The notes under the pieces: generated by a model
Databases searched by the model: none
What the model saw: the letters and a program-made list of their open reading frames with translations, nothing else
Told to the model about the DNA's origin: nothing
In this document: piece by piece, positions 1 to 64,000 of the stretch
Layout of the letters: each line of letters begins with the position of its first letter
Position numbering within the stretch: position 1 is the first letter of the stretch
Translations under genes and position numbers: made by a program
Origin: Pelagibacterium nitratireducens
GTDB taxonomy: Bacteria; Pseudomonadota; Alphaproteobacteria; Rhizobiales; Devosiaceae
Assembly: GCF_037044555.1 (NCBI RefSeq)
Contig: NZ_CP146275.1
Location: 3,266,501-3,330,500 of the forward strand
Reading direction: 5' to 3'
Length of the DNA stretch: 64,000 bases

Positions 1-44
1 ACAGGGGAGCCCAACTTCGGTGTTGTGGGTGGATACCGAGCCGG

Positions 45-1784
45 TCAGCGGTTCAGCCAGACGTTGGTCCAGTCGCCATTGCCACCGGCAGCATAGGGCA
101 GGAAGTTTTCGACGCGTGCGCCATGATAGAGCACGGTGGTCTGGGATATCAGCGGCACCGTCGGAGGATCGGCCATCACCACTTCGTCGACCTCGTTCCA
201 GAGGAGCTCGGCTTCCCCAAGATCGGTGGTGCTCAAGGCGCGTTCAGCGATCTCGTTGGCCGCTTCATTGTTATAGTCCGAGAAGTTGAAGGTGCCGTGC
301 GTGCCGTCATAGGTGTATTGCGGCTGGAAGATCGAGCGGGCGGCACCACCGGGCCAGTCCGGTGACCAGCCCGAAGGGACCAGATCCCAAACCCCGTTCA
401 GGGCGTTGTCGAAATTAGTGATCAGGCGCGGGTAGAAGTCTGACGCCGGGGTCGGGATCAGTTCGATCTCGAATCCCGCTTCCTGAAGGCTGGCCTGCAG
501 CACCTGGGCTTCGGCAGCACCATTACCCGCATTGCGGAACGGCATCTTAAGCGACAGGCCATCTGGATATCCCGCTTCGGCAAGAAGCGCGCGTGCACGC
601 TCGGGGTCACCCTGGCTGTCGGGTGTCGGGTAGGGCTCGAAATCGTGATGCCCCAGGATACCAAGGGGGAAGATCCCGTTGAGCGGTGTGGCAAATTCGG
701 GACCACCCACCTGCTGGACGACGGCTGCCTTGTCCACGGCGTAGTTGAGAGCCTGCCGTACCAGCGGATCGCGCAGCGCGCCATCATTGTTGTCCGAGAC
801 CGTGTTGATCCAGATCATTCGCGAGGCGCCTTCGGCGAGCGTCGAGATCTTTTCGTCACCCTGCATTGTGAGCATCTGCACGGTCACGGGCGGCACGTTG
901 ATATCATAGAGCATATCGCCATCGCCCGATTGCAATTGCTGCATGGCCGCATCCGGCTGAACGCCGGCAATGACTTCTATTTCATCGACATAGGCATTAC
1001 GCAACGGATCGCTTTCCGCATCCCAGGCAGGATTGCGCGATAGCGTGAGGCTCGTATCGGGGATGTAGGACGCGATCGTATAGGGGCCGCTGGAGATGTA
1101 ATTTTCCCGGTATTCCGGACTGTCGGGCAGATAATCAAGAACTTCAACCGGCGCCGGCGTCGTCACCGGCAGCGTCAGAAGATAGATGAAGTCGTTGGCG
1201 GCATAGTTGAGATGAAATACCACCGTGTCGTCGGCCGGCGTTTCGATGCCGGAGATATCGCTTTCTTCGATGTAGGCCTTCATCGCTTCAACGGTCGGCT
1301 CGACTTCGGCAAAGCCCGCGCAGAAGTCGGCAAACCCGACAACCAGATCTTCAAAATAGGACACCGCCGGAGCGGGAATGTAGGGGTTGCAGAGACGCAT
1401 GAACCCGCGCTCGACATCGTCTGCAACGATTTGACGCGCACCGTCCGGGGCATCCCAATTGGCGCCTTCGCGGAGCGTAAATGTATAGGTCGTGCCGTCG
1501 TCGGTCGCGGTCGGAACGCTCGCGGCGAGGTCGGCTTGCGGTGCGATCTGCTCGGCGGGATCTTCCGAGGCAGCAAAATTTATCAGCTGCCGCGTGGTCG
1601 CCCGGAAAAAGCTTCCTGTGTCTGCGGTTGCGGGCGGCACGGTGTCGAACCGGTCGACTTCCGCTGTGCCGAGAATCCGGAGCGTGCCACCGGTTTGCGG
1701 CTCTTGTCCATAAGCGCTAACGGAGCTCAGCAGAGCCAGAATAAGCCCTCCCGAAGCCACCATGGTGGATTTGCGAAATTTCAT
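45..1784 (-). CDS. ABC transporter substrate-binding protein, family 5 (peptide type)
   Basis: A 579-residue periplasmic binding protein of the SBP_bac_5 class, which captures oligopeptides or similar solutes and delivers them to an inner-membrane ABC permease. The N-terminus is a clear signal peptide: basic MKFRK, a hydrophobic stretch, then a likely cleavage after SAYG. The mature part begins GGTLRILG, typical of the class, and the length is slightly above the usual 500-550. The gene ends close to the left window edge, so permease and ATPase genes, if present, lie outside. It is divergent from an amidohydrolase and an S9 peptidase, which fits uptake followed by breakdown of peptides. Family assignment is firm; the substrate is inferred from context. 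Confidence 0.88.
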   Translation of the reverse strand: MKFRKSTMVASGGLILALLSSVSAYGQEPQTGGTLRILGTAEVDRFDTVPPATADTGSFFRATTRQLINFAASEDPAEQIAPQADLAASVPTATDDGTTYTFTLREGANWDAPDGARQIVADDVERGFMRLCNPYIPAPAVSYFEDLVVGFADFCAGFAEVEPTVEAMKAYIEESDISGIETPADDTVVFHLNYAANDFIYLLTLPVTTPAPVEVLDYLPDSPEYRENYISSGPYTIASYIPDTSLTLSRNPAWDAESDPLRNAYVDEIEVIAGVQPDAAMQQLQSGDGDMLYDINVPPVTVQMLTMQGDEKISTLAEGASRMIWINTVSDNNDGALRDPLVRQALNYAVDKAAVVQQVGGPEFATPLNGIFPLGILGHHDFEPYPTPDSQGDPERARALLAEAGYPDGLSLKMPFRNAGNGAAEAQVLQASLQEAGFEIELIPTPASDFYPRLITNFDNALNGVWDLVPSGWSPDWPGGAARSIFQPQYTYDGTHGTFNFSDYNNEAANEIAERALSTTDLGEAELLWNEVDEVVMADPPTVPLISQTTVLYHGARVENFLPYAAGGNGDWTNVWLNR

Positions 1785-1866
1785 GACTTCCCTTTCTGCC
1801 GCCTTGGCATTCCCTCAAAGCGTGGCCGGCATATTCCCTCACGGCGGCACACGCTTAGTCTGAGCA

Positions 1867-1876
1867 TTTGATCAAA
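1867..1876. promoter_or_regulatory. TTTGATCAAA palindrome, copy 1 (candidate operator)
   Basis: A perfect 10-bp palindrome about 80 bases upstream of the binding-protein start. An identical copy lies 117 bp away in the same divergent intergenic region. Two identical palindromes between divergent genes suggest a shared operator, but no regulator gene is visible beside it. Confidence 0.45.
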
Positions 1877-1983
1877 CTATCTCGAACTTACGAGTGAGGT
1901 GATGATCTTGTCAACGCCCTATCCATTCGCCGCGATCGAGCCATTCACACAACACAATCCATCGGATAGAGGGTTTGTGATTT

Positions 1984-1993
1984 TTTGATCAAA
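1984..1993. promoter_or_regulatory. TTTGATCAAA palindrome, copy 2 (candidate operator)
   Basis: The second perfect TTTGATCAAA, about 90 bases upstream of the amidohydrolase start. Centre-to-centre spacing to copy 1 is 117 bp, close to eleven helical turns, which would place both on one DNA face. Confidence 0.45.
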
Positions 1994-2081
1994 TGGCTTT
2001 ACATGTGGTCGGGTTGCCGACACATTGCCCGAAATTCCGGGTCGTTCTGACCCCACGTGCATGCAGGCGGAGAAAAATATC

Positions 2082-3326
2082 ATGGCAGCTATCGCTTTCA
2101 CCAACGCCACAATTTTCGACGGAGTGAGCGACGAGGCAGTTCCCGGGATGAACGTTCTGGTTGTGGATGGGTGTATCGAAGCGGTGAGTGAACACCCCTT
2201 CACGGGCGACGCCATGACCGTGTTCGATCTGGGGGGCAGAACGCTGATGCCCGGTCTGATCGATGCGCATGCACACGTCTTCGCCATCAATCTGGTCGAA
2301 GAGCACAATCGCAACATCCCGCTGACCGAGATGACGGCGCGGGCGGTACCGCGTATTCGCAAGATGCTCGACCGGGGCTTTACCAGTGTCCGTGATGTCG
2401 CCGGTGGAGACGTGGGCATTCGCAACGCCATCGCCCAGGGTTACATTCCCGGCCCCCGTCTTTTCGTAGGTGGCCCGGCTCTGAGCCAGATCGGTGGACA
2501 TGGAGACCATCGCAGCACGACCGATGAGAGCCTCGACATCGATCTCAATGCGAGCGCGTTTCACTTTACCTGCCGCATTGTCGATGGCGTGGACACAATC
2601 CGCAGCGTCGTCCGCAACGAAATGCGCAAGGGGGCCGATCATATCAAGGTGCTGGCGTCCGGTGGCGTCGGGTCGCCCAATGATGCCATTGAAGTTCCTC
2701 AGTTTTCCGAAGACGAGATCCGCGTTGTCGTGCAGGAAGCAGCCGTGCGCGGGAAATATGTGTGTGCCCACGCCTATGAAAGTGCAGCGATCCAGCATTC
2801 CATCAGAGCCGGAGTACGCACCATCGAGCACGGAAATCTCATCAATGCCGAAACCGCGGCAATGGTCGCGGCGGCCGATGCCTTTGTCGTGCCGACTCTG
2901 GTGGCCTATGAAGTCACGGCCCAGCACGGCGAGCGCCTTGGCCTGTCGCCTTATGTCATGTCCAAGCTCAACATGGTCAACGATGCGGGCATAGCCATGC
3001 TTGGCCTGTGCCAGGACGCTGGCGTCCAGCTCGGGTTCGGCACCGATCTGATGGGAGACATGGAATTTGCCCAGCTTGAGGAACTGGCCATCCGCGCCCG
3101 TGCGCAGCGCCCGGTCGATGTGCTCAAATCAGCGACATCGGTCAATGCCAAAATTGTCCAGCGCTCCGGCGAACTCGGCGTTATAGCGCCCGGCGCAATT
3201 GCCGATATCATCGTGGTGGACGGTGATCCGCTCAAAGACATTTCGGTTCTGACCGAACCGGAAAAGAACCTCCGTCTGATCATGAAAGATGGCGGAATTT
3301 ACAGGACTGACCTCACCGCCAACTAG
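2082..3326 (+). CDS. Amidohydrolase, prolidase / imidazolonepropionase-like
   Basis: A metal-dependent hydrolase of the amidohydrolase superfamily, 414 residues, of the subgroup that contains Xaa-Pro dipeptidases. Metal ligands are visible: HAH (H63, H65) after the first strand, K189 in HIKVLASGG as the probable carboxylated lysine, H230 in CAHAYES, H250 in TIEHGN and D322 in FGTDL. I chose ATG 2082 because GGAG lies 9 bases upstream and the homology begins at once (FTNATIFDG); an ATG 57 bases upstream has no comparable site. There is no signal peptide, so it is cytoplasmic. It lies 60 bp before an S9 peptidase on the same strand and is probably cotranscribed, suggesting cleavage of imported dipeptides. 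The exact substrate is not readable. Confidence 0.85.
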   Translation: MAAIAFTNATIFDGVSDEAVPGMNVLVVDGCIEAVSEHPFTGDAMTVFDLGGRTLMPGLIDAHAHVFAINLVEEHNRNIPLTEMTARAVPRIRKMLDRGFTSVRDVAGGDVGIRNAIAQGYIPGPRLFVGGPALSQIGGHGDHRSTTDESLDIDLNASAFHFTCRIVDGVDTIRSVVRNEMRKGADHIKVLASGGVGSPNDAIEVPQFSEDEIRVVVQEAAVRGKYVCAHAYESAAIQHSIRAGVRTIEHGNLINAETAAMVAAADAFVVPTLVAYEVTAQHGERLGLSPYVMSKLNMVNDAGIAMLGLCQDAGVQLGFGTDLMGDMEFAQLEELAIRARAQRPVDVLKSATSVNAKIVQRSGELGVIAPGAIADIIVVDGDPLKDISVLTEPEKNLRLIMKDGGIYRTDLTAN

Positions 3327-3386
3327 CGCCGGGTTCAACTGCGCCCGATTTCACCCCACCCGATTATCGTCCTGTAGAGCTCGACA

Positions 3387-5462
3387 ATGACTGCCCTTCA
3401 AACTGCCCCGCTGACCTTCGAAACCCTCTATAGCGAGCCCAGCATCATCGGCACCCTGCCCCTTGGCGCATGCTGGTCGGCGGATGGCAAAAAGCTGGCG
3501 TTTCTCTGGAACGATGCCGGCCACACCTTCCGCGATATCTGGATCTGGGAAAAGGATGGCAAGCGCGTTAGCCGACGCACCCGGCTTGGCATCGACAGGA
3601 CCAGCGGCGAAGCCAGGGGCATTTCCGAACTCGCCTGGATCGGATCGGACCGCCTTGCCTTTGTCCTGGACGGACAACTTTATAGTGTCGAAAGCGATGG
3701 CGCCATTGGCCCGTTGGCGATCGGCGCGGCGGTTGTGCGCTCGCTTGTCACGAGCCCCTCTGGGGATAGGTTGGCCTTTATTGCCGGCTCATCATTGATG
3801 ACAATCGCGGTATCGGGCACCACGCGAGCTGACCCTCTCGTAATGGGCACTGGTTTTGTGGGCATCGAATCCTTCAAATGGTCGTCCGACGGCAAACAGA
3901 TTGTCTTCGTCGAGTCCGATGACACCAACACCCGAAAAATCGAAATTGCCTATGATGCCAGGGGCGAAGCCCGAAGGGACCGGTTCACCCGCGCTTTTCC
4001 GGGGGATTTGCTGACGCGCCGCAGGATCGGTCTCATCGACGTCGCGGGCGGAGAGCCCCTGTGGTTCGAACGTCCCGATGCCGAAGACGCAATCTGGGGT
4101 TATGGCCTGTCGCCCGATGGAAATGCGCTGTTCATCAGCAGCAGCGTTCTCTCGATCAAAACGCATACCGTCTACATGTTCGACGTGCGATCGGGGGTGC
4201 GGACCGTCCATTATTCGGCGCATGACGCCTTCAAGATTCGCCCCGATTGGCAGGTCGAGTTTGCCCCCGACGGCAGGACGCTGATTATCCTGACTGATCG
4301 CGACGGGTTCAATCATCTCCATAGTCTCCCCACCGCGGGCGCGGCCCTTGAGCCCATCACGGCCGGCGCCTGGGAGATCGCCGAATTCGCCGTCGATGCC
4401 GCCAATGGCACCATCTACTTTGTCTCCAACGCGTCGCATCCGGCGGAACGCCAAATCTATTCGGTGCCGCTGACTGGAGGCCCTGTTTCGCAACTGACGC
4501 GAGCCGCAGGAATTCACGTGCCCATCTATGCGCCGGATTTCAGTGCATTTGCCGACCTGTTCAGCAACGACATGACCCCGCCGGAGCTCTTCGTTCGGGC
4601 CCTTCCGGACGCGTCCGACGACCACCAGATTACCCGGTCGCCGCGCCCCGAATTTGCCGATCACAACTGGGCCGAAGTGCGCTATGTGCCGTTCCAGAGC
4701 CACATCGATGGCGCCGAACTTGTGGCAAGGGTCATGCTTCCCGCCAATTTCGAGCCCGATGGCAGCCACCCCATGGTTGTTGGCTCTGTCTATTCCGACG
4801 GGCTTCTTAATCAGTGGGGCGGACGGGCGGCCCATCCCAGCTGGGGCATCGATCAGTATCTGGCCTCACGTGGTTTCGTGGTGGTAAGCCCGGAAATCCG
4901 CGGCAGCTTCGGGCGGGGCCGCGACTGGAACCGCCCCATGCTCAACAGCTATGGAAGCCAGGACATCGAGGATATTGCAGACTGCGTCAAAGCCCTCGTC
5001 GATCTGGGCTATGCCGATGGGCGGCGTGTCGGCCTTTGGGGGTCGAGCTATGGCGGACTGATGACGTTGATGTCGTTGTTCAAAAAGCCCGGATTTTATG
5101 CCGCCGGCTTTGCCGGCGCACCCGCCACCAACGTCTGGCACGCTTATCCCGAACAGGGCTGGATCATGGGGCTGACAGAGGGCGATGACTTTGTCGACCG
5201 CTACCGCGCCCAGTCGGCGCTGTTCCACAGCAAGGACCTTCAAGATCCCCTGATGATCCTGCACGGGACCAAGGATGAAGTGGTTCTTTATGCCGATACC
5301 ATCGCCCTGGTCGAAAAGCTGATCGCGCAGAACAAGAAGTTCGAACTCGTAACGCTGCCCGGGACGGGGCACGCCTGGGCAAAGCAGGATCTGGCGCTGA
5401 CGCGCTTCGCCTATGGAAAGCTTGCCGACTTTTTCGAAAAGACCCTGAAGGGCTCCAGGTAA
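3387..5462 (+). CDS. S9 family serine peptidase (prolyl oligopeptidase / acylaminoacyl-peptidase type)
   Basis: A 691-residue protein with an N-terminal WD40-like beta-propeller (repeated SPDG/SADGK motifs, about residues 20-400) and a C-terminal alpha/beta-hydrolase domain. The triad is visible: S554 in GSSYGG, D630 in HGTKDE and H662 in GHAW. Such enzymes release N-terminal dipeptides or acylated residues from short peptides, the propeller restricting substrate size. No signal peptide is seen, so it acts in the cytoplasm. It follows the amidohydrolase and faces the peptide-binding gene, making a peptide uptake and degradation locus likely. Length and domain order are normal. Substrate preference within S9 cannot be told from the sequence. 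Confidence 0.88.
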   Translation: MTALQTAPLTFETLYSEPSIIGTLPLGACWSADGKKLAFLWNDAGHTFRDIWIWEKDGKRVSRRTRLGIDRTSGEARGISELAWIGSDRLAFVLDGQLYSVESDGAIGPLAIGAAVVRSLVTSPSGDRLAFIAGSSLMTIAVSGTTRADPLVMGTGFVGIESFKWSSDGKQIVFVESDDTNTRKIEIAYDARGEARRDRFTRAFPGDLLTRRRIGLIDVAGGEPLWFERPDAEDAIWGYGLSPDGNALFISSSVLSIKTHTVYMFDVRSGVRTVHYSAHDAFKIRPDWQVEFAPDGRTLIILTDRDGFNHLHSLPTAGAALEPITAGAWEIAEFAVDAANGTIYFVSNASHPAERQIYSVPLTGGPVSQLTRAAGIHVPIYAPDFSAFADLFSNDMTPPELFVRALPDASDDHQITRSPRPEFADHNWAEVRYVPFQSHIDGAELVARVMLPANFEPDGSHPMVVGSVYSDGLLNQWGGRAAHPSWGIDQYLASRGFVVVSPEIRGSFGRGRDWNRPMLNSYGSQDIEDIADCVKALVDLGYADGRRVGLWGSSYGGLMTLMSLFKKPGFYAAGFAGAPATNVWHAYPEQGWIMGLTEGDDFVDRYRAQSALFHSKDLQDPLMILHGTKDEVVLYADTIALVEKLIAQNKKFELVTLPGTGHAWAKQDLALTRFAYGKLADFFEKTLKGSR

Positions 5463-5756
5463 GCCCGGCGTTCTTGTCTGACGCATGAATCCCCCGCTCC
5501 GTGCCCTTATCGGTCGGCGAATTTTTAGCGCGACGCCTCAATATCGCTTGGTGGGCTTATGGGCCCCAAATGCTGGCGGCACCCGATACGCGAGCCGCTT
5601 GCTTTTCTGCGCCGGTGACGAGAAGGGTCGTACCGCCATGGGGTTCGGTCGAAATGGCCGAGGACGCCTATTGCGATCCCTCGACTTTGCCGCAGATTGC
5701 CAAGAGTACCCCATCTGCTACAATCTGGCCGGGGAACGGGGGCTTGGCACTGGCTT

Positions 5757-7202
5757 ATGGTTGGATCTGAACCTGGTTGGGAAGAACAGGATCTCGACCG
5801 CGTCAGGACGCGGCGCAAAGCTTTGCTCAGCCTGCTGGAAGCCGATATTTCGCTTTTGATGAATGGCGCCGGGACGGGGTCTGCGGACCTCAAGCTCGAA
5901 CAGGCATTGCGGCTCGAAGCCGCTTCGCTCAGCAAGGTGCGACTGTGGCATTTTGTTTGGTCTCTGCCGAAAGGGACGCGGCTGGCCGGCCTGGCGGCTG
6001 GAAGTGAGCCGCAGTTTGTCGACGCTTTCGTGCTGGCGGGTCCGGCGTCTCTGGCACGGATTGCCGGTGCCTTCCGCAAGCCGGATTTTTCCGCAAGCGA
6101 TCTCTACGCAGCGCGCCAGACATTGGGCGGCGACGATGTGCGACGCTATGTCGGCTCGTTGGGGTCGGAAGCCGGCGAGGTCACATCGCGCCTGATCGAA
6201 TGTCTGAAGACGGCCGACCGGAGGGAAGGCGCGATCTGCCTCGGGATGGATCTGGCCTGGCCGAACTCGATTGGCACCGATCAGGAGAACAAGCTCGCCT
6301 TTACCGCCGAGATTGCGGACGGCAACGCGGACTGGTCGCCGGCCAGCCTGAGGCAGAACAAGATGCTTGCGGCAAACAAGGACTTCGTCGAAGCGCTGAT
6401 CGCGGCAAGCGTTGCGACGCGCGAGGACGTCTCCGCGGCGGCCAGACGCGACCGGGAGCGGCGCGAAAAGGAGGAGCCGCTGCGCATGCTTTTCGATGGC
6501 AATTCGGTCAGCAGCGAGGTCTTGTCGTTCAATTCGCGTGCGGAAGCGGACCTTGTGGGATTTTCCGGGCCGGTGGAAGGCGAAGCCGTGGTTCTCAAGG
6601 TTGCCGAACTCCCGTTCTACAAGCGTACGCGCCTCATCGACATGCTGGACCGGCGGAGTGGCTATCCCAAGATAGCCCGCTTCATGGGCGAATACAGCAT
6701 GGAGGGCAATGTCATCAGCTACGAACGCGTGCTGCCGATCGATTGGCAGTCCCGCACAATCTTTGCCAAGAACGCCTCCGAGAACCTGCGCCTGACGGCG
6801 GAAACGGTCCCCTCGTATCTGAAGTTTTTCTGCCAGTACATCAGGGGCAGCGACGGGTATTTCCGCATCATTGAAGACCCCGCCGAGTTGTCCTGGCTGG
6901 GCATCAGCAACGACGCCGCCCGAAGGGCAGCGAACCATATCCATCCCATAGAACTGTGGACGCCGGAGGCGGTGCCCGACCCGACCGGGGACGCCGCCAT
7001 GCAAGGCCAGGGATGCTATCTGGCGCGCGGTTGGGTCATCTATTCCCGCGCCTTGTTCGCGGCGGTCTTTTTGGTTTCCGAAACCGGGGCCGTGCGGATG
7101 ATCGAGGACCAGCCCTTCGGCGCACAATTGCCCATAGTGCCCGAGACGATCAGCAAAAAGACCCACTTCATCTACCTGCTCAGAGAAGAGGCGCAGGCAT
7201 GA
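5757..7202 (+). CDS. Hypothetical protein, first gene of a two-gene cassette
   Basis: I do not recognise this 482-residue protein. It has no signal peptide or convincing membrane segment. A charged, probably helical stretch (RRDRERREKEE) near residue 235 may link an N-terminal and a C-terminal domain; the C-terminal half is rich in short hydrophobic strands and has no catalytic motif that I can name. The start is uncertain: ATG 5757 is chosen, but TTG 5697 opens the same frame. Its stop overlaps the start of the next gene (ATGA), so the two are almost certainly translated together and probably act in one process with the membrane beta-helix protein. It sits between a peptidase gene and an IS remnant, consistent with accessory DNA. 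Confidence 0.7.
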   Translation: MVGSEPGWEEQDLDRVRTRRKALLSLLEADISLLMNGAGTGSADLKLEQALRLEAASLSKVRLWHFVWSLPKGTRLAGLAAGSEPQFVDAFVLAGPASLARIAGAFRKPDFSASDLYAARQTLGGDDVRRYVGSLGSEAGEVTSRLIECLKTADRREGAICLGMDLAWPNSIGTDQENKLAFTAEIADGNADWSPASLRQNKMLAANKDFVEALIAASVATREDVSAAARRDRERREKEEPLRMLFDGNSVSSEVLSFNSRAEADLVGFSGPVEGEAVVLKVAELPFYKRTRLIDMLDRRSGYPKIARFMGEYSMEGNVISYERVLPIDWQSRTIFAKNASENLRLTAETVPSYLKFFCQYIRGSDGYFRIIEDPAELSWLGISNDAARRAANHIHPIELWTPEAVPDPTGDAAMQGQGCYLARGWVIYSRALFAAVFLVSETGAVRMIEDQPFGAQLPIVPETISKKTHFIYLLREEAQA

Positions 7203-9739
7203 CCGGCGAAATGGACGCACGCGACTTCAAGGAGTTCATACGGCTCGGCCAGTTCGAAAAGATTGAACGCGCGCGCGTCACAGGCGAAGTGAGTTTTCGC
7301 GGCGAGGAAATTCCCCGCAACCTTCGCCTTCTCTACGTTACATTTCTGGGACCCGTCGATTTTGGCGACGCCCGGATTTCGGGGTCGCTGGACCTGACCG
7401 GATGCTGGTTTGGACGCACATTGAGCCTGTCCAATGCAATGATCGATGGTGAACTCATCCTTGACGATGTGGTCGTGGAGTCGACGGCCCAAAACGGGAA
7501 AGCCGGCGACTACGATCGGGCGGTCGTCGGGACTGCGCTCGATGCAAGCGGACTTCGGGTGACCGGTCGGCTCAGCGGCGCATTCCTTTCGGTGGTCGGT
7601 TTCGCCGATTTCTCTCACGCCAGGATCGACGCCAATGCAGCGTTCCTGGCCTTCGAGATCCGCAGATCCTTTGCGATGTCGGGGCTCACTGTCGGCGGCG
7701 ATCTGCACCTGACGGCAGGCTATCGCTCAGGCGCTACAACAAAGGGCTTTGTCGCGGGCAACCTTGACGCCGCAAATGTTTCTGTGCGGGGCAATGTGTT
7801 CATTGCCGGTGTCCACATCAACGGCAATCTCAATTTGTGGTCGGCCGATATCAGCGGCAATTTCTGGCTGACCCCTGCCGTTTTCAAGGGAAGCGAGGCC
7901 GTGGCTTCGGTTGTTCGCGGTGACATGCATCTCGGCGCCAGCACGGTGCGCGGCCACGTCCAATTCGAATCCGTGCAGATCGATGGGGTGCTCAAACTCT
8001 ATTCGGTGGACATCGGACCCTTGCGCATCAAGCACGCCAACGATGCCGATGCCGGACCTCTGGGACGCCGGGGGTGTCGACTCGGTGGAATGTGGGCGCT
8101 GGGCGCCAGGATCCGGGGAGACGCGCTTCTATACAATCTCGAGGTTTCCGGATTCGGCGTCGGCGGGGAGCGGGCGGTGGATCTCTCGCAGGCTACCATC
8201 GAAGGCAACCTTCGGCTTTGGGCGCCCGGCCAATTCCTCGAGGAGGGCATGAGGGTCACCAATGGAGCCGACATGCCCGAGGACCGGCAGAGCCTGATCG
8301 TGGGCGACATCGACCTTAGCGGCTGCTCGATCGGAGGCGACTGCAATCTCACCAATCTGCAGGTTGACGGAGCCGTACTGCTGGACGATGCGGAAGTAAC
8401 AGGTGACGTGCTGTTTCAGTCAGCTGTCTCTCTGCTTGACTCGCTACAGACCCAGGAGCGCCATCGCGACCTCTACAACCGGCTGGTGCAGCATGCGCTC
8501 GAGGACAGGACCGGGAAGCCAATGGCGCGGGTCAGGCGTCTTTCAATGGTCATGTTGCGTTGCCACAATGATGTCGATCTCAGTGGCCTGACGTTGCGGG
8601 CGACGGAGGCCGAAGTCCGCAGCCATAGCGGCTACGGCACCATCGACGCTCACGACATCACAGTGGCCGGTCACCTGTGGCAGTACCGGACCGTGGGGCA
8701 TCAGCGCTGGCAGCAGATTGCGGGCGGCGATGTCGGTATCAGGCCGCCGAACTCGGATGCACAGATACCGGGCAGCGCCGACTTCTCGGGATCGAAGGTC
8801 TGGCACATGTGCCTTTCGGGCGCCAGCTTCCAGACCCCGGTTACCAGAAGAGAGGATGCCGAAACGGTTGAGCGCGAACGCGGGCTCATCCTGGCGGGTG
8901 CCAAGATCAATGAACTCGAGATCACCCCGCTTTCGAGCCGGCACATCTTTCCCATTCCCATCAACCTGGCCGATACGGCCGTTACGCTGTGGAATCTGCA
9001 CGACGCTGACGACAACCGGTTCACACGCTACAAGTCACTGCTCGAGAGCGATGCCACCTTCAGGCGCTCGACCTATCTCGCCGCTGAGTCCAGCCTGCGC
9101 AACAGAGGCCATGAAGCCGAGGCCGACGCTATCTACCGGGAAATGGTCAGACGTGGCCACAGGGAGCGCGTTCGCCGCCGTTTCTGGCCCTCTCTGCTCG
9201 AAATCACCATGGTGGGCGTTCCGGCCATGCTGATCTCAATGACCCTGCAGCTCGACTTGCTGGTCATCCTCGCCACAATACTGATTGCCGCGCTGCTGTC
9301 GCGGCCGCTGGTGGCCTTTGTGCGCTGGCTGTTGTGGGACTGGCTGCTGGGATTCGGAACGCGACCCATAAGGATCGGCGTCGTGATCCTTATTTTCCTG
9401 ATTATCTCGTTTGCCGCGGTCTATTTGGATTCGCGGAATATCGGGCCCACAATCGGCGCCGAGGTTGCGACCCCCGATAGCCCCTCGTACCCGCAGAGGT
9501 GGGACTTGTGGGACGGCGCCGCCATAACGCTGCGCGTCCATGTTCCACTGGCAAATTGGGGGGTGCGCGACGACTGGCAACTGGCCGACGCTCCCGAGAG
9601 GAGCCTGTATTTCGCACAAACGCGCGTCGAAGGGGTCAGGCCGGAAGATTACGGCATGCTCATGATGATTCTGAACTTTTTGGCGTGGCCGCCCTTTCTC
9701 GCATTTGCCCTGCGCCGCGCCTTCCGCTTCGCATCCTAA
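7199..9739 (+). CDS. Beta-helix-repeat membrane protein of unknown function
   Basis: An 846-residue protein. Residues about 20-600 consist of imperfect repeats such as GNLDAANV, GNLNLWSADI and GDIDLSGCSI, the spacing of a right-handed beta-helix related to pentapeptide repeats. A helical TPR-like stretch follows (about 605-665), then hydrophobic segments near 669-710 (probably two), 724-745 and 818-840, so the C-terminus is membrane-embedded. The repeat-plus-membrane layout resembles proteins often labelled membrane-associated oxidoreductase, though I see no cofactor motif. The start overlaps the stop of the preceding gene by four bases. The coupling suggests a two-component membrane system: cytoplasmic protein plus helix scaffold. 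Function is unknown; a surface scaffold, channel-like effector or defence role are all guesses. Confidence 0.75.
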   Translation: MTGEMDARDFKEFIRLGQFEKIERARVTGEVSFRGEEIPRNLRLLYVTFLGPVDFGDARISGSLDLTGCWFGRTLSLSNAMIDGELILDDVVVESTAQNGKAGDYDRAVVGTALDASGLRVTGRLSGAFLSVVGFADFSHARIDANAAFLAFEIRRSFAMSGLTVGGDLHLTAGYRSGATTKGFVAGNLDAANVSVRGNVFIAGVHINGNLNLWSADISGNFWLTPAVFKGSEAVASVVRGDMHLGASTVRGHVQFESVQIDGVLKLYSVDIGPLRIKHANDADAGPLGRRGCRLGGMWALGARIRGDALLYNLEVSGFGVGGERAVDLSQATIEGNLRLWAPGQFLEEGMRVTNGADMPEDRQSLIVGDIDLSGCSIGGDCNLTNLQVDGAVLLDDAEVTGDVLFQSAVSLLDSLQTQERHRDLYNRLVQHALEDRTGKPMARVRRLSMVMLRCHNDVDLSGLTLRATEAEVRSHSGYGTIDAHDITVAGHLWQYRTVGHQRWQQIAGGDVGIRPPNSDAQIPGSADFSGSKVWHMCLSGASFQTPVTRREDAETVERERGLILAGAKINELEITPLSSRHIFPIPINLADTAVTLWNLHDADDNRFTRYKSLLESDATFRRSTYLAAESSLRNRGHEAEADAIYREMVRRGHRERVRRRFWPSLLEITMVGVPAMLISMTLQLDLLVILATILIAALLSRPLVAFVRWLLWDWLLGFGTRPIRIGVVILIFLIISFAAVYLDSRNIGPTIGAEVATPDSPSYPQRWDLWDGAAITLRVHVPLANWGVRDDWQLADAPERSLYFAQTRVEGVRPEDYGMLMMILNFLAWPPFLAFALRRAFRFAS

Positions 9740-10239
9740 CGCCGGGCGCCCAATTCGGGTGCGGCCCCGATGATCTTTTCGCCCGAACGCGAGCGGCGGG
9801 ACGCCGCGAATTTTTGGCCCATGCAGGGAAAGTGGCGCGCCGGTCAGAACAAACCTGCGAACACTTACTGCATTGAGTTACTCGGTAATTTACAGCCATA
9901 TACGAGAGTTTCGTGCCTGTTGTCACCGTATATGGAGTGACCGGGAAGGGGTCCGGCGCACTCTTCTGTCCGGCCCGTTGATGCAGCCACGAGAGACTGC
10001 TGGCCCTGATGGGGTCGGCGAACAAGGCCCCAATCTGGTTATCGGGCTATTGCGCCTCAGACAGTCCATGGGTTGTCCTTGCTCCCGGCCTGACCCGTAT
10101 CGCCATCACTTCGCTTCGCTCTTACAACCTCATGGAGCCGATTGATCGGTTCGAACTGGTATCCGCTTTAGGGTCACCTCATAGGTTTGGAACATGGCGG
10201 GCTTGATAGGTCTCGGCCCGAGCCACTATCGCCCGGACC
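9740..10239. other. Non-coding stretch downstream of the transposase remnant; possible IS end
   Basis: No open frame here looks real. The part at about 9930-10200 follows the broken IS110-type transposase on its 3' side and may be the element's non-coding end, which in IS110-family elements can carry guide RNA. I could not find clear element boundaries or a target duplication. The stretch near 9873-9930 is noticeably more AT-rich than its surroundings. Confidence 0.35.
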
Positions 10240-10611
10240 TCACCGCATGGTGGGGCGCGTCACCGCTTCGCAGATCGCCTCTGCGTCCACCGAGTCGTTC
10301 TTGCCGCGCTTCATATGGGGCTTGACGTAGGCAGGCGGCATCAAACGGACCTCGTGACCCAGCTTTGCCACCTCTCGCGCCCAATGGTGTGATGTGCCGC
10401 ACGCCTCCATACCGACCAAAAAGGGCGGCAACTTAGTGAAGAATGCCAGAACCTGCGATCGGCGCAGGGCCTCGCGAATGACAAGCTCGCCAGAGGCGTT
10501 GACGGCATGAACCTGGAAAATGCGTTTTGCCAAACCGGGGCCCAAAGTGGCAATCTGCGTGGCGGATGGCTCCTTTGCTCGGGTTGCCTGAGAGCAAACC
10601 CACTTTGGCAC
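10240..10611 (-). pseudogene. IS110-family transposase, truncated and inactive
   Basis: The frame encodes only the N-terminal DEDD half of an IS110-type transposase. Recognisable motifs are FQVHAVNASGE, VGMEACGTSHHW and KNDSVDAEAI, after which a stop appears right after RPTMR, where intact proteins continue for about 200 more residues (full length is usually 320-400). The first catalytic motif, normally G-x-D-x-A-K, reads GPGLAK here, so the first catalytic aspartate is glycine. Both the truncation and the lost residue indicate a dead copy. No flanking repeat was identified. It marks old insertion activity between the two-gene cassette and the decarboxylase locus. Confidence 0.85.
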
Positions 10612-10968
10612 TCAGATGCCGGGAGCGGGAGCCATCCACCTCATCTGGTTTGGGCGAGTAAGTACGGAAAGGCAACGTTCGCGATCCACCGCAATTTCAG
10701 TCATTCAAGCTGGGCTGCGAAGCGCTTGAAACCCGCCGTTTTGTTCACCACTGGCTGTTCGGCTTGAGCGGGCCTCGAAGAAGACAGGCAGGTTCGGTAC
10801 GGATCGGTGCTAGCGAACTTCGAGGCGGCAGCGGCAAGGTCTGCCCCAGTGGCTACACGGAACCATCATGACCGGGTCTCGCCTTTCTAAGCGACGTGAT
10901 CGAACTTGACGTCCAAACGCGACAACGCTGATTTTCGCTATCCGGCACGGCTGTGCGGCGAGTCGTGA
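10612..10968. other. Intergenic region with no recognised gene
   Basis: This separates the transposase remnant from the 3' end of the CadC-like regulator gene. The part next to the transposase would be its 5' non-coding end. I see no promoter, repeat or RNA signature that I can support, and the open frames on both strands give no family-like protein. Confidence 0.4.
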
Positions 10969-12519
10969 TCAGAAGCCATGTCGGCGCAGCTCCGCCGCAA
11001 TACGGGCGCGCGAGGCCGTTTCGCGTGTCGGGAAGGCAGCGAAATAGTCTGCTGATGTGGCGTCCGGCTTGAGACTGCGGGTCGTTTGTCGCCACCGGGC
11101 CGCCTGTTCATAACGCTCGGCCAGCCCGTTCGCGACAAGCGCGATCATAGCGATCAGGTAATGCGCTCCGGGCGTGGTCGCCGCACGGTCGGCCCAACCG
11201 GCCGCGGCCTCATAGTCTTCCTGCTGGATTAGCATCTGCGCCCGCACGCCGCGAATACCGTATAGCAGCGGGTCGAGCGGGCTCAGATTCAGCGAAGTGT
11301 CCAAGGCGGCGAACGCGACAGTTGCATTGCCCGTCAACATTGCCGTGAATGCTGTGGCATAAAATCCCTGCGCGTAATTCGGGTTCAGCGAGGTCGCCCT
11401 CGCCAGCCAGTCTGCGGCGATCTCGGGCTCGTTGGACAGCCAGAAGGTGCGCCCCATCGTGAAATTCGCGAACGGGTCGAGAGGGTCCAATTCGAGTCCG
11501 CGTTCGGCATGGCGACGTGCGTCTCGCGCCGCTTGCGCCGGATCGGGCGTCAGGCGCAGGAACGCGTCCAGAAAACTGGTGAAGGATAATCCCGCATGAG
11601 CGCGCCCAAGCTGAGGATCCGCCGTGATCGCACGCTCAAAGCAAAGCTTCGCAAGCGCATTGTCTGTTGCCGTGAACCTGTAGAGATGGCCAAGGCCGAT
11701 GTGGTAGTTGGCCCAGGCGTCCACTCCGGTTGGATCGCTCAGCCGCGCGATGCGCGCCTCGTTGAAGGGTATATGCGCCTCGAGTGCCGATACCAGGTGC
11801 GCCACGATCCGTCCCCTCAGATCGTCGATCTCATCAAGGGGAGACGCGAGCCTGTCTGCCCAGATGATCTCGCGCGAGATGGCGTCGGTCAGTTCGAGGG
11901 TCACCGCGATGCTGCGGCCGGGGCTCTCGATCACGCCGGACAGGACGTAGCGCGCGGCAAGTGCGGTCGACACCAGATCAAGATCGGCGGCGACCTGCCG
12001 GAAGCGGAAGGTTGATCCCCGCGCGATCACAGCAAGCCATCGCAACCGCGACAGTGCTTCGATGATCTCGTGCGGGATTGCGTCGCCAAGAATGGCGAGT
12101 TCCGGCAACATGCCGAGCTGTTGGAAGGGCAGAACCGCGATCGAAGGGCGCCCGCCAGAACGGTCTGGTGTCGGGTGGGCGGAGTCCTGCGAAGCCGCTT
12201 GCCCGGGCGACGAGGTGGTGACCTCCGGGATGAAGCGGAAGCCTCGACCATGGACCGTGGAGATTACTGCCTGTCGCGCGCCATCGTCGCCGACGGCCTT
12301 GCGGGCCGAGCGGATACGGCTCGAAACACTGGCATCCGACACAGCCTCGCCCTGCCACACTGCGGCAACGATTTCGTCCTTGGTGACCATGTGATCGCGG
12401 TTTCGAACGAGATGGATGAGCAATGAGAGTACCTGCGGCTCAAGCCGAACCGGCTCACCGCGACAGCTGAGCTGAAATCGCTCCGGATCGAGCCGAAAAT
12501 CGCCGAATGCCCAAGTCAT
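10969..12519 (-). CDS. CadC-like winged-helix regulator with TPR domain
   Basis: A 516-residue transcription regulator. Residues 1-105 form an OmpR/CadC-type winged helix (FGDFRLDPERFQL at the start, then DEIVAAVW and SRIRSARKAVGDDG). Residues about 130-240 are an adenylate-cyclase-associated-like domain (RPSIAVLPF, GSTFRF), and the remainder is a run of TPR-like helices to the end. No membrane segment is apparent, unlike classical CadC. The gene is divergent from the cysteine-synthase-like gene, with 138 bp between the starts containing an 18-bp dyad, so it most likely controls that operon. The inducing signal is unknown. Family assignment is strong because several motifs are intact across the full length. 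Confidence 0.87.
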   Translation of the reverse strand: MTWAFGDFRLDPERFQLSCRGEPVRLEPQVLSLLIHLVRNRDHMVTKDEIVAAVWQGEAVSDASVSSRIRSARKAVGDDGARQAVISTVHGRGFRFIPEVTTSSPGQAASQDSAHPTPDRSGGRPSIAVLPFQQLGMLPELAILGDAIPHEIIEALSRLRWLAVIARGSTFRFRQVAADLDLVSTALAARYVLSGVIESPGRSIAVTLELTDAISREIIWADRLASPLDEIDDLRGRIVAHLVSALEAHIPFNEARIARLSDPTGVDAWANYHIGLGHLYRFTATDNALAKLCFERAITADPQLGRAHAGLSFTSFLDAFLRLTPDPAQAARDARRHAERGLELDPLDPFANFTMGRTFWLSNEPEIAADWLARATSLNPNYAQGFYATAFTAMLTGNATVAFAALDTSLNLSPLDPLLYGIRGVRAQMLIQQEDYEAAAGWADRAATTPGAHYLIAMIALVANGLAERYEQAARWRQTTRSLKPDATSADYFAAFPTRETASRARIAAELRRHGF

Positions 12520-12553
12520 GTGAGAGCATACAGCACAATTCTTGGCTTCTACA

Positions 12554-12571
12554 GGAATTCTTCAGAACTCC
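12554..12571. promoter_or_regulatory. 18-bp imperfect dyad, candidate operator
   Basis: The site reads GGAATTCT, two bases, AGAACTCC: two 8-bp half-sites with one mismatched pair. It lies between the divergent starts of the CadC-like regulator and the cysteine-synthase-like gene, where an operator for both would be expected. Binding is inferred only from symmetry and position. Confidence 0.4.
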
Positions 12572-12657
12572 GTCAAGCCAGCACAAGGCGGACGGTGCAG
12601 ATTCCACGAGCGAAACTTGGCTCGCCAGTCAGAAGCAAGCGGCGAAGGAGAAAATCG

Positions 12658-13743
12658 ATGGACGCGATGACAATGCGCACAACACAGGGGCGTGGCAGGC
12701 TTTTCGCCAGCGTCCTCGAAACGGTTGGCGACACCCCCGCAATCCGGGTCAACAATCTGGCCCCGGCCGGTGTAGAACTCTACGTCAAGACGGAAGCTTT
12801 CAACCCGGCTGGATCGGTCAAGGATCGTCTGGCACTCAACATCATCGAGGAGGCAGAGCGCGACGGAAGCCTTAGGCCCGGTCAAACGGTGGTTGAGGCG
12901 ACATCGGGCAATACCGGCATCGGTCTTGCGATGGTCTGCGCTGCGAAGGGCTATCCCCTGGTCGTGACCATGGCCGATAGCTTCTCGATAGAGCGGCGCA
13001 AGCTGATGCGCATGCTTGGCGCCAAGGTCGTCCTGACCCCGCGCGCGCAAAAGGGTTTCGGCATGTACAGGAAAGCCGTCGAACTGGCCGAAGCGAACGC
13101 CTGGTTCCTCGCGCGCCAGTTCGAGACCAAGGCCAATGCCGCCATTCATGAGGCAACGACCGCGCGCGAAATCATCAACGATTTTGCGGGATCGCGGCTC
13201 GACTGGTTCGTGACGGGCTACGGCACCGGCGGCACGGTGGCGGGCGTTGGCCGTGTGTTGCGCCGGGAAAGGCCCGAAACGCAGATCGTGCTCGCCGAAC
13301 CGGCCAACGCGCAATTGATCGGCAGCGGTCGCTTGCAGGAGCGTGATCCCGGGGGCGCGCCGACCTCAAGCCATCCCGCCTTCGAACCCCATCCGATCCA
13401 GGGCTGGACGCCGGACTTCATTCCGCATGTGCTGCAACAGGCGATCGACGCCAGCCTCTACGACAACGTCACCCCTATCGCCGGCGCCGAAGGGATCAAA
13501 TGGGCGAAAGAGCTTGCGCAGAAGGAAGGAATTCTGACCGGAATCTCCGGCGGCGCCAGCTTCGCCGTCGCCCATCAGATTGCGGAGCAGGCGCCAGCCG
13601 GATCCGTCATCCTGTGCATGCTGCCCGATACCGGCGAACGATACATGACGACGCCGCTCTTCGACGGGATCGAGGCCGACATGGACGAGGGCGAACGCGC
13701 CCTCTCGTTGTCGACCCCCGGATACCAGCTCGCTGCCGCATGA
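12658..13743 (+). CDS. Cysteine synthase family PLP enzyme
   Basis: A 361-residue fold-type II PLP enzyme of the O-acetylserine sulfhydrylase / cystathionine beta-synthase family, which replaces the beta substituent of an activated serine by a nucleophile. K55 in NPAGSVKDR is the probable PLP lysine; SGNTG and GTGGT bind substrate and phosphate. ATG 12658 follows AAGGAG at a good distance, so upstream in-frame codons are excluded. It is followed directly by a PLP-dependent decarboxylase, with which it may be translationally coupled. That pairing suggests not housekeeping cysteine synthesis but formation of an amino acid that is then decarboxylated. The C-terminus carries an acidic extension of about 30 residues. 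The nucleophile used (sulfide, sulfite or other) is not known. Confidence 0.85.
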   Translation: MDAMTMRTTQGRGRLFASVLETVGDTPAIRVNNLAPAGVELYVKTEAFNPAGSVKDRLALNIIEEAERDGSLRPGQTVVEATSGNTGIGLAMVCAAKGYPLVVTMADSFSIERRKLMRMLGAKVVLTPRAQKGFGMYRKAVELAEANAWFLARQFETKANAAIHEATTAREIINDFAGSRLDWFVTGYGTGGTVAGVGRVLRRERPETQIVLAEPANAQLIGSGRLQERDPGGAPTSSHPAFEPHPIQGWTPDFIPHVLQQAIDASLYDNVTPIAGAEGIKWAKELAQKEGILTGISGGASFAVAHQIAEQAPAGSVILCMLPDTGERYMTTPLFDGIEADMDEGERALSLSTPGYQLAAA

Positions 13744-13763
13744 CGACGCCAAGGGGGACAGCA

Positions 13764-15239
13764 ATGATGGATGTGCTGCGCAAGCCTGCGTTCTCGGAAG
13801 CCGAAGAAACGCTAGACCCGTTCGACTGGAGCGATGTCCGGAAACTCTCGCATCGAATGGTCGACGATTCGATCGACTACCTCCGCGATGTCCGCGAGCG
13901 TCCGGCATGGCGGAAAATGCCGTTTGAGGTGAAGGAGACTTTCGAGCGGCCGCTCCCAAGGTCTCCCATGCCGCTCGACGAGGTCTATCGGCAGGTCAGC
14001 GACAACCTAATGCCCTATCCCATGGGCAACATACATCCGCGCTTCTGGTCCTGGTACATGGGGTCGAGCAATTTCACCGGGGCATTGGCGGACTTTCTTG
14101 CGGCCGTCCAGGGGTCGAACCTCGGCGGCGGCAATCATGCCGCCGCATTGATGGACGTTCAGGTCGTTAACTGGTGCAAGGAGATGATGGGATTTCCCGC
14201 CTCCGCCAGCGGAACGTTGGTGAGCGGCGGCTCGATGGCCAACCTGCTCGCTCTCACCGTCGCGCGCAACTTCAAGGCGGGAGTGAATATCCGCGAGGAC
14301 GGCATCGGCGCGATCGAAAGGCCGCTACGCTTCTACGCCTCGGACCAGGTGCACAGCTGCCACCGCAAGGCGGTGGAGGCGCTGGGGCTGGGCAACAAGT
14401 CGCTTCGCCGTGTTCCCACGGATGCCGAACTGCGGATCGACATCGCCGCTCTTCGGGCCGCCATTTCGGAGGATCGGGCCGCCGGCTTTAACCCGGCCTG
14501 CCTGATTGCTACGGCCGGCACGGTCAACACCGGCTCCATTGACGATCTGGAAGCTTTGGCTGACCTGGCGGCGGAAGAGGCTCTCTGGCTTCACGTCGAC
14601 GGCTGCATAGGAGCCCTACTGGCGATTGCGCCAGCGAATGCCTATCGCGTCTCAGGCATTACGCGCGCCGATTCCGTAGCTCTCGACCCGCACAAATGGC
14701 TGCACGCTCCATTCGAGGTCGGCTGCGTTCTGGTCCGCGACGCCTCCGCGCATCGCGGCGCCTTCGCCGTCACGCAGGAATATCTCGAATCGACGCCGCG
14801 CGGGCTCGCATCGGGCAATTGGCTGTATGAATACGGCCTGCAGACGACGCGCGGTTTCCGCGCGTTGAAGGTCTGGATGGCGCTCCTGGAGCATGGTGTC
14901 GAGAAGTTTGGCCGTCTGATCGACCAGAACATCGCGCAGGCGCGTTATCTCACCAGCCTGATCGAGCAGGAACCCCTGCTCGAGCTGGTCGCGCCGACCA
15001 GCATCAACATCGTCTGCTTCCGCTACAAACACGATGGCATTGACGAAGTCGGGCGCAAGGCCCTCAATCTCGAGATCATGCTGCGGCTGCAGGAAGAGGG
15101 TATCGCAGTGCTTTCGGACACGACCGTCCATGGCGAGCACTGCCTGCGGGTGGCGGTCAATAACCACCGAACCCGGCACGAAGATCTGGACATGCTCATC
15201 CAGGAGACGTTGCGGCTCGGCGCACTGCTCATGCCATGA
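13764..15239 (+). CDS. PLP-dependent (group II) amino acid decarboxylase
   Basis: A 491-residue enzyme of the aromatic amino acid / glutamate / cysteine sulfinate decarboxylase family, releasing CO2 from an L-amino acid. K311 in DPHKWLH is the PLP lysine; HVDGC carries the aspartate that binds the pyridine nitrogen, and HPRFWSWYMG is the N-terminal substrate-side motif. Two starts are possible: ATG 13764 after AAGGGGGA (chosen), and ATG 13740 overlapping the preceding stop. It is adjacent to the cysteine-synthase-like gene and shares its predicted regulator. Prokaryotic fusions of these two enzyme types have been linked to taurine formation, so cysteate or cysteine sulfinate are plausible substrates, but the residues in the substrate motif match neither known animal enzyme exactly. 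Confidence 0.85.
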   Translation: MMDVLRKPAFSEAEETLDPFDWSDVRKLSHRMVDDSIDYLRDVRERPAWRKMPFEVKETFERPLPRSPMPLDEVYRQVSDNLMPYPMGNIHPRFWSWYMGSSNFTGALADFLAAVQGSNLGGGNHAAALMDVQVVNWCKEMMGFPASASGTLVSGGSMANLLALTVARNFKAGVNIREDGIGAIERPLRFYASDQVHSCHRKAVEALGLGNKSLRRVPTDAELRIDIAALRAAISEDRAAGFNPACLIATAGTVNTGSIDDLEALADLAAEEALWLHVDGCIGALLAIAPANAYRVSGITRADSVALDPHKWLHAPFEVGCVLVRDASAHRGAFAVTQEYLESTPRGLASGNWLYEYGLQTTRGFRALKVWMALLEHGVEKFGRLIDQNIAQARYLTSLIEQEPLLELVAPTSINIVCFRYKHDGIDEVGRKALNLEIMLRLQEEGIAVLSDTTVHGEHCLRVAVNNHRTRHEDLDMLIQETLRLGALLMP

Positions 15240-15350
15240 CAGCACAGCGGACCAGGCCCGGGCGCACATGCACGGCATCGGTTACATCGAGATGGCAAGC
15301 GGTCATCCGTTGCGAGCAAATGACCGCCCCCTGTTCAAATTTCGGTCCGT

Positions 15351-15919
15351 TCAGCAAGAAGTCGAGATGACCCATTCATCGACCAGGCGCGCATACTGTC
15401 GCGTGCTCATGTGCTGATTGTGGTCGACACGGCTTGGAAGGGCCTAGTCACTGGCACTACCCCCTCGCCGTTCAAGCCAGGCCCATAGGCTGGCACGCAC
15501 ATCGCTGATCAATTCAATCGGACAGGACGTCCGGTCTTTTGTTGAACGACCACTGCCCGTGTTCGAATCTCGAGCCCAGTGACCAAGTCGCCAGTCTTGA
15601 CCTTGACGAGATCGCATCCGTAAAGCTTGCTGTCGATTGCGAGATCGAACAGGGCACGGTCTCGAAATCGGCCTTCCCGGTCCAGAAAGAAACGGATTGC
15701 CAAAATCTGCTTCCGGGTCAGAGGATGCTTGGTCCCTACAGTCTTTCCGGTATTCCACGCAGCCCGTCCTCGGGCCAAAGCATCAGATCTTGAGTATACC
15801 ATCGAAGGTCTCCTTTGGCGCTGATTGGCCAAGAGAGAAACGCTGAGATCGGCAGGCGCTGGGCCGACAGCCGAAGGTCCGGTTCCAGCTCGGAAACGGA
15901 CGAAGCTGACATTCGGCAT
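15351..15919 (-). pseudogene. Tyrosine-type site-specific recombinase, frameshifted and truncated
   Basis: The minus strand reads like the short phage-type integrases common in alphaproteobacteria: QRRPSMVYSRSD, ARGRAAWNTGKTVG, LTRKQI and RDRALFDLAIDSK in one frame. Near 15510 the homology shifts frame (VRASLWAWLERRGG), then shifts again to HMSTRQYARLVDEW and stops. The C-terminal catalytic part (HxxR and the nucleophile tyrosine) is absent. The first catalytic arginine, expected in a KLRGCDL-like motif, is tyrosine here (KLYGCDL). It is therefore a dead recombinase gene, and suggests the neighbouring genes arrived on an integrated element. The upstream boundary is approximate. Confidence 0.82.
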
Positions 15920-16047
15920 CCGCGCAATTTCGGTCGGTATGGCCGTGCATGACGAAGCCCAAAGCTGCCTTTCGGCCGGATGGCGACGTCGCTAAGCATT
16001 CCATTCCTGTCGTTCAATCGATGCGACATCCCGAAGGTTGCGAAAGC

Positions 16048-16077
16048 GGTGTGCGTCAACCCGGATTGACGCACACC
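16048..16077. repeat. Perfect 12-bp inverted repeat with 6-nt loop
   Basis: Arms GGTGTGCGTCAA and TTGACGCACACC flank the loop CCCGGA. It lies 22 bases past the stop of the minus-strand dehydrogenase gene, so it could help to end that transcript, but no T-tract follows on either strand. It could also be an operator or a protein-bound cruciform. Confidence 0.6.
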
Positions 16078-16099
16078 TGATACTTCTGGTCAGCTACGC

Positions 16100-16849
16100 T
16101 CAGGAGGTCAGACCGCCATCCACAGTGATGCTGGATCCGGTGACGAATGAGGCAGCCTCGGAGGCCAGGAAGGCGACCACCGCGGCGATTTCAGGCGGCT
16201 GGCCCAGACGGCCCAGCGGAATCATCGATTGCAGATGCTCGGCAATCGGGCCGCTGCCCGGGGTCATGTCAGTGGCGGTGGGACCGGGCTGCACGGCATT
16301 GACGGTAATGCCGCGCGGGCCCAGATCATGGGCCAGACCTCGGGTCATGCCCTCGATGGCCGATTTGGTCAGGGCATAGACGCTGGCCATCGGGCTGCCG
16401 ATCCGCCGCACGGTATTGCTGGCGATATTGATGATCCGGCCGCCTTGCCGCATATGGGCCAGGGCCTGCTGGATGGCAAAGTAGCTGGAACGCACATTGA
16501 CGGCGATCATGCGGTCGAAATCGGCCTCGCTGACGTCATCCACCATGCCCAGCACCATGATGCCGGCATTGTTGACGAGAATGTCGAGGCCGCCAAACTG
16601 CGCCGCAGCGTCATTGATCGCTTTCCGGACCGCAGCGATGTCGCCACTGTCAGCCTTGATGGCCCTGGCATAGCCCCCGGTTGCTTGAATTTCGGCCGCC
16701 ACCTGCCGGGCCGCGTCTGCGCTGGCCGAATAGCTGAAGGCGACCTGGGCGCCGTCTGCCGCCAGTCGGCGGACAATCGCGGCGCCGATGCCGCGTGAAC
16801 CGCCGGTAACGAAGGCGCGCTTGCCGGCAAGGCTTGGAGAAGTTGTCAT
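16100..16849 (-). CDS. SDR family oxidoreductase (FabG-like)
   Basis: A 249-residue classical short-chain dehydrogenase/reductase. The cofactor motif TGGSRGIG is near the N-terminus, NNAG follows, and the catalytic residues are S in NIASN and Y-x-x-x-K in YALTKSA. The C-terminal SITVDGG is typical of FabG-like proteins. ATG 16849 is chosen; an in-frame GTG nine bases upstream would add three residues. It lies 42 bp downstream of another dehydrogenase on the same strand, so they are probably cotranscribed and controlled by the divergent AraC regulator. The likely role is NAD(P)H-dependent reduction of a ketone or aldehyde; the substrate is unknown. Confidence 0.88.
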   Translation of the reverse strand: MTTSPSLAGKRAFVTGGSRGIGAAIVRRLAADGAQVAFSYSASADAARQVAAEIQATGGYARAIKADSGDIAAVRKAINDAAAQFGGLDILVNNAGIMVLGMVDDVSEADFDRMIAVNVRSSYFAIQQALAHMRQGGRIINIASNTVRRIGSPMASVYALTKSAIEGMTRGLAHDLGPRGITVNAVQPGPTATDMTPGSGPIAEHLQSMIPLGRLGQPPEIAAVVAFLASEAASFVTGSSITVDGGLTS

Positions 16850-16891
16850 TAAAGGCACTTTCTGCCGCTGGGCGGCTGGGTGAGGAAAACG

Positions 16892-17860
16892 TCAGTTGAG
16901 GGAAAGGCCGGTCATGGCTTCGGACATTGTCCATAGCCGCTCGGCGAAACTGGCATCAGCCGCCCAGGGGGCGACGCCCTTGCGACCGGCTTCGGCAGTG
17001 TTGATCTCGACGATGTCGCTATCTTCGCAATAGACGCCGCCCAGGCCGGCCAGTAACGGGCTGGTGGCGCACCAAAGGCTCATCGCCGCCGCCTGCTCGA
17101 CGGTTTTCATTCCCTTGTCAGGGTCGACGCGCGGCTGGCCTTCGCTGTCATTGGTATCGAAGCCGGCGATTTCTTCCGCGCTGAGGTGCCGCGCCAGCCC
17201 GGTCAGAACCTGGCCGGGATGGAGGGAAAACGCGCGGATGCAAGCGTCCTTGCCACGAGCATCAAGTCCCATGGCAAAGAGCGCATTGGCCGTCTTGGAT
17301 TGGCCATAGGCCACCCATTTGTCATAGGGGCGCCTGGTGAAATCCACATCGTCGAAATCGATGCCGGCGATCTGGTGCCCGCGTGACGATACGCTGACGA
17401 CGCGCGCCTCGCCCGCGCGGCGCAACGCCGGCCACAGCCCGAGCGTGAGCCGGAAATGGCCGAGATGATTGGTGGCAAACTGGCCCTCATGGCCATCGGC
17501 ATCGCGGGACAGCGGCGCTGCCATGATGCCGGCGCTGTTGATCAGCATGTCGATGGCGCTGCCGGACGCCACTACCCTTGCGGCAAAGGCAGCGACCGAT
17601 GCAGCCTGGGTGAGGTCGAGCGCATCCACCTCGGTTCGGGCGATCCCGGCCAAGGCGAGGGCAGCGCGGGCCGGGTCGCGGGCCGGGACGATAACACGGG
17701 CGCCAGCACCCGCCAGGGCCCGAACCGTTTCGAGGCCGATGCCGGAATGGCCGCCGGTGACAATGGCGGTCTTGCCCGCCAGATCGATGCCCTCGACGAC
17801 CTCGGCGGCCGTACTGGCGGCGGTGAAGGGCGATCCGACGGGACTTTGAAGATTGCTCAT
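16892..17860 (-). CDS. SDR family oxidoreductase (retinol dehydrogenase / WW-oxidoreductase-like)
   Basis: A 322-residue short-chain dehydrogenase of the longer, light-dependent-reductase-like group. The cofactor site is TGGHSGIG, the NNAG motif is replaced by NSAG, and the active site is S in SVSSRG and Y-x-x-x-K in YGQSKTA. ATG 17860 is preferred because it follows GGAGC and the earlier in-frame ATG lacks such a site. It is first in a two-gene minus-strand unit and diverges from an AraC-family regulator, with 80 bp between starts. That arrangement suggests AraC control of both dehydrogenases, perhaps in response to a toxic carbonyl. Substrate is unknown. Confidence 0.87.
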   Translation of the reverse strand: MSNLQSPVGSPFTAASTAAEVVEGIDLAGKTAIVTGGHSGIGLETVRALAGAGARVIVPARDPARAALALAGIARTEVDALDLTQAASVAAFAARVVASGSAIDMLINSAGIMAAPLSRDADGHEGQFATNHLGHFRLTLGLWPALRRAGEARVVSVSSRGHQIAGIDFDDVDFTRRPYDKWVAYGQSKTANALFAMGLDARGKDACIRAFSLHPGQVLTGLARHLSAEEIAGFDTNDSEGQPRVDPDKGMKTVEQAAAMSLWCATSPLLAGLGGVYCEDSDIVEINTAEAGRKGVAPWAADASFAERLWTMSEAMTGLSLN

Positions 17861-17940
17861 GTGTTCTGCTCCGCTTGTCATGCCTACTGATATGACCTAC
17901 TTCTTCGGATAAACCAGTCAGTGAAGTCCGAGATAATATC

Positions 17941-18909
17941 GTGATCGTCCAGAACTCGCCCAGCGATGCACTGTCCGCCGTGCTCAACACCATCAATGCC
18001 GTGGCGCTGTGTTCCATCAGCCTGCAGGCCGGCGGACGCTGGGGCATCCGCTTTCCCGCGCCCGCCAACATCAAATTCAACGTGGTGCGGCGGGGCGGCT
18101 GCTGGCTGCTTACCGAGGGCGACGAGCCGGTTCGGCTGGAGGCCGGTGATTGCTTCGTGGTCGCCAATGGACGCTTCGATCTGGCCAGTTCGCCCGGCGA
18201 AAAGCTCACCTCGGCCTATGACGTCTTCTCTACCTCCACCCTCGCCGGGCAGCTCGGCGAGGGTCGCGACTTTGCCATTCTGGGCGGCAGCGTGCGGCTC
18301 GACACCGTCGATGGCGTCGTGTTGTCCGATGCGCTGCCGCAGATCCTCGTCATCAAGGGCGGCTCGGCCGCGCCGATCGCCTGGCTGCTCGACCAGCTCG
18401 ACCGGGAATGGGATTCCGGCGCACCGGGCGCACAACTGGTCTGCAATGACCTGCTGCGAATGGCCTTCATCCATGTCATCCGGGCGCATCTGGCGCAGCG
18501 GGACGCGGCAAGTCCCGGCTGGCTGGGCGGTCTCACCGATCGGCACATCGCGCCGGTCCTGCACGCAATGCACGCCGCGCCCGAAAGGGACTGGACGCTG
18601 ACGGAGTTGTCGAGCCTTGCCGGGCAGTCGCGGTCGAGCTTTGCCGCGCGCTTCAAGCAGCGCGTCGGCCTGGCGCCACTGGACTATCTGATGCGCTGGC
18701 GCATGCGGCTGGCAGCTGGGCGGTTGCGCCGCGGCGGCGATCCCGTGGGCAGCATCGGCGCCGCCCTGGGCTACCGCTCCGAAAGTGCATTCGGCGCCAG
18801 CTTTCGTCGGGTCTACGGCATTTCGCCCGCGCGTTATCGCGCCGAGTGCAAGCTCAGCGGGCCAGCACATCCGCATATTCAGGATACAGTGCCACAAAGC
18901 GTCCCATGA
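17941..18909 (+). CDS. AraC family transcriptional regulator (cupin_6 sensor)
   Basis: A 322-residue regulator. Residues about 10-190 form a cupin-type sensing domain of the group found in regulators next to dehydrogenase genes (WGIRFP, RRGGCWL, LEAGDCFVV). Residues about 205-300 carry the two helix-turn-helix motifs of AraC proteins, ending in GYRSESAFGASFRRVYGISPARYR in sense though not quoted further. The start is GTG 17941. It probably activates or represses the divergent dehydrogenase pair. The last 15 or so residues overlap the end of a convergent broken GNAT gene, so the C-terminus may be an extension created by that overlap. The ligand is unknown. Confidence 0.88.
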   Translation: MIVQNSPSDALSAVLNTINAVALCSISLQAGGRWGIRFPAPANIKFNVVRRGGCWLLTEGDEPVRLEAGDCFVVANGRFDLASSPGEKLTSAYDVFSTSTLAGQLGEGRDFAILGGSVRLDTVDGVVLSDALPQILVIKGGSAAPIAWLLDQLDREWDSGAPGAQLVCNDLLRMAFIHVIRAHLAQRDAASPGWLGGLTDRHIAPVLHAMHAAPERDWTLTELSSLAGQSRSSFAARFKQRVGLAPLDYLMRWRMRLAAGRLRRGGDPVGSIGAALGYRSESAFGASFRRVYGISPARYRAECKLSGPAHPHIQDTVPQSVP

Positions 18910-19128
18910 AATCGCAGCGAACCTGAACCCGCTTTCCGCTGCGTCGCATGAGTTCTAAGACACCCTTGGCCAGCTTGTGCCAAGACCCTGGCCGGCATGC
19001 TCAAAGGGAATCTGGGTATGGGTGAGCACGACGGTCTCATCTTCGAGGTGGTAACAAACCGAGGCCGGCTCGCCCCCGGTCGCCAGTTCAAAGCGGTGTT
19101 CGGCCAAATTGTCGGTGATCGCGGTCAT
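18854..19128 (-). pseudogene. Small GNAT-type N-acetyltransferase, single-base frameshift
   Basis: Reading from ATG 19128 the minus strand encodes a Yjdj-type acetyltransferase: EHRFELATGGEPA, TVVLTHTQIPFEHAGQGLGT. At about 18980 one base is missing; restoring it continues KLAKGVLELMRRSGKR, VRCDFMGRFVALYPEY and stops at 18854. As given, the frame ends early at LGTSWPRVS. The full product would be about 91 residues, the usual size of this family, with the acetyl-CoA loop at GQGLG. Either a recent mutation or a sequencing error explains it, as both flanks are otherwise well conserved. Its end overlaps the AraC gene by 56 bp. Confidence 0.75.
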
Positions 19129-19179
19129 GTTAGGCTCCCCGTCAATGGGCGACCGGAGCCAGGTCCCGGCCGTCAGGCT

Positions 19180-19644
19180 TCAGGCGGCGAAGCTGGCCGC
19201 AGGTTCGATGGGGTGGACGGTGCGGGCAGCGATCTGCAGCCGGTTCCAGGTATTGATCGCGCCGATCATCACCGTCAGCGTGACCAGTTCGCTCTCGTTG
19301 AACTGGCTCTTGACCAGCTCGTAATCGGCATCCGGCGCATGGGTGGCAGCGATATTGGTCAATGATTCCGTCCAGGCCAGAGCTGCCCGCTCGCGGTCTG
19401 TATAGAGCGGAGACTCCCGCCAGGCATCAAGCAGGAATATGCGCATCTCGGTCTCGCCATGCTGGCGGGCATCCTTGGCGTGAATGTGCAGACAGGCGGC
19501 GCAGCCATTAATCTGGGATGCACGCAGCTTCACCAGTTCAGCCAGGCTATGTTCGAGACCGCCTTCGGTGATGGCGGCCTCAAGCGCCAGCAGCGACTTG
19601 GTCAGGTTTGGCGCGACTTTGAAAGGCAGGAAGCGGGGTGTCAT
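19180..19644 (-). CDS. AhpD-like carboxymuconolactone decarboxylase family protein
   Basis: A 154-residue all-helical protein of the AhpD/CMD superfamily. The peroxidase signature E-x(n)-C-x-x-C-x-x-x-H is visible as NGCAACLHIHAKD with a glutamate about 13 residues before (LAELVKLRAS), so it probably reduces peroxides through a thiol pair. ATG 19644 is preferred to an upstream in-frame codon because homology starts at RFLPFKVAP. It is divergent from an NmrA-like gene and lies near Rrf2 and GST genes, a redox-stress setting. Physiological electron donor unknown. Confidence 0.87.
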   Translation of the reverse strand: MTPRFLPFKVAPNLTKSLLALEAAITEGGLEHSLAELVKLRASQINGCAACLHIHAKDARQHGETEMRIFLLDAWRESPLYTDRERAALAWTESLTNIAATHAPDADYELVKSQFNESELVTLTVMIGAINTWNRLQIAARTVHPIEPAASFAA

Positions 19645-19813
19645 GACGTTGGCTTTCGGTGTGGGTTTCGATGTCCCCACTCTCCAGGCAGGACGGGTAT
19701 GGCCGACAGTGGCCGCAATCGATACCGAGCCTCGCCTTTGGCATAGGGCGGTCATGCCAAAGGCTGTTCGCAGCGGCAGAATGGCCGGGGTCTTTCCTCC
19801 CGGGGTCCATGGA

Positions 19814-19846
19814 TAGGGCGGGCCGCTAATCTAACGGACAGCCCTA
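19814..19846. promoter_or_regulatory. TAGGGC / GCCCTA inverted motif in the ahpD-like promoter region
   Basis: TAGGGC (19814-19819) and GCCCTA (19841-19846) form an inverted pair; read on the minus strand the latter lies in TTAGGGCTG. The GST gene about 4.5 kb away has the same words upstream, including TTAGGGCTG. This may be a site for one of the regulators between them. Confidence 0.3.
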
Positions 19847-19953
19847 ATTCGTCCGAAGTCGACCCGGCGATCCGGTTCCTTATGCCCCGGTTCAATGGCG
19901 GATCTCGCGTCAAGGTCTAGGTTTCCCGGAGCATTCAACCGAGGAGACTAAAT

Positions 19954-20709
19954 ATGAAGATCGTTGTTATCGGCGGCACGGGCCTGATCGGATCCAAGGT
20001 CGTGACCAATCTTCGCATCATGGGCCATGAGGCAATCGCCGCTTCGCCCGGCACGGGCGTCAATACTATTACCGGCGCAGGTCTGGCCGAGGTGCTGGTC
20101 GGCACCAATGTGGTTGTCGATGTCGCCAATTCGCCATCGTTCGAAGATGCCGCTGCCCTGGAATTCTTCCAGACGGCGGGCCGCAACCTTCTCGCGGCCG
20201 AACAGGTCGCTGCGGTCAGGCACCACATCGCCTTGTCAGTCGTCGGCACCGAACGCCTGCAGGCCAGTGGCTATTTCCGGGCCAAGATGGCCCAGGAAGA
20301 GCTAATCATGGCATCAACGGTGCCCTATACCATCCTGCGTTCGACGCAGTTTTTTCCCTTTGTCAGCGGCATCGTCAAATCCGGCGCCGTGGACGATGCA
20401 GTGCATCTGTCGCCTGCTCTGGTCCAGCCGGTCTCGGCCGATGATGTGGCCGAGGTCCTGGCGTCGATCGCCCTGGCCGCTCCCATCAATGGCATGGTGG
20501 AAATTGCCGGACCGGAGGCGTTCCGCCTCGATCAGTTTGCGCAGAAATATCTTGCCGCCAAGCAGGACGGTCGGCGCATCGAGACCGATAAGCTGGCGCT
20601 TTATTTCGGGACTGAGCTTGATGATCGCTCCCTGACGCCTGGACCGAACCCTCTGGTCGGCAAGGTCACCTTCGACAGCTGGCTGCGCGAGTCCATTTCG
20701 CCGGACTGA
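19954..20709 (+). CDS. NAD(P)-binding NmrA-like / atypical SDR protein
   Basis: A 251-residue Rossmann-fold protein with IGGTGLIGS at the very N-terminus (the G-x-x-G-x-x-G cofactor site) and no Y-x-x-x-K active site, so it belongs to the atypical short-chain dehydrogenases such as NmrA and HSCARG. These either reduce quinones or sense the NADPH/NADP ratio. ATG 19954 follows GAGGAG at ideal spacing. The C-terminal part (ISPD end) is shorter than in NmrA regulators. It is divergent from the AhpD-like gene and precedes an Rrf2 gene by 37 bp, suggesting a redox role. Whether it is an enzyme or a sensor cannot be told. Confidence 0.82.
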   Translation: MKIVVIGGTGLIGSKVVTNLRIMGHEAIAASPGTGVNTITGAGLAEVLVGTNVVVDVANSPSFEDAAALEFFQTAGRNLLAAEQVAAVRHHIALSVVGTERLQASGYFRAKMAQEELIMASTVPYTILRSTQFFPFVSGIVKSGAVDDAVHLSPALVQPVSADDVAEVLASIALAAPINGMVEIAGPEAFRLDQFAQKYLAAKQDGRRIETDKLALYFGTELDDRSLTPGPNPLVGKVTFDSWLRESISPD

Positions 20710-20713
20710 TCTG

Positions 20714-20726
20714 GTGTTTATAACAC
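20714..20726. promoter_or_regulatory. Short palindrome upstream of the Rrf2 gene
   Basis: GTGTT, three bases, AACAC, centred 27 bases before the Rrf2 start codon. Rrf2-family proteins commonly regulate their own promoters, so this is a candidate autoregulatory site. Confidence 0.3.
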
Positions 20727-20746
20727 ATACCGACTAAGGTGGCGTT

Positions 20747-21364
20747 ATGAACGCGCCACCTTATCAACCCGAACAACCAAACCGGCCGGCAGCGCCCAGC
20801 CTTTATGGCGCGGCGGTGGAATATGCCATCCATTGCCTGGTCTGGCTGGTGACGCCGCGCGAGCATCCCGCCAGCAGCCGCGATCTTGCTCAGCTGCAGG
20901 GCATCTCGCCCGCCATGCTGGCCAAGATCATGCCCAAGCTGGAAAGGGTCGGCATTGTCGTTGCCAGCGGTGGCGTGCATGGCGGCTACCGGCTGGCCCG
21001 CGCACCGACCGATATCAGCATCCTCGACATCATCGACGCAGTGGATGGCGGCAAGCGCCTCTTTGACTGCAAGGAAATCCGGCAAAACTGCGTGCTGTTC
21101 GGCGGAGAAGCGCCAGGCTGGAGCGGCGCCGGGACATGCGGCATTCATGCGGTCATGCTGCGTGCGGAAAAAGCCATGCGGGCCGAACTCGCCAAGACTA
21201 CGCTGGAGGATCTAGGGCGCGCCTACAAGGCCCCGCCCGCCTTCTTCGTCGAGGTCGGGCAATGGTTGGACGGAAGGGTCGGCAAGCGCGAGCAGGCGCG
21301 CCTCAAGGGCATGCGCCGGGGTGGCCGGCAACTGCAAGACAATGATGCGATAGCGGGGGAGTGA
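20747..21364 (+). CDS. Rrf2 family transcriptional regulator
   Basis: A 205-residue regulator. The winged helix spans about residues 18-100 (YAIHCLVWL, SPAMLAKIMPKLERVGIV, SGGVHGGYRLAR). Cysteines in CKEIRQNC and a later GTCGIH are placed like the Fe-S or thiol-sensing cysteines of this family, so it may respond to nitric oxide, iron-sulfur status or oxidants. A C-terminal tail of about 50 residues exceeds most Rrf2 proteins. Its stop overlaps a GTG of the next gene, indicating cotranscription with the FixJ-like regulator. Targets probably include neighbouring redox genes. Confidence 0.87.
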   Translation: MNAPPYQPEQPNRPAAPSLYGAAVEYAIHCLVWLVTPREHPASSRDLAQLQGISPAMLAKIMPKLERVGIVVASGGVHGGYRLARAPTDISILDIIDAVDGGKRLFDCKEIRQNCVLFGGEAPGWSGAGTCGIHAVMLRAEKAMRAELAKTTLEDLGRAYKAPPAFFVEVGQWLDGRVGKREQARLKGMRRGGRQLQDNDAIAGE

Positions 21365-21366
21365 GC

Positions 21367-22008
21367 ATGGCCAATGCAGTGCAGGCGCCACAGGTGATCG
21401 TTGTTGATGACGATGATGCCGTCCGGCTGTCGATTTGTGAACTGCTCGAATCGGTGGGCTTGGCGTCGCGCGGCTTTGCCTCGGCCCGGCAACTGCTCGA
21501 CAGCGATGCCCTCGATCGGGCCGGCTGCATGATCCTCGATGTCCGTATGCCCGGCCTCAGCGGGCTGGATTTCCAGAACCAGCTGGTCGCCAGCGGCGCC
21601 TCGGCAGCCATCATCTTCCTCACCGGCCATGGCGACATTCCCATGACGGTGCAGGCAATGAAGGCCGGTGCCGTCGAGTTCCTGACCAAGCCCGTGCGCG
21701 ACCAGACGCTGCTCGACGCGGTCAATCGGGCCATTGTCATCGATGCCGGCAAGCGCGGAGCGGAAGAGGCCACGCGCGCCAACATTGCTCTCTTCCATAC
21801 CCTCACGCCGCGCGAGCGCCAGGTCATGTCCGCCGTCGTCGATGGCGCGCTCAATAAGCAGATCGCCTTCGAGCTGGGCATCTCGGAAGTCACGGTGAAG
21901 CTGCATCGCAGCAGCGTCATGAAAAAGATGCAGGTGCCGTTCCTACCGCATCTGGTGCGGGCCTGGCAGTCGCTCCCCAGTGACCTGCGCGACGGCATCA
22001 GCAACTAA
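21367..22008 (+). CDS. FixJ-like response regulator (receiver plus LuxR helix-turn-helix)
   Basis: A 213-residue response regulator of the FixJ/NarL class. The receiver occupies residues 10-125, with acidic VDDDDA and the phosphoacceptor D58 in LDVRMPG; K at FLTKPV is the conserved lysine. The LuxR-type DNA-binding domain follows (LTPRERQVMSAVVDGALNKQIAFELGIS in sense; its hallmark is TPRE). ATG 21367 is chosen because GGGGGAG lies at good distance; GTG 21361 is an alternative. It precedes a lone receiver and a PAS histidine kinase, its probable partner. Confidence 0.9.
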   Translation: MANAVQAPQVIVVDDDDAVRLSICELLESVGLASRGFASARQLLDSDALDRAGCMILDVRMPGLSGLDFQNQLVASGASAAIIFLTGHGDIPMTVQAMKAGAVEFLTKPVRDQTLLDAVNRAIVIDAGKRGAEEATRANIALFHTLTPRERQVMSAVVDGALNKQIAFELGISEVTVKLHRSSVMKKMQVPFLPHLVRAWQSLPSDLRDGISN

Positions 22009-22091
22009 ACCATCGTATAGCTGGCGGACGGAGGCGAAAGGGATGATGTATCAGCACCGAACCGTTTCCCCGAAGGGCGAAAGCCATCGCC

Positions 22092-22466
22092 TTGTCCCGC
22101 GCCCACCTCATTGCCATCATCGACGACGACGCGGCGTTGCGCGTGGCGTTGCAGGAACTCCTGGCCGTCCTCGACTTCGAGTGTCGCACCTTTGCCGATG
22201 CGGCGGCGTTTCTGCTGGAGCGCCGACCGGGCGAGTATGCCTGTGTGATCAGCGACCTCAACATGCCCGGCATGGACGGTCTGGCCCTGGTGCAACACCT
22301 CCACACCGTCGAGCCGGCGCTGCCGGTTATCCTCATCTCGGCCCAGGTCGATCCAGCCATAAGGGCCAGGGCCCTGCGCGCCGGCGCCATTGCCTATCTG
22401 GGCAAGCCCATCGACGATGCCGTGCTGCATCGGCACCTGGTCGCCGCGCTCAACCGCCGGCGCTGA
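22092..22466 (+). CDS. Single-domain response regulator receiver
   Basis: A 124-residue receiver domain with no output domain. Acidic IIDDDAAL is at the N-terminus and D55 in ISDLNMPG is the phosphoacceptor; K in LGKPID completes the active site. The start is TTG 22092, because no ATG or GTG lies in frame nearby. The kinase gene begins five bases after its stop, so the two are expressed together. It may serve as a phosphate sink or a competing target for the kinase, tuning signalling to the FixJ-like partner. Confidence 0.85.
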   Translation: MSRAHLIAIIDDDAALRVALQELLAVLDFECRTFADAAAFLLERRPGEYACVISDLNMPGMDGLALVQHLHTVEPALPVILISAQVDPAIRARALRAGAIAYLGKPIDDAVLHRHLVAALNRRR

Positions 22467-22470
22467 TGCC

Positions 22471-23718
22471 ATGCGCATGAACGATGCCGACCACGCGGCC
22501 CTGCACATCGAACTTGCCCAAGCCAGGGCTAGCGCCGCATGGTACCGCCAGATGTTTCACCGGGCGCCGGTGGCACTGATGCTGGACGATGCCAGCACCA
22601 TCGCCGCCCTGGTGGGCCAGTTGCGCCGCGATGGGGTCACCAACATAGAGGCCTATCTCGATGCCAATCCGGCCTTTCTCGAACATGCGCTCGATACCAT
22701 TACACTGATCGAGCCCAACGAACGGGCCATCGCCCTGTTCGGGGCCACCGATGCCGCCGAGTTGATGCAGTCCGTGCGCCATATCTGGCCAGATGCGCCG
22801 GACACGTTTCGGCGCTCCTTCGTGGCCCTTTATAACGGCGCCTCCCACTTCACCGAGGAGACTCGGGTTCGCACCCTGGATGGGCGCACCATCGACGTGC
22901 TGTTTTCGCTCGCCTTTGCCGGTCAGAGCGAACTGGCCGGAGCCAGTCTCAACGGCATGCTCGACATCTCCGACCGGATCGAGGCAGAGACAAGGCTCCG
23001 CCAGGTCACGGCCGACTTCAGCCATGCCGCCCGCATTTCCACCCTGGGGGAACTGACGACGTCGATTGCCCACGAGATCAAGCAACCACTCTCGGCCATC
23101 CTGACCAATGCCCAGACAAGCCTGCGATGGCTGGACAAGGACGAACCCAATCTCGACAAGGTAGTGCAGCTGACCGCCCGGATCGTCGAAAGCGCCCAGC
23201 GCGCCAGCGACATTATCGGCCGCATCCAGGACATGGCCGGCAAACGGCAGTCGGAACGTAGCCTGATCGACCTCAATGCTATGATCCGCGATTGCCTTGC
23301 CTTCCTGCGCCACGAATGCGAGGACAAGGGCGTCCGCGTCCAGCTCGAACTGGCTGCGCACCTGCCCGCCGTGCAGGGCGATCGGGTTCAGCTACAGCAG
23401 GTGGTCGTCAATCTGGTCGTCAATGCCATCCAGGCCATGGAGGCGGCCGGCGGGACGCCGCGCACGATCACCGTCAGCACCGCTTCCGGCGCCGACGACA
23501 GCCTGCATCTTCGCGTATCGGATAGCGGACGGGGCATTCCGGAGGCAGACATGCCCCGGCTCTTCGAGAGCTTCTTTTCTACCAAGGAGGCGGGGATGGG
23601 CATTGGACTGGCCATTTGCCGCTCGATCATTGCCGCCCATGGCGGCACCATTAGCGCCGCCAATGCGCAGGCTGGCGGGGCAGTCTTTGAGGTCGTGCTG
23701 CCCCGGCGATTGCTCTAG
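22471..23718 (+). CDS. PAS-domain sensor histidine kinase
   Basis: A 415-residue kinase without any membrane segment. A PAS-like domain covers about residues 80-180 (LIEPNERAIALFGATDA, DGRTIDVLFSLAF), a dimerisation helix carries H201 in AHEIKQPL, and an ATPase domain of the HATPase_c type completes it (NLVVNAIQAM, DSGRGIP, GMGIGLAI). ATG 22471 immediately follows the receiver gene. Its soluble nature suggests an intracellular signal such as redox or a small ligand. It overlaps the convergent GST gene by four bases. Probable phosphotransfer partners are the two upstream receivers. Confidence 0.88.
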   Translation: MRMNDADHAALHIELAQARASAAWYRQMFHRAPVALMLDDASTIAALVGQLRRDGVTNIEAYLDANPAFLEHALDTITLIEPNERAIALFGATDAAELMQSVRHIWPDAPDTFRRSFVALYNGASHFTEETRVRTLDGRTIDVLFSLAFAGQSELAGASLNGMLDISDRIEAETRLRQVTADFSHAARISTLGELTTSIAHEIKQPLSAILTNAQTSLRWLDKDEPNLDKVVQLTARIVESAQRASDIIGRIQDMAGKRQSERSLIDLNAMIRDCLAFLRHECEDKGVRVQLELAAHLPAVQGDRVQLQQVVVNLVVNAIQAMEAAGGTPRTITVSTASGADDSLHLRVSDSGRGIPEADMPRLFESFFSTKEAGMGIGLAICRSIIAAHGGTISAANAQAGGAVFEVVLPRRLL

Positions 23719-24299
23719 ATCAGGCCCTCGTAGCGCATTGACGCAACCACTGCCGGCCGGGCGGCAAGCCGGTCGCGCAATTGCCCCAGGACCTCGGGCA
23801 CCCTCACCTCGAACCGCACAGCCCAGAGCAGCATCACGAACAGGTAGAAGTCGGCAACGCTGGGCGTCTCACCGAACAGATAGTCCGTCGTGAGCCCATC
23901 GGCGAAGTATTGCAGCTGCCGGGCAATGGTCTGTCGTGCTTTCGCCTTTTCCGTCTCGGCGCCCGCGTGCCACATCGGCTTGAACGCACGATGCACCTCG
24001 GTCGAGATATAGGTCAGCGCTTCGAGAACACGGGTGCGACCCAGAGGCGTGGCGACGCCGAGGTCCGGATACTCCGCGGCAATCCAGTCCAGCACGGCGA
24101 TGTTCTCGGTCAGCACCTGCCCGTCGCCAAGGACCAGGGCGGGAACATAGCCTTTCGTCGTCACCAGGCTGAAATCGCCGCCAGAGGTCAGCTGCTTGGT
24201 CTTGAGGTCGACGCGCTCCAGCGCGAACTGAACTCCGGCTTCGCGCAACGCGATATGGTCGGCAAGGCTACAGGCAAGCGGGCTGTAATAGAGCTTCAT
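23715..24299 (-). CDS. Glutathione S-transferase family protein
   Basis: A 194-residue GST. The thioredoxin-like N-terminal domain opens MKLYYSPLACS, with the active-site serine/cysteine region of bacterial beta-class enzymes, cis-proline at VPALVL and TENIAVLDW. The all-helical domain follows (VADFYLFVMLLWA). It is cytoplasmic and conjugates or reduces electrophiles with glutathione. Its 3' end overlaps the kinase gene by four bases, and its upstream region shares short motifs with that of the AhpD-like gene, so coregulation is possible. Substrate not determined. Confidence 0.88.
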   Translation of the reverse strand: MKLYYSPLACSLADHIALREAGVQFALERVDLKTKQLTSGGDFSLVTTKGYVPALVLGDGQVLTENIAVLDWIAAEYPDLGVATPLGRTRVLEALTYISTEVHRAFKPMWHAGAETEKAKARQTIARQLQYFADGLTTDYLFGETPSVADFYLFVMLLWAVRFEVRVPEVLGQLRDRLAARPAVVASMRYEGLI

Positions 24300-24361
24300 C
24301 GGGATACCCTTTCATGGACGGAACGGCACCATTTTGCCAGCCGGGTCCACCCGGGTGAATC

Positions 24362-24399
24362 AGCCCTAAGGTTGCCCACCCCATCCGAAAGGTAGGGCT
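24362..24399. promoter_or_regulatory. AGCCCTA / TAGGGCT inverted pair upstream of the GST gene
   Basis: AGCCCTA at 24362 and TAGGGCT at 24393 lie 63-100 bases upstream of the GST start. The same words occur between the ahpD-like and NmrA-like genes, suggesting a common regulator. Confidence 0.3.
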
Positions 24400-24440
24400 A
24401 ATCAATCTAAAGGCCAATTCCGACAACGTTAAAGAAAATA

Positions 24441-24517
24441 TGGCGCGCCCGAAAGGATTCGAACCTCTGACCCCCAGATTCGTAGTCTGGTGCTCTATCC
24501 AGCTGAGCTACGGGCGC
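24441..24517 (-). tRNA. tRNA-Arg (anticodon ACG)
   Basis: A 77-nt cloverleaf on the minus strand including the encoded CCA. The acceptor stem pairs GCGCCCG with CGGGCGC, the D-arm contains AGCTCAGCTGGATAGAGC, the anticodon stem CCAGA/TCTGG encloses CTACGAA, giving ACG, and the T-arm has GGTTCGAATCC. ACG reads the CGU/CGC/CGA arginine codons after deamination to inosine. Such tRNA 3' ends are common integration sites, but I did not find a matching attachment repeat on the left. Confidence 0.95.
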
Positions 24518-24575
24518 GCAGTGCCGGTGCGGTTAACGCGGTGTCGGGGGCGATGCCCCGAGCGGCAGGCGAACG

Positions 24576-24602
24576 CTTATACTGGCTCGGCGGCCATTGC
24601 AA
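24576..24602 (-). promoter_or_regulatory. Possible promoter of tRNA-Arg
   Basis: On the minus strand TTGCAA and TATAAG are separated by 15 bases, about 60 bases upstream of the tRNA 5' end. The spacing is shorter than ideal, so support is limited. Confidence 0.35.
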
Positions 24603-24636
24603 GGGGCCAGCAGGGGAAGTTTTCGAGGAAATTTCG

Positions 24637-26070
24637 TCAGCCGCCCGCTGCGGCACCCGATGGCAGATCGATGGCGAAAGCGGTTCCCTCCGCGGTTTCG
24701 AGCAGTTCCACGCGCCCGCCATTGGCTTCGATCAGTTCGCGCACGATGGCGAGGCCCAGTCCCGTGCCCCCGGCCCTGGCCGAACCCTCGAAGGCGACGA
24801 ACAGGTTTTCCCGCGCGCGCGGCGGCAGGCCCGGTCCGTTGTCGGCGACGACCAGCCTCACGTCTTCGCCCGTCCGCTCATGGGTGAACCGAACATAGGG
24901 CGTGGCGATCTCGGGGCTGGCCTCGAGCGCTTCGCGGGCATTTTTGAACAGATTGGTCAAAACGCGGGCCAGATGATCGGGATCGACAAGGATCACCGAA
25001 TCGTCAGGAACCTGATTTTCAAAAACGATCCGAGGATGCCCCGTCAGCCCACCCGAAAGGGCAGCTTCAAAACCGAGAGCCCGAAGATCGACAGGCTCGG
25101 CGCTTGGTGGGGCCGATTGCTGGCGTCCGTAGTCGAGCACGGTCTGGGCAAAGGCAATGGCCTTGTCGAGCGTGGTCACCAGCCGGGGGGCCAGTCGCTG
25201 CACCTGGGGATCATCGAGATTGGCCACCTGGTCGGAGAGCAACTGGGCCGAGGTCAGCATGTTGCGCAGGTCATGGTTGATCTTGGAGACCGCCATGCCC
25301 AGATCGGCAAGGTGGCGGCGCTGGCGCAGCATGGCGAACAACTCGGCCTGGGTATCGGCCAGCGCGCGCTCGAGGATGCCGATCTCGTCGCGGCGCGCCG
25401 TGTCGGGCACGATCACAAGCGTGCCGTTTTCAGGGTTTTCGCGGAAGGCCAGCATCTGGTTGGTGAGGCGCTTGATCGGTCCGATCAAAAGGCTCTCGGC
25501 CAATATGTATATGACGAAGGCCGTCACCCCCGCGATGACGATCGAAACGAGCACGATGTTGCCGGCATAGGTGAGAAGGTCGGCTCGCAGCGGGCTTTCG
25601 GGCATCAAGATCTCGACCACCGCATCGCCTGCGCCGGGCGGCACGCCGACGATGCGCAGGGTGCGCTGGCCGCCCACCACGAGTGTATCGAGCGCCTCGA
25701 TGATAAGGCGCATCGGGTTGGTGTCGCGCAGATCGGCCAGGTGGGGCTGCTCGGGCATGGTGACCGCCTCGAGCCCGATCAGATCGGTCTGGCCCTCGCG
25801 GCGGTAAACGATGGCGATGGCGCCGGCCGCCTGCAACAGTGGATCGGTGATTTCGGCGGGCAGGTCCATCACATCGGGCGCGGTATCGAACACGCGTACG
25901 GCCACACTGCCGACGCGCAGCCGGTCCTCGAGCCAGCCAACGCGGTAGTTGGCGAGCGAGGGGAGGAAGACGGCGATTTCGACAAGGAGAATGACCAGCG
26001 CGATCGCCGCTATGATCTTGACGGACAGGCCGGAGAACGGACCTGGCACCTTGGCGATGTCGCGTGTCAT
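24637..26070 (-). CDS. Membrane sensor histidine kinase (HAMP type), orphan
   Basis: A 477-residue kinase. A first transmembrane helix lies at about residues 17-38 and a second at about 168-192; between them is a periplasmic sensor domain of about 130 residues. A HAMP-like linker (AESLLIGPIKRL) follows, then a helix with H266 in NHDLRNML and an ATPase domain (NLFKNAREAL, DNGPGLP, GTGLGLAI). No response regulator adjoins it: upstream is a flavoprotein and downstream the tRNA gene. Signal and partner are unknown. Length and layout are normal for the family. Confidence 0.87.
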   Translation of the reverse strand: MTRDIAKVPGPFSGLSVKIIAAIALVILLVEIAVFLPSLANYRVGWLEDRLRVGSVAVRVFDTAPDVMDLPAEITDPLLQAAGAIAIVYRREGQTDLIGLEAVTMPEQPHLADLRDTNPMRLIIEALDTLVVGGQRTLRIVGVPPGAGDAVVEILMPESPLRADLLTYAGNIVLVSIVIAGVTAFVIYILAESLLIGPIKRLTNQMLAFRENPENGTLVIVPDTARRDEIGILERALADTQAELFAMLRQRRHLADLGMAVSKINHDLRNMLTSAQLLSDQVANLDDPQVQRLAPRLVTTLDKAIAFAQTVLDYGRQQSAPPSAEPVDLRALGFEAALSGGLTGHPRIVFENQVPDDSVILVDPDHLARVLTNLFKNAREALEASPEIATPYVRFTHERTGEDVRLVVADNGPGLPPRARENLFVAFEGSARAGGTGLGLAIVRELIEANGGRVELLETAEGTAFAIDLPSGAAAGG

Positions 26071-26096
26071 TGTGCCAGCCTACAACCCGATTTTAC

Positions 26097-27515
26097 CTAT
26101 GGCAACAAACGCTTAAGCAGACGACGCCAGCCTGCGGGGGCTGCGCCGGGGTGGTCGCGCGCATATTCGGCGGCGGCAAGGGGTATGATCTGGGCGAACG
26201 ACGGATATGGCGCCACCAGCCCCCCGAGTTCCGATGGCGTCATTTTCCGCGCAATGGCGAGAGCAAAGACAGGCACGAGTTCAGGCGCCGTCGGGCCCAC
26301 GACCCCGGCGCCCAGCACCCTGCCGGCGCTGTCGATGATGATTTTGACCTGCCCGTGCGGTTGGGCGCGCGCCCGCGCCGCATCGGTCTGGGCCAGCGCG
26401 ATGCGGACGATTTCGAAACGATCCTTCAATTTTGCCCTGGCCTGGGCCTCCGTCATCCCGACCCGCGCGATGGCCGGGCTGGTATGAACGATGCGCGGCA
26501 CAAGGCCCTCTTTGCTCACCGAACCGGTAATGGCATCGACGGCAAGTTCGGCGCTGTGACGTGCGGCGTGTACGCCCTCATGTCCGGCAGCATCGCCGAC
26601 AATAAAGATGCGGCGGTTGGCGGTCCGGCCGAACCGGCCGAGTTCGGGCCGCCGCCCCTGCATTGCCACGCGGGCCAGCTCCAGGCCCAACCCCTGAAAA
26701 TCGGGCTCGCGTCCCGTCGCAAACAGCAGATGGCTGCCCACGATCCGGTCCTCGTGGGGGCCGGCCTTGATGTCGAGAACGATATCCTGATCGTCGCCGC
26801 CGGCGACCGAAACGATGCCCGTGTGGGTGTGCAGTTCAAGTCCTTCGGCCCGCATGCGGCGCAAGACGATATCGACCAGCTCGGGGTCTTCCCCGGCCAG
26901 CGGCTCGAGCATTTCGACAAGTGTCACTTTTGCGCCCAGCCGCAAATGGGATTGGGCAAGCGCCAGCCCGGTCGCCCCGGCCCCCACGACAATCAGATGA
27001 GACGGACGGCGGGTCACTTCGAAAATTGTTTCAGGCGTAAAGAACGGCACACCGTCGAGCCCGGGAATGTCCGGCACGACAGGGCGGGTGCCCGTGGCGA
27101 TCAGGAAGTGGGACGCCTTTATCGACCGGCCGCCGACGTCAATTGTGGATGGGCCGGCAAAGCGGGCCCGACCGCTGACGGTCTCGATGCGCTGGGCAAT
27201 CAGGTGCTCGGGAGAAACTGTCGGGCTCGCCTCTTGGATCATGGCACGGATGCGCGCATTGATGCGGGCGAAGTTGATGCGTGGCTCGTCGGTGCCAAGG
27301 CCGAAATCCCTGGCGGTGCGGATCTGGTGGGCACGCTCGGCGGCGGCGGCCAGCGCCTGGGCCGGCTGTGCGCCCCAATTGTGCGCAACGCCGCCAAACT
27401 CTCCGGCCTCAACCAGCACGACGCGCAGCCCGCGCGCAACAGCGCGCTCGGCGGCCGCGATCCCGGCCGGACCGGCCCCAATGATGCAAAGATCGATCCC
27501 GTCGCCCTGCGCCAC
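26097..27515 (-). CDS. FAD-dependent oxidoreductase of the pyridine-nucleotide-disulfide family, lacking the redox cysteines
   Basis: A 472-residue flavoprotein. The FAD-binding motif GAGPAG is at the start, GDAAGHEG near residue 300 binds the flavin, and VGAGATG at about 165 binds NAD(P). In lipoamide dehydrogenases and mercuric reductases the segment GGTCxNxGCxPSK holds the disulfide; here it reads GGVAHNWGAQPAQ, both cysteines replaced by alanine. The C-terminal interface motif is also altered (APYPSF). It cannot work by a disulfide mechanism; NAD(P)H oxidase, quinone reduction or transhydrogenation are options. I chose GTG 27515 after GAGGGC because the fold begins there. It lies 26 bp upstream of the kinase gene on the same strand, so it may be cotranscribed with it. 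Confidence 0.82.
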   Translation of the reverse strand: MAQGDGIDLCIIGAGPAGIAAAERAVARGLRVVLVEAGEFGGVAHNWGAQPAQALAAAAERAHQIRTARDFGLGTDEPRINFARINARIRAMIQEASPTVSPEHLIAQRIETVSGRARFAGPSTIDVGGRSIKASHFLIATGTRPVVPDIPGLDGVPFFTPETIFEVTRRPSHLIVVGAGATGLALAQSHLRLGAKVTLVEMLEPLAGEDPELVDIVLRRMRAEGLELHTHTGIVSVAGGDDQDIVLDIKAGPHEDRIVGSHLLFATGREPDFQGLGLELARVAMQGRRPELGRFGRTANRRIFIVGDAAGHEGVHAARHSAELAVDAITGSVSKEGLVPRIVHTSPAIARVGMTEAQARAKLKDRFEIVRIALAQTDAARARAQPHGQVKIIIDSAGRVLGAGVVGPTAPELVPVFALAIARKMTPSELGGLVAPYPSFAQIIPLAAAEYARDHPGAAPAGWRRLLKRLLP

Positions 27516-27648
27516 GCGCCTGCCCTCAACCTTTGGCCTTGATCCTGGAGCCTGTCCGAATCCATGATGGGTTACGGTCCCGCTTTTAGCGCGGCCAATG
27601 CACGCTGGCCAGCGCCAGAAAACACACGCGATTGTGGCCATCGCGCAA

Positions 27649-27677
27649 TTGACTTGCCCCCGGGTTTTCCCTATAAG
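27649..27677 (+). promoter_or_regulatory. Promoter of the rpmH-rnpA-yidC operon
   Basis: TTGACT and TATAAG are separated by 17 bases, an almost ideal housekeeping promoter, about 120 bases upstream of rpmH. It is correctly oriented for the ribosomal protein gene, which is normally strongly expressed. The long leader after it has no clear RNA structure that I can name. Confidence 0.7.
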
Positions 27678-27795
27678 CCGGCCAACCTTTGCCGATGGCC
27701 CGGGACCGCTTGTCCCATTCCCTTTCGCGCAAGACCTAAAGACAACAGACAAGCTTAACCAGAGGATCGCGCGGACCGGCGCGCGATGAACCATA

Positions 27796-27930
27796 ATGAA
27801 GCGTACTTTCCAGCCGAGCAATCTTGTGCGCGCCCGCCGTCACGGTTTCCGTGCCCGCATGGCGACCAAGAACGGCCGCAAGATCCTCAATCGCCGTCGC
27901 GCGATCGGGCGCAAGCGGCTTTCGGCATAA
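27796..27930 (+). CDS. rpmH: 50S ribosomal protein L34
   Basis: A 44-residue basic protein beginning [18 protein letters not shown] and ending GRKRLSA, the conserved sequence and length of bacterial L34, which sits in the large ribosomal subunit. It is the first gene of the rpmH-rnpA-yidC-engB order conserved across bacteria. rnpA starts 18 bases after the stop. Too small for routine long-frame searches, but unmistakable. Confidence 0.97.
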
Positions 27931-27948
27931 GTCGGGCCTGGCTCCGAT

Positions 27949-28323
27949 ATGCCGGATAGCCCGGCATTGCCGTTACGACGCCTGAAAAAACGGGCGCAAT
28001 TTCTTAAAGCCGCGCGGGGCAGTAAAATTGCCAGGCGCGGCTTTGTGTTGCAGGCCGTCCCCGTTGCCGATCCTGTTCCCGGTGTGGGATATACCGTGAC
28101 CAAGAAGACCGGCAACTCGCCCGAACGCAGCCGCATCAAGCGCAGGCTGCGTGAGGCGGTGAGAGCCTGTTCGGACCGGCTGGTCGCCGGCCATGACTAT
28201 GTGTTGATCGGGCGGCGCGAGAGCCTGTCCGAACCGTTCGACAATTTGACGCGCGAACTTGGCAAGGCCATCGCGCGCTTGCACAGACCGGCCCAAGCGC
28301 CAAGCGGACATCCAAAGCCATGA
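27949..28323 (+). CDS. rnpA: Ribonuclease P protein component
   Basis: A 124-residue protein subunit of RNase P, which with its RNA removes the 5' leader of tRNA precursors. RLKKRAQFL opens the fold and the RNA-binding helix is ERSRIKRRLREAVR; the RNR motif of the family reads RSR here, with asparagine replaced by serine. It lies between rpmH and yidC, and its stop overlaps the start of yidC by four bases, indicating translational coupling. Confidence 0.95.
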   Translation: MPDSPALPLRRLKKRAQFLKAARGSKIARRGFVLQAVPVADPVPGVGYTVTKKTGNSPERSRIKRRLREAVRACSDRLVAGHDYVLIGRRESLSEPFDNLTRELGKAIARLHRPAQAPSGHPKP

Positions 28324-30146
28324 ACGAAAACAATCGCAACATGATCCTGGCCGTCGTCCTGAGCATGCTCGTGCTCTTTGGGTGGCAGTTCTTTATCGCC
28401 GGCCCCCAGCTCGATCAGGCCCAGCGCCAGGCCGAGCTTTCGACCCAGCAGGACCAGGCTTTGGACAGCGCCGATCTGGCAGCGCCCAGCGCTGATGGTG
28501 TTGCCGGTGCGACGCCGTCTTCGGACACCGACACCCAGGTCTTTGCGAGCCGCGACGATGCTCTGGCCGCCACCCAGCGCGTCGCCATCGAAACCGGGTC
28601 GCTTTCCGGTTCGATCAATCTGACCGGCGCGCGCATCGATGATCTTCACCTGGTGCGCTACAATGAAACCCCCGATCCCGACAGCCCGACCATCACGCTG
28701 CTCTCGCCTGTCGGTTCGGACGTCCCCTATTATCTCGAGCAGGGCTGGGTCGCCGCGCAGGGAAGCGATGTGACGCTGCCCACGGCGCAGACCGAATGGA
28801 GTGTTGAGAGCGGGGACACGCTGACCGCCGCAACACCGGTGACGCTGGCCTGGGACAATGGCGAGGGGTTGATTTTCCGCCGCACCGTCAGTGTCGATGA
28901 CAATTACATGTTCACCATCGACCAGAGCGTTGAAAATTCCGGCGCCGGCGATGTGACCCTTTTCCCCTATTCGCGCATTGCGCGGCTCTATACACCCCAG
29001 ACCCAGAATTTCTTCATTCTTCATGAAGGCGCCATCGGGATTTTGGGCGACAGCAACCTCGTCGAAAAATCCTATGGCAATCTGCGCGACGAAGACAACG
29101 CCACGATGGGCTCGACCGGCGGCTGGCTGGGTTTCACCGACAAATACTGGGCAACCGCGATCATTCCACCGCAGGACGAGGCGATCAACGCCCGGTTCTT
29201 TTACGGCACCGGCACGCCGAGCGGAAATGACTACCGCGCCAATTATGTGGCCCAGGACGGCGTCGTCGTGCCCGCCGGTGGCAGCGCCTCCCATGAGAGC
29301 CTGGCCTTTGCCGGCGCCAAGGTGGAGTCGATCATCGATTCCTACGAACGGGCCTATTCGATCGACCGGTTCGAGCTGATGATCGACTGGGGCTGGTTCC
29401 ATTTCATCACCAAGCCGATGTTCTACCTCATCCGGCTGCTCTATGAATTTCTGGGCAATTTCGGCCTCGCCATTCTGGCGGTGACCGTCATCGTCAAGGC
29501 GATCTTCTTCCCGCTGGCCAACAAGAGCTATGCCTCGATGGCCAACATGCGGCGCGTGCAGCCCAAGATGAAGGAAATCCAGGAAAAGCATAAGGACGAT
29601 CGCGCTGCCCAGCAGCAGGCGATGATGGAGCTCTACAAGACCGAAAAGATCAATCCCATCTCAGGGTGCTGGCCGGTCCTGATCCAGATTCCGGTGTTCT
29701 TTTCGCTCTACAAGGTTCTGTTCGTCACCATCGAAATGCGCCATGCGCCGTTCTTTGGCTGGATTCAGGATCTGGCGGCGCCCGATCCCACCCATATCTT
29801 CAACCTGTTTGGCCTGCTGCCTTACGATCCCAGCGCCGTGCCGGTCATCGGCTCGTTCCTGGCCATCGGCATCTGGCCGGTCATCATGGGCATCACCATG
29901 TGGGTGCAGATGCGGCTGAACCCGCCGCCGGCCGATCCCACACAGGCGATGATCTTTAACTGGATGCCGGTGATCTTCACGTTCATGCTGGCGACCTTCC
30001 CGGCCGGCCTCGTGATCTACTGGGCGTGGAACAACTTCCTCTCGGTGGTCCAGCAATGGTTCATCATGCGGCGCCATGGGGTCACCGTGGACCTGCTCGG
30101 CAACATCAAGAGTTCGTTCAAGCGCAAGCCCAAGGCTGCCGAATAG
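28320..30146 (+). CDS. yidC: Membrane protein insertase YidC
   Basis: A 608-residue inner-membrane insertase that folds and inserts proteins with or without the Sec translocon. An N-terminal helix (about residues 7-25) precedes a large periplasmic beta domain, then five C-terminal helices start near residue 350. Family motifs include GNFGLAI, NPISGCWPVLIQIPVFFSLY and FPAGLVIYWAWNN. Length is normal for a Gram-negative YidC. It is cotranscribed with rpmH and rnpA. A hairpin follows the gene. Confidence 0.97.
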   Translation: MNENNRNMILAVVLSMLVLFGWQFFIAGPQLDQAQRQAELSTQQDQALDSADLAAPSADGVAGATPSSDTDTQVFASRDDALAATQRVAIETGSLSGSINLTGARIDDLHLVRYNETPDPDSPTITLLSPVGSDVPYYLEQGWVAAQGSDVTLPTAQTEWSVESGDTLTAATPVTLAWDNGEGLIFRRTVSVDDNYMFTIDQSVENSGAGDVTLFPYSRIARLYTPQTQNFFILHEGAIGILGDSNLVEKSYGNLRDEDNATMGSTGGWLGFTDKYWATAIIPPQDEAINARFFYGTGTPSGNDYRANYVAQDGVVVPAGGSASHESLAFAGAKVESIIDSYERAYSIDRFELMIDWGWFHFITKPMFYLIRLLYEFLGNFGLAILAVTVIVKAIFFPLANKSYASMANMRRVQPKMKEIQEKHKDDRAAQQQAMMELYKTEKINPISGCWPVLIQIPVFFSLYKVLFVTIEMRHAPFFGWIQDLAAPDPTHIFNLFGLLPYDPSAVPVIGSFLAIGIWPVIMGITMWVQMRLNPPPADPTQAMIFNWMPVIFTFMLATFPAGLVIYWAWNNFLSVVQQWFIMRRHGVTVDLLGNIKSSFKRKPKAAE

Positions 30147-30161
30147 ACTTCATTTTGATCG

Positions 30162-30204
30162 CGCTTCCGAAGCGGAAAAGTGCTACCCACTTTTCCCTGA
30201 AGCG
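30162..30204. repeat. Two-level inverted repeat after yidC
   Basis: The inner stem GGAAAAGTG / CACTTTTCC encloses a five-base loop, and outer CGCTTC pairs with GAAGCG. It could slow transcription between yidC and engB, but no T-tract follows. It resembles the intergenic palindromes scattered through Hyphomicrobiales genomes; a second copy is not seen in this window. Confidence 0.55.
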
Positions 30205-30254
30205 CTCTTGGTAAGGGCCGGGCGACCGGCCCTTCTCTTTTGGACACGCGAGAA

Positions 30255-30884
30255 ATGACTGACCTGCCCGAAACCGTCCGCCTGCTGTTTGCGCGCCCCT
30301 GGATTTTCCTCAAGGGCTGCGTCCGCGTGTCCGATCTTCCCGCAGATGACATCGTCGAGATCGCCTTTGCCGGGCGCTCGAACGTCGGCAAATCCTCCCT
30401 GATCAACGCCCTTGTCGGCCAGTCCGCCCTGGCAAGGACATCCAACACCCCCGGCCGGACCCAGGAGCTCAACCTGTTTGCGCCCGAGGCCGGCGGCATC
30501 CGGCTCGTCGACATGCCCGGCTATGGCTTTGCCAAGGCTCCCAAGCCGGCGGTCGAAAAATGGAACAAGCTGATCCATCAGTTCCTGCGCGGACGCCCCA
30601 ATCTGCGCCGCGTCTACGTGCTGGTCGATGCCCGCCACGGACCCAAGCCAAACGATGCAACGGTCATGAACGAGCTCGACAAGGCCGCCGTTTCCTATCA
30701 GGTGGTGCTCACCAAGGCCGACAAGCTAAGTGAAAAGGACCTTGGTGGCGTCCTCGAGGCGACAGCCAGGTTCATCGTCAAACGTCCCGCCGCGCATCCG
30801 GAAATCATTCTCACATCGAGCGAGAAGGGCCTGGGCATCGACACGCTGCGCCAGGAAGTGGCGCGGCTGCGTGAGGGCCTTTAG
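30255..30884 (+). CDS. engB: Ribosome biogenesis GTP-binding protein EngB (YsxC/YihA)
   Basis: A 209-residue TRAFAC GTPase needed for large-subunit ribosome assembly. G1 is [10 protein letters not shown]3 is DMPGYGFA and G4 is TKAD. ATG 30255 is chosen; an upstream in-frame TTG would add five residues without better spacing. The stop codon TAG is contributed by the left end of a 129-bp dispersed repeat, so the natural terminus may have been altered slightly. It follows yidC in the usual gene order. Confidence 0.95.
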
Positions 30885-31010
30885 AGCCTTTCAGGATTTG
30901 ATTGACTCAAATCCTTGGCTCCAAACCCTTGTTTTGTCTCGTGTCCGAACCGCAAAAGCGTTTCCATCCCCGATCGCGTCGAGGACATGGTTTTGCTGGA
31001 CACGCTCTAG
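30882..31010. repeat. 129-bp dispersed repeat, copy 1
   Basis: The element begins TAGAGCC and ends ACGCTCTAG, so the ends are inverted (TAGAGC / GCTCTA). It contains an 8-bp inverted repeat GGATTTGA / TCAAATCC with a five-base centre. A second copy at 38536-38664 has the same length, with about 12 differences. It lies between two convergent genes and supplies the TAG stop codons of both. No frame encodes a protein. It resembles non-autonomous intergenic elements of alphaproteobacteria. Confidence 0.88.
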
Positions 31011-31711
31011 CAGGCAAGGAACCGGCTGATGGCGTGCGAGAGGATTGCGCTGTCCGAGCGGGTCTTCATTGAGTCATGAGCCGCCTCGATAACGTCTTCT
31101 GACACCTTGCCGCGCCGCAGGTCGATGAGCGCTTTCGAATAGTCGTCCTCGAATTCGGGGTGCGGCTGGAAACTCAGAATATTGCCTCCCGCATAGGACA
31201 GCCCGGCATTGGGGGCGAATGCGCTGCGCAGGATTACCTTTGCCATCGGCGGCGGCGTGATGACCTGATCCTGATGCGAGCAGGCAATGGCCAATTTATC
31301 GACTCCCGGCACGAAATGGGGATGATCGGGCAAAACGTCGTAGACGTGCCGCCCCAGCCCCCAGCCTTTTTCCGACTTGCGCACATCGCCGCCCAATGCG
31401 TCGGCAATGATCTGGTGGCCAAAGCAGATGCCCACCATCTTCGTCCCGCGCTCGTGGGCGCGGCGGATGAAATTGCGCAGCGGGTCCATCCAGGGGAGCG
31501 GGTCGTACACTCCGGCCGGCGAGCCGGTGATCAGAACGGCGTCCAGCCCTTCGGGATCGGGCAGCGGCGCGCCTTCGAGCACGGGCACGAAGTCGGGCGC
31601 AATCCCGGCACCGTGACGGGCCAGCATCGTGGCAAACATTTCAGGATAGGGGCGGAACCGGCCGCGCAATGGCTCTGGCACGAGGCCGGTTTCGATGATG
31701 GCAAGATTCAT
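31007..31711 (-). CDS. Class I glutamine amidotransferase
   Basis: A 234-residue stand-alone glutamine amidotransferase of the GMP-synthase-like group. The triad is visible: C96 in GICFGHQ, H184 and E186 in QPHPEFE. It would hydrolyse glutamine or a gamma-glutamyl compound; partners of such proteins are often unidentified. The gene is convergent with engB, and its stop codon lies inside the dispersed repeat. Its start is 39 bases from the end of msrB, which lies upstream on the same strand, so cotranscription is possible. Confidence 0.87.
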   Translation of the reverse strand: MNLAIIETGLVPEPLRGRFRPYPEMFATMLARHGAGIAPDFVPVLEGAPLPDPEGLDAVLITGSPAGVYDPLPWMDPLRNFIRRAHERGTKMVGICFGHQIIADALGGDVRKSEKGWGLGRHVYDVLPDHPHFVPGVDKLAIACSHQDQVITPPPMAKVILRSAFAPNAGLSYAGGNILSFQPHPEFEDDYSKALIDLRRGKVSEDVIEAAHDSMKTRSDSAILSHAISRFLAC

Positions 31712-31749
31712 GGGGAGGGACCGTGGACGAACGATCCCGCATTCAGATC

Positions 31750-32232
31750 CTAGGCCGCAACGAACGTCAAGGCGACACCATTGATGCAGTGGCGCTTGCC
31801 GGTCGGCTCGGGCCCGTCATCGAAAATATGGCCCTGGTGGCCACCGCAGTTCGAGCAATGGCACTCGGTGCGCGTCATCATGAATGATGTATCGACTGAC
31901 GTTCCGATAGCGCCCGGGAGGGCTTCCCAGAAGCTGGGCCAGCCGGTGCGGCTGTCATATTTGGCTTCCGAGGAATAGAGCGCCTGCCCGCATCCGGCGC
32001 AATTGTAGATGCCCGGCTCGTAGAGCTTGTCGAGTTCGGATGTGAAGGCGCGCTCGGTGCCGTGCTCGCGCAGGACATAATATTCCATCTCGTCGAGCCG
32101 CTCGCGCCATTCGGCGTCGGTGAGGGTAAAGGGAAACTCTCCCTCGGCGCCCTTGGCGGTCAAGGCAAGCCCGAATGCGGCGGCGCCGGTGGCGAGAGTT
32201 CCGGCAAGCAGGAAATTGCGACGGTCGATCAT
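31750..32232 (-). CDS. msrB: Peptide methionine (R)-S-oxide reductase, exported
   Basis: A 160-residue MsrB that reduces the R-sulfoxide of methionine. Zinc cysteines appear in NCAGCG and CSNCGG, and the catalytic cysteine in RHCINGVAL. The N-terminus reads DRRNFLLAG followed by a hydrophobic stretch, a Tat-type signal, so the enzyme probably acts in the periplasm. ATG 32232 is chosen because AAGGAG lies seven bases upstream; ATG 32238 is too close to that site. The neighbouring sigma/anti-sigma and fasciclin genes on the same strand suggest an envelope-stress setting. Confidence 0.9.
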   Translation of the reverse strand: MIDRRNFLLAGTLATGAAAFGLALTAKGAEGEFPFTLTDAEWRERLDEMEYYVLREHGTERAFTSELDKLYEPGIYNCAGCGQALYSSEAKYDSRTGWPSFWEALPGAIGTSVDTSFMMTRTECHCSNCGGHQGHIFDDGPEPTGKRHCINGVALTFVAA

Positions 32233-32404
32233 GGTCATTCTCCTTGCGTCGTTTATCCCAGTAAATTGCCTCGCGATCCAGTCAAACCCGCGTGTAGCGG
32301 GAGCGGGCATGGTTGCGCCCGGCCGACGGAGGGCGGGCCGGGCGCAGTTTGCGGCTCAGAGTAGGATTGGGGGCGAACGCTGAGCCGCGGTGCCTGTTTA
32401 GAGG

Positions 32405-32962
32405 TTACATGGCCGGCGTGAACACGGCGTCGGTCACATGGATCACGCCGTTGGACTGCATCACATCGGCGATGGTGACGGTCGCGGCAGTGCCGTTTTC
32501 GTCAGTGATCGTGACGGTGTCGCCGTCATAGGTGGCTTCGAGCATGCAGCCGCCAAGGGTTTCGATTGTGTGGCTGCCGCCATCGGCATCGATCATGCCC
32601 ACGAGATCGGCGGCGGTCGCCTCAACGCCAACCACATGACAGGTCAGGACCTGCTGCAGCATTTCGACGTTTTCAGGCATCAAGAGCGTGTCGACGGTGC
32701 CTTCGGGAAGGGCAGCGAACGCTTCATTGGTCGGCGCGAACACTGTAAAGGGGCCGTCGCCCTGCAGCGTTTCGACAAGGCCGGCAGCTTCCACGGCGGC
32801 GACAAGGGTCGTGTGGTCAGCCGAGTTGACTGCATTTTCAACGATGTTCATGTCCGGCGACATCGGCGCGCCACCAACCATGGGGTTGTCCTGGGCGAGC
32901 GCAGCGCCGGTCAGCGCAGAGGTGGCCAGAAGGGCTGAGAGAGCAATTGCACGGGTCTGCAT
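32405..32962 (-). CDS. Secreted fasciclin-domain protein
   Basis: A 185-residue protein with a signal peptide (hydrophobic run ending GAALAQ) and one fasciclin (FAS1) domain. The H1 motif is FTVFAPTNEAF and the H2 region includes VTIADVMQSNGVIHVTDAV. Fasciclin proteins act in adhesion or as surface lipoprotein-like antigens. It is downstream of, and on the same strand as, an anti-sigma factor and an ECF sigma factor, the same trio as SigK-RskA-MPT70/83 in mycobacteria. Its upstream region has a possible ECF-type promoter, so control by that sigma factor is likely. The product is acidic. Confidence 0.9.
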   Translation of the reverse strand: MQTRAIALSALLATSALTGAALAQDNPMVGGAPMSPDMNIVENAVNSADHTTLVAAVEAAGLVETLQGDGPFTVFAPTNEAFAALPEGTVDTLLMPENVEMLQQVLTCHVVGVEATAADLVGMIDADGGSHTIETLGGCMLEATYDGDTVTITDENGTAATVTIADVMQSNGVIHVTDAVFTPAM

Positions 32963-33011
32963 GGTGTTCGTCTCCTAAAAGATCATCTGTTGTGACCTCC
33001 CCTTTTTGGGG

Positions 33012-33052
33012 AAGTTCGCGATCAGTTACGGAGCATGAGACCAACAAGTTTC
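33012..33052 (-). promoter_or_regulatory. Possible ECF-type promoter of the fasciclin gene
   Basis: On the minus strand GAAACTT and GTAAC are separated by about 16 bases, upstream of the fasciclin start. The layout is like the ECF class (GGAAC-type -35, short -10). The start of the sigma gene has a comparable GGAACTC. The match is loose. Confidence 0.3.
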
Positions 33053-33073
33053 AGACGGGTCGAAAAAATTTCC

Positions 33074-33790
33074 TCAGATGGCGGCGATCGGTCCGGCCGC
33101 GACAATCGGGCCCTGAGGATCGCCGGTCGGCGAGCCGCCTTCCACTTCCCGCGTGACGGCCAGCGTTATGCCCTGGGCCAGTTGGCCGCGCAGCGTTTCA
33201 TCGACCGCAATGGTCTGTGCCTCGGCCACATCGATCACGCCCATCGAGATCGGCGCATTGTCGCCCTCGATGAACCAGAGTTCATAATCATTGCCCGCAC
33301 CGGCCGGCGAACCGGCGCCGCTCACCCGCAGCGCACCGGACGCGGAATCATAGCGCGCAATAAAGCTCACATCGCTGTCGACGGTCTGCATCGCCGCCAC
33401 CAGCTGGGCGGTATCGAGCGGCGTTTCGACTGTCGGTTGGAGCAGGTTGAGACCGACGGAAAGCACCGCCACAGCGGCCGCGGCCCCGGCCAGCGACCTC
33501 CAGACCAGGAGCGAATTGTACCAGGGCGTTTTGGCACCCGCATCGGCGAACAGCCTCTGCTCGATCCGGCCCAGAAGGGTGTCGGGCGGCGAGGTGGGCA
33601 CATAATCGTCATTGAAAGCGGAAAAGCGATCCTCCCAGAATCGCGCTTCGGCCGCGAGATCGGGGCGCGTTTGGATGGCGCGCGCCATTGCGGCGCGGCT
33701 TTGCGCGCTTGTCAGCCCGAGCACATATTCAGCAACCGCCACGCGGCGCTCTTCGTCCCGGTTCAGATCGTTGTCGTCAAAATCGCTCAT
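33074..33790 (-). CDS. Anti-sigma factor, RskA-like
   Basis: A 238-residue protein with an N-terminal cytoplasmic segment (about 1-95, including VAEYVLGLT, typical of RskA-like anti-sigma domains), one transmembrane helix at about 100-118 and a periplasmic domain containing ELWFIEG and DNAPISMGVI. It would hold the adjacent sigma factor inactive until an envelope signal cleaves or alters it. The sigma gene ends 11 bases upstream on the same strand. No zinc-binding HxxxCxxC is seen, consistent with the RskA group. Confidence 0.87.
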   Translation of the reverse strand: MSDFDDNDLNRDEERRVAVAEYVLGLTSAQSRAAMARAIQTRPDLAAEARFWEDRFSAFNDDYVPTSPPDTLLGRIEQRLFADAGAKTPWYNSLLVWRSLAGAAAAVAVLSVGLNLLQPTVETPLDTAQLVAAMQTVDSDVSFIARYDSASGALRVSGAGSPAGAGNDYELWFIEGDNAPISMGVIDVAEAQTIAVDETLRGQLAQGITLAVTREVEGGSPTGDPQGPIVAAGPIAAI

Positions 33791-33801
33791 CGTTTTGTCT
33801 A

Positions 33802-34344
33802 TTATGCTCCAAGACAGTCGCGCAAGGCCAGGAGCGACCGGCGCAGCCAGGTGCGTACCGTGTTAAGGGGCACACCCAGCCGGTCGGCCAGTTCATTATA
33901 GCTTTCGCCTTCGACGTAGGCCCTGCGCACCGCTTCGGCGCGTTCGGGTTTTAATTGCCCCATGCACTCGTCAATCCGGTTGCCGTCGTCGGTGTTGATC
34001 GCCGACTGTTCCGGGCTCATCCCGGAATCTTCGAGATCGAACGCTTCATCGATGTCTGTATGACCCGGCCGCCGCGCGCGCAGCCTGTCGATGGCGTTGT
34101 TGCGCGCGATGGTAATCAGCCACGTCATGGGGCTTGCGGCATCGGGGCGATAACCCTCGGCACGCTGCCAGACCTTGATGAAAACGTCCTGCAAGGCGTC
34201 CTCGGCTTCGCTCCTGTTGGAGAGTATACGCAGGCTCACGCCAAAAAGTTTCGCGCTCGTGCGTGCATAGAGAGCGCGAAAGGCATTGCGATCACGCAAC
34301 GCAATGCGGGCCAGCAGGTCTGCAATTTCAGCGGTATCGGCCAT
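33802..34344 (-). CDS. ECF RNA polymerase sigma factor, SigK-like
   Basis: A 180-residue extracytoplasmic-function sigma factor. Region 2 covers about residues 20-90 ([29 protein letters not shown]) and region 4 about 125-175 ([21 protein letters not shown]). It directs RNA polymerase to a small regulon. ATG 34344 follows GGGAGGG. It is first in an operon with its anti-sigma factor and probably with the fasciclin gene. GGAAC-type sequence occurs 44-48 bases upstream, suggesting autoregulation. It is divergent from argB. Confidence 0.9.
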
Positions 34345-34355
34345 AGGCGCCCTCC

Positions 34356-34392
34356 CTATCGCATAACAATTGCATTTTTGCTTACGAGTTCC
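34356..34392 (-). promoter_or_regulatory. Possible ECF-type promoter of the sigma operon
   Basis: On the minus strand GGAACTC is followed 16 bases later by TTGTTATG, just upstream of the sigma factor start. This fits positive autoregulation, common for ECF sigma factors. The -10 match is weak. Confidence 0.35.
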
Positions 34393-34491
34393 ATCAGTAA
34401 TTGGATCACGAGCGCGTCAGCGAGGACTATTCACAGGACGCGCGTTCGGGTTAGAGAGGTTTTCAAGACCGAAAAGGAGTTGTCCTGCCCC

Positions 34492-35382
34492 ATGGCCGAC
34501 GGACTTGAAAACGCCTACGACGCCGAAGTGCTGTCCAAGGCCCTGCCCTTCATGCAGCGCTACGAGAACAAGACGGTTGTCATCAAATATGGCGGCCATG
34601 CCATGGGCGATCCCGAACTGGGCAAGGCGTTTGCGCGCGACGTGGCGCTGCTCAAGCAGTCGGGGGTCAACCCGATCGTGGTTCACGGCGGCGGTCCGCA
34701 GATCGGCGAGATGCTCAAAAAGCTCGGCATCGAATCAAAATTCGAGGGCGGTTTGCGGGTGACCGACAAACGCACCGTCGAAATCGTGGAAATGGTTCTG
34801 GCCGGCTCGATCAACAAAGAGATCGTGGCGATGATCAATGCCGAGGGCGAATGGGCGATCGGGCTGTGCGGCAAGGACGGCAACATGGTGTTTGCCGAAA
34901 AGGCCCACAAGAAATATGTGGACCCGACCTCCAATATCGAGCGCGTCCTCGACCTCGGTTTCGTGGGCGAACCCGTCGAGATCGACCGCACGCTGCTCGA
35001 CCTTCTGGCCCGCTCGGAAATGATCCCGGTCATCGCGCCCGTGGCTCCCGGCCGGGATGGCAACACCTACAACATCAACGCAGATACCTTCGCCGGCGCC
35101 ATCGCGGGGGCGGTATTTGCCAAGCGGCTGCTGTTTTTGACCGACGTTCCGGGGGTGCTCGACAAGGATGGCGAATTGATCCCCGAACTTTCGGTGCGCG
35201 AGGCTCAGCAGTTGATCGCCGACGGCACGATCTCGGGGGGCATGATCCCCAAGGTCGAAACCTGCATCGAGGCGCTCGATCGGGGCGTTGAAGGCGTGGT
35301 GATCGTCAACGGCAAGACGGCCCATTCGGTGCTGCTCGAGTTGTTCACCGAACACGGCGCGGGAACACTCATGGTGCGATAG
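34492..35382 (+). CDS. argB: Acetylglutamate kinase
   Basis: A 296-residue amino acid kinase that phosphorylates N-acetylglutamate, the second step of arginine synthesis. [10 protein letters not shown] and VHGGGPQIG bind ATP and substrate, and [10 protein letters not shown] and [10 protein letters not shown] complete the fold. Length matches the family. ATG 34492 is chosen; AAGGAG lies 13 bases upstream, a rather long gap. It is divergent from the ECF sigma operon and upstream of a pyrimidine nucleotidase on the same strand. Confidence 0.96.
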
Positions 35383-35447
35383 ATGAGATCGATCACACCT
35401 TCGTTTTCGGTCATTTCCCATTCATCGATTTTGGGCATAATGGGGTC

Positions 35448-36164
35448 ATGAACCAGATGACCCCGCCTGCCCTCACAACGCCCCTCGAAGTCGATCACAT
35501 TACCGATTGGGTGTTCGACCTCGACAACACGCTTTATCCGCGTGAATGCAATCTGTTCGCCCAGATCGATACGGCCATCACTCAATATGTGATGAAAGTC
35601 GCCCAGCTCGATTTCGAAGCGGCGCGTGATCTCCAGAAAGCCTATTACCGCGATCACGGCACGACGCTCAACGGGTTGATGAAATCCCATGCCGTCGATC
35701 CCGAGGACTATCTGGAAATGGTTCACGCCATCGACTATTCGCCTGTCGCGGCGCATCCCGAACTGGTCGAAGCCATCGCGGCGCTTCCGGGCCGCAAGTT
35801 CATCTTTACCAATGCGAGCGCCGGTCACGCCGAAGCCGTACTGGCGCGCCTTGGAGCGGCAAGCCTGTTCGAGGGCATTTTCGACATCAAGGCGGCCAAA
35901 TACCGGCCCAAACCCCTCGAAATTGCCTATACCGACTTCCTTGCCGCGCATGGGATCGGGGCCAGGCAGGCCATAATGTTTGACGATCTGGAAAAGAACC
36001 TGCGTGTGCCCCATGCAATCGGCATGTCCACGGTTCAGGTCGTGGCCGGTTCAGGGTTCGAGCATGACCAATGCGATCCCTGGGAACTGGGCCGCGGCGA
36101 AGACATGGAACACGTCCACCACGTCACCGACGACATCGTGGCATTTCTCGCGCGCTGCCGCTGA
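35448..36164 (+). CDS. HAD-family pyrimidine 5'-nucleotidase
   Basis: A 238-residue HAD hydrolase with FDLDNTLYP (motif I, nucleophile D and general acid D), IFTNAS (motif II), and KYRPKP and FDDLEKN (motifs III and IV). This set and length match the pyrimidine 5'-nucleotidases of the yeast Sdt1-like group, which dephosphorylate UMP or CMP. The start at 35448 follows GGGGTC. It lies 65 bases after argB and may be read through. An alternative substrate such as a sugar phosphate cannot be excluded. Confidence 0.85.
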   Translation: MNQMTPPALTTPLEVDHITDWVFDLDNTLYPRECNLFAQIDTAITQYVMKVAQLDFEAARDLQKAYYRDHGTTLNGLMKSHAVDPEDYLEMVHAIDYSPVAAHPELVEAIAALPGRKFIFTNASAGHAEAVLARLGAASLFEGIFDIKAAKYRPKPLEIAYTDFLAAHGIGARQAIMFDDLEKNLRVPHAIGMSTVQVVAGSGFEHDQCDPWELGRGEDMEHVHHVTDDIVAFLARCR

Positions 36165-36304
36165 CGCTTTTTCGCCCGATTGGCGTGATCGAAAAGTCAT
36201 CTCAAAGCGTTAGCGTCTATGTCTGGCCGTAAGCGGCCGCAATGGTGTAAGTTCGCAGCTTTGCAGTAAAATGGCACAACAAGCGCCGAAAAACGGGGAC
36301 CGTC

Positions 36305-37531
36305 ATGAAAAGAATTACTCGCCTTTCGCTTATCGCCACGATCGCATTGGCCGGAACCAGCCAGGCCGCCCTGGCGCTCGAGGCCACCGATTTCGCGGAT
36401 CGGCTCGTTGAAACCAGCAAGCTGATGGGTGTTGCCTTCACCTATGGATCGGCCAGTGCCGAGGGCGACACGGTGACGATTTCCGATTTCACCATCTCCA
36501 TTGCGGGTGAAGACGATGTCGAGGTGCCCGGTGATGTGGTGTTTACCGGCGTTGTTGAAACGGCAGAAGGTGGGTTCACCGCTGAACGCGCCACCATCGA
36601 GGACGTCGACTATACCGACGAAGACGAGGGCATCACGCTCAACTTCGTCGATATCGCGGCCGAGGGCATCGCATTGCCCGCAGAGGTCAGCGTCGACACA
36701 ATGCTCGAAACCGGGTTCAACCTCTATGATCGCATATCGGCAGGTCCGCTGACGGTTTCAGATGCCGAAGGCAACGAGCTGTTTGCCATCGCGTTGATGG
36801 AAGTCACCATTGACGAGGCTGCTGCCGACGGCGGAGTCACCTCGGGCTTTCAGGTCACCGGCATCAGCGCCGATCTGAGCGCGATCGAGGAGCCTGAAGC
36901 CCAGGAGGCTTTTGCGACTCTCGGCCTTGAACAGTTCAACGCCTCTATGTCGGGTGAGGGAACGTGGTGGCCCGAGACCGGGGAAGGCACTGTCAGCGAC
37001 GTCTCGTTTGTGGTCGATGACCTCGGTTCGATCTCCATGGACTTCGCTGTCGAAGGCTACACCGAAGCGCTCTACTCCGAGCTCATGAAGCTCAATCTCA
37101 AGATGGCGGAAATGGCCGAAGCCGATATCGAGATGGACGACGAGCAGATGCTGGCCATGTCCGAGGCGATGATGGAGCCATTGGCCAACGTCAAGCTGGT
37201 CAGCGGCGCGTTGCGCTATGACGACAATTCGCTGTTCATGAAGGTACTCGATCTGGTCGGCGCCGAGCAGGGCGTCGATGGCGAAACCTTCAAGGCCGGT
37301 TTGCAGTTCATGGTGCCCATGGCCCTGGCCGAAGTCGAGAACGAAGCCTTCAAGACAATGGTGACCAGCGCCGTCAACACGTTCATTGCCGACCCGCAGA
37401 ACTTCACGATCTCGGTCGAGCCTGAAGAGCCCATCGCCTTTTCCGAGTTCGAAGGCATGGAAGCCGAAGTGGAGGCCGATCCCTTCGTCCTGGTCGACCT
37501 TCTGAACGTGCAGATCACTGCCAACCAGTAA
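36305..37531 (+). CDS. Secreted acidic protein of unknown function
   Basis: A 408-residue protein with a signal peptide (MKRITRLSLIA, hydrophobic core, ALA cleavage near residue 24). The mature part is rich in aspartate and glutamate and composed of strand-like segments (VTISDFTISIAGED, ALRYDDNSLFMKVLD) with a helical stretch near 260-300 (MAEADIEMDDEQM). I do not recognise the family with certainty. No catalytic or anchor motif is seen, so a soluble periplasmic role is likely. It is monocistronic and ends in a strong terminator. Its acidity suits a salt-tolerant organism. Confidence 0.75.
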   Translation: MKRITRLSLIATIALAGTSQAALALEATDFADRLVETSKLMGVAFTYGSASAEGDTVTISDFTISIAGEDDVEVPGDVVFTGVVETAEGGFTAERATIEDVDYTDEDEGITLNFVDIAAEGIALPAEVSVDTMLETGFNLYDRISAGPLTVSDAEGNELFAIALMEVTIDEAAADGGVTSGFQVTGISADLSAIEEPEAQEAFATLGLEQFNASMSGEGTWWPETGEGTVSDVSFVVDDLGSISMDFAVEGYTEALYSELMKLNLKMAEMAEADIEMDDEQMLAMSEAMMEPLANVKLVSGALRYDDNSLFMKVLDLVGAEQGVDGETFKAGLQFMVPMALAEVENEAFKTMVTSAVNTFIADPQNFTISVEPEEPIAFSEFEGMEAEVEADPFVLVDLLNVQITANQ

Positions 37532-37550
37532 GCGATCCTGTTGATGTCTT

Positions 37551-37582
37551 GGGGCCCGCCGGATACCGGCGGGCCCCTTTTT
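37551..37582 (+). terminator. Rho-independent terminator
   Basis: A perfect 12-bp stem (GGGGCCCGCCGG / CCGGCGGGCCCC) with a three-base loop is followed by TTTTT, 20 bases after the stop of the secreted acidic protein. This is the clearest terminator in the window. Confidence 0.93.
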
Positions 37583-37660
37583 AGTGTTCTCACGCTTGCG
37601 GCGGACAACATATGCGTTGCGCACTCCGGATCATGTCGGGGGGATGCTTGCCCTTCCGGT

Positions 37661-38512
37661 TCAGGCCGGGTGCTCGATCCTGGGCAGATTGTAGGTCTTG
37701 CGCACGATCTCCCAGGCCTCATCGGCCGTATCGACGAAACTGAACAGTTTGAAGTCGTCGGGCGAGATTGTCCCCTCCTCGGCCAGCGCCTCGAGGTTGA
37801 GAACCCGGCCCCAGAATTTCTTGCCGAACAGCAGCAGGGGAATGCGGTCCATTCGTCCTGTCTGGATCAGGGTCAGGGCTTCGAAAAATTCGTCCATCGT
37901 GCCGAAGCCGCCGGGGAAAATGGCAACCACCTTGGCGCGCATCAAAAAGTGAATCTTGCGCGTCGCAAAATAATGGAAATTAAAGGAAAACTGCGGCGTC
38001 ACATAGACATTGGGGGCCTGCTCGTGGGGCAAGACGATGTTATAGCCGATCGAGGGCGCTCCCACATCTGCCGCTCCGCGATTGCCCGCTTCCATCACCC
38101 CAGGCCCACCCCCGGTCGCCACCACATATTCGCTGAATTCGTTGGCTTTCGAGGTCAGCGATGCCAGTTGGGCAAAGCGCCGTGCCTCATCGTAATAGAC
38201 CGAATTGGCCTCGAGATTTTTCCTCGCCTCGTCGGTCTTTGCCGCCCAGGCCGGCTTGCCCGGCTCGGGGATGCGCGCGCCGCCAAACAGCACCACAGTC
38301 GAATTGACATTGGCCTCGCGCAGCCGGGATTCGACCTTGAGATATTCGAGCTGAAAGCGGACCCCACGCAATTCCTCGCTGGTGAGAAACTCCTCATCGG
38401 CGAAAGCCAGCCTGTACGCTGCCGATTGTGTCTGCGGCGTTTGCGGCGAATGGCGTACGGCCTCCATATCCTCCTTGGACGAACGCAGCGAGGAATGGCG
38501 TTTGCGGCCCAT
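37661..38512 (-). CDS. LOG family protein (TIGR00730-like)
   Basis: A 283-residue Rossmann-fold protein with the hallmark PGGFGTMDEFFEAL, the phosphoribohydrolase motif of LOG enzymes that release free cytokinin-like bases from nucleoside 5'-monophosphates. VLFGGARIP and VATGGGPGVMEAGN form the nucleotide site. Such proteins were formerly called lysine decarboxylases, which they are not. It is longer than short LOG proteins because of an N-terminal extension of about 70 residues. A dispersed-repeat copy lies just upstream of its start. In bacteria the substrate is usually AMP or a related nucleotide. Confidence 0.85.
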   Translation of the reverse strand: MGRKRHSSLRSSKEDMEAVRHSPQTPQTQSAAYRLAFADEEFLTSEELRGVRFQLEYLKVESRLREANVNSTVVLFGGARIPEPGKPAWAAKTDEARKNLEANSVYYDEARRFAQLASLTSKANEFSEYVVATGGGPGVMEAGNRGAADVGAPSIGYNIVLPHEQAPNVYVTPQFSFNFHYFATRKIHFLMRAKVVAIFPGGFGTMDEFFEALTLIQTGRMDRIPLLLFGKKFWGRVLNLEALAEEGTISPDDFKLFSFVDTADEAWEIVRKTYNLPRIEHPA

Positions 38513-38535
38513 GATCAGGCTCCTTTTTGGTCTTC

Positions 38536-38664
38536 TAGAGCCGTTCAGGATCTGATTGACTCAAATCCTTGGCTCTAAGCCTTTGTGTTGTCGCGTGTCC
38601 GAACCACAAAACCGTTTCCATCCCCGATCGCGCCGAGGATATGCTTTTGCTGGACACGCTCTAG
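38536..38664. repeat. 129-bp dispersed repeat, copy 2
   Basis: It is the same length and orientation as the copy at 30882, begins TAGAGCC and ends ACGCTCTAG, and differs at about 12 positions. It lies 23 bases upstream of the LOG gene start, in its promoter region. One arm of the internal inverted repeat has a mismatch here (GGATCTGA). Confidence 0.88.
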
Positions 38665-38819
38665 TTCCGGTTACTATGTCAGGGCCGTGTTAAGGATGGG
38701 TGGCTGTTTTTCCAAGCCCCTGACGCAGATGTGCGCGATCGCCCCCTCTCGATAATATTTATCCCCGCTTCTTCCACCTCCCCCATACTGCCCTCACGAG
38801 CCCGCGCACATGGACGCAA

Positions 38820-39110
38820 GCGCAACGAACGTTTGGGCGGGATCGGTTCGGGTTCCATGCGGGTCGCCGCAGGGAAGGTCCAAAGCGGACGGATGGCCGG
38901 ACGAGGAGTGGTATCCACGTCGTACCGGGGAAACCCGGAGGGGCACCGCGGAAGGCACCAGCGATGGTGCCCTCCCGACAAACCCCAGCCCGAGACGCCG
39001 CCATAAGCCAAAAACCCCGGATGCGTGGGGCGATGATCGCTTCATATATACAAATTTCAGTGCGGAGCGTTCATCGCCCCATGCCGTCTAACCCATAACA
39101 ATCCGGGGCT
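38820..39110 (+). ncRNA. Candidate structured non-coding RNA
   Basis: A gene-free stretch with several hairpins on the plus strand. CCGGG-GAAA-CCCGG (38925-38938) and GGCACCA-GCGA-TGGTGCC (38954-38971) both have GNRA tetraloops, which points to RNA rather than chance and to this strand. Others are ACGA..GTGG-TAT-CCAC..TCGT (38901-38923) and GTCC/GGAC (38878-38890). At 39016-39106 CCCCGGAT pairs with ATCCGGGG, and inside it a 14-bp GC-rich arm closes on an AT-rich loop. I see no match to RNase P RNA, tmRNA or SRP RNA. Frames through it encode no family-like protein. Boundaries are approximate. Confidence 0.4.
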
Positions 39111-39130
39111 CTTGGTCGCCGGACGCCTGC

Positions 39131-39565
39131 CTATGTCCGGAGCGTCGGTGTTGGATCCCAGAAGTCCCGCGCTTGGTGCGGCAGGCGTGCCAGAGCTGCA
39201 TCGAATGCGCCCTCCTCGACGTGCCGGCGCACGGCCCAGGCCACATCAGCCACAACGGTATCGGGCGAAAAATTGTGGTGCTGGCGCAGCGATTTTGCCT
39301 CGCGGGTCCATTCCGCCCGGCTACCCCAGGGTTGTGGCGGGGTCACCACCCAATCCTGGACGAAAATCGCCCGCAGCACCGCCGGCAGGGTATTTGCAAA
39401 GTCCAGCGCCTGCTGGGTGTCGAGCCGGGCACGGAAAGCTCGAAACACGCCGTCGGTCGCAGTATAGGCGACGTTGCGCGAGGGCGTATCGAGGCGATCG
39501 CGTGCATCGAGCAGGTAGGCCTCGAAATCGTCGGTGGCGTGCTGATAGATCATTGGCCGGGTCAC
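39131..39565 (-). CDS. DUF2267 domain protein
   Basis: A 144-residue protein of the DUF2267 family, small helical proteins of unknown function found widely in bacteria. [20 protein letters not shown] and [13 protein letters not shown] carry the core. GTG 39565 is chosen because GGAG lies six bases upstream; an in-frame ATG 12 bases later is an alternative. It faces dapD divergently, with about 125 bases between. No enzyme motif or signal peptide is visible. Confidence 0.8.
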
Positions 39566-39690
39566 AAATTTCTCCCTTCGCCTTGGCCGCTTCCCGAGCC
39601 GAATATGGGTTTCCCCTCCCATGCGCTTCGGTTAAGGTCCGCGCCGAATTCTTCCTTCCTTGTTTAAAGACTAAAAGGCCCGCAATCCCC

Positions 39691-40536
39691 ATGTCCATGA
39701 GTGAGCTTGCCGCAACCATCGATGCCGCATTCGAAGCCCGCGAAACCGTCAATTACCAGACGACCGGTGAGGTGCGCGATGCAGTCAACGAGGCGCTCGC
39801 ACTGCTCGATTCGGGACAGGCGCGCGTGGCGGAAAAAAGTACTGACGGGGAATGGGTGGTCAATCAGTGGCTCAAAAAGGCCGTGCTGCTCTCTTTCCGC
39901 CTCAACGACATGGAAGCCATTCCCGGCGGGCCGGGTGGCGCGCAGTGGTGGGACAAGGTGCCATCCAAATTTTCCGGCTGGAGCGAGACCCAGTTCCGTG
40001 CCGCCGGGTTCCGCGCCGTGCCCGGCGCCATCGTTCGGCACTCGGCCTTCATCGGCAAGAACGCCATCCTCATGCCGTCCTTCGTCAATCTGGGCGCCTA
40101 TGTCGATGAGAGCGTCATGGTCGATACCTGGGTAACCGTCGGCTCGTGCGCCCAGATCGGCAAGAACGTGCACCTGTCCGGTGGCGTTGGCATCGGGGGC
40201 GTGCTCGAGCCCTTGCAGGCCGGCCCGGTCATTATCGAGGACCATTGCTTTATCGGCGCCCGCTCCGAAATCGTCGAGGGCGTCTTGGTTGGCGAAGGCT
40301 CGGTCATTTCCATGGGCGTTTTCATCGGCCAGTCGACCAAGATCGTCGACCGCACGACCGGCGAAATCTTCTACGGCAAGGTGCCGCCCTATTCGGTCGT
40401 CGTATCGGGCTCACTCCCCGGCAAGCCGCTCCCCAATGGCGAGCCTGGACCGCATCTTTATTGCGCGGTGATCGTCAAGCGCGTCGATGAAAAGACCCGC
40501 TCGAAAACATCGATCAACGACCTGCTGCGCGATTAG
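39691..40536 (+). CDS. dapD: Tetrahydrodipicolinate N-succinyltransferase
   Basis: A 281-residue left-handed beta-helix transferase that succinylates tetrahydrodipicolinate in the succinylase branch of lysine and diaminopimelate synthesis. The hexapeptide repeats run through [18 protein letters not shown] and [15 protein letters not shown] in sense; [13 protein letters not shown] is diagnostic. ATG 39691 is chosen; a second ATG six bases on is possible. dapE starts five bases after its stop, so the two are cotranscribed. Confidence 0.96.
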
Positions 40537-40541
40537 CGACA

Positions 40542-41711
40542 ATGACCCATCCCGCCGTCCCGCTGCTCGCCGATCTCATCCGCCGCCCTTCGGTCACCCC
40601 GGTCGAAGACGGCGTGCTCGACGTGCTCGAAGCCTTTCTTTCACCACTCGGTTTTGTGTGCACGCGGCTCAAATTCGAGGGCGACGGCTCCTACCCCGTC
40701 GACAATCTCTACGCGACCCGCAAGGGCAGTCAGCCCGGACCGCATCTGCTGTTTGCCGGCCATACCGATGTCGTGCCCCCCGGTGACGCCACCGCTTGGA
40801 CCCATGATCCGTTTTCGGGCGCCATTGTCGACGACGTCATGTGGGGCCGCGGGGCGACCGACATGAAAAGCGGGGTCGCCGCTTTTTGCGGTGCCATGGC
40901 GCAACTGGCCGCAACCGGTGCGCTGGAGAAAGGCACGGTCTCGCTCGCCATCACAAACGATGAAGAGGCTGATGCGGTCAACGGCACCAAAAAGCTGCTT
41001 GAATGGGCCGAGGCACAAGGCGAGAAATACGATTTCGCCATCGTCGGCGAGCCCTCATCGTTCGAGACTTTCGGGGATTCGATCAAGATCGGGCGGCGCG
41101 GCTCGGTTTCGGGCCGGATCACCGTGATCGGCAAACAGGGGCACGCGGCCTACCCCCAGCGGGCCAACAATCCCATGCCGGTCGCCGCCGACATCGTAAA
41201 AGCGCTCTATGTGCCCCTCGATGATGGCACCGAGCACTTCCAGCCGACCAATCTCGAAGTCACCTCCATCGACACCGGCAATCCGGCTTCCAACGTCATC
41301 CCCGAGCGCACCACCCTGCGCTTCAACGTCCGCTTCAACGACACATGGACGGGCGAAACGCTGCTGGCCGAAATCCACCGCCGCCTCGCCGAAGTCGACA
41401 TGCGCGGCTGTAGCATCGCGTTCGAACAGATCGGCCCGATCTCGCGGTGCTTTATCTCCCAGCCCGAGGGACATGTGGCCCATCTGTGCGATGTGATGGA
41501 AGCGTTCAACGGCATTCGCCCGCAGCTCTCGACCATTGGCGGAACTTCGGACGCACGGTTCATCTCGCTTTATTGCCCGGTCGTCGAATGCGGCCTGATC
41601 GGGGCGACCATGCATCAGGTCGATGAACGCGTGCCTGTGGCCGATGTCGAGCGGCTGGCCGAATTTTATGCGCTTTACGTCGAAAAATTCCTCTTGGGAG
41701 AACCCGCCTGA
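40542..41711 (+). CDS. dapE: Succinyl-diaminopimelate desuccinylase
   Basis: A 389-residue M20-family zinc hydrolase that removes succinate to give LL-diaminopimelate. Metal-site motifs are GHTDVVPPGD, GRGATDMKSG and NDEEADAVNGT. Normal length is about 375-390. It directly follows dapD and overlaps the next gene by one base. The following membrane proteins are probably cotranscribed but have no known link to lysine synthesis. Confidence 0.96.
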   Translation: MTHPAVPLLADLIRRPSVTPVEDGVLDVLEAFLSPLGFVCTRLKFEGDGSYPVDNLYATRKGSQPGPHLLFAGHTDVVPPGDATAWTHDPFSGAIVDDVMWGRGATDMKSGVAAFCGAMAQLAATGALEKGTVSLAITNDEEADAVNGTKKLLEWAEAQGEKYDFAIVGEPSSFETFGDSIKIGRRGSVSGRITVIGKQGHAAYPQRANNPMPVAADIVKALYVPLDDGTEHFQPTNLEVTSIDTGNPASNVIPERTTLRFNVRFNDTWTGETLLAEIHRRLAEVDMRGCSIAFEQIGPISRCFISQPEGHVAHLCDVMEAFNGIRPQLSTIGGTSDARFISLYCPVVECGLIGATMHQVDERVPVADVERLAEFYALYVEKFLLGEPA

Positions 41712-42232
41712 TGATCGAGACGCTCAAACAGGCCGTATCGGGCTGGTCCAAGATCCTGGGCCGGCAGCCCGACTGGGAGCGCCATTTCCGTCTCGATGCC
41801 GAGGGTATGAATACAGGGCTCGTGGCTTTTGGCGGAGCTGTTCTCATTGCCATCGTTCTCGCCACGCTGCGGCTGGGCTTCCCGCCGCCCTTTGCCATGC
41901 TGCTCATCGTCATCCAGCACGCTTTGGCGTTGTTTGCCCTGATGATTGCCACCCTGGCCGTGACCCGGATCACAAGCTTTTCGGGCTCGAGTGCCAAATT
42001 GATGGTACCGGGTCTTTATCTCATCGCGATCATGAAGCTCATCGAAGGACTTGCTGCGCTGATCGGGCTTCCTCTCGCTGGCGCCATTCTCGCGATAACC
42101 GGCATTCTGGGGTTCCGGCTGGCGCAGGCCAACGGGCTGTCGCTCGCTCCTTCCATCGGATACGGGCTGGCGCTGTTCGTGCTGCTTGCGGTCCTGCCGA
42201 TCGCCCTCTACATGTTGGTCAACGCCTTTTAG
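41711..42232 (+). CDS. Small multi-span membrane protein, tandem paralogue 1
   Basis: A 173-residue membrane protein. After about 30 residues (SGWSKILGRQPDWERHF) come four hydrophobic helices to the C-terminus. The N-terminal region looks like a diverged version of LLEE..GGxxRLxxGRRD seen in the next two genes. No domain of known function is apparent. It overlaps the dapE stop by one base. A transporter role is not supported; a Yip1-like fold is possible. Confidence 0.78.
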   Translation: MIETLKQAVSGWSKILGRQPDWERHFRLDAEGMNTGLVAFGGAVLIAIVLATLRLGFPPPFAMLLIVIQHALALFALMIATLAVTRITSFSGSSAKLMVPGLYLIAIMKLIEGLAALIGLPLAGAILAITGILGFRLAQANGLSLAPSIGYGLALFVLLAVLPIALYMLVNAF

Positions 42233-42246
42233 AAAGCCATTTTTTC

Positions 42247-42816
42247 GTGTCCCAAGCCCAGCCGACCCTTCTGGAAGAAACCCGTTCTGCCTTTGGCGGA
42301 ACCTGGCGGCTGATCATAGGGCGGCGTGACGCGCCGGGCTATTTCTTCACCGACATGCGCGGGCTCGCCTCGAGCTTTGTTGCGCTGCTGGTCTCGGTGG
42401 TCGTCACCTTCCTCATCTCGGCGCTCGTTGCCCCGGCCGGATCGGGCATTTCGACCTTTGCCGCGCTGGTTCAGAACGCGCTGCTTTATGGCGGCATCAT
42501 GAGCGCCTCATGGGTGGTCCTGCGCCTGACGGGATTGACCGAAAAATTCACCGCCTTCGTCACGGTCGAGAACTGGGTCAACGCCATCGTCTCGATCGTG
42601 CTGGCCTTTGTCGCGCTGGTCACGGTCAGCGCCGAGCTGATCCTGGTTCTGGCAGTCATCGTGGGCTTTCTCGCCCGCATCAACAATGCAAGGCTGGTCG
42701 TCGGCATGACGGTCGTCCAGATCATCATGCTCATCGTCGTCCAGACCATTGGCATGTTCATCGCGCTTGTTGCCGTGGGTCTGCTTTATGGCCCCGTCCC
42801 CGCACCGGAGCTCTGA
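42247..42816 (+). CDS. Small multi-span membrane protein, tandem paralogue 2
   Basis: A 189-residue protein with N-terminal LLEETRSAFGGTWRLIIGRRDAPGY and four or five membrane helices from about residue 40. Together with the next gene it shares the same N-terminal segment and NWVNAI motif, indicating duplication. GTG 42247 is used; no strong ribosome-binding site is visible, so reinitiation from the preceding gene is possible. Confidence 0.78.
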   Translation: MSQAQPTLLEETRSAFGGTWRLIIGRRDAPGYFFTDMRGLASSFVALLVSVVVTFLISALVAPAGSGISTFAALVQNALLYGGIMSASWVVLRLTGLTEKFTAFVTVENWVNAIVSIVLAFVALVTVSAELILVLAVIVGFLARINNARLVVGMTVVQIIMLIVVQTIGMFIALVAVGLLYGPVPAPEL

Positions 42817-42822
42817 TCGGGC

Positions 42823-43425
42823 GTGGCAGAGCGCGGATCGACGCTGCTTGAAGAGGCGGGCCGGGCCGTCGGCGGCATGTTGCGCCTGGTGCTTGGGCGT
42901 CGTGACGCCACTTGCCGGTTCGATTTTTCCCAGCGCGGGCTGGCCGGCAGCTTCATTGCCCTGATTGTGGCCTTTGTCGTCTTTACGGCCATTACGGGAA
43001 TGGGCGCCGCCGTCCGGCAAACCATGTCACCCACCGGCCAACTCTTCATCATCGGCACCCTTGTCGCTGCCCGCTTCGTCGCGCTGCGGGTTGTCCTGCC
43101 GCGCCTTAATGCGCTGCATGCCTTCCGGCCGGTCATGGTTGCCAGCAACTGGGTCAACGCCATCGCGGTCGGAGGGCTCGTCGCAGCAACCTTTTGCCTT
43201 GCCTTCGTTGGCGCGCTGATGCTTGGCCCCACGGCGGGCGAAACGCTCGTCGCGATCATCCTCACGCTGTGGGTGGCCATCGCCATCGCCACATTCGTCG
43301 CCGAGGTCAACATTCTGCGCCTCGTCGCGGCGCTGGGTGGCGGAGAAATCGTGATGGTGCTGGCCGCGCAGGTCTTTGCCCTGATCCTTGCGATATTTAT
43401 CCTCGCCCAGCTTCCCCTGGGCTAA
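42823..43425 (+). CDS. Small multi-span membrane protein, tandem paralogue 3
   Basis: A 200-residue protein beginning [16 protein letters not shown], with GRRDAT and SNWVNAI matching the preceding gene. Four to five membrane helices follow. GTG 42823 starts six bases after the preceding stop. Its 3' end overlaps the convergent truA gene by four bases. Function unknown; the three genes probably arose by tandem duplication. Confidence 0.78.
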
Positions 43426-44159
43426 TAATCGATCGCCATCAGATAGAGCCCGGAGGATGGAGCCATGGCCCCGCACCGCGACCTGTCCTGTGCATCGAGC
43501 GCAGCCCTGAGCCCCGCCACCGGCCAGCGTCCTTCGCCGACCAGCTTGAGCGACCCGGTCATCGAGCGCACCTGATGATGCAGGAAAGCGCGCGCCGAAG
43601 CCTCGATGATGATCAGATCGCCCTCGCGCCTTACGTCCAGCCTGTCGAGCGTGCGCAGGGGCGAATTGGCCTGGCACTGGGCTGAGCGGAAGGTGGTAAA
43701 GTCATGCCGGCCCAGGATGGTCTGCGCCGCCGCATGCATGGCCGCCGCATCGAGCGGCACCGCAACATGCCAGACCTTGTGGATTTCCAGGGCCGGGCGG
43801 GCACGGCGGTTGAGGATCAGATAGCGATAATGGCGCGCTTTGGCCGAAAAGCGGGCCTCGAAATCCTCGCTAACCAATTGGCAGTCCAAAATGGCGATGG
43901 GATGGGGCTTGAGGTGATAATTGAGTGCTTCAGACACGCGAAACGGGTCCCAATCGCGTTCGAGATCGAAATGGGCCACCTGAGCTTTGGCATGAACGCC
44001 CGCGTCGGTGCGCCCCGCTGTCTGGGTGCGCACTGCTTCGCCGGAAAAAGCCTCGATGGCCGTCTCGATCGCCTCCTGCACCGAAAGCGCATCGGCCTGG
44101 CGTTGCCAGCCCACGAATGGCGTTCCGTCATATTCGATGGTCAGCTTGTAGCGGGGCAT
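43422..44159 (-). CDS. truA: tRNA pseudouridine(38-40) synthase
   Basis: A 245-residue enzyme that forms pseudouridine at positions 38, 39 and 40 of tRNA anticodon arms. [18 protein letters not shown] contains the catalytic aspartate; [12 protein letters not shown] and FLHHQVRSM are other signatures. Its start overlaps the stop of fmt by one base, so def-fmt-truA form a unit on this strand, as in related genomes. Confidence 0.96.
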
Positions 44160-45082
44160 CAGCCCACCGAGCGGCCGGTCAGGTCGCCCGCGCCGCGCAG
44201 AAAGGCCTCGGCGTCCATGGCCCCCTTGCCTTCACGTTGCACCTGCTTGAACCGCACGGCGCCCTCCCCGCAGGCAATCGTCAGCCCGTCGAGCACAGTG
44301 CCGGGATTGCCCTGCCCATCGGCCAGGCTCGAGCGCAATGCCTTGACGCGAACCGGCTTGCCACCAAGCTCGATCTCGAACCACGCACCTGGGAACGGCG
44401 AAAGGCCCCGGACATGGTTGTGAACCTCCTGTGCCGGCCGCGAAAAATCGATCCGCGTCTCGGCCTTCTCGATCTTTCTGGCGTAGGTAACGCCATCATC
44501 GGGCTGAGCGGTAAATTCGAGAGCGTCACGGTCAAGCGCCGACAGCGCCCGCCCCATCAGGTCCGCGCCGGTGCGCATCATTTCGTCGTGCAGTTCGCCC
44601 GCCGTCATGTCCGGGCCGATGGAGATGAAATCGAGGAGGCTCACCGGGCCGGTATCGAGCCCCTCTTCCATCTTCATCACCGATACTGCTGTGCGCTCGT
44701 CCCCGGCCATGATGGCGCGCTGGATGGGCGCGGCACCGCGCCAGCGCGGCAAAAGCGAACCGTGCAGATTGAGGCACCCTTTTTCCGACGCTTCGAGTAC
44801 CGCGGGAGGGAGCAACAGGCCGTAAGCCACGACCACCGCCACGTCCGCGCCCAACGCCACAAAAGTGGCGACATCGGCCGGATCGCGGAAATTTTTGGGC
44901 GTAAACACCGGAATGCCGAACTCTTCGGCCGCCAGATGCACCGGCGATTTGCGCTCGGACTGACCACGACCGGCCGGCTTTGGTGCGCGCGTGTAACACG
45001 CGATCACCTCATGGCCGCGCATGACGATCTCGGTCAGCGTGGGCACGGCGAAATCGGGTGTGCCCATGAAGACGACGCGCAT
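44159..45082 (-). CDS. fmt: Methionyl-tRNA formyltransferase
   Basis: A 307-residue enzyme that formylates initiator methionyl-tRNA using 10-formyltetrahydrofolate. [17 protein letters not shown] is the catalytic segment, [10 protein letters not shown] the N-terminus, and [11 protein letters not shown] lies in the C-terminal domain. It is 42 bases downstream of def and overlaps truA, the usual formyl-methionine operon. Confidence 0.96.
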
Positions 45083-45124
45083 TCGATTGCCCTTCGATTT
45101 CGAGACGAGTTGAAGGCGCGCAGA

Positions 45125-45640
45125 TCAGCTGGCGAGCCGGGCCTTTTTCTGGAACTTCTTGTTCACGCGGTCACGCTTGAGGCGCGAAAGATAGTCGATA
45201 TAGAGCACGCCATCGAGATGGTCGATCTCATGCTGCATGCAGACCGCCAGACGGCCGGTGGCATGGCGGGTCACTTCCTTGCCTTCGGGCGTGAAATATT
45301 TGACGGTGACCTCGGCGGGCCGTTCCACCTCGTAATACATCTCGGGGATCGAAAGGCAGCCCTCCTCGGACACCTCGGTCTCTTCGCTCAGGCCGACGAT
45401 TTCGGGATTGACCATGGCGATCTTGCCGGAGTCCGGATTTTCCTCGTCGGCCAGGTCGATCACCACGACACGCTTCATATAGCCGATCTGGGGACCGGCC
45501 AGCCCGATGCCGGGCGCGTCGTACATGGTTTCGAACATGTCATCGACGGTTTTTTTAAGGTCTTCATCGAACGCCTCGACGGGCTCGGCCACCTTGCGCA
45601 GCAGAGGATCGGGCAGGATGAGGATTTCGCGTACAGCCAT
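45125..45640 (-). CDS. def: Peptide deformylase
   Basis: A 171-residue metalloenzyme that removes formyl groups from nascent proteins. The three motifs are GIGLAGPQIG, EGCLSIPE and QHEIDHLDG, whose cysteine and two histidines bind the metal. It leads the def-fmt-truA unit and is divergent from rmuC. Confidence 0.96.
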   Translation of the reverse strand: MAVREILILPDPLLRKVAEPVEAFDEDLKKTVDDMFETMYDAPGIGLAGPQIGYMKRVVVIDLADEENPDSGKIAMVNPEIVGLSEETEVSEEGCLSIPEMYYEVERPAEVTVKYFTPEGKEVTRHATGRLAVCMQHEIDHLDGVLYIDYLSRLKRDRVNKKFQKKARLAS

Positions 45641-45712
45641 TCAAATATCTCGGAATTGGTGTGTGACGCACTGGTTAATGCAGGTGCACCACACCGGTCA
45701 AGCAAAGCGGAT

Positions 45713-46891
45713 ATGGGAAGCAGCGAATCAGATAACAAGAACATTATGGAAACAGTGCTCTTTGACATCGGCGGAACGCCCATTACCGTCCTTGAAGCGC
45801 TTGCCGGCGGGCTGGCGATCGCGGTGCTCGGGCTCATTATCGTCCTGATCGGGCAGACCCGCGCTGCGCGGCAGCGCGAGGAACAGGCAGCGATCGATGC
45901 CGCCCGCAATGGTGAAATGGAACGGCATATGGCCGATATGATGCGCATTCAGTCCGAAATGACCGGCCGCATGCAGACCATGAGCGAAATTTTCGGCAAC
46001 CGGACATCCGATCTTGCCCGCGTTCTCACTGAGCGGATCGACGCCAGTTCGCATCGGGTCAACCAGTCGATGACCGAGACCCGCACCAAGACCGATGAAA
46101 CACTGACCAAGCTCAACGAACGGCTTGCCGTGATCGACAGGGCGCAGACAAATATCACGCAGCTCTCGGGTGAAATCGTTTCACTGCAATCGATCCTGTC
46201 CAACAAGCAGCAGCGCGGCGCTTTCGGTCAGGGACGTATGGAGGCGATCATTGCCGATGGGCTGGCGCCCAATTCCTATGAATTTCAGGTCACGCTTTCC
46301 AACAATTCGAGGCCCGATGCCCTGATCCACATGCCAAACGATGCGCCCTCGCTGGTGATCGATGCCAAATTTCCCCTCGAAGGCTGGCAGCGGATCACCG
46401 ATGCGGAGACCCCCGAGGCGGTGCGCGCCGCCATGACCGGATTTCGCAACGATTGCACAACGCACATCAAGGCGATTTCGGAGAAATACCTGATCGCGGG
46501 AGAAACCCAGGATACCGCCTTCATGTTCGTGCCCTCGGAATCGATCTTTGCCGATCTGCACGAACGGTTCGAGGACGTGGTGCAGAAAGCCGCAAGGGCC
46601 CGGGTGGTGATCGTGTCGCCCTCGCTCCTGATGCTGTCCATCCAGGTGATTCAGGCGCTGCTGCGCGACGTACGGATGCGTGAACAGGCCCATATCATCC
46701 AGAAGGAGGTCGTGGCGCTTCTGGGGGACGTCGGACGCCTCAACGACCGGGTCAACAAGCTCCAGACCCATTTCCGGCAGGCCAATCAGGATATCGACGA
46801 CATTCTGATTTCGACCGGCAAGGTGACGCGGCGTGGCGAAAAGATCGAAGCCCTGGAGTTCGAGGACGAGCGGCCTTCACTTCTTGAATGA
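45713..46891 (+). CDS. rmuC: DNA recombination protein RmuC
   Basis: A 392-residue protein with one N-terminal membrane helix (about residues 24-47), a long coiled coil (about 60-170) and the RmuC nuclease-like domain (DAKFPLEGW, ALLRDVRMREQA, HFRQANQDID). RmuC limits DNA inversion at short repeats. The start is uncertain between ATG 45713 and ATG 45746; neither has a strong ribosome-binding site. It is divergent from def. Confidence 0.92.
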   Translation: MGSSESDNKNIMETVLFDIGGTPITVLEALAGGLAIAVLGLIIVLIGQTRAARQREEQAAIDAARNGEMERHMADMMRIQSEMTGRMQTMSEIFGNRTSDLARVLTERIDASSHRVNQSMTETRTKTDETLTKLNERLAVIDRAQTNITQLSGEIVSLQSILSNKQQRGAFGQGRMEAIIADGLAPNSYEFQVTLSNNSRPDALIHMPNDAPSLVIDAKFPLEGWQRITDAETPEAVRAAMTGFRNDCTTHIKAISEKYLIAGETQDTAFMFVPSESIFADLHERFEDVVQKAARARVVIVSPSLLMLSIQVIQALLRDVRMREQAHIIQKEVVALLGDVGRLNDRVNKLQTHFRQANQDIDDILISTGKVTRRGEKIEALEFEDERPSLLE

Positions 46892-46950
46892 TCGGCAACC
46901 AAGGTGCGCCTGTCGCGTTGTCCTGGACGATCATGCCAAGGAGAAGAGCG

Positions 46951-47358
46951 ATGGCAGAACATCCCCATGAAGGTCGGGTCATCCCGGTCGATCAGGCCCT
47001 CGGTGACGACGCGAACCCCAGGGCCACGCTGATGCCGATGAGCCTCGATGAGGTCAACGACTATCTCTATGACGAAAGTCGCCCGGCCGAGGAACGCGTT
47101 GATCGGCTGCGTGAGATTTCGGACAATCTCGCCGGATTGGAAGCCTCCGATGTCGGCAGCGATGTCGATGCCCTGCGCGACGAGGTCAACGCCGCCATCG
47201 CCGCGCTGGAAGGCGCGGACCGGGCCGCCCCCGATGATGCAGCGACGAGCTTTGATCCTGCCGAACACATCGAAAGCCAGTCACCCGATGACGATGAGGC
47301 GCTTTCGCGCATCACCGGCGAAGACGACAATGAAGGCTATGAGGACAAGCCTGAGTGA
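46951..47358 (+). CDS. Acidic hypothetical protein
   Basis: A 135-residue strongly acidic protein with no family that I recognise. A helical middle part (MSLDEVNDYLYDE, EERVDRLREISDNL) is followed by a disordered acidic tail (QSPDDDEAL). ATG 46951 follows AAGGAGAAG at good spacing. It begins 59 bases after rmuC on the same strand and is probably cotranscribed. No membrane or signal segment. Confidence 0.72.
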   Translation: MAEHPHEGRVIPVDQALGDDANPRATLMPMSLDEVNDYLYDESRPAEERVDRLREISDNLAGLEASDVGSDVDALRDEVNAAIAALEGADRAAPDDAATSFDPAEHIESQSPDDDEALSRITGEDDNEGYEDKPE

Positions 47359-47364
47359 TTTGAG

Positions 47365-49767
47365 CTATGCTCTGAGCCTGAGCGGTACAACGGTCTGGTC
47401 GGGAGCGATCGTTTTTCTCGAGCCGCGCACGACATCTTCGAAAGCCGAAATATCTTCGGGTCGTGAGAACCAGTACCCCTGGGCGGCGTCACAGATCTCG
47501 CCCCTGAGAAAATCAAGTTCCTCAAGCCGTTCAACGCCTTCGGCAAGGATGGGCAGGTTTAACCCTTTGCCCAACCCGAGGACCGCGCGCACAATCGCGG
47601 CCGACTGATCGTTGTCGTGTACCGAACGGATAAAGGACTGATCGACCTTGATCCGGTCGAACGGAAAGGCGCGCAGGTTCGAAAGCGAAGAATATCCTGT
47701 CCCGAAATCGTCCATTGCGACCTTGACGCCCAGCGCCTTGATCTGGCGCAGATTGGCCAGCGCCCGGTTCATGTTCCGAATCATCGCGGTTTCGGTGATC
47801 TCGATTTCCAGCCGTTCAGGAGCCAGACCGGTTTCGGCCAGCAGCCTTTCGATGAACGCGACGAAATTTGGGGCATGCAACTGCACAGCCGAAACGTTGA
47901 CCGCAATCATCAGCGGAGCCGTCCAGCTTGCGGCCTGGATGCAGGCGGTCCGCATGACCCATTCGCCCAATTGCAGAATCAGTCCGGTTTCTTCGGCAAT
48001 GGGAATAAAGGTAGAGGGCGGAACCGCGCCGCGCTCAGGATGGATCCAGCGAACGAGAGCTTCGAATCCGGAGACCTCCCCACTTTCGAGATCGACCTGG
48101 GGCTGATAAACGAGTGAAAGCTGCTGGCTGACAAGGGCTCCGCGCAAATCGTGCTCGAGCAGGCGCCGGTCACGCACCTGAACGCCCATCTGGCTCTCGA
48201 ACAGCCGATGCGTCCCCCGACCTTCGGCCTTGGCACAATAGAGCGCCGTATCGGCATAGGTCATTAGCTGGTCGGCGTCTTCTGCGTGTTCGGGATAGAC
48301 CGCGATGCCAACTGAAGCGGAAATGACCGCCCCATCACCTTTTTCACGGTTGGCCCGCGCGAACATGCCGAGCATGTCCTGGGCAAGTGCCGAGGCATTG
48401 TCGATCGACCCTACATCCGGAAGGATGACGGCAAATTCGTCACCGCCCAGACGCCCGGCAAACTGGCTGCCCTTCAATCCGCCCTCGATCAGCCCCGCCA
48501 CGCGCTGCAGCAGCGCATCGCCAGCCGCGTGACCAAACAGATCGTTGACTTCCTTGAAACGGTCGAGATCGAGGCAGAGCACCGCAAGCGTTTGACCCGC
48601 GAGGCGAGCGCGGGCGATTTCATCATCGAGCCGCGTGTTGAAACTTGCACGATTGGCAAGTCCGGTCATGGCATCGTGATGGGCGAGAAATCGGATATGG
48701 TGCTCGGCCCGCTTGCGGGCCCGCAGGTCACGCACTGCAATGGCGCGGTGGAGGCTCCCGCCAAAATCGACTTCACGCATGACAACTTCGACCGGGATCC
48801 GCTCGCCGTCGAGCGCGGTGAGTTCGGTTTCAATGAGTTCGTTCGCATTCTCAAATATGGCTAAGCAGCCAGTCGGTGCGAGAAATTCATCGATCGCGCG
48901 ACCCGATAGATCTTTGCCTTTCCTTCCGGCAAGCCGCTGGAAGGCGGCATTGACCGTAACGACGGTGCGGTCCGAACAGACAACGAGCCCTTCGACCGCG
49001 GCATCGGCCAGCCCACGCATGCGGCTTTCCTCGGCCGCGGCCCGCCTTCTGTCACGCAGATCGAGATAGAGGCTGCCCAGCGCCGCCAGCAGGATGAGTA
49101 TCGACACCACGCCAACGATCAGCGAAAGCACGCCCGGGCCGATTTCACCTGACGTCGCGATTGCATAGCAATTGGCGAACCCGGCCGCGCCCATCGCGGT
49201 GAAATGCATCGAGCATATTGCAAGGGTCAAGAGCCCCGCTCCGAAAACTCTTGCGCGTGGGCTCCGGCTCACACCAATGCGCAGCGCGGCCGCACCGAGA
49301 ACCATGCCGGAAATTACCGAGCCCGCGACAAGACTGGAGTCCCAGGATATTTCGCCGCCGATTTCGAGCGCCCGCATACCAGTGTAGTGCATGGCGGAGA
49401 TGCCGAGTCCCACGATGGCACCACCCAAAATCAGGTCAGAACGCCGGCGGCTCATGCCGGCCACAACCAGCCCCGCGCCGCAGACGGCGATGGCAATCAA
49501 AAGCGATGCCAGCGTCAGGCCGACGTCATAGCCGGCCGGGAAACCGACATCGAAAGAGAGCATGGCAATAAAGTGCGTGGCCCAGATGCCAAAGCCGACG
49601 GAAACGGCAGCAATCGCCAACCAGACGGCTCGCACGACGCTGACTGCACGTCGGGCATGGGTCAGAATTGACACACCGGCAAATGAGGAGAGCGCACAGA
49701 TGAAAGCGGCCAGGATCACCAGCCGGATATCGTGCTGGTGGTATAGGGTTGAAAGAACTTCGCTCAT
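47365..49767 (-). CDS. MHYT-PAS-GGDEF-EAL cyclic-di-GMP enzyme
   Basis: An 800-residue integral-membrane protein. An MHYT sensor (about residues 15-215, with THFIAMLSF, MHYTGMRA and MHFTAMGAA) contains seven helices and is thought to sense gases or copper. A PAS domain (about 245-360) precedes a GGDEF domain with intact RLGGDEFAVIL and an EAL domain with FEALVRW and DDFGTGYSSL. Both catalytic motifs look intact, so it may make and degrade cyclic-di-GMP. ATG 49767 is chosen as the MHYT region starts soon after. It may set the balance between attached and motile life, relevant to the pilus genes. Confidence 0.9.
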   Translation of the reverse strand: MSEVLSTLYHQHDIRLVILAAFICALSSFAGVSILTHARRAVSVVRAVWLAIAAVSVGFGIWATHFIAMLSFDVGFPAGYDVGLTLASLLIAIAVCGAGLVVAGMSRRRSDLILGGAIVGLGISAMHYTGMRALEIGGEISWDSSLVAGSVISGMVLGAAALRIGVSRSPRARVFGAGLLTLAICSMHFTAMGAAGFANCYAIATSGEIGPGVLSLIVGVVSILILLAALGSLYLDLRDRRRAAAEESRMRGLADAAVEGLVVCSDRTVVTVNAAFQRLAGRKGKDLSGRAIDEFLAPTGCLAIFENANELIETELTALDGERIPVEVVMREVDFGGSLHRAIAVRDLRARKRAEHHIRFLAHHDAMTGLANRASFNTRLDDEIARARLAGQTLAVLCLDLDRFKEVNDLFGHAAGDALLQRVAGLIEGGLKGSQFAGRLGGDEFAVILPDVGSIDNASALAQDMLGMFARANREKGDGAVISASVGIAVYPEHAEDADQLMTYADTALYCAKAEGRGTHRLFESQMGVQVRDRRLLEHDLRGALVSQQLSLVYQPQVDLESGEVSGFEALVRWIHPERGAVPPSTFIPIAEETGLILQLGEWVMRTACIQAASWTAPLMIAVNVSAVQLHAPNFVAFIERLLAETGLAPERLEIEITETAMIRNMNRALANLRQIKALGVKVAMDDFGTGYSSLSNLRAFPFDRIKVDQSFIRSVHDNDQSAAIVRAVLGLGKGLNLPILAEGVERLEELDFLRGEICDAAQGYWFSRPEDISAFEDVVRGSRKTIAPDQTVVPLRLRA

Positions 49768-49894
49768 ATTAAATCCGCCCGTCCCTGGCTTTTGGGACAG
49801 GATATGAGGCAAATACGTAAACAAACTTTAGTAGTCTATGCTGCGGTGCGCCCTCACGCCTTCATTACCGTTAGCAACCTGTAAACGGTGGCGC

Positions 49895-50497
49895 TCAAAA
49901 CCGGGTGCGAGCCTTGAGTGCCTGACTGAGCGTGCCTTCGTCGAGATAATCGAGTTCGCCACCAACCGGCACCCCATGGGCCAGACGGGTAATGGTGACG
50001 CCATTGCCGGCAAGGCGGTCGGTGATGTAATGCGCCGTCGTCTGTCCCTCGACAGTGGCATTGATCCCAAGAACGACCTCGGAATAGTCAGGGGCCCGGC
50101 GGATCAGCTGGTCGATCGAAAGATCGTCCGGACCAACACCGTCGAGCGGCGAAAGCACACCACCAAGCACGTGATAGCGCACCATCCCGATTCCAGCGCG
50201 TTCCAGGGCCCAGAGGTCGGCCACGTCTTCTACGACTATGAGCAGACCGGTCTCGGCCCGGCGCGGATCGGCGCAGATCGTGCAAGGTGAAATGGTATCG
50301 ATATTGCCGCAGGTCTGGCAAACCTTAACCGCATCGACGGCGCGGTCGAGTGCAGCGGCGAGCGGGATCATCAACTGCTCTTTTTTTTTGATCAGATGCA
50401 GCACGGCCCTGCGGCCCGATCGTGGGCCCAGCCCCGGCAGGCGCGAAAGAAGCTGGATGAGCTGTTCGATTTCCGGCCCGCCGGAGGTGTTCGCCAT
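49895..50497 (-). CDS. recR: Recombination protein RecR
   Basis: A 200-residue DNA repair protein acting with RecF and RecO in loading RecA at gaps. The zinc finger is [16 protein letters not shown], the Toprim domain contains [12 protein letters not shown], and [11 protein letters not shown] is the helix-hairpin-helix. A run of nine A (50381-50389 on the plus strand as T) encodes KKK and could be a slippage site. It follows ybaB by 13 bases, in the usual dnaX-ybaB-recR order. Confidence 0.96.
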
Positions 50498-50510
50498 TCT
50501 GCAACTATCC

Positions 50511-50834
50511 CTAAAAGGGGAACTTCATGCCCGGCGGGATCGGGAGTCCCTCGGTCATTTCGCTCATTTTCTGCTGCATGAATTCTTCGCCCTTGCGCCG
50601 TGCATCAGCATGAGCAGCGACAATCAGGTCTTCGACGATTTCGGCATCGTCTGGTTTGAACAGCGAGGGATCGATCTTGAGCCCCTGCAAATCACCCTTG
50701 GCGGTCATGGTCACCGTGACCATTCCCGCCCCTGCAGTGCCTTCAACAAGGTGAGCAGCCGCCTCGGCCTGAATTTCCTGGGCGCGTTGCTGGAATTCCT
50801 GGGCCTTTTTCATCATGCCCATGAGATCTTTCAT
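50511..50834 (-). CDS. YbaB/EbfC family nucleoid-associated protein
   Basis: A 107-residue DNA-binding protein with [30 protein letters not shown] and [13 protein letters not shown], all typical of the family. It binds DNA as a dimer with a tweezer-like shape. The start overlaps the dnaX stop by four bases. Confidence 0.95.
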
Positions 50835-52561
50835 TCGTCTTCCTCCGGATCAACGGGAGTTTCGAAATCGTCCGCTGCCGTTTCCAACTCGCTGGTCAGG
50901 TCTGGTCGCGACTTGATGTTCACCAGCCTGGCGCCGGGAAAGGTTTCCATCACCGCTTTAACCATCGGGTCTTCCAGTGCGGCGTCGCGGGCATGGTCTT
51001 CTGCGGCACGCCGCGCCTCGCGCAAGGTCGGTGCAGCAATCTCTCTAGTCGATATGGTCACCAGCCAGGGCCGCCCGGTCCATTCCTTGAGCCGTGCCGA
51101 CAAGGTAGATACGACCGAAGGATTGGCGGTAGGCGTGAGTGCCACCTCGATGCGTCCAACTTCGAACGACACCGGCTTGATGTCGGATTCCAGCGCATAC
51201 TTGATCGCGATATCGCGTTTTTCGGCGGCCAATGCGACAATCTGCTCGTACGATTTCGGTACAGCAAGCGCCTCGGTCCGCGGGGCCGTTTGAGCGGCAG
51301 CGCTGGGCGGTGCCAGAGGCGCTACCGCTCGAGCCTGATATCCACCGCCACCATTGGGCGCCGGGGCGGACGGCGCGGGACCAGACCCGTTTGGCTGGCT
51401 CGTCAGCTTTTCGATCAGTTCGTCAGGACTGGGCAGGTCTGCGGCATAGGCAAGGCGGATCAGCACCATTTCGGCGGTCTGCAATCCGTTGCCGGACTGA
51501 GCAATCTCGTTCAGACCCTTGGATAGAATCTGCCAGGTCCGTGTCAGCACACGCAGCGCGAGTTTCTGGGCCAACTCGGCGCCGCGACCGCGCTCATCAG
51601 GGGTAAGAACCGGATCCTCGGCCGCCGAGGGTACGATCTTGATGCGCGTCACCAGATGGGTCAATTCGGCCAGATCGGTGATGATCGTTGTTGGATCGGC
51701 GCCAGAATCATAGAGCGCTCGGGTGTCGTCGAGTGCCCCGGCGATATCGCCGCCCATCAGCTTTTCAAACAGATCGATGATGCGTGCCCGGTCGGCAAGT
51801 CCGAGCATGTCGCGGACAGACTGGACGCTGATTGCTCCACCGCCATGGGCTATGGCCTGGTCGGTGAGCGAAAGACAATCGCGCACAGAGCCCTCTCCGG
51901 CGCGCACGATCATCGACAGCGCCTCGGGCTCGACAGCGATCGACTCCTTTTCGAGCAGTCCCGAGAGATAGCCGGTCATCACGTCTGGCGAAATCCGGCG
52001 CAGGTCGAACCGCATGCAGCGCGACAGAATGGTCACCGGGACCTTGCGGATTTCCGTCGTCGCGAAGATGAACTTAACGTAAGGCGGCGGCTCTTCGAGT
52101 GTTTTCAAAAGCCCGTTAAAGGCCGACGTCGAGAGCATGTGCACTTCGTCGATGATGAACACCTTATAGGGTGCGCTCATCGGAGGCGTGCGGGTCATGG
52201 CGTTGATTTCGCGGATGGAATCAATGCCGGTATTGGATGCCGCGTCCATTTCCATGACATCGACATGGGTACCGGCAATGATCTCGGCGCAGTGGATACC
52301 CTCTTTGGAGAGGTCGAGTGTCGGGTGCGCACCGGTTTCATCGGCGTAATTGAAGGCGCGGGCAAGAATTCTGGCAGTGGTGGTCTTTCCCACGCCGCGC
52401 ACACCCGTCAGGATGAAAGCGTGGTGGATGCGACCGGTCGCAAAGGCGTTGCCCAGCGTCTGGACCATCGCGTCCTGCCCCACAAGGCTCTCAAAGCTCG
52501 ATGGCCGGTATTTCCGGGCCAGAACCTGATAGGGCGTTGCTGGGGTCTGAGGGGTCACCAT
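50831..52561 (-). CDS. dnaX: DNA polymerase III subunit tau/gamma
   Basis: A 576-residue clamp-loader subunit. Walker A is GVRGVGKTTT, Walker B contains VFIIDEVHML, and the sensor 1 region is IFATTEIRKVP. The zinc-binding cysteines present in Escherichia coli are mostly gone (only IHC remains), as is usual in alphaproteobacteria. The C-terminal third is variable and carries proline-rich linkers. It lies just downstream of the SRP RNA gene on the same strand. Confidence 0.95.
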   Translation of the reverse strand: MVTPQTPATPYQVLARKYRPSSFESLVGQDAMVQTLGNAFATGRIHHAFILTGVRGVGKTTTARILARAFNYADETGAHPTLDLSKEGIHCAEIIAGTHVDVMEMDAASNTGIDSIREINAMTRTPPMSAPYKVFIIDEVHMLSTSAFNGLLKTLEEPPPYVKFIFATTEIRKVPVTILSRCMRFDLRRISPDVMTGYLSGLLEKESIAVEPEALSMIVRAGEGSVRDCLSLTDQAIAHGGGAISVQSVRDMLGLADRARIIDLFEKLMGGDIAGALDDTRALYDSGADPTTIITDLAELTHLVTRIKIVPSAAEDPVLTPDERGRGAELAQKLALRVLTRTWQILSKGLNEIAQSGNGLQTAEMVLIRLAYAADLPSPDELIEKLTSQPNGSGPAPSAPAPNGGGGYQARAVAPLAPPSAAAQTAPRTEALAVPKSYEQIVALAAEKRDIAIKYALESDIKPVSFEVGRIEVALTPTANPSVVSTLSARLKEWTGRPWLVTISTREIAAPTLREARRAAEDHARDAALEDPMVKAVMETFPGARLVNIKSRPDLTSELETAADDFETPVDPEEDE

Positions 52562-52617
52562 CGCGGGCCGTTGCTGGGGGAAACTGCCGCGCCATTACCC
52601 AATGGCGCTCTAGAGCA

Positions 52618-52709
52618 GGAGGCTGACGACGACCCGTGCCGTACTCGTTAGGGCTGCTTCCTTCCGGACCTGACCCGGTTGGCGAGCGGTTCGTCCGCCA
52701 CCAACCTCC
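52618..52709 (-). ncRNA. ffs: Signal recognition particle RNA, small bacterial type (4.5S)
   Basis: The minus strand has the invariant GGTCAGGTCCGGAAGGAAGC apical loop, followed by AGCCC, and the two ends pair (GGAGGTT with AGCCTCC). The size of about 92 nt fits the small bacterial SRP RNA, which binds Ffh to target membrane proteins. It lies upstream of dnaX, as in many alphaproteobacteria. Exact ends are estimated from pairing. Confidence 0.95.
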
Positions 52710-52763
52710 CGTCCCCTATGTGCTGCATCGGGAACGGGTTTGCAAGTGGTCAGTGGGACTCTT

Positions 52764-53597
52764 TCACGGCGCGGAGTCGGCCACCGGATAAATTCCAAGC
52801 AGTTTGAAGTGATCGGAGAAAAACCCCAGTTCTTCAAGCGCCAGCTTGACGTTGTGATCTTCGGGATGCCCTTCGATATCGGCATAGAACTGAGTGGCGG
52901 TAAACGAGCCGCCAACCATGTAGCTTTCGAGCTTGGTCATGTTGACGCTGTTGGTCGCGAACCCCCCCATGGCCTTGTAGAGGGCGGCGGGAACGTTGCG
53001 GACGCGGAAGACAAAGGTGGTCTTGATTTTTTTGCCGTTCGGTTTGGGGGCAATCGGCTCGCGCGCCATGATCAGAAAGCGAGTGGTGTTGTGGGCGGCG
53101 TCCTCAATGTTTTCAGCAATAACATCGAGCCCATAGGTCTCAGCGGCAAAGCGCGACGCGATGGCAGCGATCGTTCGATCGCCCTTTTCTGCGACTTCGC
53201 GAGCCGATCCGGCCGTATCGACCGAGTTGATGGTGCGCAGCTTATGTCGTGCGATAAATTTCCGGCATTGCCCCAACGCCACCGAAAGCGATTGCACGGC
53301 CTCAATGTCCGATAGCGTTGCACCGCGCACGCCCAGCAGGTTCATACGAACGGGAAGGTAATGTTCGCCAATGATGTAGAGCCCGCTTTCGGGCAGAATA
53401 TGGTGGATGTCGGTGATCCGGCCGTAAAGGGAGTTTTCGACCGGCACGACCGCATAATCTGCATCGCCCGACTGCACGGCAGCGATGGTCTGTTCAAACG
53501 TCACGCAGGGAACCGGCTGATCATCGGGAAACAGTTCAACAGCCGTTGCGTGACTGAAAGCTCCCAATTCTCCCTGAAAGGCGATCTTGCGTGACAT
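52764..53597 (-). CDS. pheA: Prephenate dehydratase
   Basis: A 277-residue single-function dehydratase for phenylalanine synthesis. The catalytic motif NTTRFLI is present, with FQGELGAFSH at the N-terminus. An ACT domain at about residues 195-270 (VRNVPAALYKAMGG, LESYM) mediates feedback by phenylalanine. ATG 53597 is chosen over an upstream GTG because homology starts there. No chorismate mutase domain is fused. Confidence 0.94.
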   Translation of the reverse strand: MSRKIAFQGELGAFSHATAVELFPDDQPVPCVTFEQTIAAVQSGDADYAVVPVENSLYGRITDIHHILPESGLYIIGEHYLPVRMNLLGVRGATLSDIEAVQSLSVALGQCRKFIARHKLRTINSVDTAGSAREVAEKGDRTIAAIASRFAAETYGLDVIAENIEDAAHNTTRFLIMAREPIAPKPNGKKIKTTFVFRVRNVPAALYKAMGGFATNSVNMTKLESYMVGGSFTATQFYADIEGHPEDHNVKLALEELGFFSDHFKLLGIYPVADSAP

Positions 53598-53889
53598 ATG
53601 CGTGGTCCCAAAGAATGAATGCGGGCGCACCTAACCCTCCGGGCGAATGGGTGTCAATTGAACGAACGAATGGCAAAATTTGGCTTGCGGGATTGTCGCA
53701 CCCGGCCTATGGCGGTTGCGTGGGCCGATGCTTCCATTATATGGTCCGCGCGCGGGCTTGACGGTCGAATCCGTGGCTTTGGCGCAGGTGTGGAAACACC
53801 CTGCTTCCCGGATCGCCGATCGAAGGCCCGTATTTTGCGTTCTGCTGCCGGCGCTCGGGCGGGGATAACGGTACGGAGAGACCGAGGTT
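53598..53889. other. Intergenic region, no gene seen
   Basis: A 292-base gap between divergent pheA and the cytochrome gene. It must hold both promoters. Frames across it give no family-like protein, and I see no strong hairpin or conserved RNA. Confidence 0.4.
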
Positions 53890-55092
53890 ATGAATTCATT
53901 TGAACTCAACAAGATTTTTGGCGCCATCCTGGGCACCTTGGTCTTTGTGATGGGTGTCGGCTTTATCGCTGACGAGATTTACGCTCCGATCGAAGGGCGC
54001 GGCGCAAGCTACGACCTGCCGGAGCCCGCTGCCGAAGGTGAGGGCGGCGGCGAAGAGGCACCTGAAGTGCCTTCGATCGCTGCCCGCATGCAGACCGCTT
54101 CTGCCGAAGAAGGTGCGAACCTGATCACACGGTGCCAGTCGTGCCACGACTATTCTCCGGCAAACGAGAACCGCACCGGACCAGGCCTGTACGGTGTGGT
54201 CGGCCACCCGATCGCCAGCCATGAGGGATTCGCTTATTCGGACGCCTTGGCAGCGCTGGGCGCCGATGGCGAAATCTGGGACTACGAACATCTCGATGGC
54301 TTTCTTGAGAGCCCGCGCGATTACGCGCCGGGCACAAAGATGAGCTTTGCCGGCCTGTCGAACCCTGAAGATCGCGCCAATCTTATCGCATTCCTGCGTG
54401 AAAATTCGGACGATCCCTTCCCGCTTCCCGAGGCTCCTGCCGAAGACGAAGCTGCACTCGCCGAGGGCGAGGGCGGTGATGAAGCGCCGGTCGAAGACGA
54501 ATTGACCGCTGCATTGGCGGCCGTCACACCAGAGGACGGCGAGGCATTGATAGTTCGCTGCCAGGCCTGCCACGATTATTCGCCGGCGAACGCCAATCGC
54601 GTCGGCCCGGGAATCCATAATGTGGTCGGGGCCGATATCGCTCATCACGAGGGCTACTCCTATTCAGACGCCCTGGCCTCACTGGGCGCCGAAGGTGAAA
54701 CCTGGACGCCGGAAAATCTCAGCGCGTTCCTTGAAAGCCCGGCCGATTTCGCTCCCGGCACACGCATGAGCTTTCCCGGACTTGCCAATGTCGAAGATCG
54801 CGCAGCGCTGATCGTCTTCCTCAATTCGATTTCGGACGATCCTATCGATCTTGGTGGTTCGGATGCGACAGAAGACGCTCCCGCCGACCAGCCTGTGCTC
54901 GATGAAGTCGAACAGCTCAATCTCGAGGAGTCCGCCGAAGGGGACGACCCGGTGGTGATCGACGCTGAAGAACCGCAGGTCGATCCCACACCGCAGAGCG
55001 AAGATGCCAGTTCCGGCCAAGGCCAGCCGGCGGGCGATACGGTCGAGGGCGCGGCTGGATCGGACAATGCGCCCGAAACGACAGCCAACTGA
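53890..55092 (+). CDS. Membrane-anchored cytochrome c with two haem domains
   Basis: A 400-residue protein anchored by an N-terminal helix (about residues 8-28). Two cytochrome c domains follow, with haem motifs C82-x-x-C85-H86 and C224-x-x-C227-H228. Both share CHDYSPANxNR, GPG and SYSDALA/AYSDALA segments, and each has a methionine ligand candidate in GT(K/R)MSF. The similarity shows an internal duplication. An acidic, probably disordered tail extends from about residue 320. Single-domain relatives (CycM type) carry electrons between the bc1 complex and oxidases; the two-haem form could bridge longer distances. It ends in a terminator. Confidence 0.87.
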   Translation: MNSFELNKIFGAILGTLVFVMGVGFIADEIYAPIEGRGASYDLPEPAAEGEGGGEEAPEVPSIAARMQTASAEEGANLITRCQSCHDYSPANENRTGPGLYGVVGHPIASHEGFAYSDALAALGADGEIWDYEHLDGFLESPRDYAPGTKMSFAGLSNPEDRANLIAFLRENSDDPFPLPEAPAEDEAALAEGEGGDEAPVEDELTAALAAVTPEDGEALIVRCQACHDYSPANANRVGPGIHNVVGADIAHHEGYSYSDALASLGAEGETWTPENLSAFLESPADFAPGTRMSFPGLANVEDRAALIVFLNSISDDPIDLGGSDATEDAPADQPVLDEVEQLNLEESAEGDDPVVIDAEEPQVDPTPQSEDASSGQGQPAGDTVEGAAGSDNAPETTAN

Positions 55093-55122
55093 TCGTTTGC
55101 CATACGCGCGAACATGTAATTG

Positions 55123-55154
55123 CGGCCGCGCCATCTGGTGCGGCCGTTTTCTTT
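55123..55154 (+). terminator. Rho-independent terminator after the cytochrome gene
   Basis: A stem of CGGCCGC with GCGGCCG, extended by three pairs around ATCT, is followed by TTTTCTTT. It lies 31 bases beyond the cytochrome stop codon. Confidence 0.85.
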
Positions 55155-55176
55155 AAAGACAGGTGGGGAGGGTTCA

Positions 55177-56118
55177 ATGGCGCTGTTATTGCATTTGACC
55201 GGCATCGATGAGGCGGGCTGGGCGAAAGGGTTCCGTGAGGCGATGCCCGGTTATCGCGTCGTGACGCGAAGCGATGCATTCGACCCCGCCGAGATCGAAT
55301 TCATCTTTGTCTGGAAGCCGGCAACCGACGCTTTTGAGGGCCTCGATAACCTCAAAGCGGTCCTTTCCCTCGGCGCTGGTGTCGATGCCCTGCTCGAGCA
55401 TCCCGCCCTGCCCGAAGTGCCTGTCATCCGGTTTGTCGACGAAGAACTCACTCATTGCATGAGCGACTATGTGATCTCGCAGGTCACCATGCATCAGCGA
55501 CTCTTCACACGCTATGCGGCCCACCAAAAAGCCAAAGTCTGGAGCCAGCTCTACCCCCCAGCCAGCCATGAAATTTCAGTCGGCATCATGGGCCTGGGAG
55601 TCCTGGGGACCGACGCCGCGCTAAAGCTCAGGGCCGTCGGTTTTTCCGTTAACGGCTGGAGCCGCTCTGCCAAGTCGATCGAGGGCGTTGAAGGGTTTGC
55701 CGGTGACACACGGTTTATGGACTTTCTGGCAGCTACCGACATATTGGTCTGCCTGTTGCCGCTTACCGAGGAAACGCGCGGCATCTTGAACATGCAAACT
55801 TTCAAGGCACTGCGCCGCGGCAGACTTGTGGGCGGGCCTGTTCTTGTCAATGCGGCCCGTGGCGGGCACCAGAAGGAAGCCGACATCGTTGCTGCGCTCA
55901 AGGATGGTACGCTGGGCGCCGCCAGTCTCGACGTCTTCGAAACAGAACCGCTGCCCCGCACCAGTCCGCTCTGGGAGATCGAGACCTGCTTCATCACACC
56001 CCATATCGCGGCGATATCGAACGAGCACAGTGGTGTGCGCTATTTCTCACAGATCATTGCCGACCATGCGGCCGGCAAGCCATTGCGCAATGTCGTCGAC
56101 CGGGGCCGGGGCTACTGA
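55177..56118 (+). CDS. ghrA: Glyoxylate/hydroxypyruvate reductase A-like D-2-hydroxyacid dehydrogenase
   Basis: A 313-residue NAD(P)H-dependent reductase. The cofactor loop is GIMGLGVLGTDAA, the catalytic arginine lies in NAARGGH, and FITPHIAA holds the histidine. The pattern is of the GhrA group that reduces glyoxylate and hydroxypyruvate. ATG 55177 is chosen because GGGGAGGG is upstream; 19 codons before it are not homologous. Its end overlaps the convergent aminopeptidase gene by seven bases. Confidence 0.87.
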   Translation: MALLLHLTGIDEAGWAKGFREAMPGYRVVTRSDAFDPAEIEFIFVWKPATDAFEGLDNLKAVLSLGAGVDALLEHPALPEVPVIRFVDEELTHCMSDYVISQVTMHQRLFTRYAAHQKAKVWSQLYPPASHEISVGIMGLGVLGTDAALKLRAVGFSVNGWSRSAKSIEGVEGFAGDTRFMDFLAATDILVCLLPLTEETRGILNMQTFKALRRGRLVGGPVLVNAARGGHQKEADIVAALKDGTLGAASLDVFETEPLPRTSPLWEIETCFITPHIAAISNEHSGVRYFSQIIADHAAGKPLRNVVDRGRGY

Positions 56119-57455
56119 CCGTAGCGAGCCTTGAGCGCACCATAAAGCGCCCTTATGGCTTGGTCGGTGCCGCCATATGGACGGCCCGGCCGCGCTTCTG
56201 GCGCCCATGCAAAAATGTCGAAATGCATCCATTCGGTCTCGGGTTTGATGAACCGGTTGAGAAAGAGGGCAGCGGTGATCGATCCCGCCAACCCGCCGGT
56301 TGATATGTGATTGACGTCAGCGATCTTTGAGGCAAGCAATTTGTCATAGCCGTTCCAGAGCGGCATGGGCCACAGCGGATCGTCGATCGCCATGCCGTGC
56401 TCGACGAGCGTTTTTGCAAAGGCCTCATCGCGGGCATAGACAGGCGGCAAATCCGGGCCAAGCGCTACACGAGCCGCACCGGTCAGCGTCGCCATGTCGA
56501 TGATGAGGTCAGGGCTTTCCTCGTCGGCTAGTGCCAAAGCATCGGCAAGGATCAGTCGCCCTTCGGCATCGGTATTGCCAATCTCGACTGTCAGCCCCTT
56601 GCGAGAGGGCAGCACGTCACCGGGCCGGAAGGCATTGCCGGCGATGGAATTTTCGACCACCGGGATCAGAACACGCAAGCGTACCTTGAGGCCGGCCGTC
56701 ATTATGGCGTTGGCGAGCCCAAGCACGTTAGCGGCACCGCCCATGTCCTTTTTCATCAGCGCCATGGAGCTGCCGGGCTTGATATTGAGCCCGCCCGTAT
56801 CGAAGGTGACGCCCTTGCCCACCAGTGTCAGCTTGGGATGCGCTGCATCACCCCAGCAAAAATCTACAAGCCGGGGCGCCTGGCCGCTGGCTCGACCAAC
56901 CGCATGGATCATCGGAAAATTGTGCGCCAGCAGGTCATCGCCGCGCACGACCTTGGTCGGAACATTGTGGGTTCCTGCAAAATCGGTGATCCACGCCTCA
57001 AACGCGTCAGGGCCAAGGTCATTGGCCGGAATGTTGACCAGATCGCGCGCGATGAATGCCGAGGTGACAAGGTTTTCGATCTCGGCGGCGTCGGCCCCCT
57101 CGGGAAGCTCCAGCACCGGCCGATCCTTGGCCTTGGTATAGCGGTCGAAGCCATATGCCCCCAACCGGAAACCCAGGGCCGCCAGCGTCGGGTCGCCGTA
57201 ATCGCCCTCCAGCCGGTATGTGCCCGACGGAAGCGCCGATGCGGCAAGGCCAAGGACCAGCGCCGAACGGTTACTCTTTGGGCCAAGGCCGAAAAGGTAG
57301 GTCTCTATTTTTCCCTCGGTATCGGGCAAGGCCAGCAGCCTGCCCGATTGACCGGCAAAACCATTGCTCCGTGCCCAGGCCTTGTGCGTCTCGCTGAGAC
57401 TGGCCGCGTCGACGCCGTTTTCGGCAACACAGATGATGGGCAGGGATTTGGGCAT
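56112..57455 (-). CDS. Leucyl aminopeptidase family protein (M17)
   Basis: A 447-residue cytosolic aminopeptidase with two metal ions. The signature NTDAEGRLILADAL and metal residues in VGKGVTFDTGG and MKKDMGGAA are intact. It removes N-terminal residues from peptides. ATG 57455 is chosen; an upstream in-frame start lacks homology. It is slightly shorter than PepA because the N-terminal domain is reduced, as in the PepB-like branch. It is divergent from the TadD-like gene. Confidence 0.92.
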   Translation of the reverse strand: MPKSLPIICVAENGVDAASLSETHKAWARSNGFAGQSGRLLALPDTEGKIETYLFGLGPKSNRSALVLGLAASALPSGTYRLEGDYGDPTLAALGFRLGAYGFDRYTKAKDRPVLELPEGADAAEIENLVTSAFIARDLVNIPANDLGPDAFEAWITDFAGTHNVPTKVVRGDDLLAHNFPMIHAVGRASGQAPRLVDFCWGDAAHPKLTLVGKGVTFDTGGLNIKPGSSMALMKKDMGGAANVLGLANAIMTAGLKVRLRVLIPVVENSIAGNAFRPGDVLPSRKGLTVEIGNTDAEGRLILADALALADEESPDLIIDMATLTGAARVALGPDLPPVYARDEAFAKTLVEHGMAIDDPLWPMPLWNGYDKLLASKIADVNHISTGGLAGSITAALFLNRFIKPETEWMHFDIFAWAPEARPGRPYGGTDQAIRALYGALKARYGQ

Positions 57456-57605
57456 GAAAAACTCCGAGGCTGGATGTGTCCCGTTTGTATCCGCTGGCCT
57501 CCGGGACCGCAATCGATGTGGGACGGGTTTAACCCGGCGTTAGGGTTAATGAATTACTTCTTGAACGGATCAGGTACGCGCGAGCGCAGGGCGCCGGGAG
57601 TTGGA

Positions 57606-58364
57606 ATGGGCAAATTTGGTTTGGTGTTGCTGGCGGGTGTCGCTACCATCGCCTTGGCTGGATGCGCCACCAATCGATCCGGAGCGTTGAACGCCGACTA
57701 CGCAAATCTTTCCGGACCGCAGATCCAGTCAAGCGTGGCCGATCTCTCCCAGCGCTATGCCCAGGATCCACGCAACAAGGTGCTCGGCATCCACTATGCT
57801 GCCGCCCTTCGGGCCGCGGGCCAGGTCGAGCCTGCCGTCACTGTGCTCGAAAATCTCATGTCGGTTCATCAAGGCGATCCTGAGTTGGGCCTTGCCTATG
57901 CCAAGGCGCTGTCTGCGGCCGGCCGCTTCGAGCAGGCTCTGCGGGTTGTGGACAATGCGATGAATCCCGTAACACCCGACTGGGACGCGCTTTCTGTGCG
58001 TGGGGCCATTCTCGATCAGATGGGACGGCCCGCAGAAGCGAGGCAGGCTTATAAGCAAGCGCTGCTTCTGGCACCCAACGAAGCACGGCTACATGCCAAT
58101 ATGGGGCTTTCCTACGCCATGACGGGTGAGCTCATCCAGGCCGAAACCCATTTACGTCAGGCGGCAGCCCTGCCCGGCGCAACCTCAAAGGTGCGGCAGA
58201 ATCTGGCGCTCGTCCTCGGTCTGCAGGGTCGGTTCGAGGACGCACGCGCCCTCTATGCCGCAGAATTGCCGCCCGAGCAGGTTCAAGCCAATATGGAATA
58301 CATCCGCGCGCTGCTGACCCAGCAGGACCGCTGGCAAGCCATCCAAAACGACACGCCGGCCTGA
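57606..58364 (+). CDS. tadD: TadD-like tetratricopeptide-repeat lipoprotein
   Basis: A 252-residue lipoprotein with lipobox LAGC after a signal sequence (GKFGLVLLAGVATIALAGC; acylated cysteine near residue 20). TPR helices span residues 50-235 (WDALSVRGAILDQMGRPAEA, ARLHANMGLSYAMTGEL in sense). In Tad systems TadD helps to assemble or localise the secretin. Here it is convergent with tadC instead of continuing the operon. Its start is weakly marked. The assignment rests on fold, lipobox and position. Confidence 0.83.
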   Translation: MGKFGLVLLAGVATIALAGCATNRSGALNADYANLSGPQIQSSVADLSQRYAQDPRNKVLGIHYAAALRAAGQVEPAVTVLENLMSVHQGDPELGLAYAKALSAAGRFEQALRVVDNAMNPVTPDWDALSVRGAILDQMGRPAEARQAYKQALLLAPNEARLHANMGLSYAMTGELIQAETHLRQAAALPGATSKVRQNLALVLGLQGRFEDARALYAAELPPEQVQANMEYIRALLTQQDRWQAIQNDTPA

Positions 58365-58386
58365 GCTGGGCCCCGCTGCTGTCCCG

Positions 58387-59373
58387 TCAGAGCGAGGTGA
58401 CGGTGATGATGGCCGGCGCCATGATGATGATAAAGAGAACCGGCAGGAAGAAGACGATCAGGGGGACGGTCATCTTGGGCGGCAGCGCGGCCGCCTTTTT
58501 CTCGGCTTCCATCATACGCGCGTCTCGCCCTTCTTCGGCCATGACGCGGAGCGCCTGTCCCACCGAGGTGCCGTAGCGCTCGGCCTGGATGAGCGCCGTC
58601 ATCACCGAACGCACGCTGTCGAGTCCGGTGCGCCGGGCAAGATTGTCATAGGCGCGGGTCCGATCTTCAAGAAAGGACAGTTCGGCCGTCGTGAGGGTCA
58701 TTTCCTCGGCGAGTTCAACACTTTGAAGCCCGACTTCCTTGGCAACCCGCTTTATGGCGTGCTCGATCGACATGCCCGATTCAACGCAGAGAAGGATGAG
58801 ATCAAGCGCATCTGGCCACGCCTTCTTGATCGAGCGCTGGCGTTTCTGAATCTTATTGCGCAGCATCAGAACGGGGATGTAAGCCCCGACCAACCCCACG
58901 CCCACGGCATAAACTATATTGAGAAAGAGCGGACGGTCGCCGGGCGTAATGAAAATGAGATAGAAAGCACCGAGCGCAAAAAAGAGAAAGGGAGCAACGA
59001 AACGCACGAACAGGTGCTTTGTCAGTTCGCCCTGGCCACGCAGGCCTGCCTGAGCAAGGCGGTCCATCGTGTTCTCGTCCACAAATGCCTTCTGGAGCGA
59101 AAACCGCTCGACTGTGGACTTCATATAGGTACGGGCATCGGCACCGCGAATGTTGCCCCTCCCGCCTTCCTTACCATCGGCCTGGTTGCGCAAACGGGCC
59201 ATTTCACGCGCCCGCATCTGTTCGCGCTCTATGGCCACCTTCTTGATGCGGTCCTTGCGTTCGACGCGCTCGAATATCTGGGAGCCGAACGTAAAGACGA
59301 TCGCAGCAGCCGAAATGGCCGCAAAAACTGCGATGAGAAAGTCGGGATTGACGATCTGGTCAGCGAGGCTCAC
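58387..59373 (-). CDS. tadC: Tad pilus inner-membrane protein TadC
   Basis: A 328-residue type II secretion F-domain protein, the inner-membrane platform of Flp pilus assembly. Membrane helices lie near residues 10-30, 125-165 and at the C-terminus (VPLIVFFLPVLFIII). LCVESGMSIEHAI and ALIQAERYGTSVGQALR are F-domain signatures. GTG 59373 is chosen for its spacing to AGGGA; a TTG two codons earlier is possible. It begins 14 bases after tadB. Confidence 0.92.
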   Translation of the reverse strand: MSLADQIVNPDFLIAVFAAISAAAIVFTFGSQIFERVERKDRIKKVAIEREQMRAREMARLRNQADGKEGGRGNIRGADARTYMKSTVERFSLQKAFVDENTMDRLAQAGLRGQGELTKHLFVRFVAPFLFFALGAFYLIFITPGDRPLFLNIVYAVGVGLVGAYIPVLMLRNKIQKRQRSIKKAWPDALDLILLCVESGMSIEHAIKRVAKEVGLQSVELAEEMTLTTAELSFLEDRTRAYDNLARRTGLDSVRSVMTALIQAERYGTSVGQALRVMAEEGRDARMMEAEKKAAALPPKMTVPLIVFFLPVLFIIIMAPAIITVTSL

Positions 59374-59386
59374 GCGCAAATCTTCC

Positions 59387-60364
59387 CTAATAGTCGAACT
59401 GGATCATACGATTCATGACGAACACACCCGTCATCATCATACCCGCGGCAACACCAAGGCAGATCGTACCGACACTGGTGGTAAAGAGCGGCGCCAGGTA
59501 GCCGGGACTGATCACGGATACAGCACCGATAACGAAAACAGGCAGGGCGCCGATAATCATCGCCGAGGCCTTGGCCTCCGAACTCATCGCCTTGACCTTC
59601 GCTTTCATCTTTTTGCGGTTGCGCAGGACGATGGCGAGGTTTGACAACGCCTCGGAAAGGTTGCCGCCCGACTGCTGCTGGACGGTAATGACAACGATGA
59701 AGAAGTTGACCTCGGACAACGGCACGCGATCAAAAAGTACAGGCACCGCTTCGGCCATGCTCTTGCCGACGGACTGTTGATCGAGAACGCGCATGAATTC
59801 CGATCGCACCGGCTGCTTGACCTCCCGGGCGACGAGCCGAATGGAGTCGTTGAGCGGCATGCCGGCCCGGACGCCGCGAACGATGGCCTCGACGGCGTTC
59901 GGCAATTCGTCGAGATAGGCGGCCTGATACCTCTTGCGACGCCAGCCGAGATAGATATTGGGCAGGACATATGCACCCGCGGCCGCAATGACCGCGGCAA
60001 AGGGCAGCGGCACCTGCACCACGACCAGGATTACCAACAGAGCGACGCCCAAAATAATCGAATTGCGCACCCAGACCTTGAAGGTGGTCTTGATCCCGGC
60101 CTGAAATATTCTGTGTTTCAGGGTCTTTTTGGCGCGGCGCGCATTGAGCTGATCGGATTGCTGCTTGAGTGCATCCTGCACCGTGCGGCGGCGCGTTTCT
60201 CTGGTCTTGTCGGCGGTAACGGTCTGACGGCGCACCTGAACGTCGGCCTGCAAGGCTTTCATGCGTTTGTCAGCCCGACTGGACCCCGCCAGCGCAGGCA
60301 CGAAGGCAACGCCAAGCGCTCCAACGCAAACCAGGACAAGAATGCCGAGGACGATTGGGCTCAT
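59387..60364 (-). CDS. tadB: Tad pilus inner-membrane protein TadB
   Basis: A 325-residue F-domain paralogue of TadC, with helices near 5-25, 90-130 and the C-terminus. VRGVRAGMPLNDSIRL and VITVQQQSGGNLSEAL are F-domain motifs. The start is ATG 60364 just inside the stop of cpaF; a TTG overlapping that stop is an alternative. It works with TadC and CpaF. Confidence 0.92.
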   Translation of the reverse strand: MSPIVLGILVLVCVGALGVAFVPALAGSSRADKRMKALQADVQVRRQTVTADKTRETRRRTVQDALKQQSDQLNARRAKKTLKHRIFQAGIKTTFKVWVRNSIILGVALLVILVVVQVPLPFAAVIAAAGAYVLPNIYLGWRRKRYQAAYLDELPNAVEAIVRGVRAGMPLNDSIRLVAREVKQPVRSEFMRVLDQQSVGKSMAEAVPVLFDRVPLSEVNFFIVVITVQQQSGGNLSEALSNLAIVLRNRKKMKAKVKAMSSEAKASAMIIGALPVFVIGAVSVISPGYLAPLFTTSVGTICLGVAAGMMMTGVFVMNRMIQFDY

Positions 60365-60366
60365 GG

Positions 60367-61842
60367 TCAACGCATCAGTTCGTGTTGTTCGACATTTGCC
60401 CGCTCCAGCGCTTCGACCAGCGCCATTTCCTCGTTGAAGTAGCGGGCTTTTTCGGTGAACTGGGGCTTGGTAATGCCGGTCGAGCGGTGGCGACCGAGGA
60501 GGGCCCCGTTGGCGTCTTCGCCCATGATGTCATAGAGGAACACGTCCTGGGTGACGATGACGTCGCCTTCCATGCCGAGCACCTCTGAAATATGGGTGAT
60601 GCGGCGCGAACCATCGCGCAGGCGAGCGGCCTGGACGATCACATCGATCGACGACACGATCATCTCGCGAATGGTGCGGCTGGGCAGCGCGAACCCGCCC
60701 ATGGTTATCATCGATTCAAGACGGGAAAGGGCTTCGCGCGGCGAGTTGGCGTGCAGCGTACCCATGGAGCCGTCATGGCCGGTGTTCATGGCCTGGAGAA
60801 GATCGAACGCTTCAGGGCCACGGACTTCGCCGACGATGATCCGCTCGGGACGCATGCGCAGGCAGTTCCTGACCAACTCGCGCATGGTGACCTCGCCCTC
60901 GCCCTCGAGATTGGGCGGGCGGGTTTCAAGGCGCACCACATGGGGTTGCTGGAGCTGCAGTTCGGCCGAATCCTCGCAGGTGATGACGCGTTCGTCTTTG
61001 TCGATGAAGGCAGTCAGACAGTTGAGCAGAGTGGTCTTGCCCGAACCTGTACCGCCGGAAATCAGAACGTTGGCCCGCACGCGGCCCAGAACGCGCAGCA
61101 CTTCGGCACCCTCGGGAGAAATCGAGCCAAACTTGACCAGCTGCGGCAGGGTCAGCTTGTCCTTTTTGAACTTACGAATGGTGAGCGTTGGCCCATCGAT
61201 CGAAAGCGGCGGCGCGATGACGTTGACACGAGAGCCATCGGGCAGGCGCGCGTCGCATATGGGAGAGGACTCGTCAACGCGACGGCCCACCTGGCTCACA
61301 ATGCGCTGGCACACATTCATCAGGTGCGCATCGTCACGGAAGCGCACATTGGTCAGCTTCACCCGGCCACTGACTTCGATATAGCAGCGCTGAGAGCCGT
61401 TTATCATGATATCGGCGATGTCGTCGCGGGCCAACAACGGTTCGAGCGGACCATAGCCAAGAACGTCATTGCAGATATCGTCGAGCAGGTCTTCCTGCTC
61501 GGAAATTGACATGACGAAATTCTTGAGCGCGATGATTTCGGCGACGATGTCGCGAATTTCCTCACGCGCAGAATCCTGATCCATCGCGGCGAGTTGCGAC
61601 AGGTCGATGGAATCGATCAGGGCCGAAAAGATCGAGGACTTGGTCTGGAAGTAGTTCTTGTCGCGCCCATTGGGTTCGACGTTGTCGACACCCTCTTCGA
61701 TTCGTGTCGTTCGTTGGGCTTCGGACGTCGCGATCGCCGACTGCTCGCGGGCGCGTTCAACCTCCTGAGTCTCGGGAGGAGGCGCGGGGCGACTCGGAGC
61801 CGGCTGGGTGTTGCCACCGAAACTCGCACGCTTGCCGAACAT
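60367..61842 (-). CDS. cpaF: Pilus assembly ATPase CpaF/TadA
   Basis: A 491-residue secretion ATPase driving Flp pilus assembly. Walker A is GGTGSGKTT, and MRPERIIVGEVRGPEAFD and HDGSMGTLHA are typical of the family. A variable N-terminal part of about 100 residues precedes the core. It is downstream of cpaE and overlaps tadB slightly at its stop. Confidence 0.95.
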   Translation of the reverse strand: MFGKRASFGGNTQPAPSRPAPPPETQEVERAREQSAIATSEAQRTTRIEEGVDNVEPNGRDKNYFQTKSSIFSALIDSIDLSQLAAMDQDSAREEIRDIVAEIIALKNFVMSISEQEDLLDDICNDVLGYGPLEPLLARDDIADIMINGSQRCYIEVSGRVKLTNVRFRDDAHLMNVCQRIVSQVGRRVDESSPICDARLPDGSRVNVIAPPLSIDGPTLTIRKFKKDKLTLPQLVKFGSISPEGAEVLRVLGRVRANVLISGGTGSGKTTLLNCLTAFIDKDERVITCEDSAELQLQQPHVVRLETRPPNLEGEGEVTMRELVRNCLRMRPERIIVGEVRGPEAFDLLQAMNTGHDGSMGTLHANSPREALSRLESMITMGGFALPSRTIREMIVSSIDVIVQAARLRDGSRRITHISEVLGMEGDVIVTQDVFLYDIMGEDANGALLGRHRSTGITKPQFTEKARYFNEEMALVEALERANVEQHELMR

Positions 61843-61863
61843 CGTTTAAAGCCTTCCTTGTAA

Positions 61864-63141
61864 TTACGCCCGCTTGCGCATGCGAAACAGATCGGGGAGC
61901 CGGATTCCGGAGGGGCGGCTGCCCGCCTCGGCGCCGGACCGCCCGGTCAGTTCCAGTCCAAGCGTGCGGAAAATGTCATTGACCTTGTGAGTCCCCGAGA
62001 CCTCCGCAATCATCTGGCCGTTGTTGGCGGCGGTCCCGAACAGGGCCGGCTCAAACCCGATCTGGGCAGCGAGACGGCATTCGATCGATGAAGCGAACTC
62101 CGCCGCGGGGATTTCCGGACGCTTGGAGATACCCGTTTTGTTGACCACGATAATGGGGTCGCTGTCGCTCGGGCGCATGGCCTTGACCGCATCGGCGATC
62201 GCCTTGGCATTTCGCAAATTGGCTAGGTCTGGCTCGGCCACGATCACCACCTCATCGACAGCAGCCAAAGTATGGCGCACCCAGCCCGTCCACAGATGCG
62301 GTATGTCGAGAATGACAACGGGTACGGTTTTCTGGCTGAGTTCGATAACCTGTTCGAAGCTGCGCTCTGTGAGATCGTAGGCTCTGTCGAGGGTGGCCGG
62401 TGCAGCGAGCAGCGAAATGTGATTTGCCGCCTTGCTCATCAGCCGATCGAGCATCACAGCATCCATCTTGTCGCTGGCATAGATGGCATCTGCAATGCCT
62501 TGCGGCGGATCCTGATTGAAGTCGAGCCCGGCGGTTCCGAAGGGCAGGTCGAGATCGACCACAAGAACGTCCTGGCGGATCGAGCGGGCGATGGCCCAGG
62601 CAACGTTATGGGCAATGGTGGACGCCCCGGCGCCGCCCTTGGCCGAAATAAAGCCCATGGAACGGCCGATCGGAGCTGCGCCTTCCGATGCAAAAAGATC
62701 GGTTATAGCATTGATGATTGTCGCGCTCGAGGACGGCATGACCAGATATTCGGAAACACCGGCGCGGATCAGGCTGCGATAGAGCATGACATCATTGACG
62801 TGGCCGATGACGATGACGCGCGTCGAGGCGTCACACACCTCCGCCAGTTTTCCCAGAGCGCTTTCGATCTGGTCTGCGGGCAGCGTGGTTTCAACGATGA
62901 TCAGGTTGGGCGTGGGATTTGTGCGGTAAGTTTCAACCGCCCCTTCCAAGCCGCCATTGTGGGTCGTGAGGGCCACCTTAGACATTCGCCGGTCGTGCGT
63001 CGTGTCTTCGATGATCTGCGCGGTCTGGGAGTGCTCACAGAAAGCCTGGATCGTTATGCGCGGGATCAGCCGTGCCCCGCTTACGGTCTCGGTGGGTGCC
63101 TCGGATGCATTTGCACGATCGTCGTTGTCGATAAAGGTCAT
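61864..63141 (-). CDS. cpaE: Pilus assembly protein CpaE
   Basis: A 425-residue localisation ATPase of the MinD/ParA type. The N-terminal part resembles a receiver (VIVIGHVNDVMLYRSLIRAGVSEYL in sense), and from about residue 165 a deviant Walker A, AKGGAGAST, begins the ATPase. CpaE positions the pilus machine at the pole. It lies between cpaC and cpaF; no cpaD is present in the 64-base gap before it. Confidence 0.92.
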   Translation of the reverse strand: MTFIDNDDRANASEAPTETVSGARLIPRITIQAFCEHSQTAQIIEDTTHDRRMSKVALTTHNGGLEGAVETYRTNPTPNLIIVETTLPADQIESALGKLAEVCDASTRVIVIGHVNDVMLYRSLIRAGVSEYLVMPSSSATIINAITDLFASEGAAPIGRSMGFISAKGGAGASTIAHNVAWAIARSIRQDVLVVDLDLPFGTAGLDFNQDPPQGIADAIYASDKMDAVMLDRLMSKAANHISLLAAPATLDRAYDLTERSFEQVIELSQKTVPVVILDIPHLWTGWVRHTLAAVDEVVIVAEPDLANLRNAKAIADAVKAMRPSDSDPIIVVNKTGISKRPEIPAAEFASSIECRLAAQIGFEPALFGTAANNGQMIAEVSGTHKVNDIFRTLGLELTGRSGAEAGSRPSGIRLPDLFRMRKRA

Positions 63142-63205
63142 CGTTTCTACCCCAAGCGGGACGTCTCAAAAAGGGCGCGCCGGCGGCGATGCCGGAGCGA
63201 AGGGA

Positions 63206-64000
63206 TCAATCGAGCATGAAGCCCACGGAACCACGGAACTGTCCGCCCCCCGCGCCGCCGACCCCGTACATGTTCTCCATGCGCCCAAGGAACATGGCTT
63301 CTGCATCTGACGAGGGCTCGTAGAAATCGTCCGGCGTGGCCACCGGTGCCACACTTGGCTGGGCAATCACCGGCGTGACCAGGATCACCAGTTCGGTCTG
63401 GGACGTGCTGTATTCGTAGGACCGGAACAGCGCACCGAGGATGGGGATGTTGCCGAGCCCAGGCAATTCATTGATCTGGCGCCGTGTGCGCTCTTCGAGC
63501 AATCCTGCGATCGCCAGGGTCTGGTAGGCCGGAAGTTCCACCGAAGTGGACGCGCTGCGCGAATTGAGGGCACCCGAAATCGTATCGGAGATTTCGGAGA
63601 CTTCGGTATCTATATCGAGCGCGATCAATCCATTCGAGCGCACGGTCGGTGTGAAATTGAGCTTTATGCCATATTCCTTGTAGTCGTAGCTTTCCTCACC
63701 GTCGGTGACGACGCGGATCGGCAACTCACCGCCGACGTGGAAATTGGCTTCTTGCCCCGACATTGCCGTAAGCACCGGTTCGGCGAGAAGGCGCAGGGCG
63801 TTCTGGCTCTGCAACGCCTGCAGCGAAGCGTCGATGGAGAAATTGCCCTGGCTGAAATCGCCTGAATAACTGCCTGCGGTATCGCCGATTGTGGGATCCG
63901 AATTTATGCCCAGGTTAAGCGCGCCAACCGAGAGCGAACCGGACAGATTGATTCCCAGAGCTTTCGCCGCGTCACGCTTGATCTCGGCGACTACGACTTT
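63206..64000 (-). CDS. cpaC: Pilus secretin CpaC/RcpA, 5' end outside window
   Basis: The last 264 residues of an outer-membrane secretin; the gene continues past the right edge in the same frame. Secretin signatures are LRLLAEPVLTAMSGQEA, FHVGGELPI, YKEYGIKLNFTPTV and RRQINELPGLGNIPILGALF. The protein forms the channel through which the Flp pilus leaves the cell. A short glycine-rich tail ends the protein. Confidence 0.93.
   Translation of the reverse strand, partial: KVVVAEIKRDAAKALGINLSGSLSVGALNLGINSDPTIGDTAGSYSGDFSQGNFSIDASLQALQSQNALRLLAEPVLTAMSGQEANFHVGGELPIRVVTDGEESYDYKEYGIKLNFTPTVRSNGLIALDIDTEVSEISDTISGALNSRSASTSVELPAYQTLAIAGLLEERTRRQINELPGLGNIPILGALFRSYEYSTSQTELVILVTPVIAQPSVAPVATPDDFYEPSSDAEAMFLGRMENMYGVGGAGGGQFRGSVGFMLD

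Follow-up and report, generated by a model that had tools for sequence, protein, structure and literature searches.

Two overlapping genes in the window (the whole stretch of 64,000 nucleotides that was analysed), here called A and B, recur as a pair in distant genomes. Their pairing is real but not exclusive. We infer a function for the pair, namely that of an accessory conflict system with two components: the soluble sensor or adaptor would be A, and the effector would be B, a predicted membrane-anchored beta-helix protein. We put the probability of this reading at roughly one in three. The wider interest lies in a domain of about 160 residues in A, which has no model in the searched libraries and is common to proteins linked with STAND-like NTPases, with an AAA+ protein and with a membrane beta-helix protein. 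Should this domain be a shared sensor/adaptor, the cassette would show it in its simplest two-part form, where its function is directly testable, and B would provide a first biological role for membrane-anchored beta-helix proteins, a broad family that is mostly unannotated.

The two genes and their products

Gene A (5757..7202, + strand) is an intact ORF of 481 aa with an assumed ATG start; the frame stays open 5' of this codon, back to a TTG at 5697. Gene B (7199..9739, + strand) is an intact ORF of 846 aa. The two are joined by an ATGA overlap (7199..7202, + strand) that can be read from the sequence and is also present in genome G427, with the ATG of B at 7199-7201 and the TGA of A at 7200-7202. 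Inside the end of A, a GAAGAGG motif (7185..7191, + strand) sits 7 nt upstream of the B start and is likely its ribosome-binding site. Compared with a same-species contig (L003), where both genes have the same length as in the window and an unbroken frame, A has a dN/dS of 0.28 and B one of 0.25, and both genes look to be under purifying selection. The downstream neighbour, outside the system and on the - strand (10240..10611), is an IS110-type transposase fragment (PF01548, E=1.4e-5, 25.4 bits, slightly under the cut-off of 29); several congeners carry DNA resembling it. An Rfam scan of positions 1-20000 returned nothing at gathering scores.

The product of A falls into two parts. Residues 1-280 (5757..6596, + strand) are probably helical, to judge from a low-confidence model, and have no recognisable counterpart in the A proteins of the other cassettes. 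Residues 281-460 (6597..7136, + strand) hold the conserved module of about 160 residues that we call the A domain. A duplication of this domain within A was ruled out, as the N-terminal 255 residues fail to match the domain profile. Searches with A returned zero families at E<=1 in Pfam, NCBIfam and PADLOC and nothing among solved structures at E<=0.1 (best E 0.45-0.93), and its predicted model has a pLDDT of 36.

B is a pentapeptide-repeat protein (Pentapeptide_3, PF13576; E=4.4e-14, 52.9 bits against a cut-off of 27), with the best-matching stretch at residues 47-91 (7337..7471, + strand). A five-residue period is present in the N-terminal repeats: lag-5 hydrophobic autocorrelation over residues 1-560 is 0.121, a value equalled by none of 500 shuffles. 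Examined as a candidate right-handed quadrilateral beta-helix, the N-terminal part is rich in strands in AlphaFold2 models from two sequences (block pLDDT mostly 70-90 over residues ~1-340, low past ~400), and a Foldseek search with the model returned mainly beta-helix proteins at the top, none at E<=0.001. Residues 665-838 (9191..9712, + strand) contain four hydropathy segments and form the predicted membrane part, so that B is predicted to combine a beta-helix with C-terminal membrane helices. A cytoplasmic position is predicted for the beta-helix, given that the N-terminus of B lacks a hydrophobic segment and that the stretch ahead of the first membrane segment has more basic than acidic residues. 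B had no match among solved structures at E<=0.1 and matched zero PADLOC families at E<=1. A known ion channel family (two membrane helices plus a pore loop) was rejected for the C-terminus, since the C-terminal parts of the window, G113, G427 and G083 proteins matched 0 Pfam families at E<=5, and hence no channel or pore family. B shares with pentapeptide-repeat proteins (PF13576) repeats above the model cut-off and a five-residue period, and differs from them in its much greater length, in the predicted membrane helices at its end and in being encoded with A.

Much of this had been anticipated by the earlier note, which described a pair joined by an ATGA overlap, an unrecognised first gene, a second gene with a beta-helix and a membrane C-terminus, and IS debris alongside. 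Both ORFs and the overlap are where it placed them, and the transposase fragment lies 3' of B. HMM searches left A without a family, including any known housekeeping family, a match that the note had said would speak against its proposal.

Distribution of the cassette

A lies directly upstream of B in all three genomes with a full B-subfamily gene (3/3: the window, G427 and G113), and the ATGA overlap occurs in two of these cassettes (the window and G427). G427, whose A protein has 600 aa, and G113 are distant alphaproteobacterial genomes. A further B-type gene, in G083, runs off the end of its contig, with its upstream neighbour outside the sequence, and is not among the three; a B match in G706 was dropped as chance, being short and with in-frame stops.

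The cassette is also present in one same-species genome (L003), is absent from 11 of the 11 congeners searched, and occurs in one of 12 genomes of the G427 family and one of four of the G113 family, in each case in the named genome alone. A plasmid collection gave no match to A of the window and a single match to its B, in Roseomonas, covering 24% of B and with no A domain near; it gave none to G427 A, G427 B or G113 B. No relative of A or B was confirmed among viral contigs, and neither these contigs nor the plasmid collection showed the close cassette to be carried by a phage, another virus or a plasmid.

Relatives of the A domain and of B

Beyond the cassette, the A domain was found at 42 places in 25 of 387 genomes of the class, mostly as small stand-alone genes, with two to four copies in several genomes; it also occurs on one gammaproteobacterial plasmid. 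Surroundings were fetched for 36 places (window included), and a B-type gene adjoins the domain in two of them, the window and G427. At 31 of the 36, the domain forms an ORF of 196-270 aa with no B-type neighbour, and the named neighbours are housekeeping genes. Two copies adjoin Hsp70-like genes (named by eye).

Within the window's order, four of 297 genomes carry the domain: in two it accompanies B, and in the other two a large P-loop (STAND-like) NTPase is fused or coupled to it. Fusion or coupling to such NTPases was found in G302, G417, G228 and a Thiodictyon plasmid, assignments that are based on P-loops and on Pfam matches mostly under the cut-off; beyond the two genomes of the order, the domain is coupled in G417, fused on the Thiodictyon plasmid and, in G728, fused to an AAA+ protein. 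STAND NTPase conflict systems share the A domain with the window cassette, and differ from it in that the cassette lacks an NTPase, with no NTPase family in Pfam or NCBIfam matching A or B. Gene order differs too: the NTPase gene precedes A in G417 and G228, and B follows A in the window. In Sinorhizobium, A adjoins a patatin that matches PADLOC phospholipase effectors (E=7e-47). In a tree of A domains, a single branch has the B-partnered ones on the same side, with weak support (34/69).

The layout of B, with beta-helix repeats ahead of predicted membrane segments at the C-terminus, recurs in Rhizobium, Microvirga, Streptomyces, Nonomuraea and Acaryochloris, in proteins that mostly lack an annotation or are listed as 'hypothetical protein'. 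In a small local search, a profile of the B C-terminus matched the Rhizobium (E=2e-6) and Microvirga (E=1e-5) proteins; the Streptomyces, Nonomuraea and Acaryochloris proteins connect to B solely through the G083 protein. Unlike B, these wider relatives had no A domain within ~5 kb in six of six plasmid-collection loci. The Acaryochloris relative is surrounded by Trypco1 and caspase-nSTAND1 genes.

The earlier note had proposed asking whether the two genes always occur together. In the narrow sense they do, given the three full B-subfamily genes; in the wide sense they do not, with homologues mostly unpaired (2/36 A places with B, 0/6 wider B loci with A), an outcome that the note had named as counting against its proposal. 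Its overall reading is supported in part: the unrecognised A, the beta-helix membrane B, the accessory distribution (missing in all congeners searched) and a pair that recurs in two distant genomes stand.

A possible conflict-type pair and its alternatives

As a conflict system, the cassette would likely be a rare, mobile two-part one that acts on the host's own membrane upon threat. A would be made just ahead of B and translationally coupled to it, and would dock on the beta-helix through its C-terminal domain, the part partnered elsewhere by a STAND-like NTPase. A trigger would alter A, the altered A would cause B to assemble or open its membrane segments at the inner membrane, and the cell would be arrested or leaky ahead of invader spread. 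In favour we count the constant A-B order, the two ATGA overlaps, the rarity among congeners and families, the NTPase and AAA+ links, the Sinorhizobium patatin, the Acaryochloris neighbours and, weakly, the side of the tree. Against it we count the small ORFs without B and their housekeeping neighbours, the weak tree support for a single origin of B-linked A domains, the model of A, too poor (pLDDT 36) to support the docking, and three negative search results: A and B matched none of the anti-phage families of PADLOC-DB 2.0.0 at E<=1, the C-terminus of B matched no channel family, and the close cassette did not turn up on phages, plasmids or viruses. A broader proposal is rather unlikely: the A domain would be an undescribed alphaproteobacterial sensor/adaptor module with swappable partners (STAND-like NTPases, AAA+ ATPase, membrane beta-helix protein), and the window would hold a two-gene immune system that lacks an NTPase and uses the membrane to kill or arrest the host cell.

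It is possible, if tentative, that B is a non-lethal membrane scaffold and A its cytoplasmic client or chaperone, likely with a role in the upkeep of the envelope or in stress; on this view the A domain binds proteins in general, and its STAND links are a case of reuse. The many small A-domain genes beside housekeeping genes, in several genomes multi-copy, and the two Hsp70-like neighbours fit this, and PMC7159879 names pentapeptide repeats among the scaffold-forming domains of STAND NTPase conflict systems. However, a cassette that is rare, accessory and missing in congeners fits upkeep poorly, and both the A and the B families have conflict-type partners and neighbours.

That the genes are a toxin-antitoxin or effector-immunity pair, with A restraining a membrane toxin B, is unlikely. 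The upstream partner is small, the genes overlap and the second protein is membrane-anchored, yet A is large for an antitoxin (481 aa here, 600 aa in G427), A domains are fused to NTPases elsewhere, and no toxin or antitoxin match appeared in PADLOC or Pfam. Slightly less likely still is that A and B came together by chance in mobile DNA and have no joint function, for although the A domain mostly occurs without B and wider B relatives without A, the same order is kept in three distant genomes, the ATGA overlap is shared by two of these, and both genes have a dN/dS near 0.25-0.28.

The A–B pair

Genes A (5757–7202, + strand, 481 aa) and B (7199–9739, + strand, 846 aa) form a coupled, rare pair, while a conserved C-terminal domain of A extends well beyond it. 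The end of A overlaps the start of B by ATGA, and a GAAGAGG motif inside the end of A lies seven bases 5' of B's ATG. A profile of the C-terminal part of B (A3) identified 3/387 genomes of the class and 3/297 of the order. Matches in G706 (weak, short and with stops) and G083 (weak, in a gene cut by the contig end) were set aside. The genomes kept were the window's, G427 and G113, and A lies directly upstream of B in all three. The ATGA overlap recurs in G427, whereas in G113 the two genes are either 4 bp apart or overlap at a GTG. A of the window and A of G427 also have in common a C-terminal tail bearing KTHFI. The earlier note had asked, as a check, whether the two genes always occur together. 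This holds for B, which has A upstream in 3/3 genomes with a full gene of its subfamily, but not for the A domain, which adjoins a B-type gene in just two of 36 examined places (the window and G427). In a tree built from 29 A domains, the three that are paired with B all fall to the same side of a single branch; its support is weak (34/69) and branches are long, but the B-partner label clusters as well in 0/500 shuffles.

Judging from sequence comparisons, the locus is accessory. When bases 1–20000 were used as a query, no DNA match was listed within 5757–9739 in 11 congeners (G001–G011), and a same-species genome matched at 98% over 1278–18765. Protein searches of the congeners found neither A (0/11) nor B (0/11). 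Within the families of G427 (12 genomes) and G113 (four genomes), B was found in G427 and G113 themselves and in no other. For the flanking S9 peptidase (3387–5462) and winged-helix/TPR regulator (10969–12519), the congeners hold distant relatives only (23–33% identity), so the accessory stretch extends past the cassette.

The A domain and its company

Protein A has no match at E≤1 in Pfam, NCBIfam or PADLOC. Its residues 281–460 form a domain that has relatives elsewhere. A profile built from six sequences (A2) found 42 places in 25/387 genomes of the class, a wider one of 28 rows (A7) matched in 4/297 genomes of the order, and an iterated local profile collected 51 rows in 45 ORFs (among the selected loci supplied, some of them near-copies). 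When the 28 A7 rows were scanned singly, matches were scattered and confined to single members, in Pfam (best E 0.088) as in PHROGs (best E 0.073), and the domain profile found nothing better than E 0.93 in the PDB. The region of window A preceding the domain has no recognizable kinship with that of four other A proteins compared.

Surroundings were examined for 36 of the 42 A2 places, including the window, mostly over about 6 kb per side and less at contig ends; three places in G444 and one each in G734, G520 and G671 were left out. The domain lies within an ORF of 196–270 aa in 31 of the 36, the others being those of the window, G427, G417, G728 and G438. Small A-domain genes with named neighbours adjoin housekeeping genes, yfiO, recN and ligA among them (identified by Pfam in one locus and by eye elsewhere), which makes a defence function of the domain itself less likely.

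Other members keep different company. Four genomes of the window's order have the domain: the window and G113 carry it with B, the other two with a P-loop NTPase. One of these is G302, where a P-loop/Sel1-repeat protein of 1424 aa has two A domains at its end; its nSTAND3 match (E=0.004) is below cut-off. In G228, and likewise in G417 from another order, the A gene lies directly 3' of a gene for a P-loop protein (1406 or 1414 aa), and the codons of the two genes overlap; NTPase matches of these proteins in Pfam are weak and below cut-off. In G728 the domain is joined in one protein to an AAA+ part, so named by eye from its Walker motifs. On a Thiodictyon plasmid (gammaproteobacterium) it ends a P-loop/TPR protein matching AAA_16 (E=2e-8, above cut-off) and NACHT (E=0.001, below cut-off). 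On a Sinorhizobium plasmid it has a patatin (PADLOC 'Effector, Phospholipase', E=7e-47) on one side and, on the other, a gene whose annotation reads conjugative DNA transfer protein; it is also near a DUF4062/NB-ARC/TPR protein whose DUF4062 and NB-ARC matches are below cut-off. A putative lipoprotein of G014 is a further relative, on a 5-kb contig carrying neither B nor a large NTPase.

The two-gene P-loop/A units span 7278–12646 of contig L112 (G228) and 6251–11547 of L053 (G417); their A proteins share 33% identity along almost the entire length, and an IS110-like gene (by eye) lies 3' of the G228 unit. At 3217–9607 of L009 (G302), three genes stand in a row: one resembling a resolvase, one for a DUF4238 protein (Pfam E=1e-32; PADLOC DUF4238-Pers E=2e-7) and that of the 1424-aa protein. 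Together they make a separate candidate defence locus. The cluster at 1–12426 of L103 (Sinorhizobium meliloti pEm1132b) comprises the A-domain protein, the patatin, the DUF4062/NB-ARC/TPR protein, an ATPase of the conjugative-transfer type and a protein with ankyrin repeats. It resembles a defence-type cluster carried by a conjugative plasmid.

Protein B and its possible role

B combines a Pentapeptide_3 match with a period-5 hydrophobic pattern. Its AlphaFold2 model, computed like that of A from two sequences, is strand-rich with fair confidence over residues 1–340, and the best Foldseek matches are largely beta-helix proteins, none at E≤0.001; the model of A was unusable (pLDDT 36). Hydropathy predicts four membrane segments in window B and two near the C-terminus of the G113 and G427 proteins.

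In a small local search, B was linked directly to proteins of Rhizobium (E=2e-6) and Microvirga (E=1e-5), a connection of moderate strength to its wider relatives. Proteins of Streptomyces, Nonomuraea and Acaryochloris are tied to B via G083 only. The gene for the Acaryochloris relative belongs to a group that includes two CU044_2847 family genes by annotation (the one scanned matches Trypco1, E=3e-27); a caspase-nSTAND1 gene lies in it too, beyond a transposase. Six plasmid-collection records hold proteins similar to the truncated B-type protein of G083, and in none of them did a search of the surrounding 5 kb or so find an A domain at E≤1.

The analysis shows the pairing, its coupling and rarity, and how far the domain has spread. 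From the NTPase partners of the domain, the predicted anchoring of B and the conflict-type neighbours, we infer that A may be a sensor or adaptor and that B would act at the membrane. We give this tentative mechanism a probability of roughly one in three, because many stand-alone A genes lie beside housekeeping genes, the defence library (PADLOC) matched neither protein and A lacks a usable structure. That the pair instead forms a non-lethal scaffold is only slightly less probable. PMC7159879 counts pentapeptide repeats as one of the scaffold-forming domains that NTP-dependent conflict systems use. Elsewhere the A domain accompanies STAND-like NTPases, whereas the window cassette has no NTPase and pairs the domain with a predicted membrane beta-helix protein. 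No pair of the A–B type was found in open-licence papers, as represented by the starts of their abstracts.

Variation and surroundings of the locus

Between the window and the same-species contig L003, A differs at 17/481 residues and B at 15/846. The dN/dS ratios, rough since they come from two sequences of one species, are 0.28 for A and 0.25 for B (0.20–0.24 for three neighbouring genes), and both are real genes. In A, dS is 0.10 over residues 251–481 vs 0.027 over residues 1–250. The differences are also clustered, with 57/225 in 6500–7999 (where A ends and B begins) and 70/225 in 9500–11499. This unevenness hints at a recombined patch.

Also near the cassette, in an assembly of 3.85 Mb, are an amidohydrolase gene (2025–3326) and an IS110 transposase fragment (10240–10611). 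A short ORF (15509–15919, − strand), with no Pfam match at E≤0.01, resembles by eye part of a tyrosine recombinase; it lies within a stretch (15297–15936) that recurs in many congeners at 72–89% DNA identity. The sole tRNA gene that ARAGORN finds in the window, a tRNA-Arg at 24441–24517, may have served the accessory region as an attachment site.
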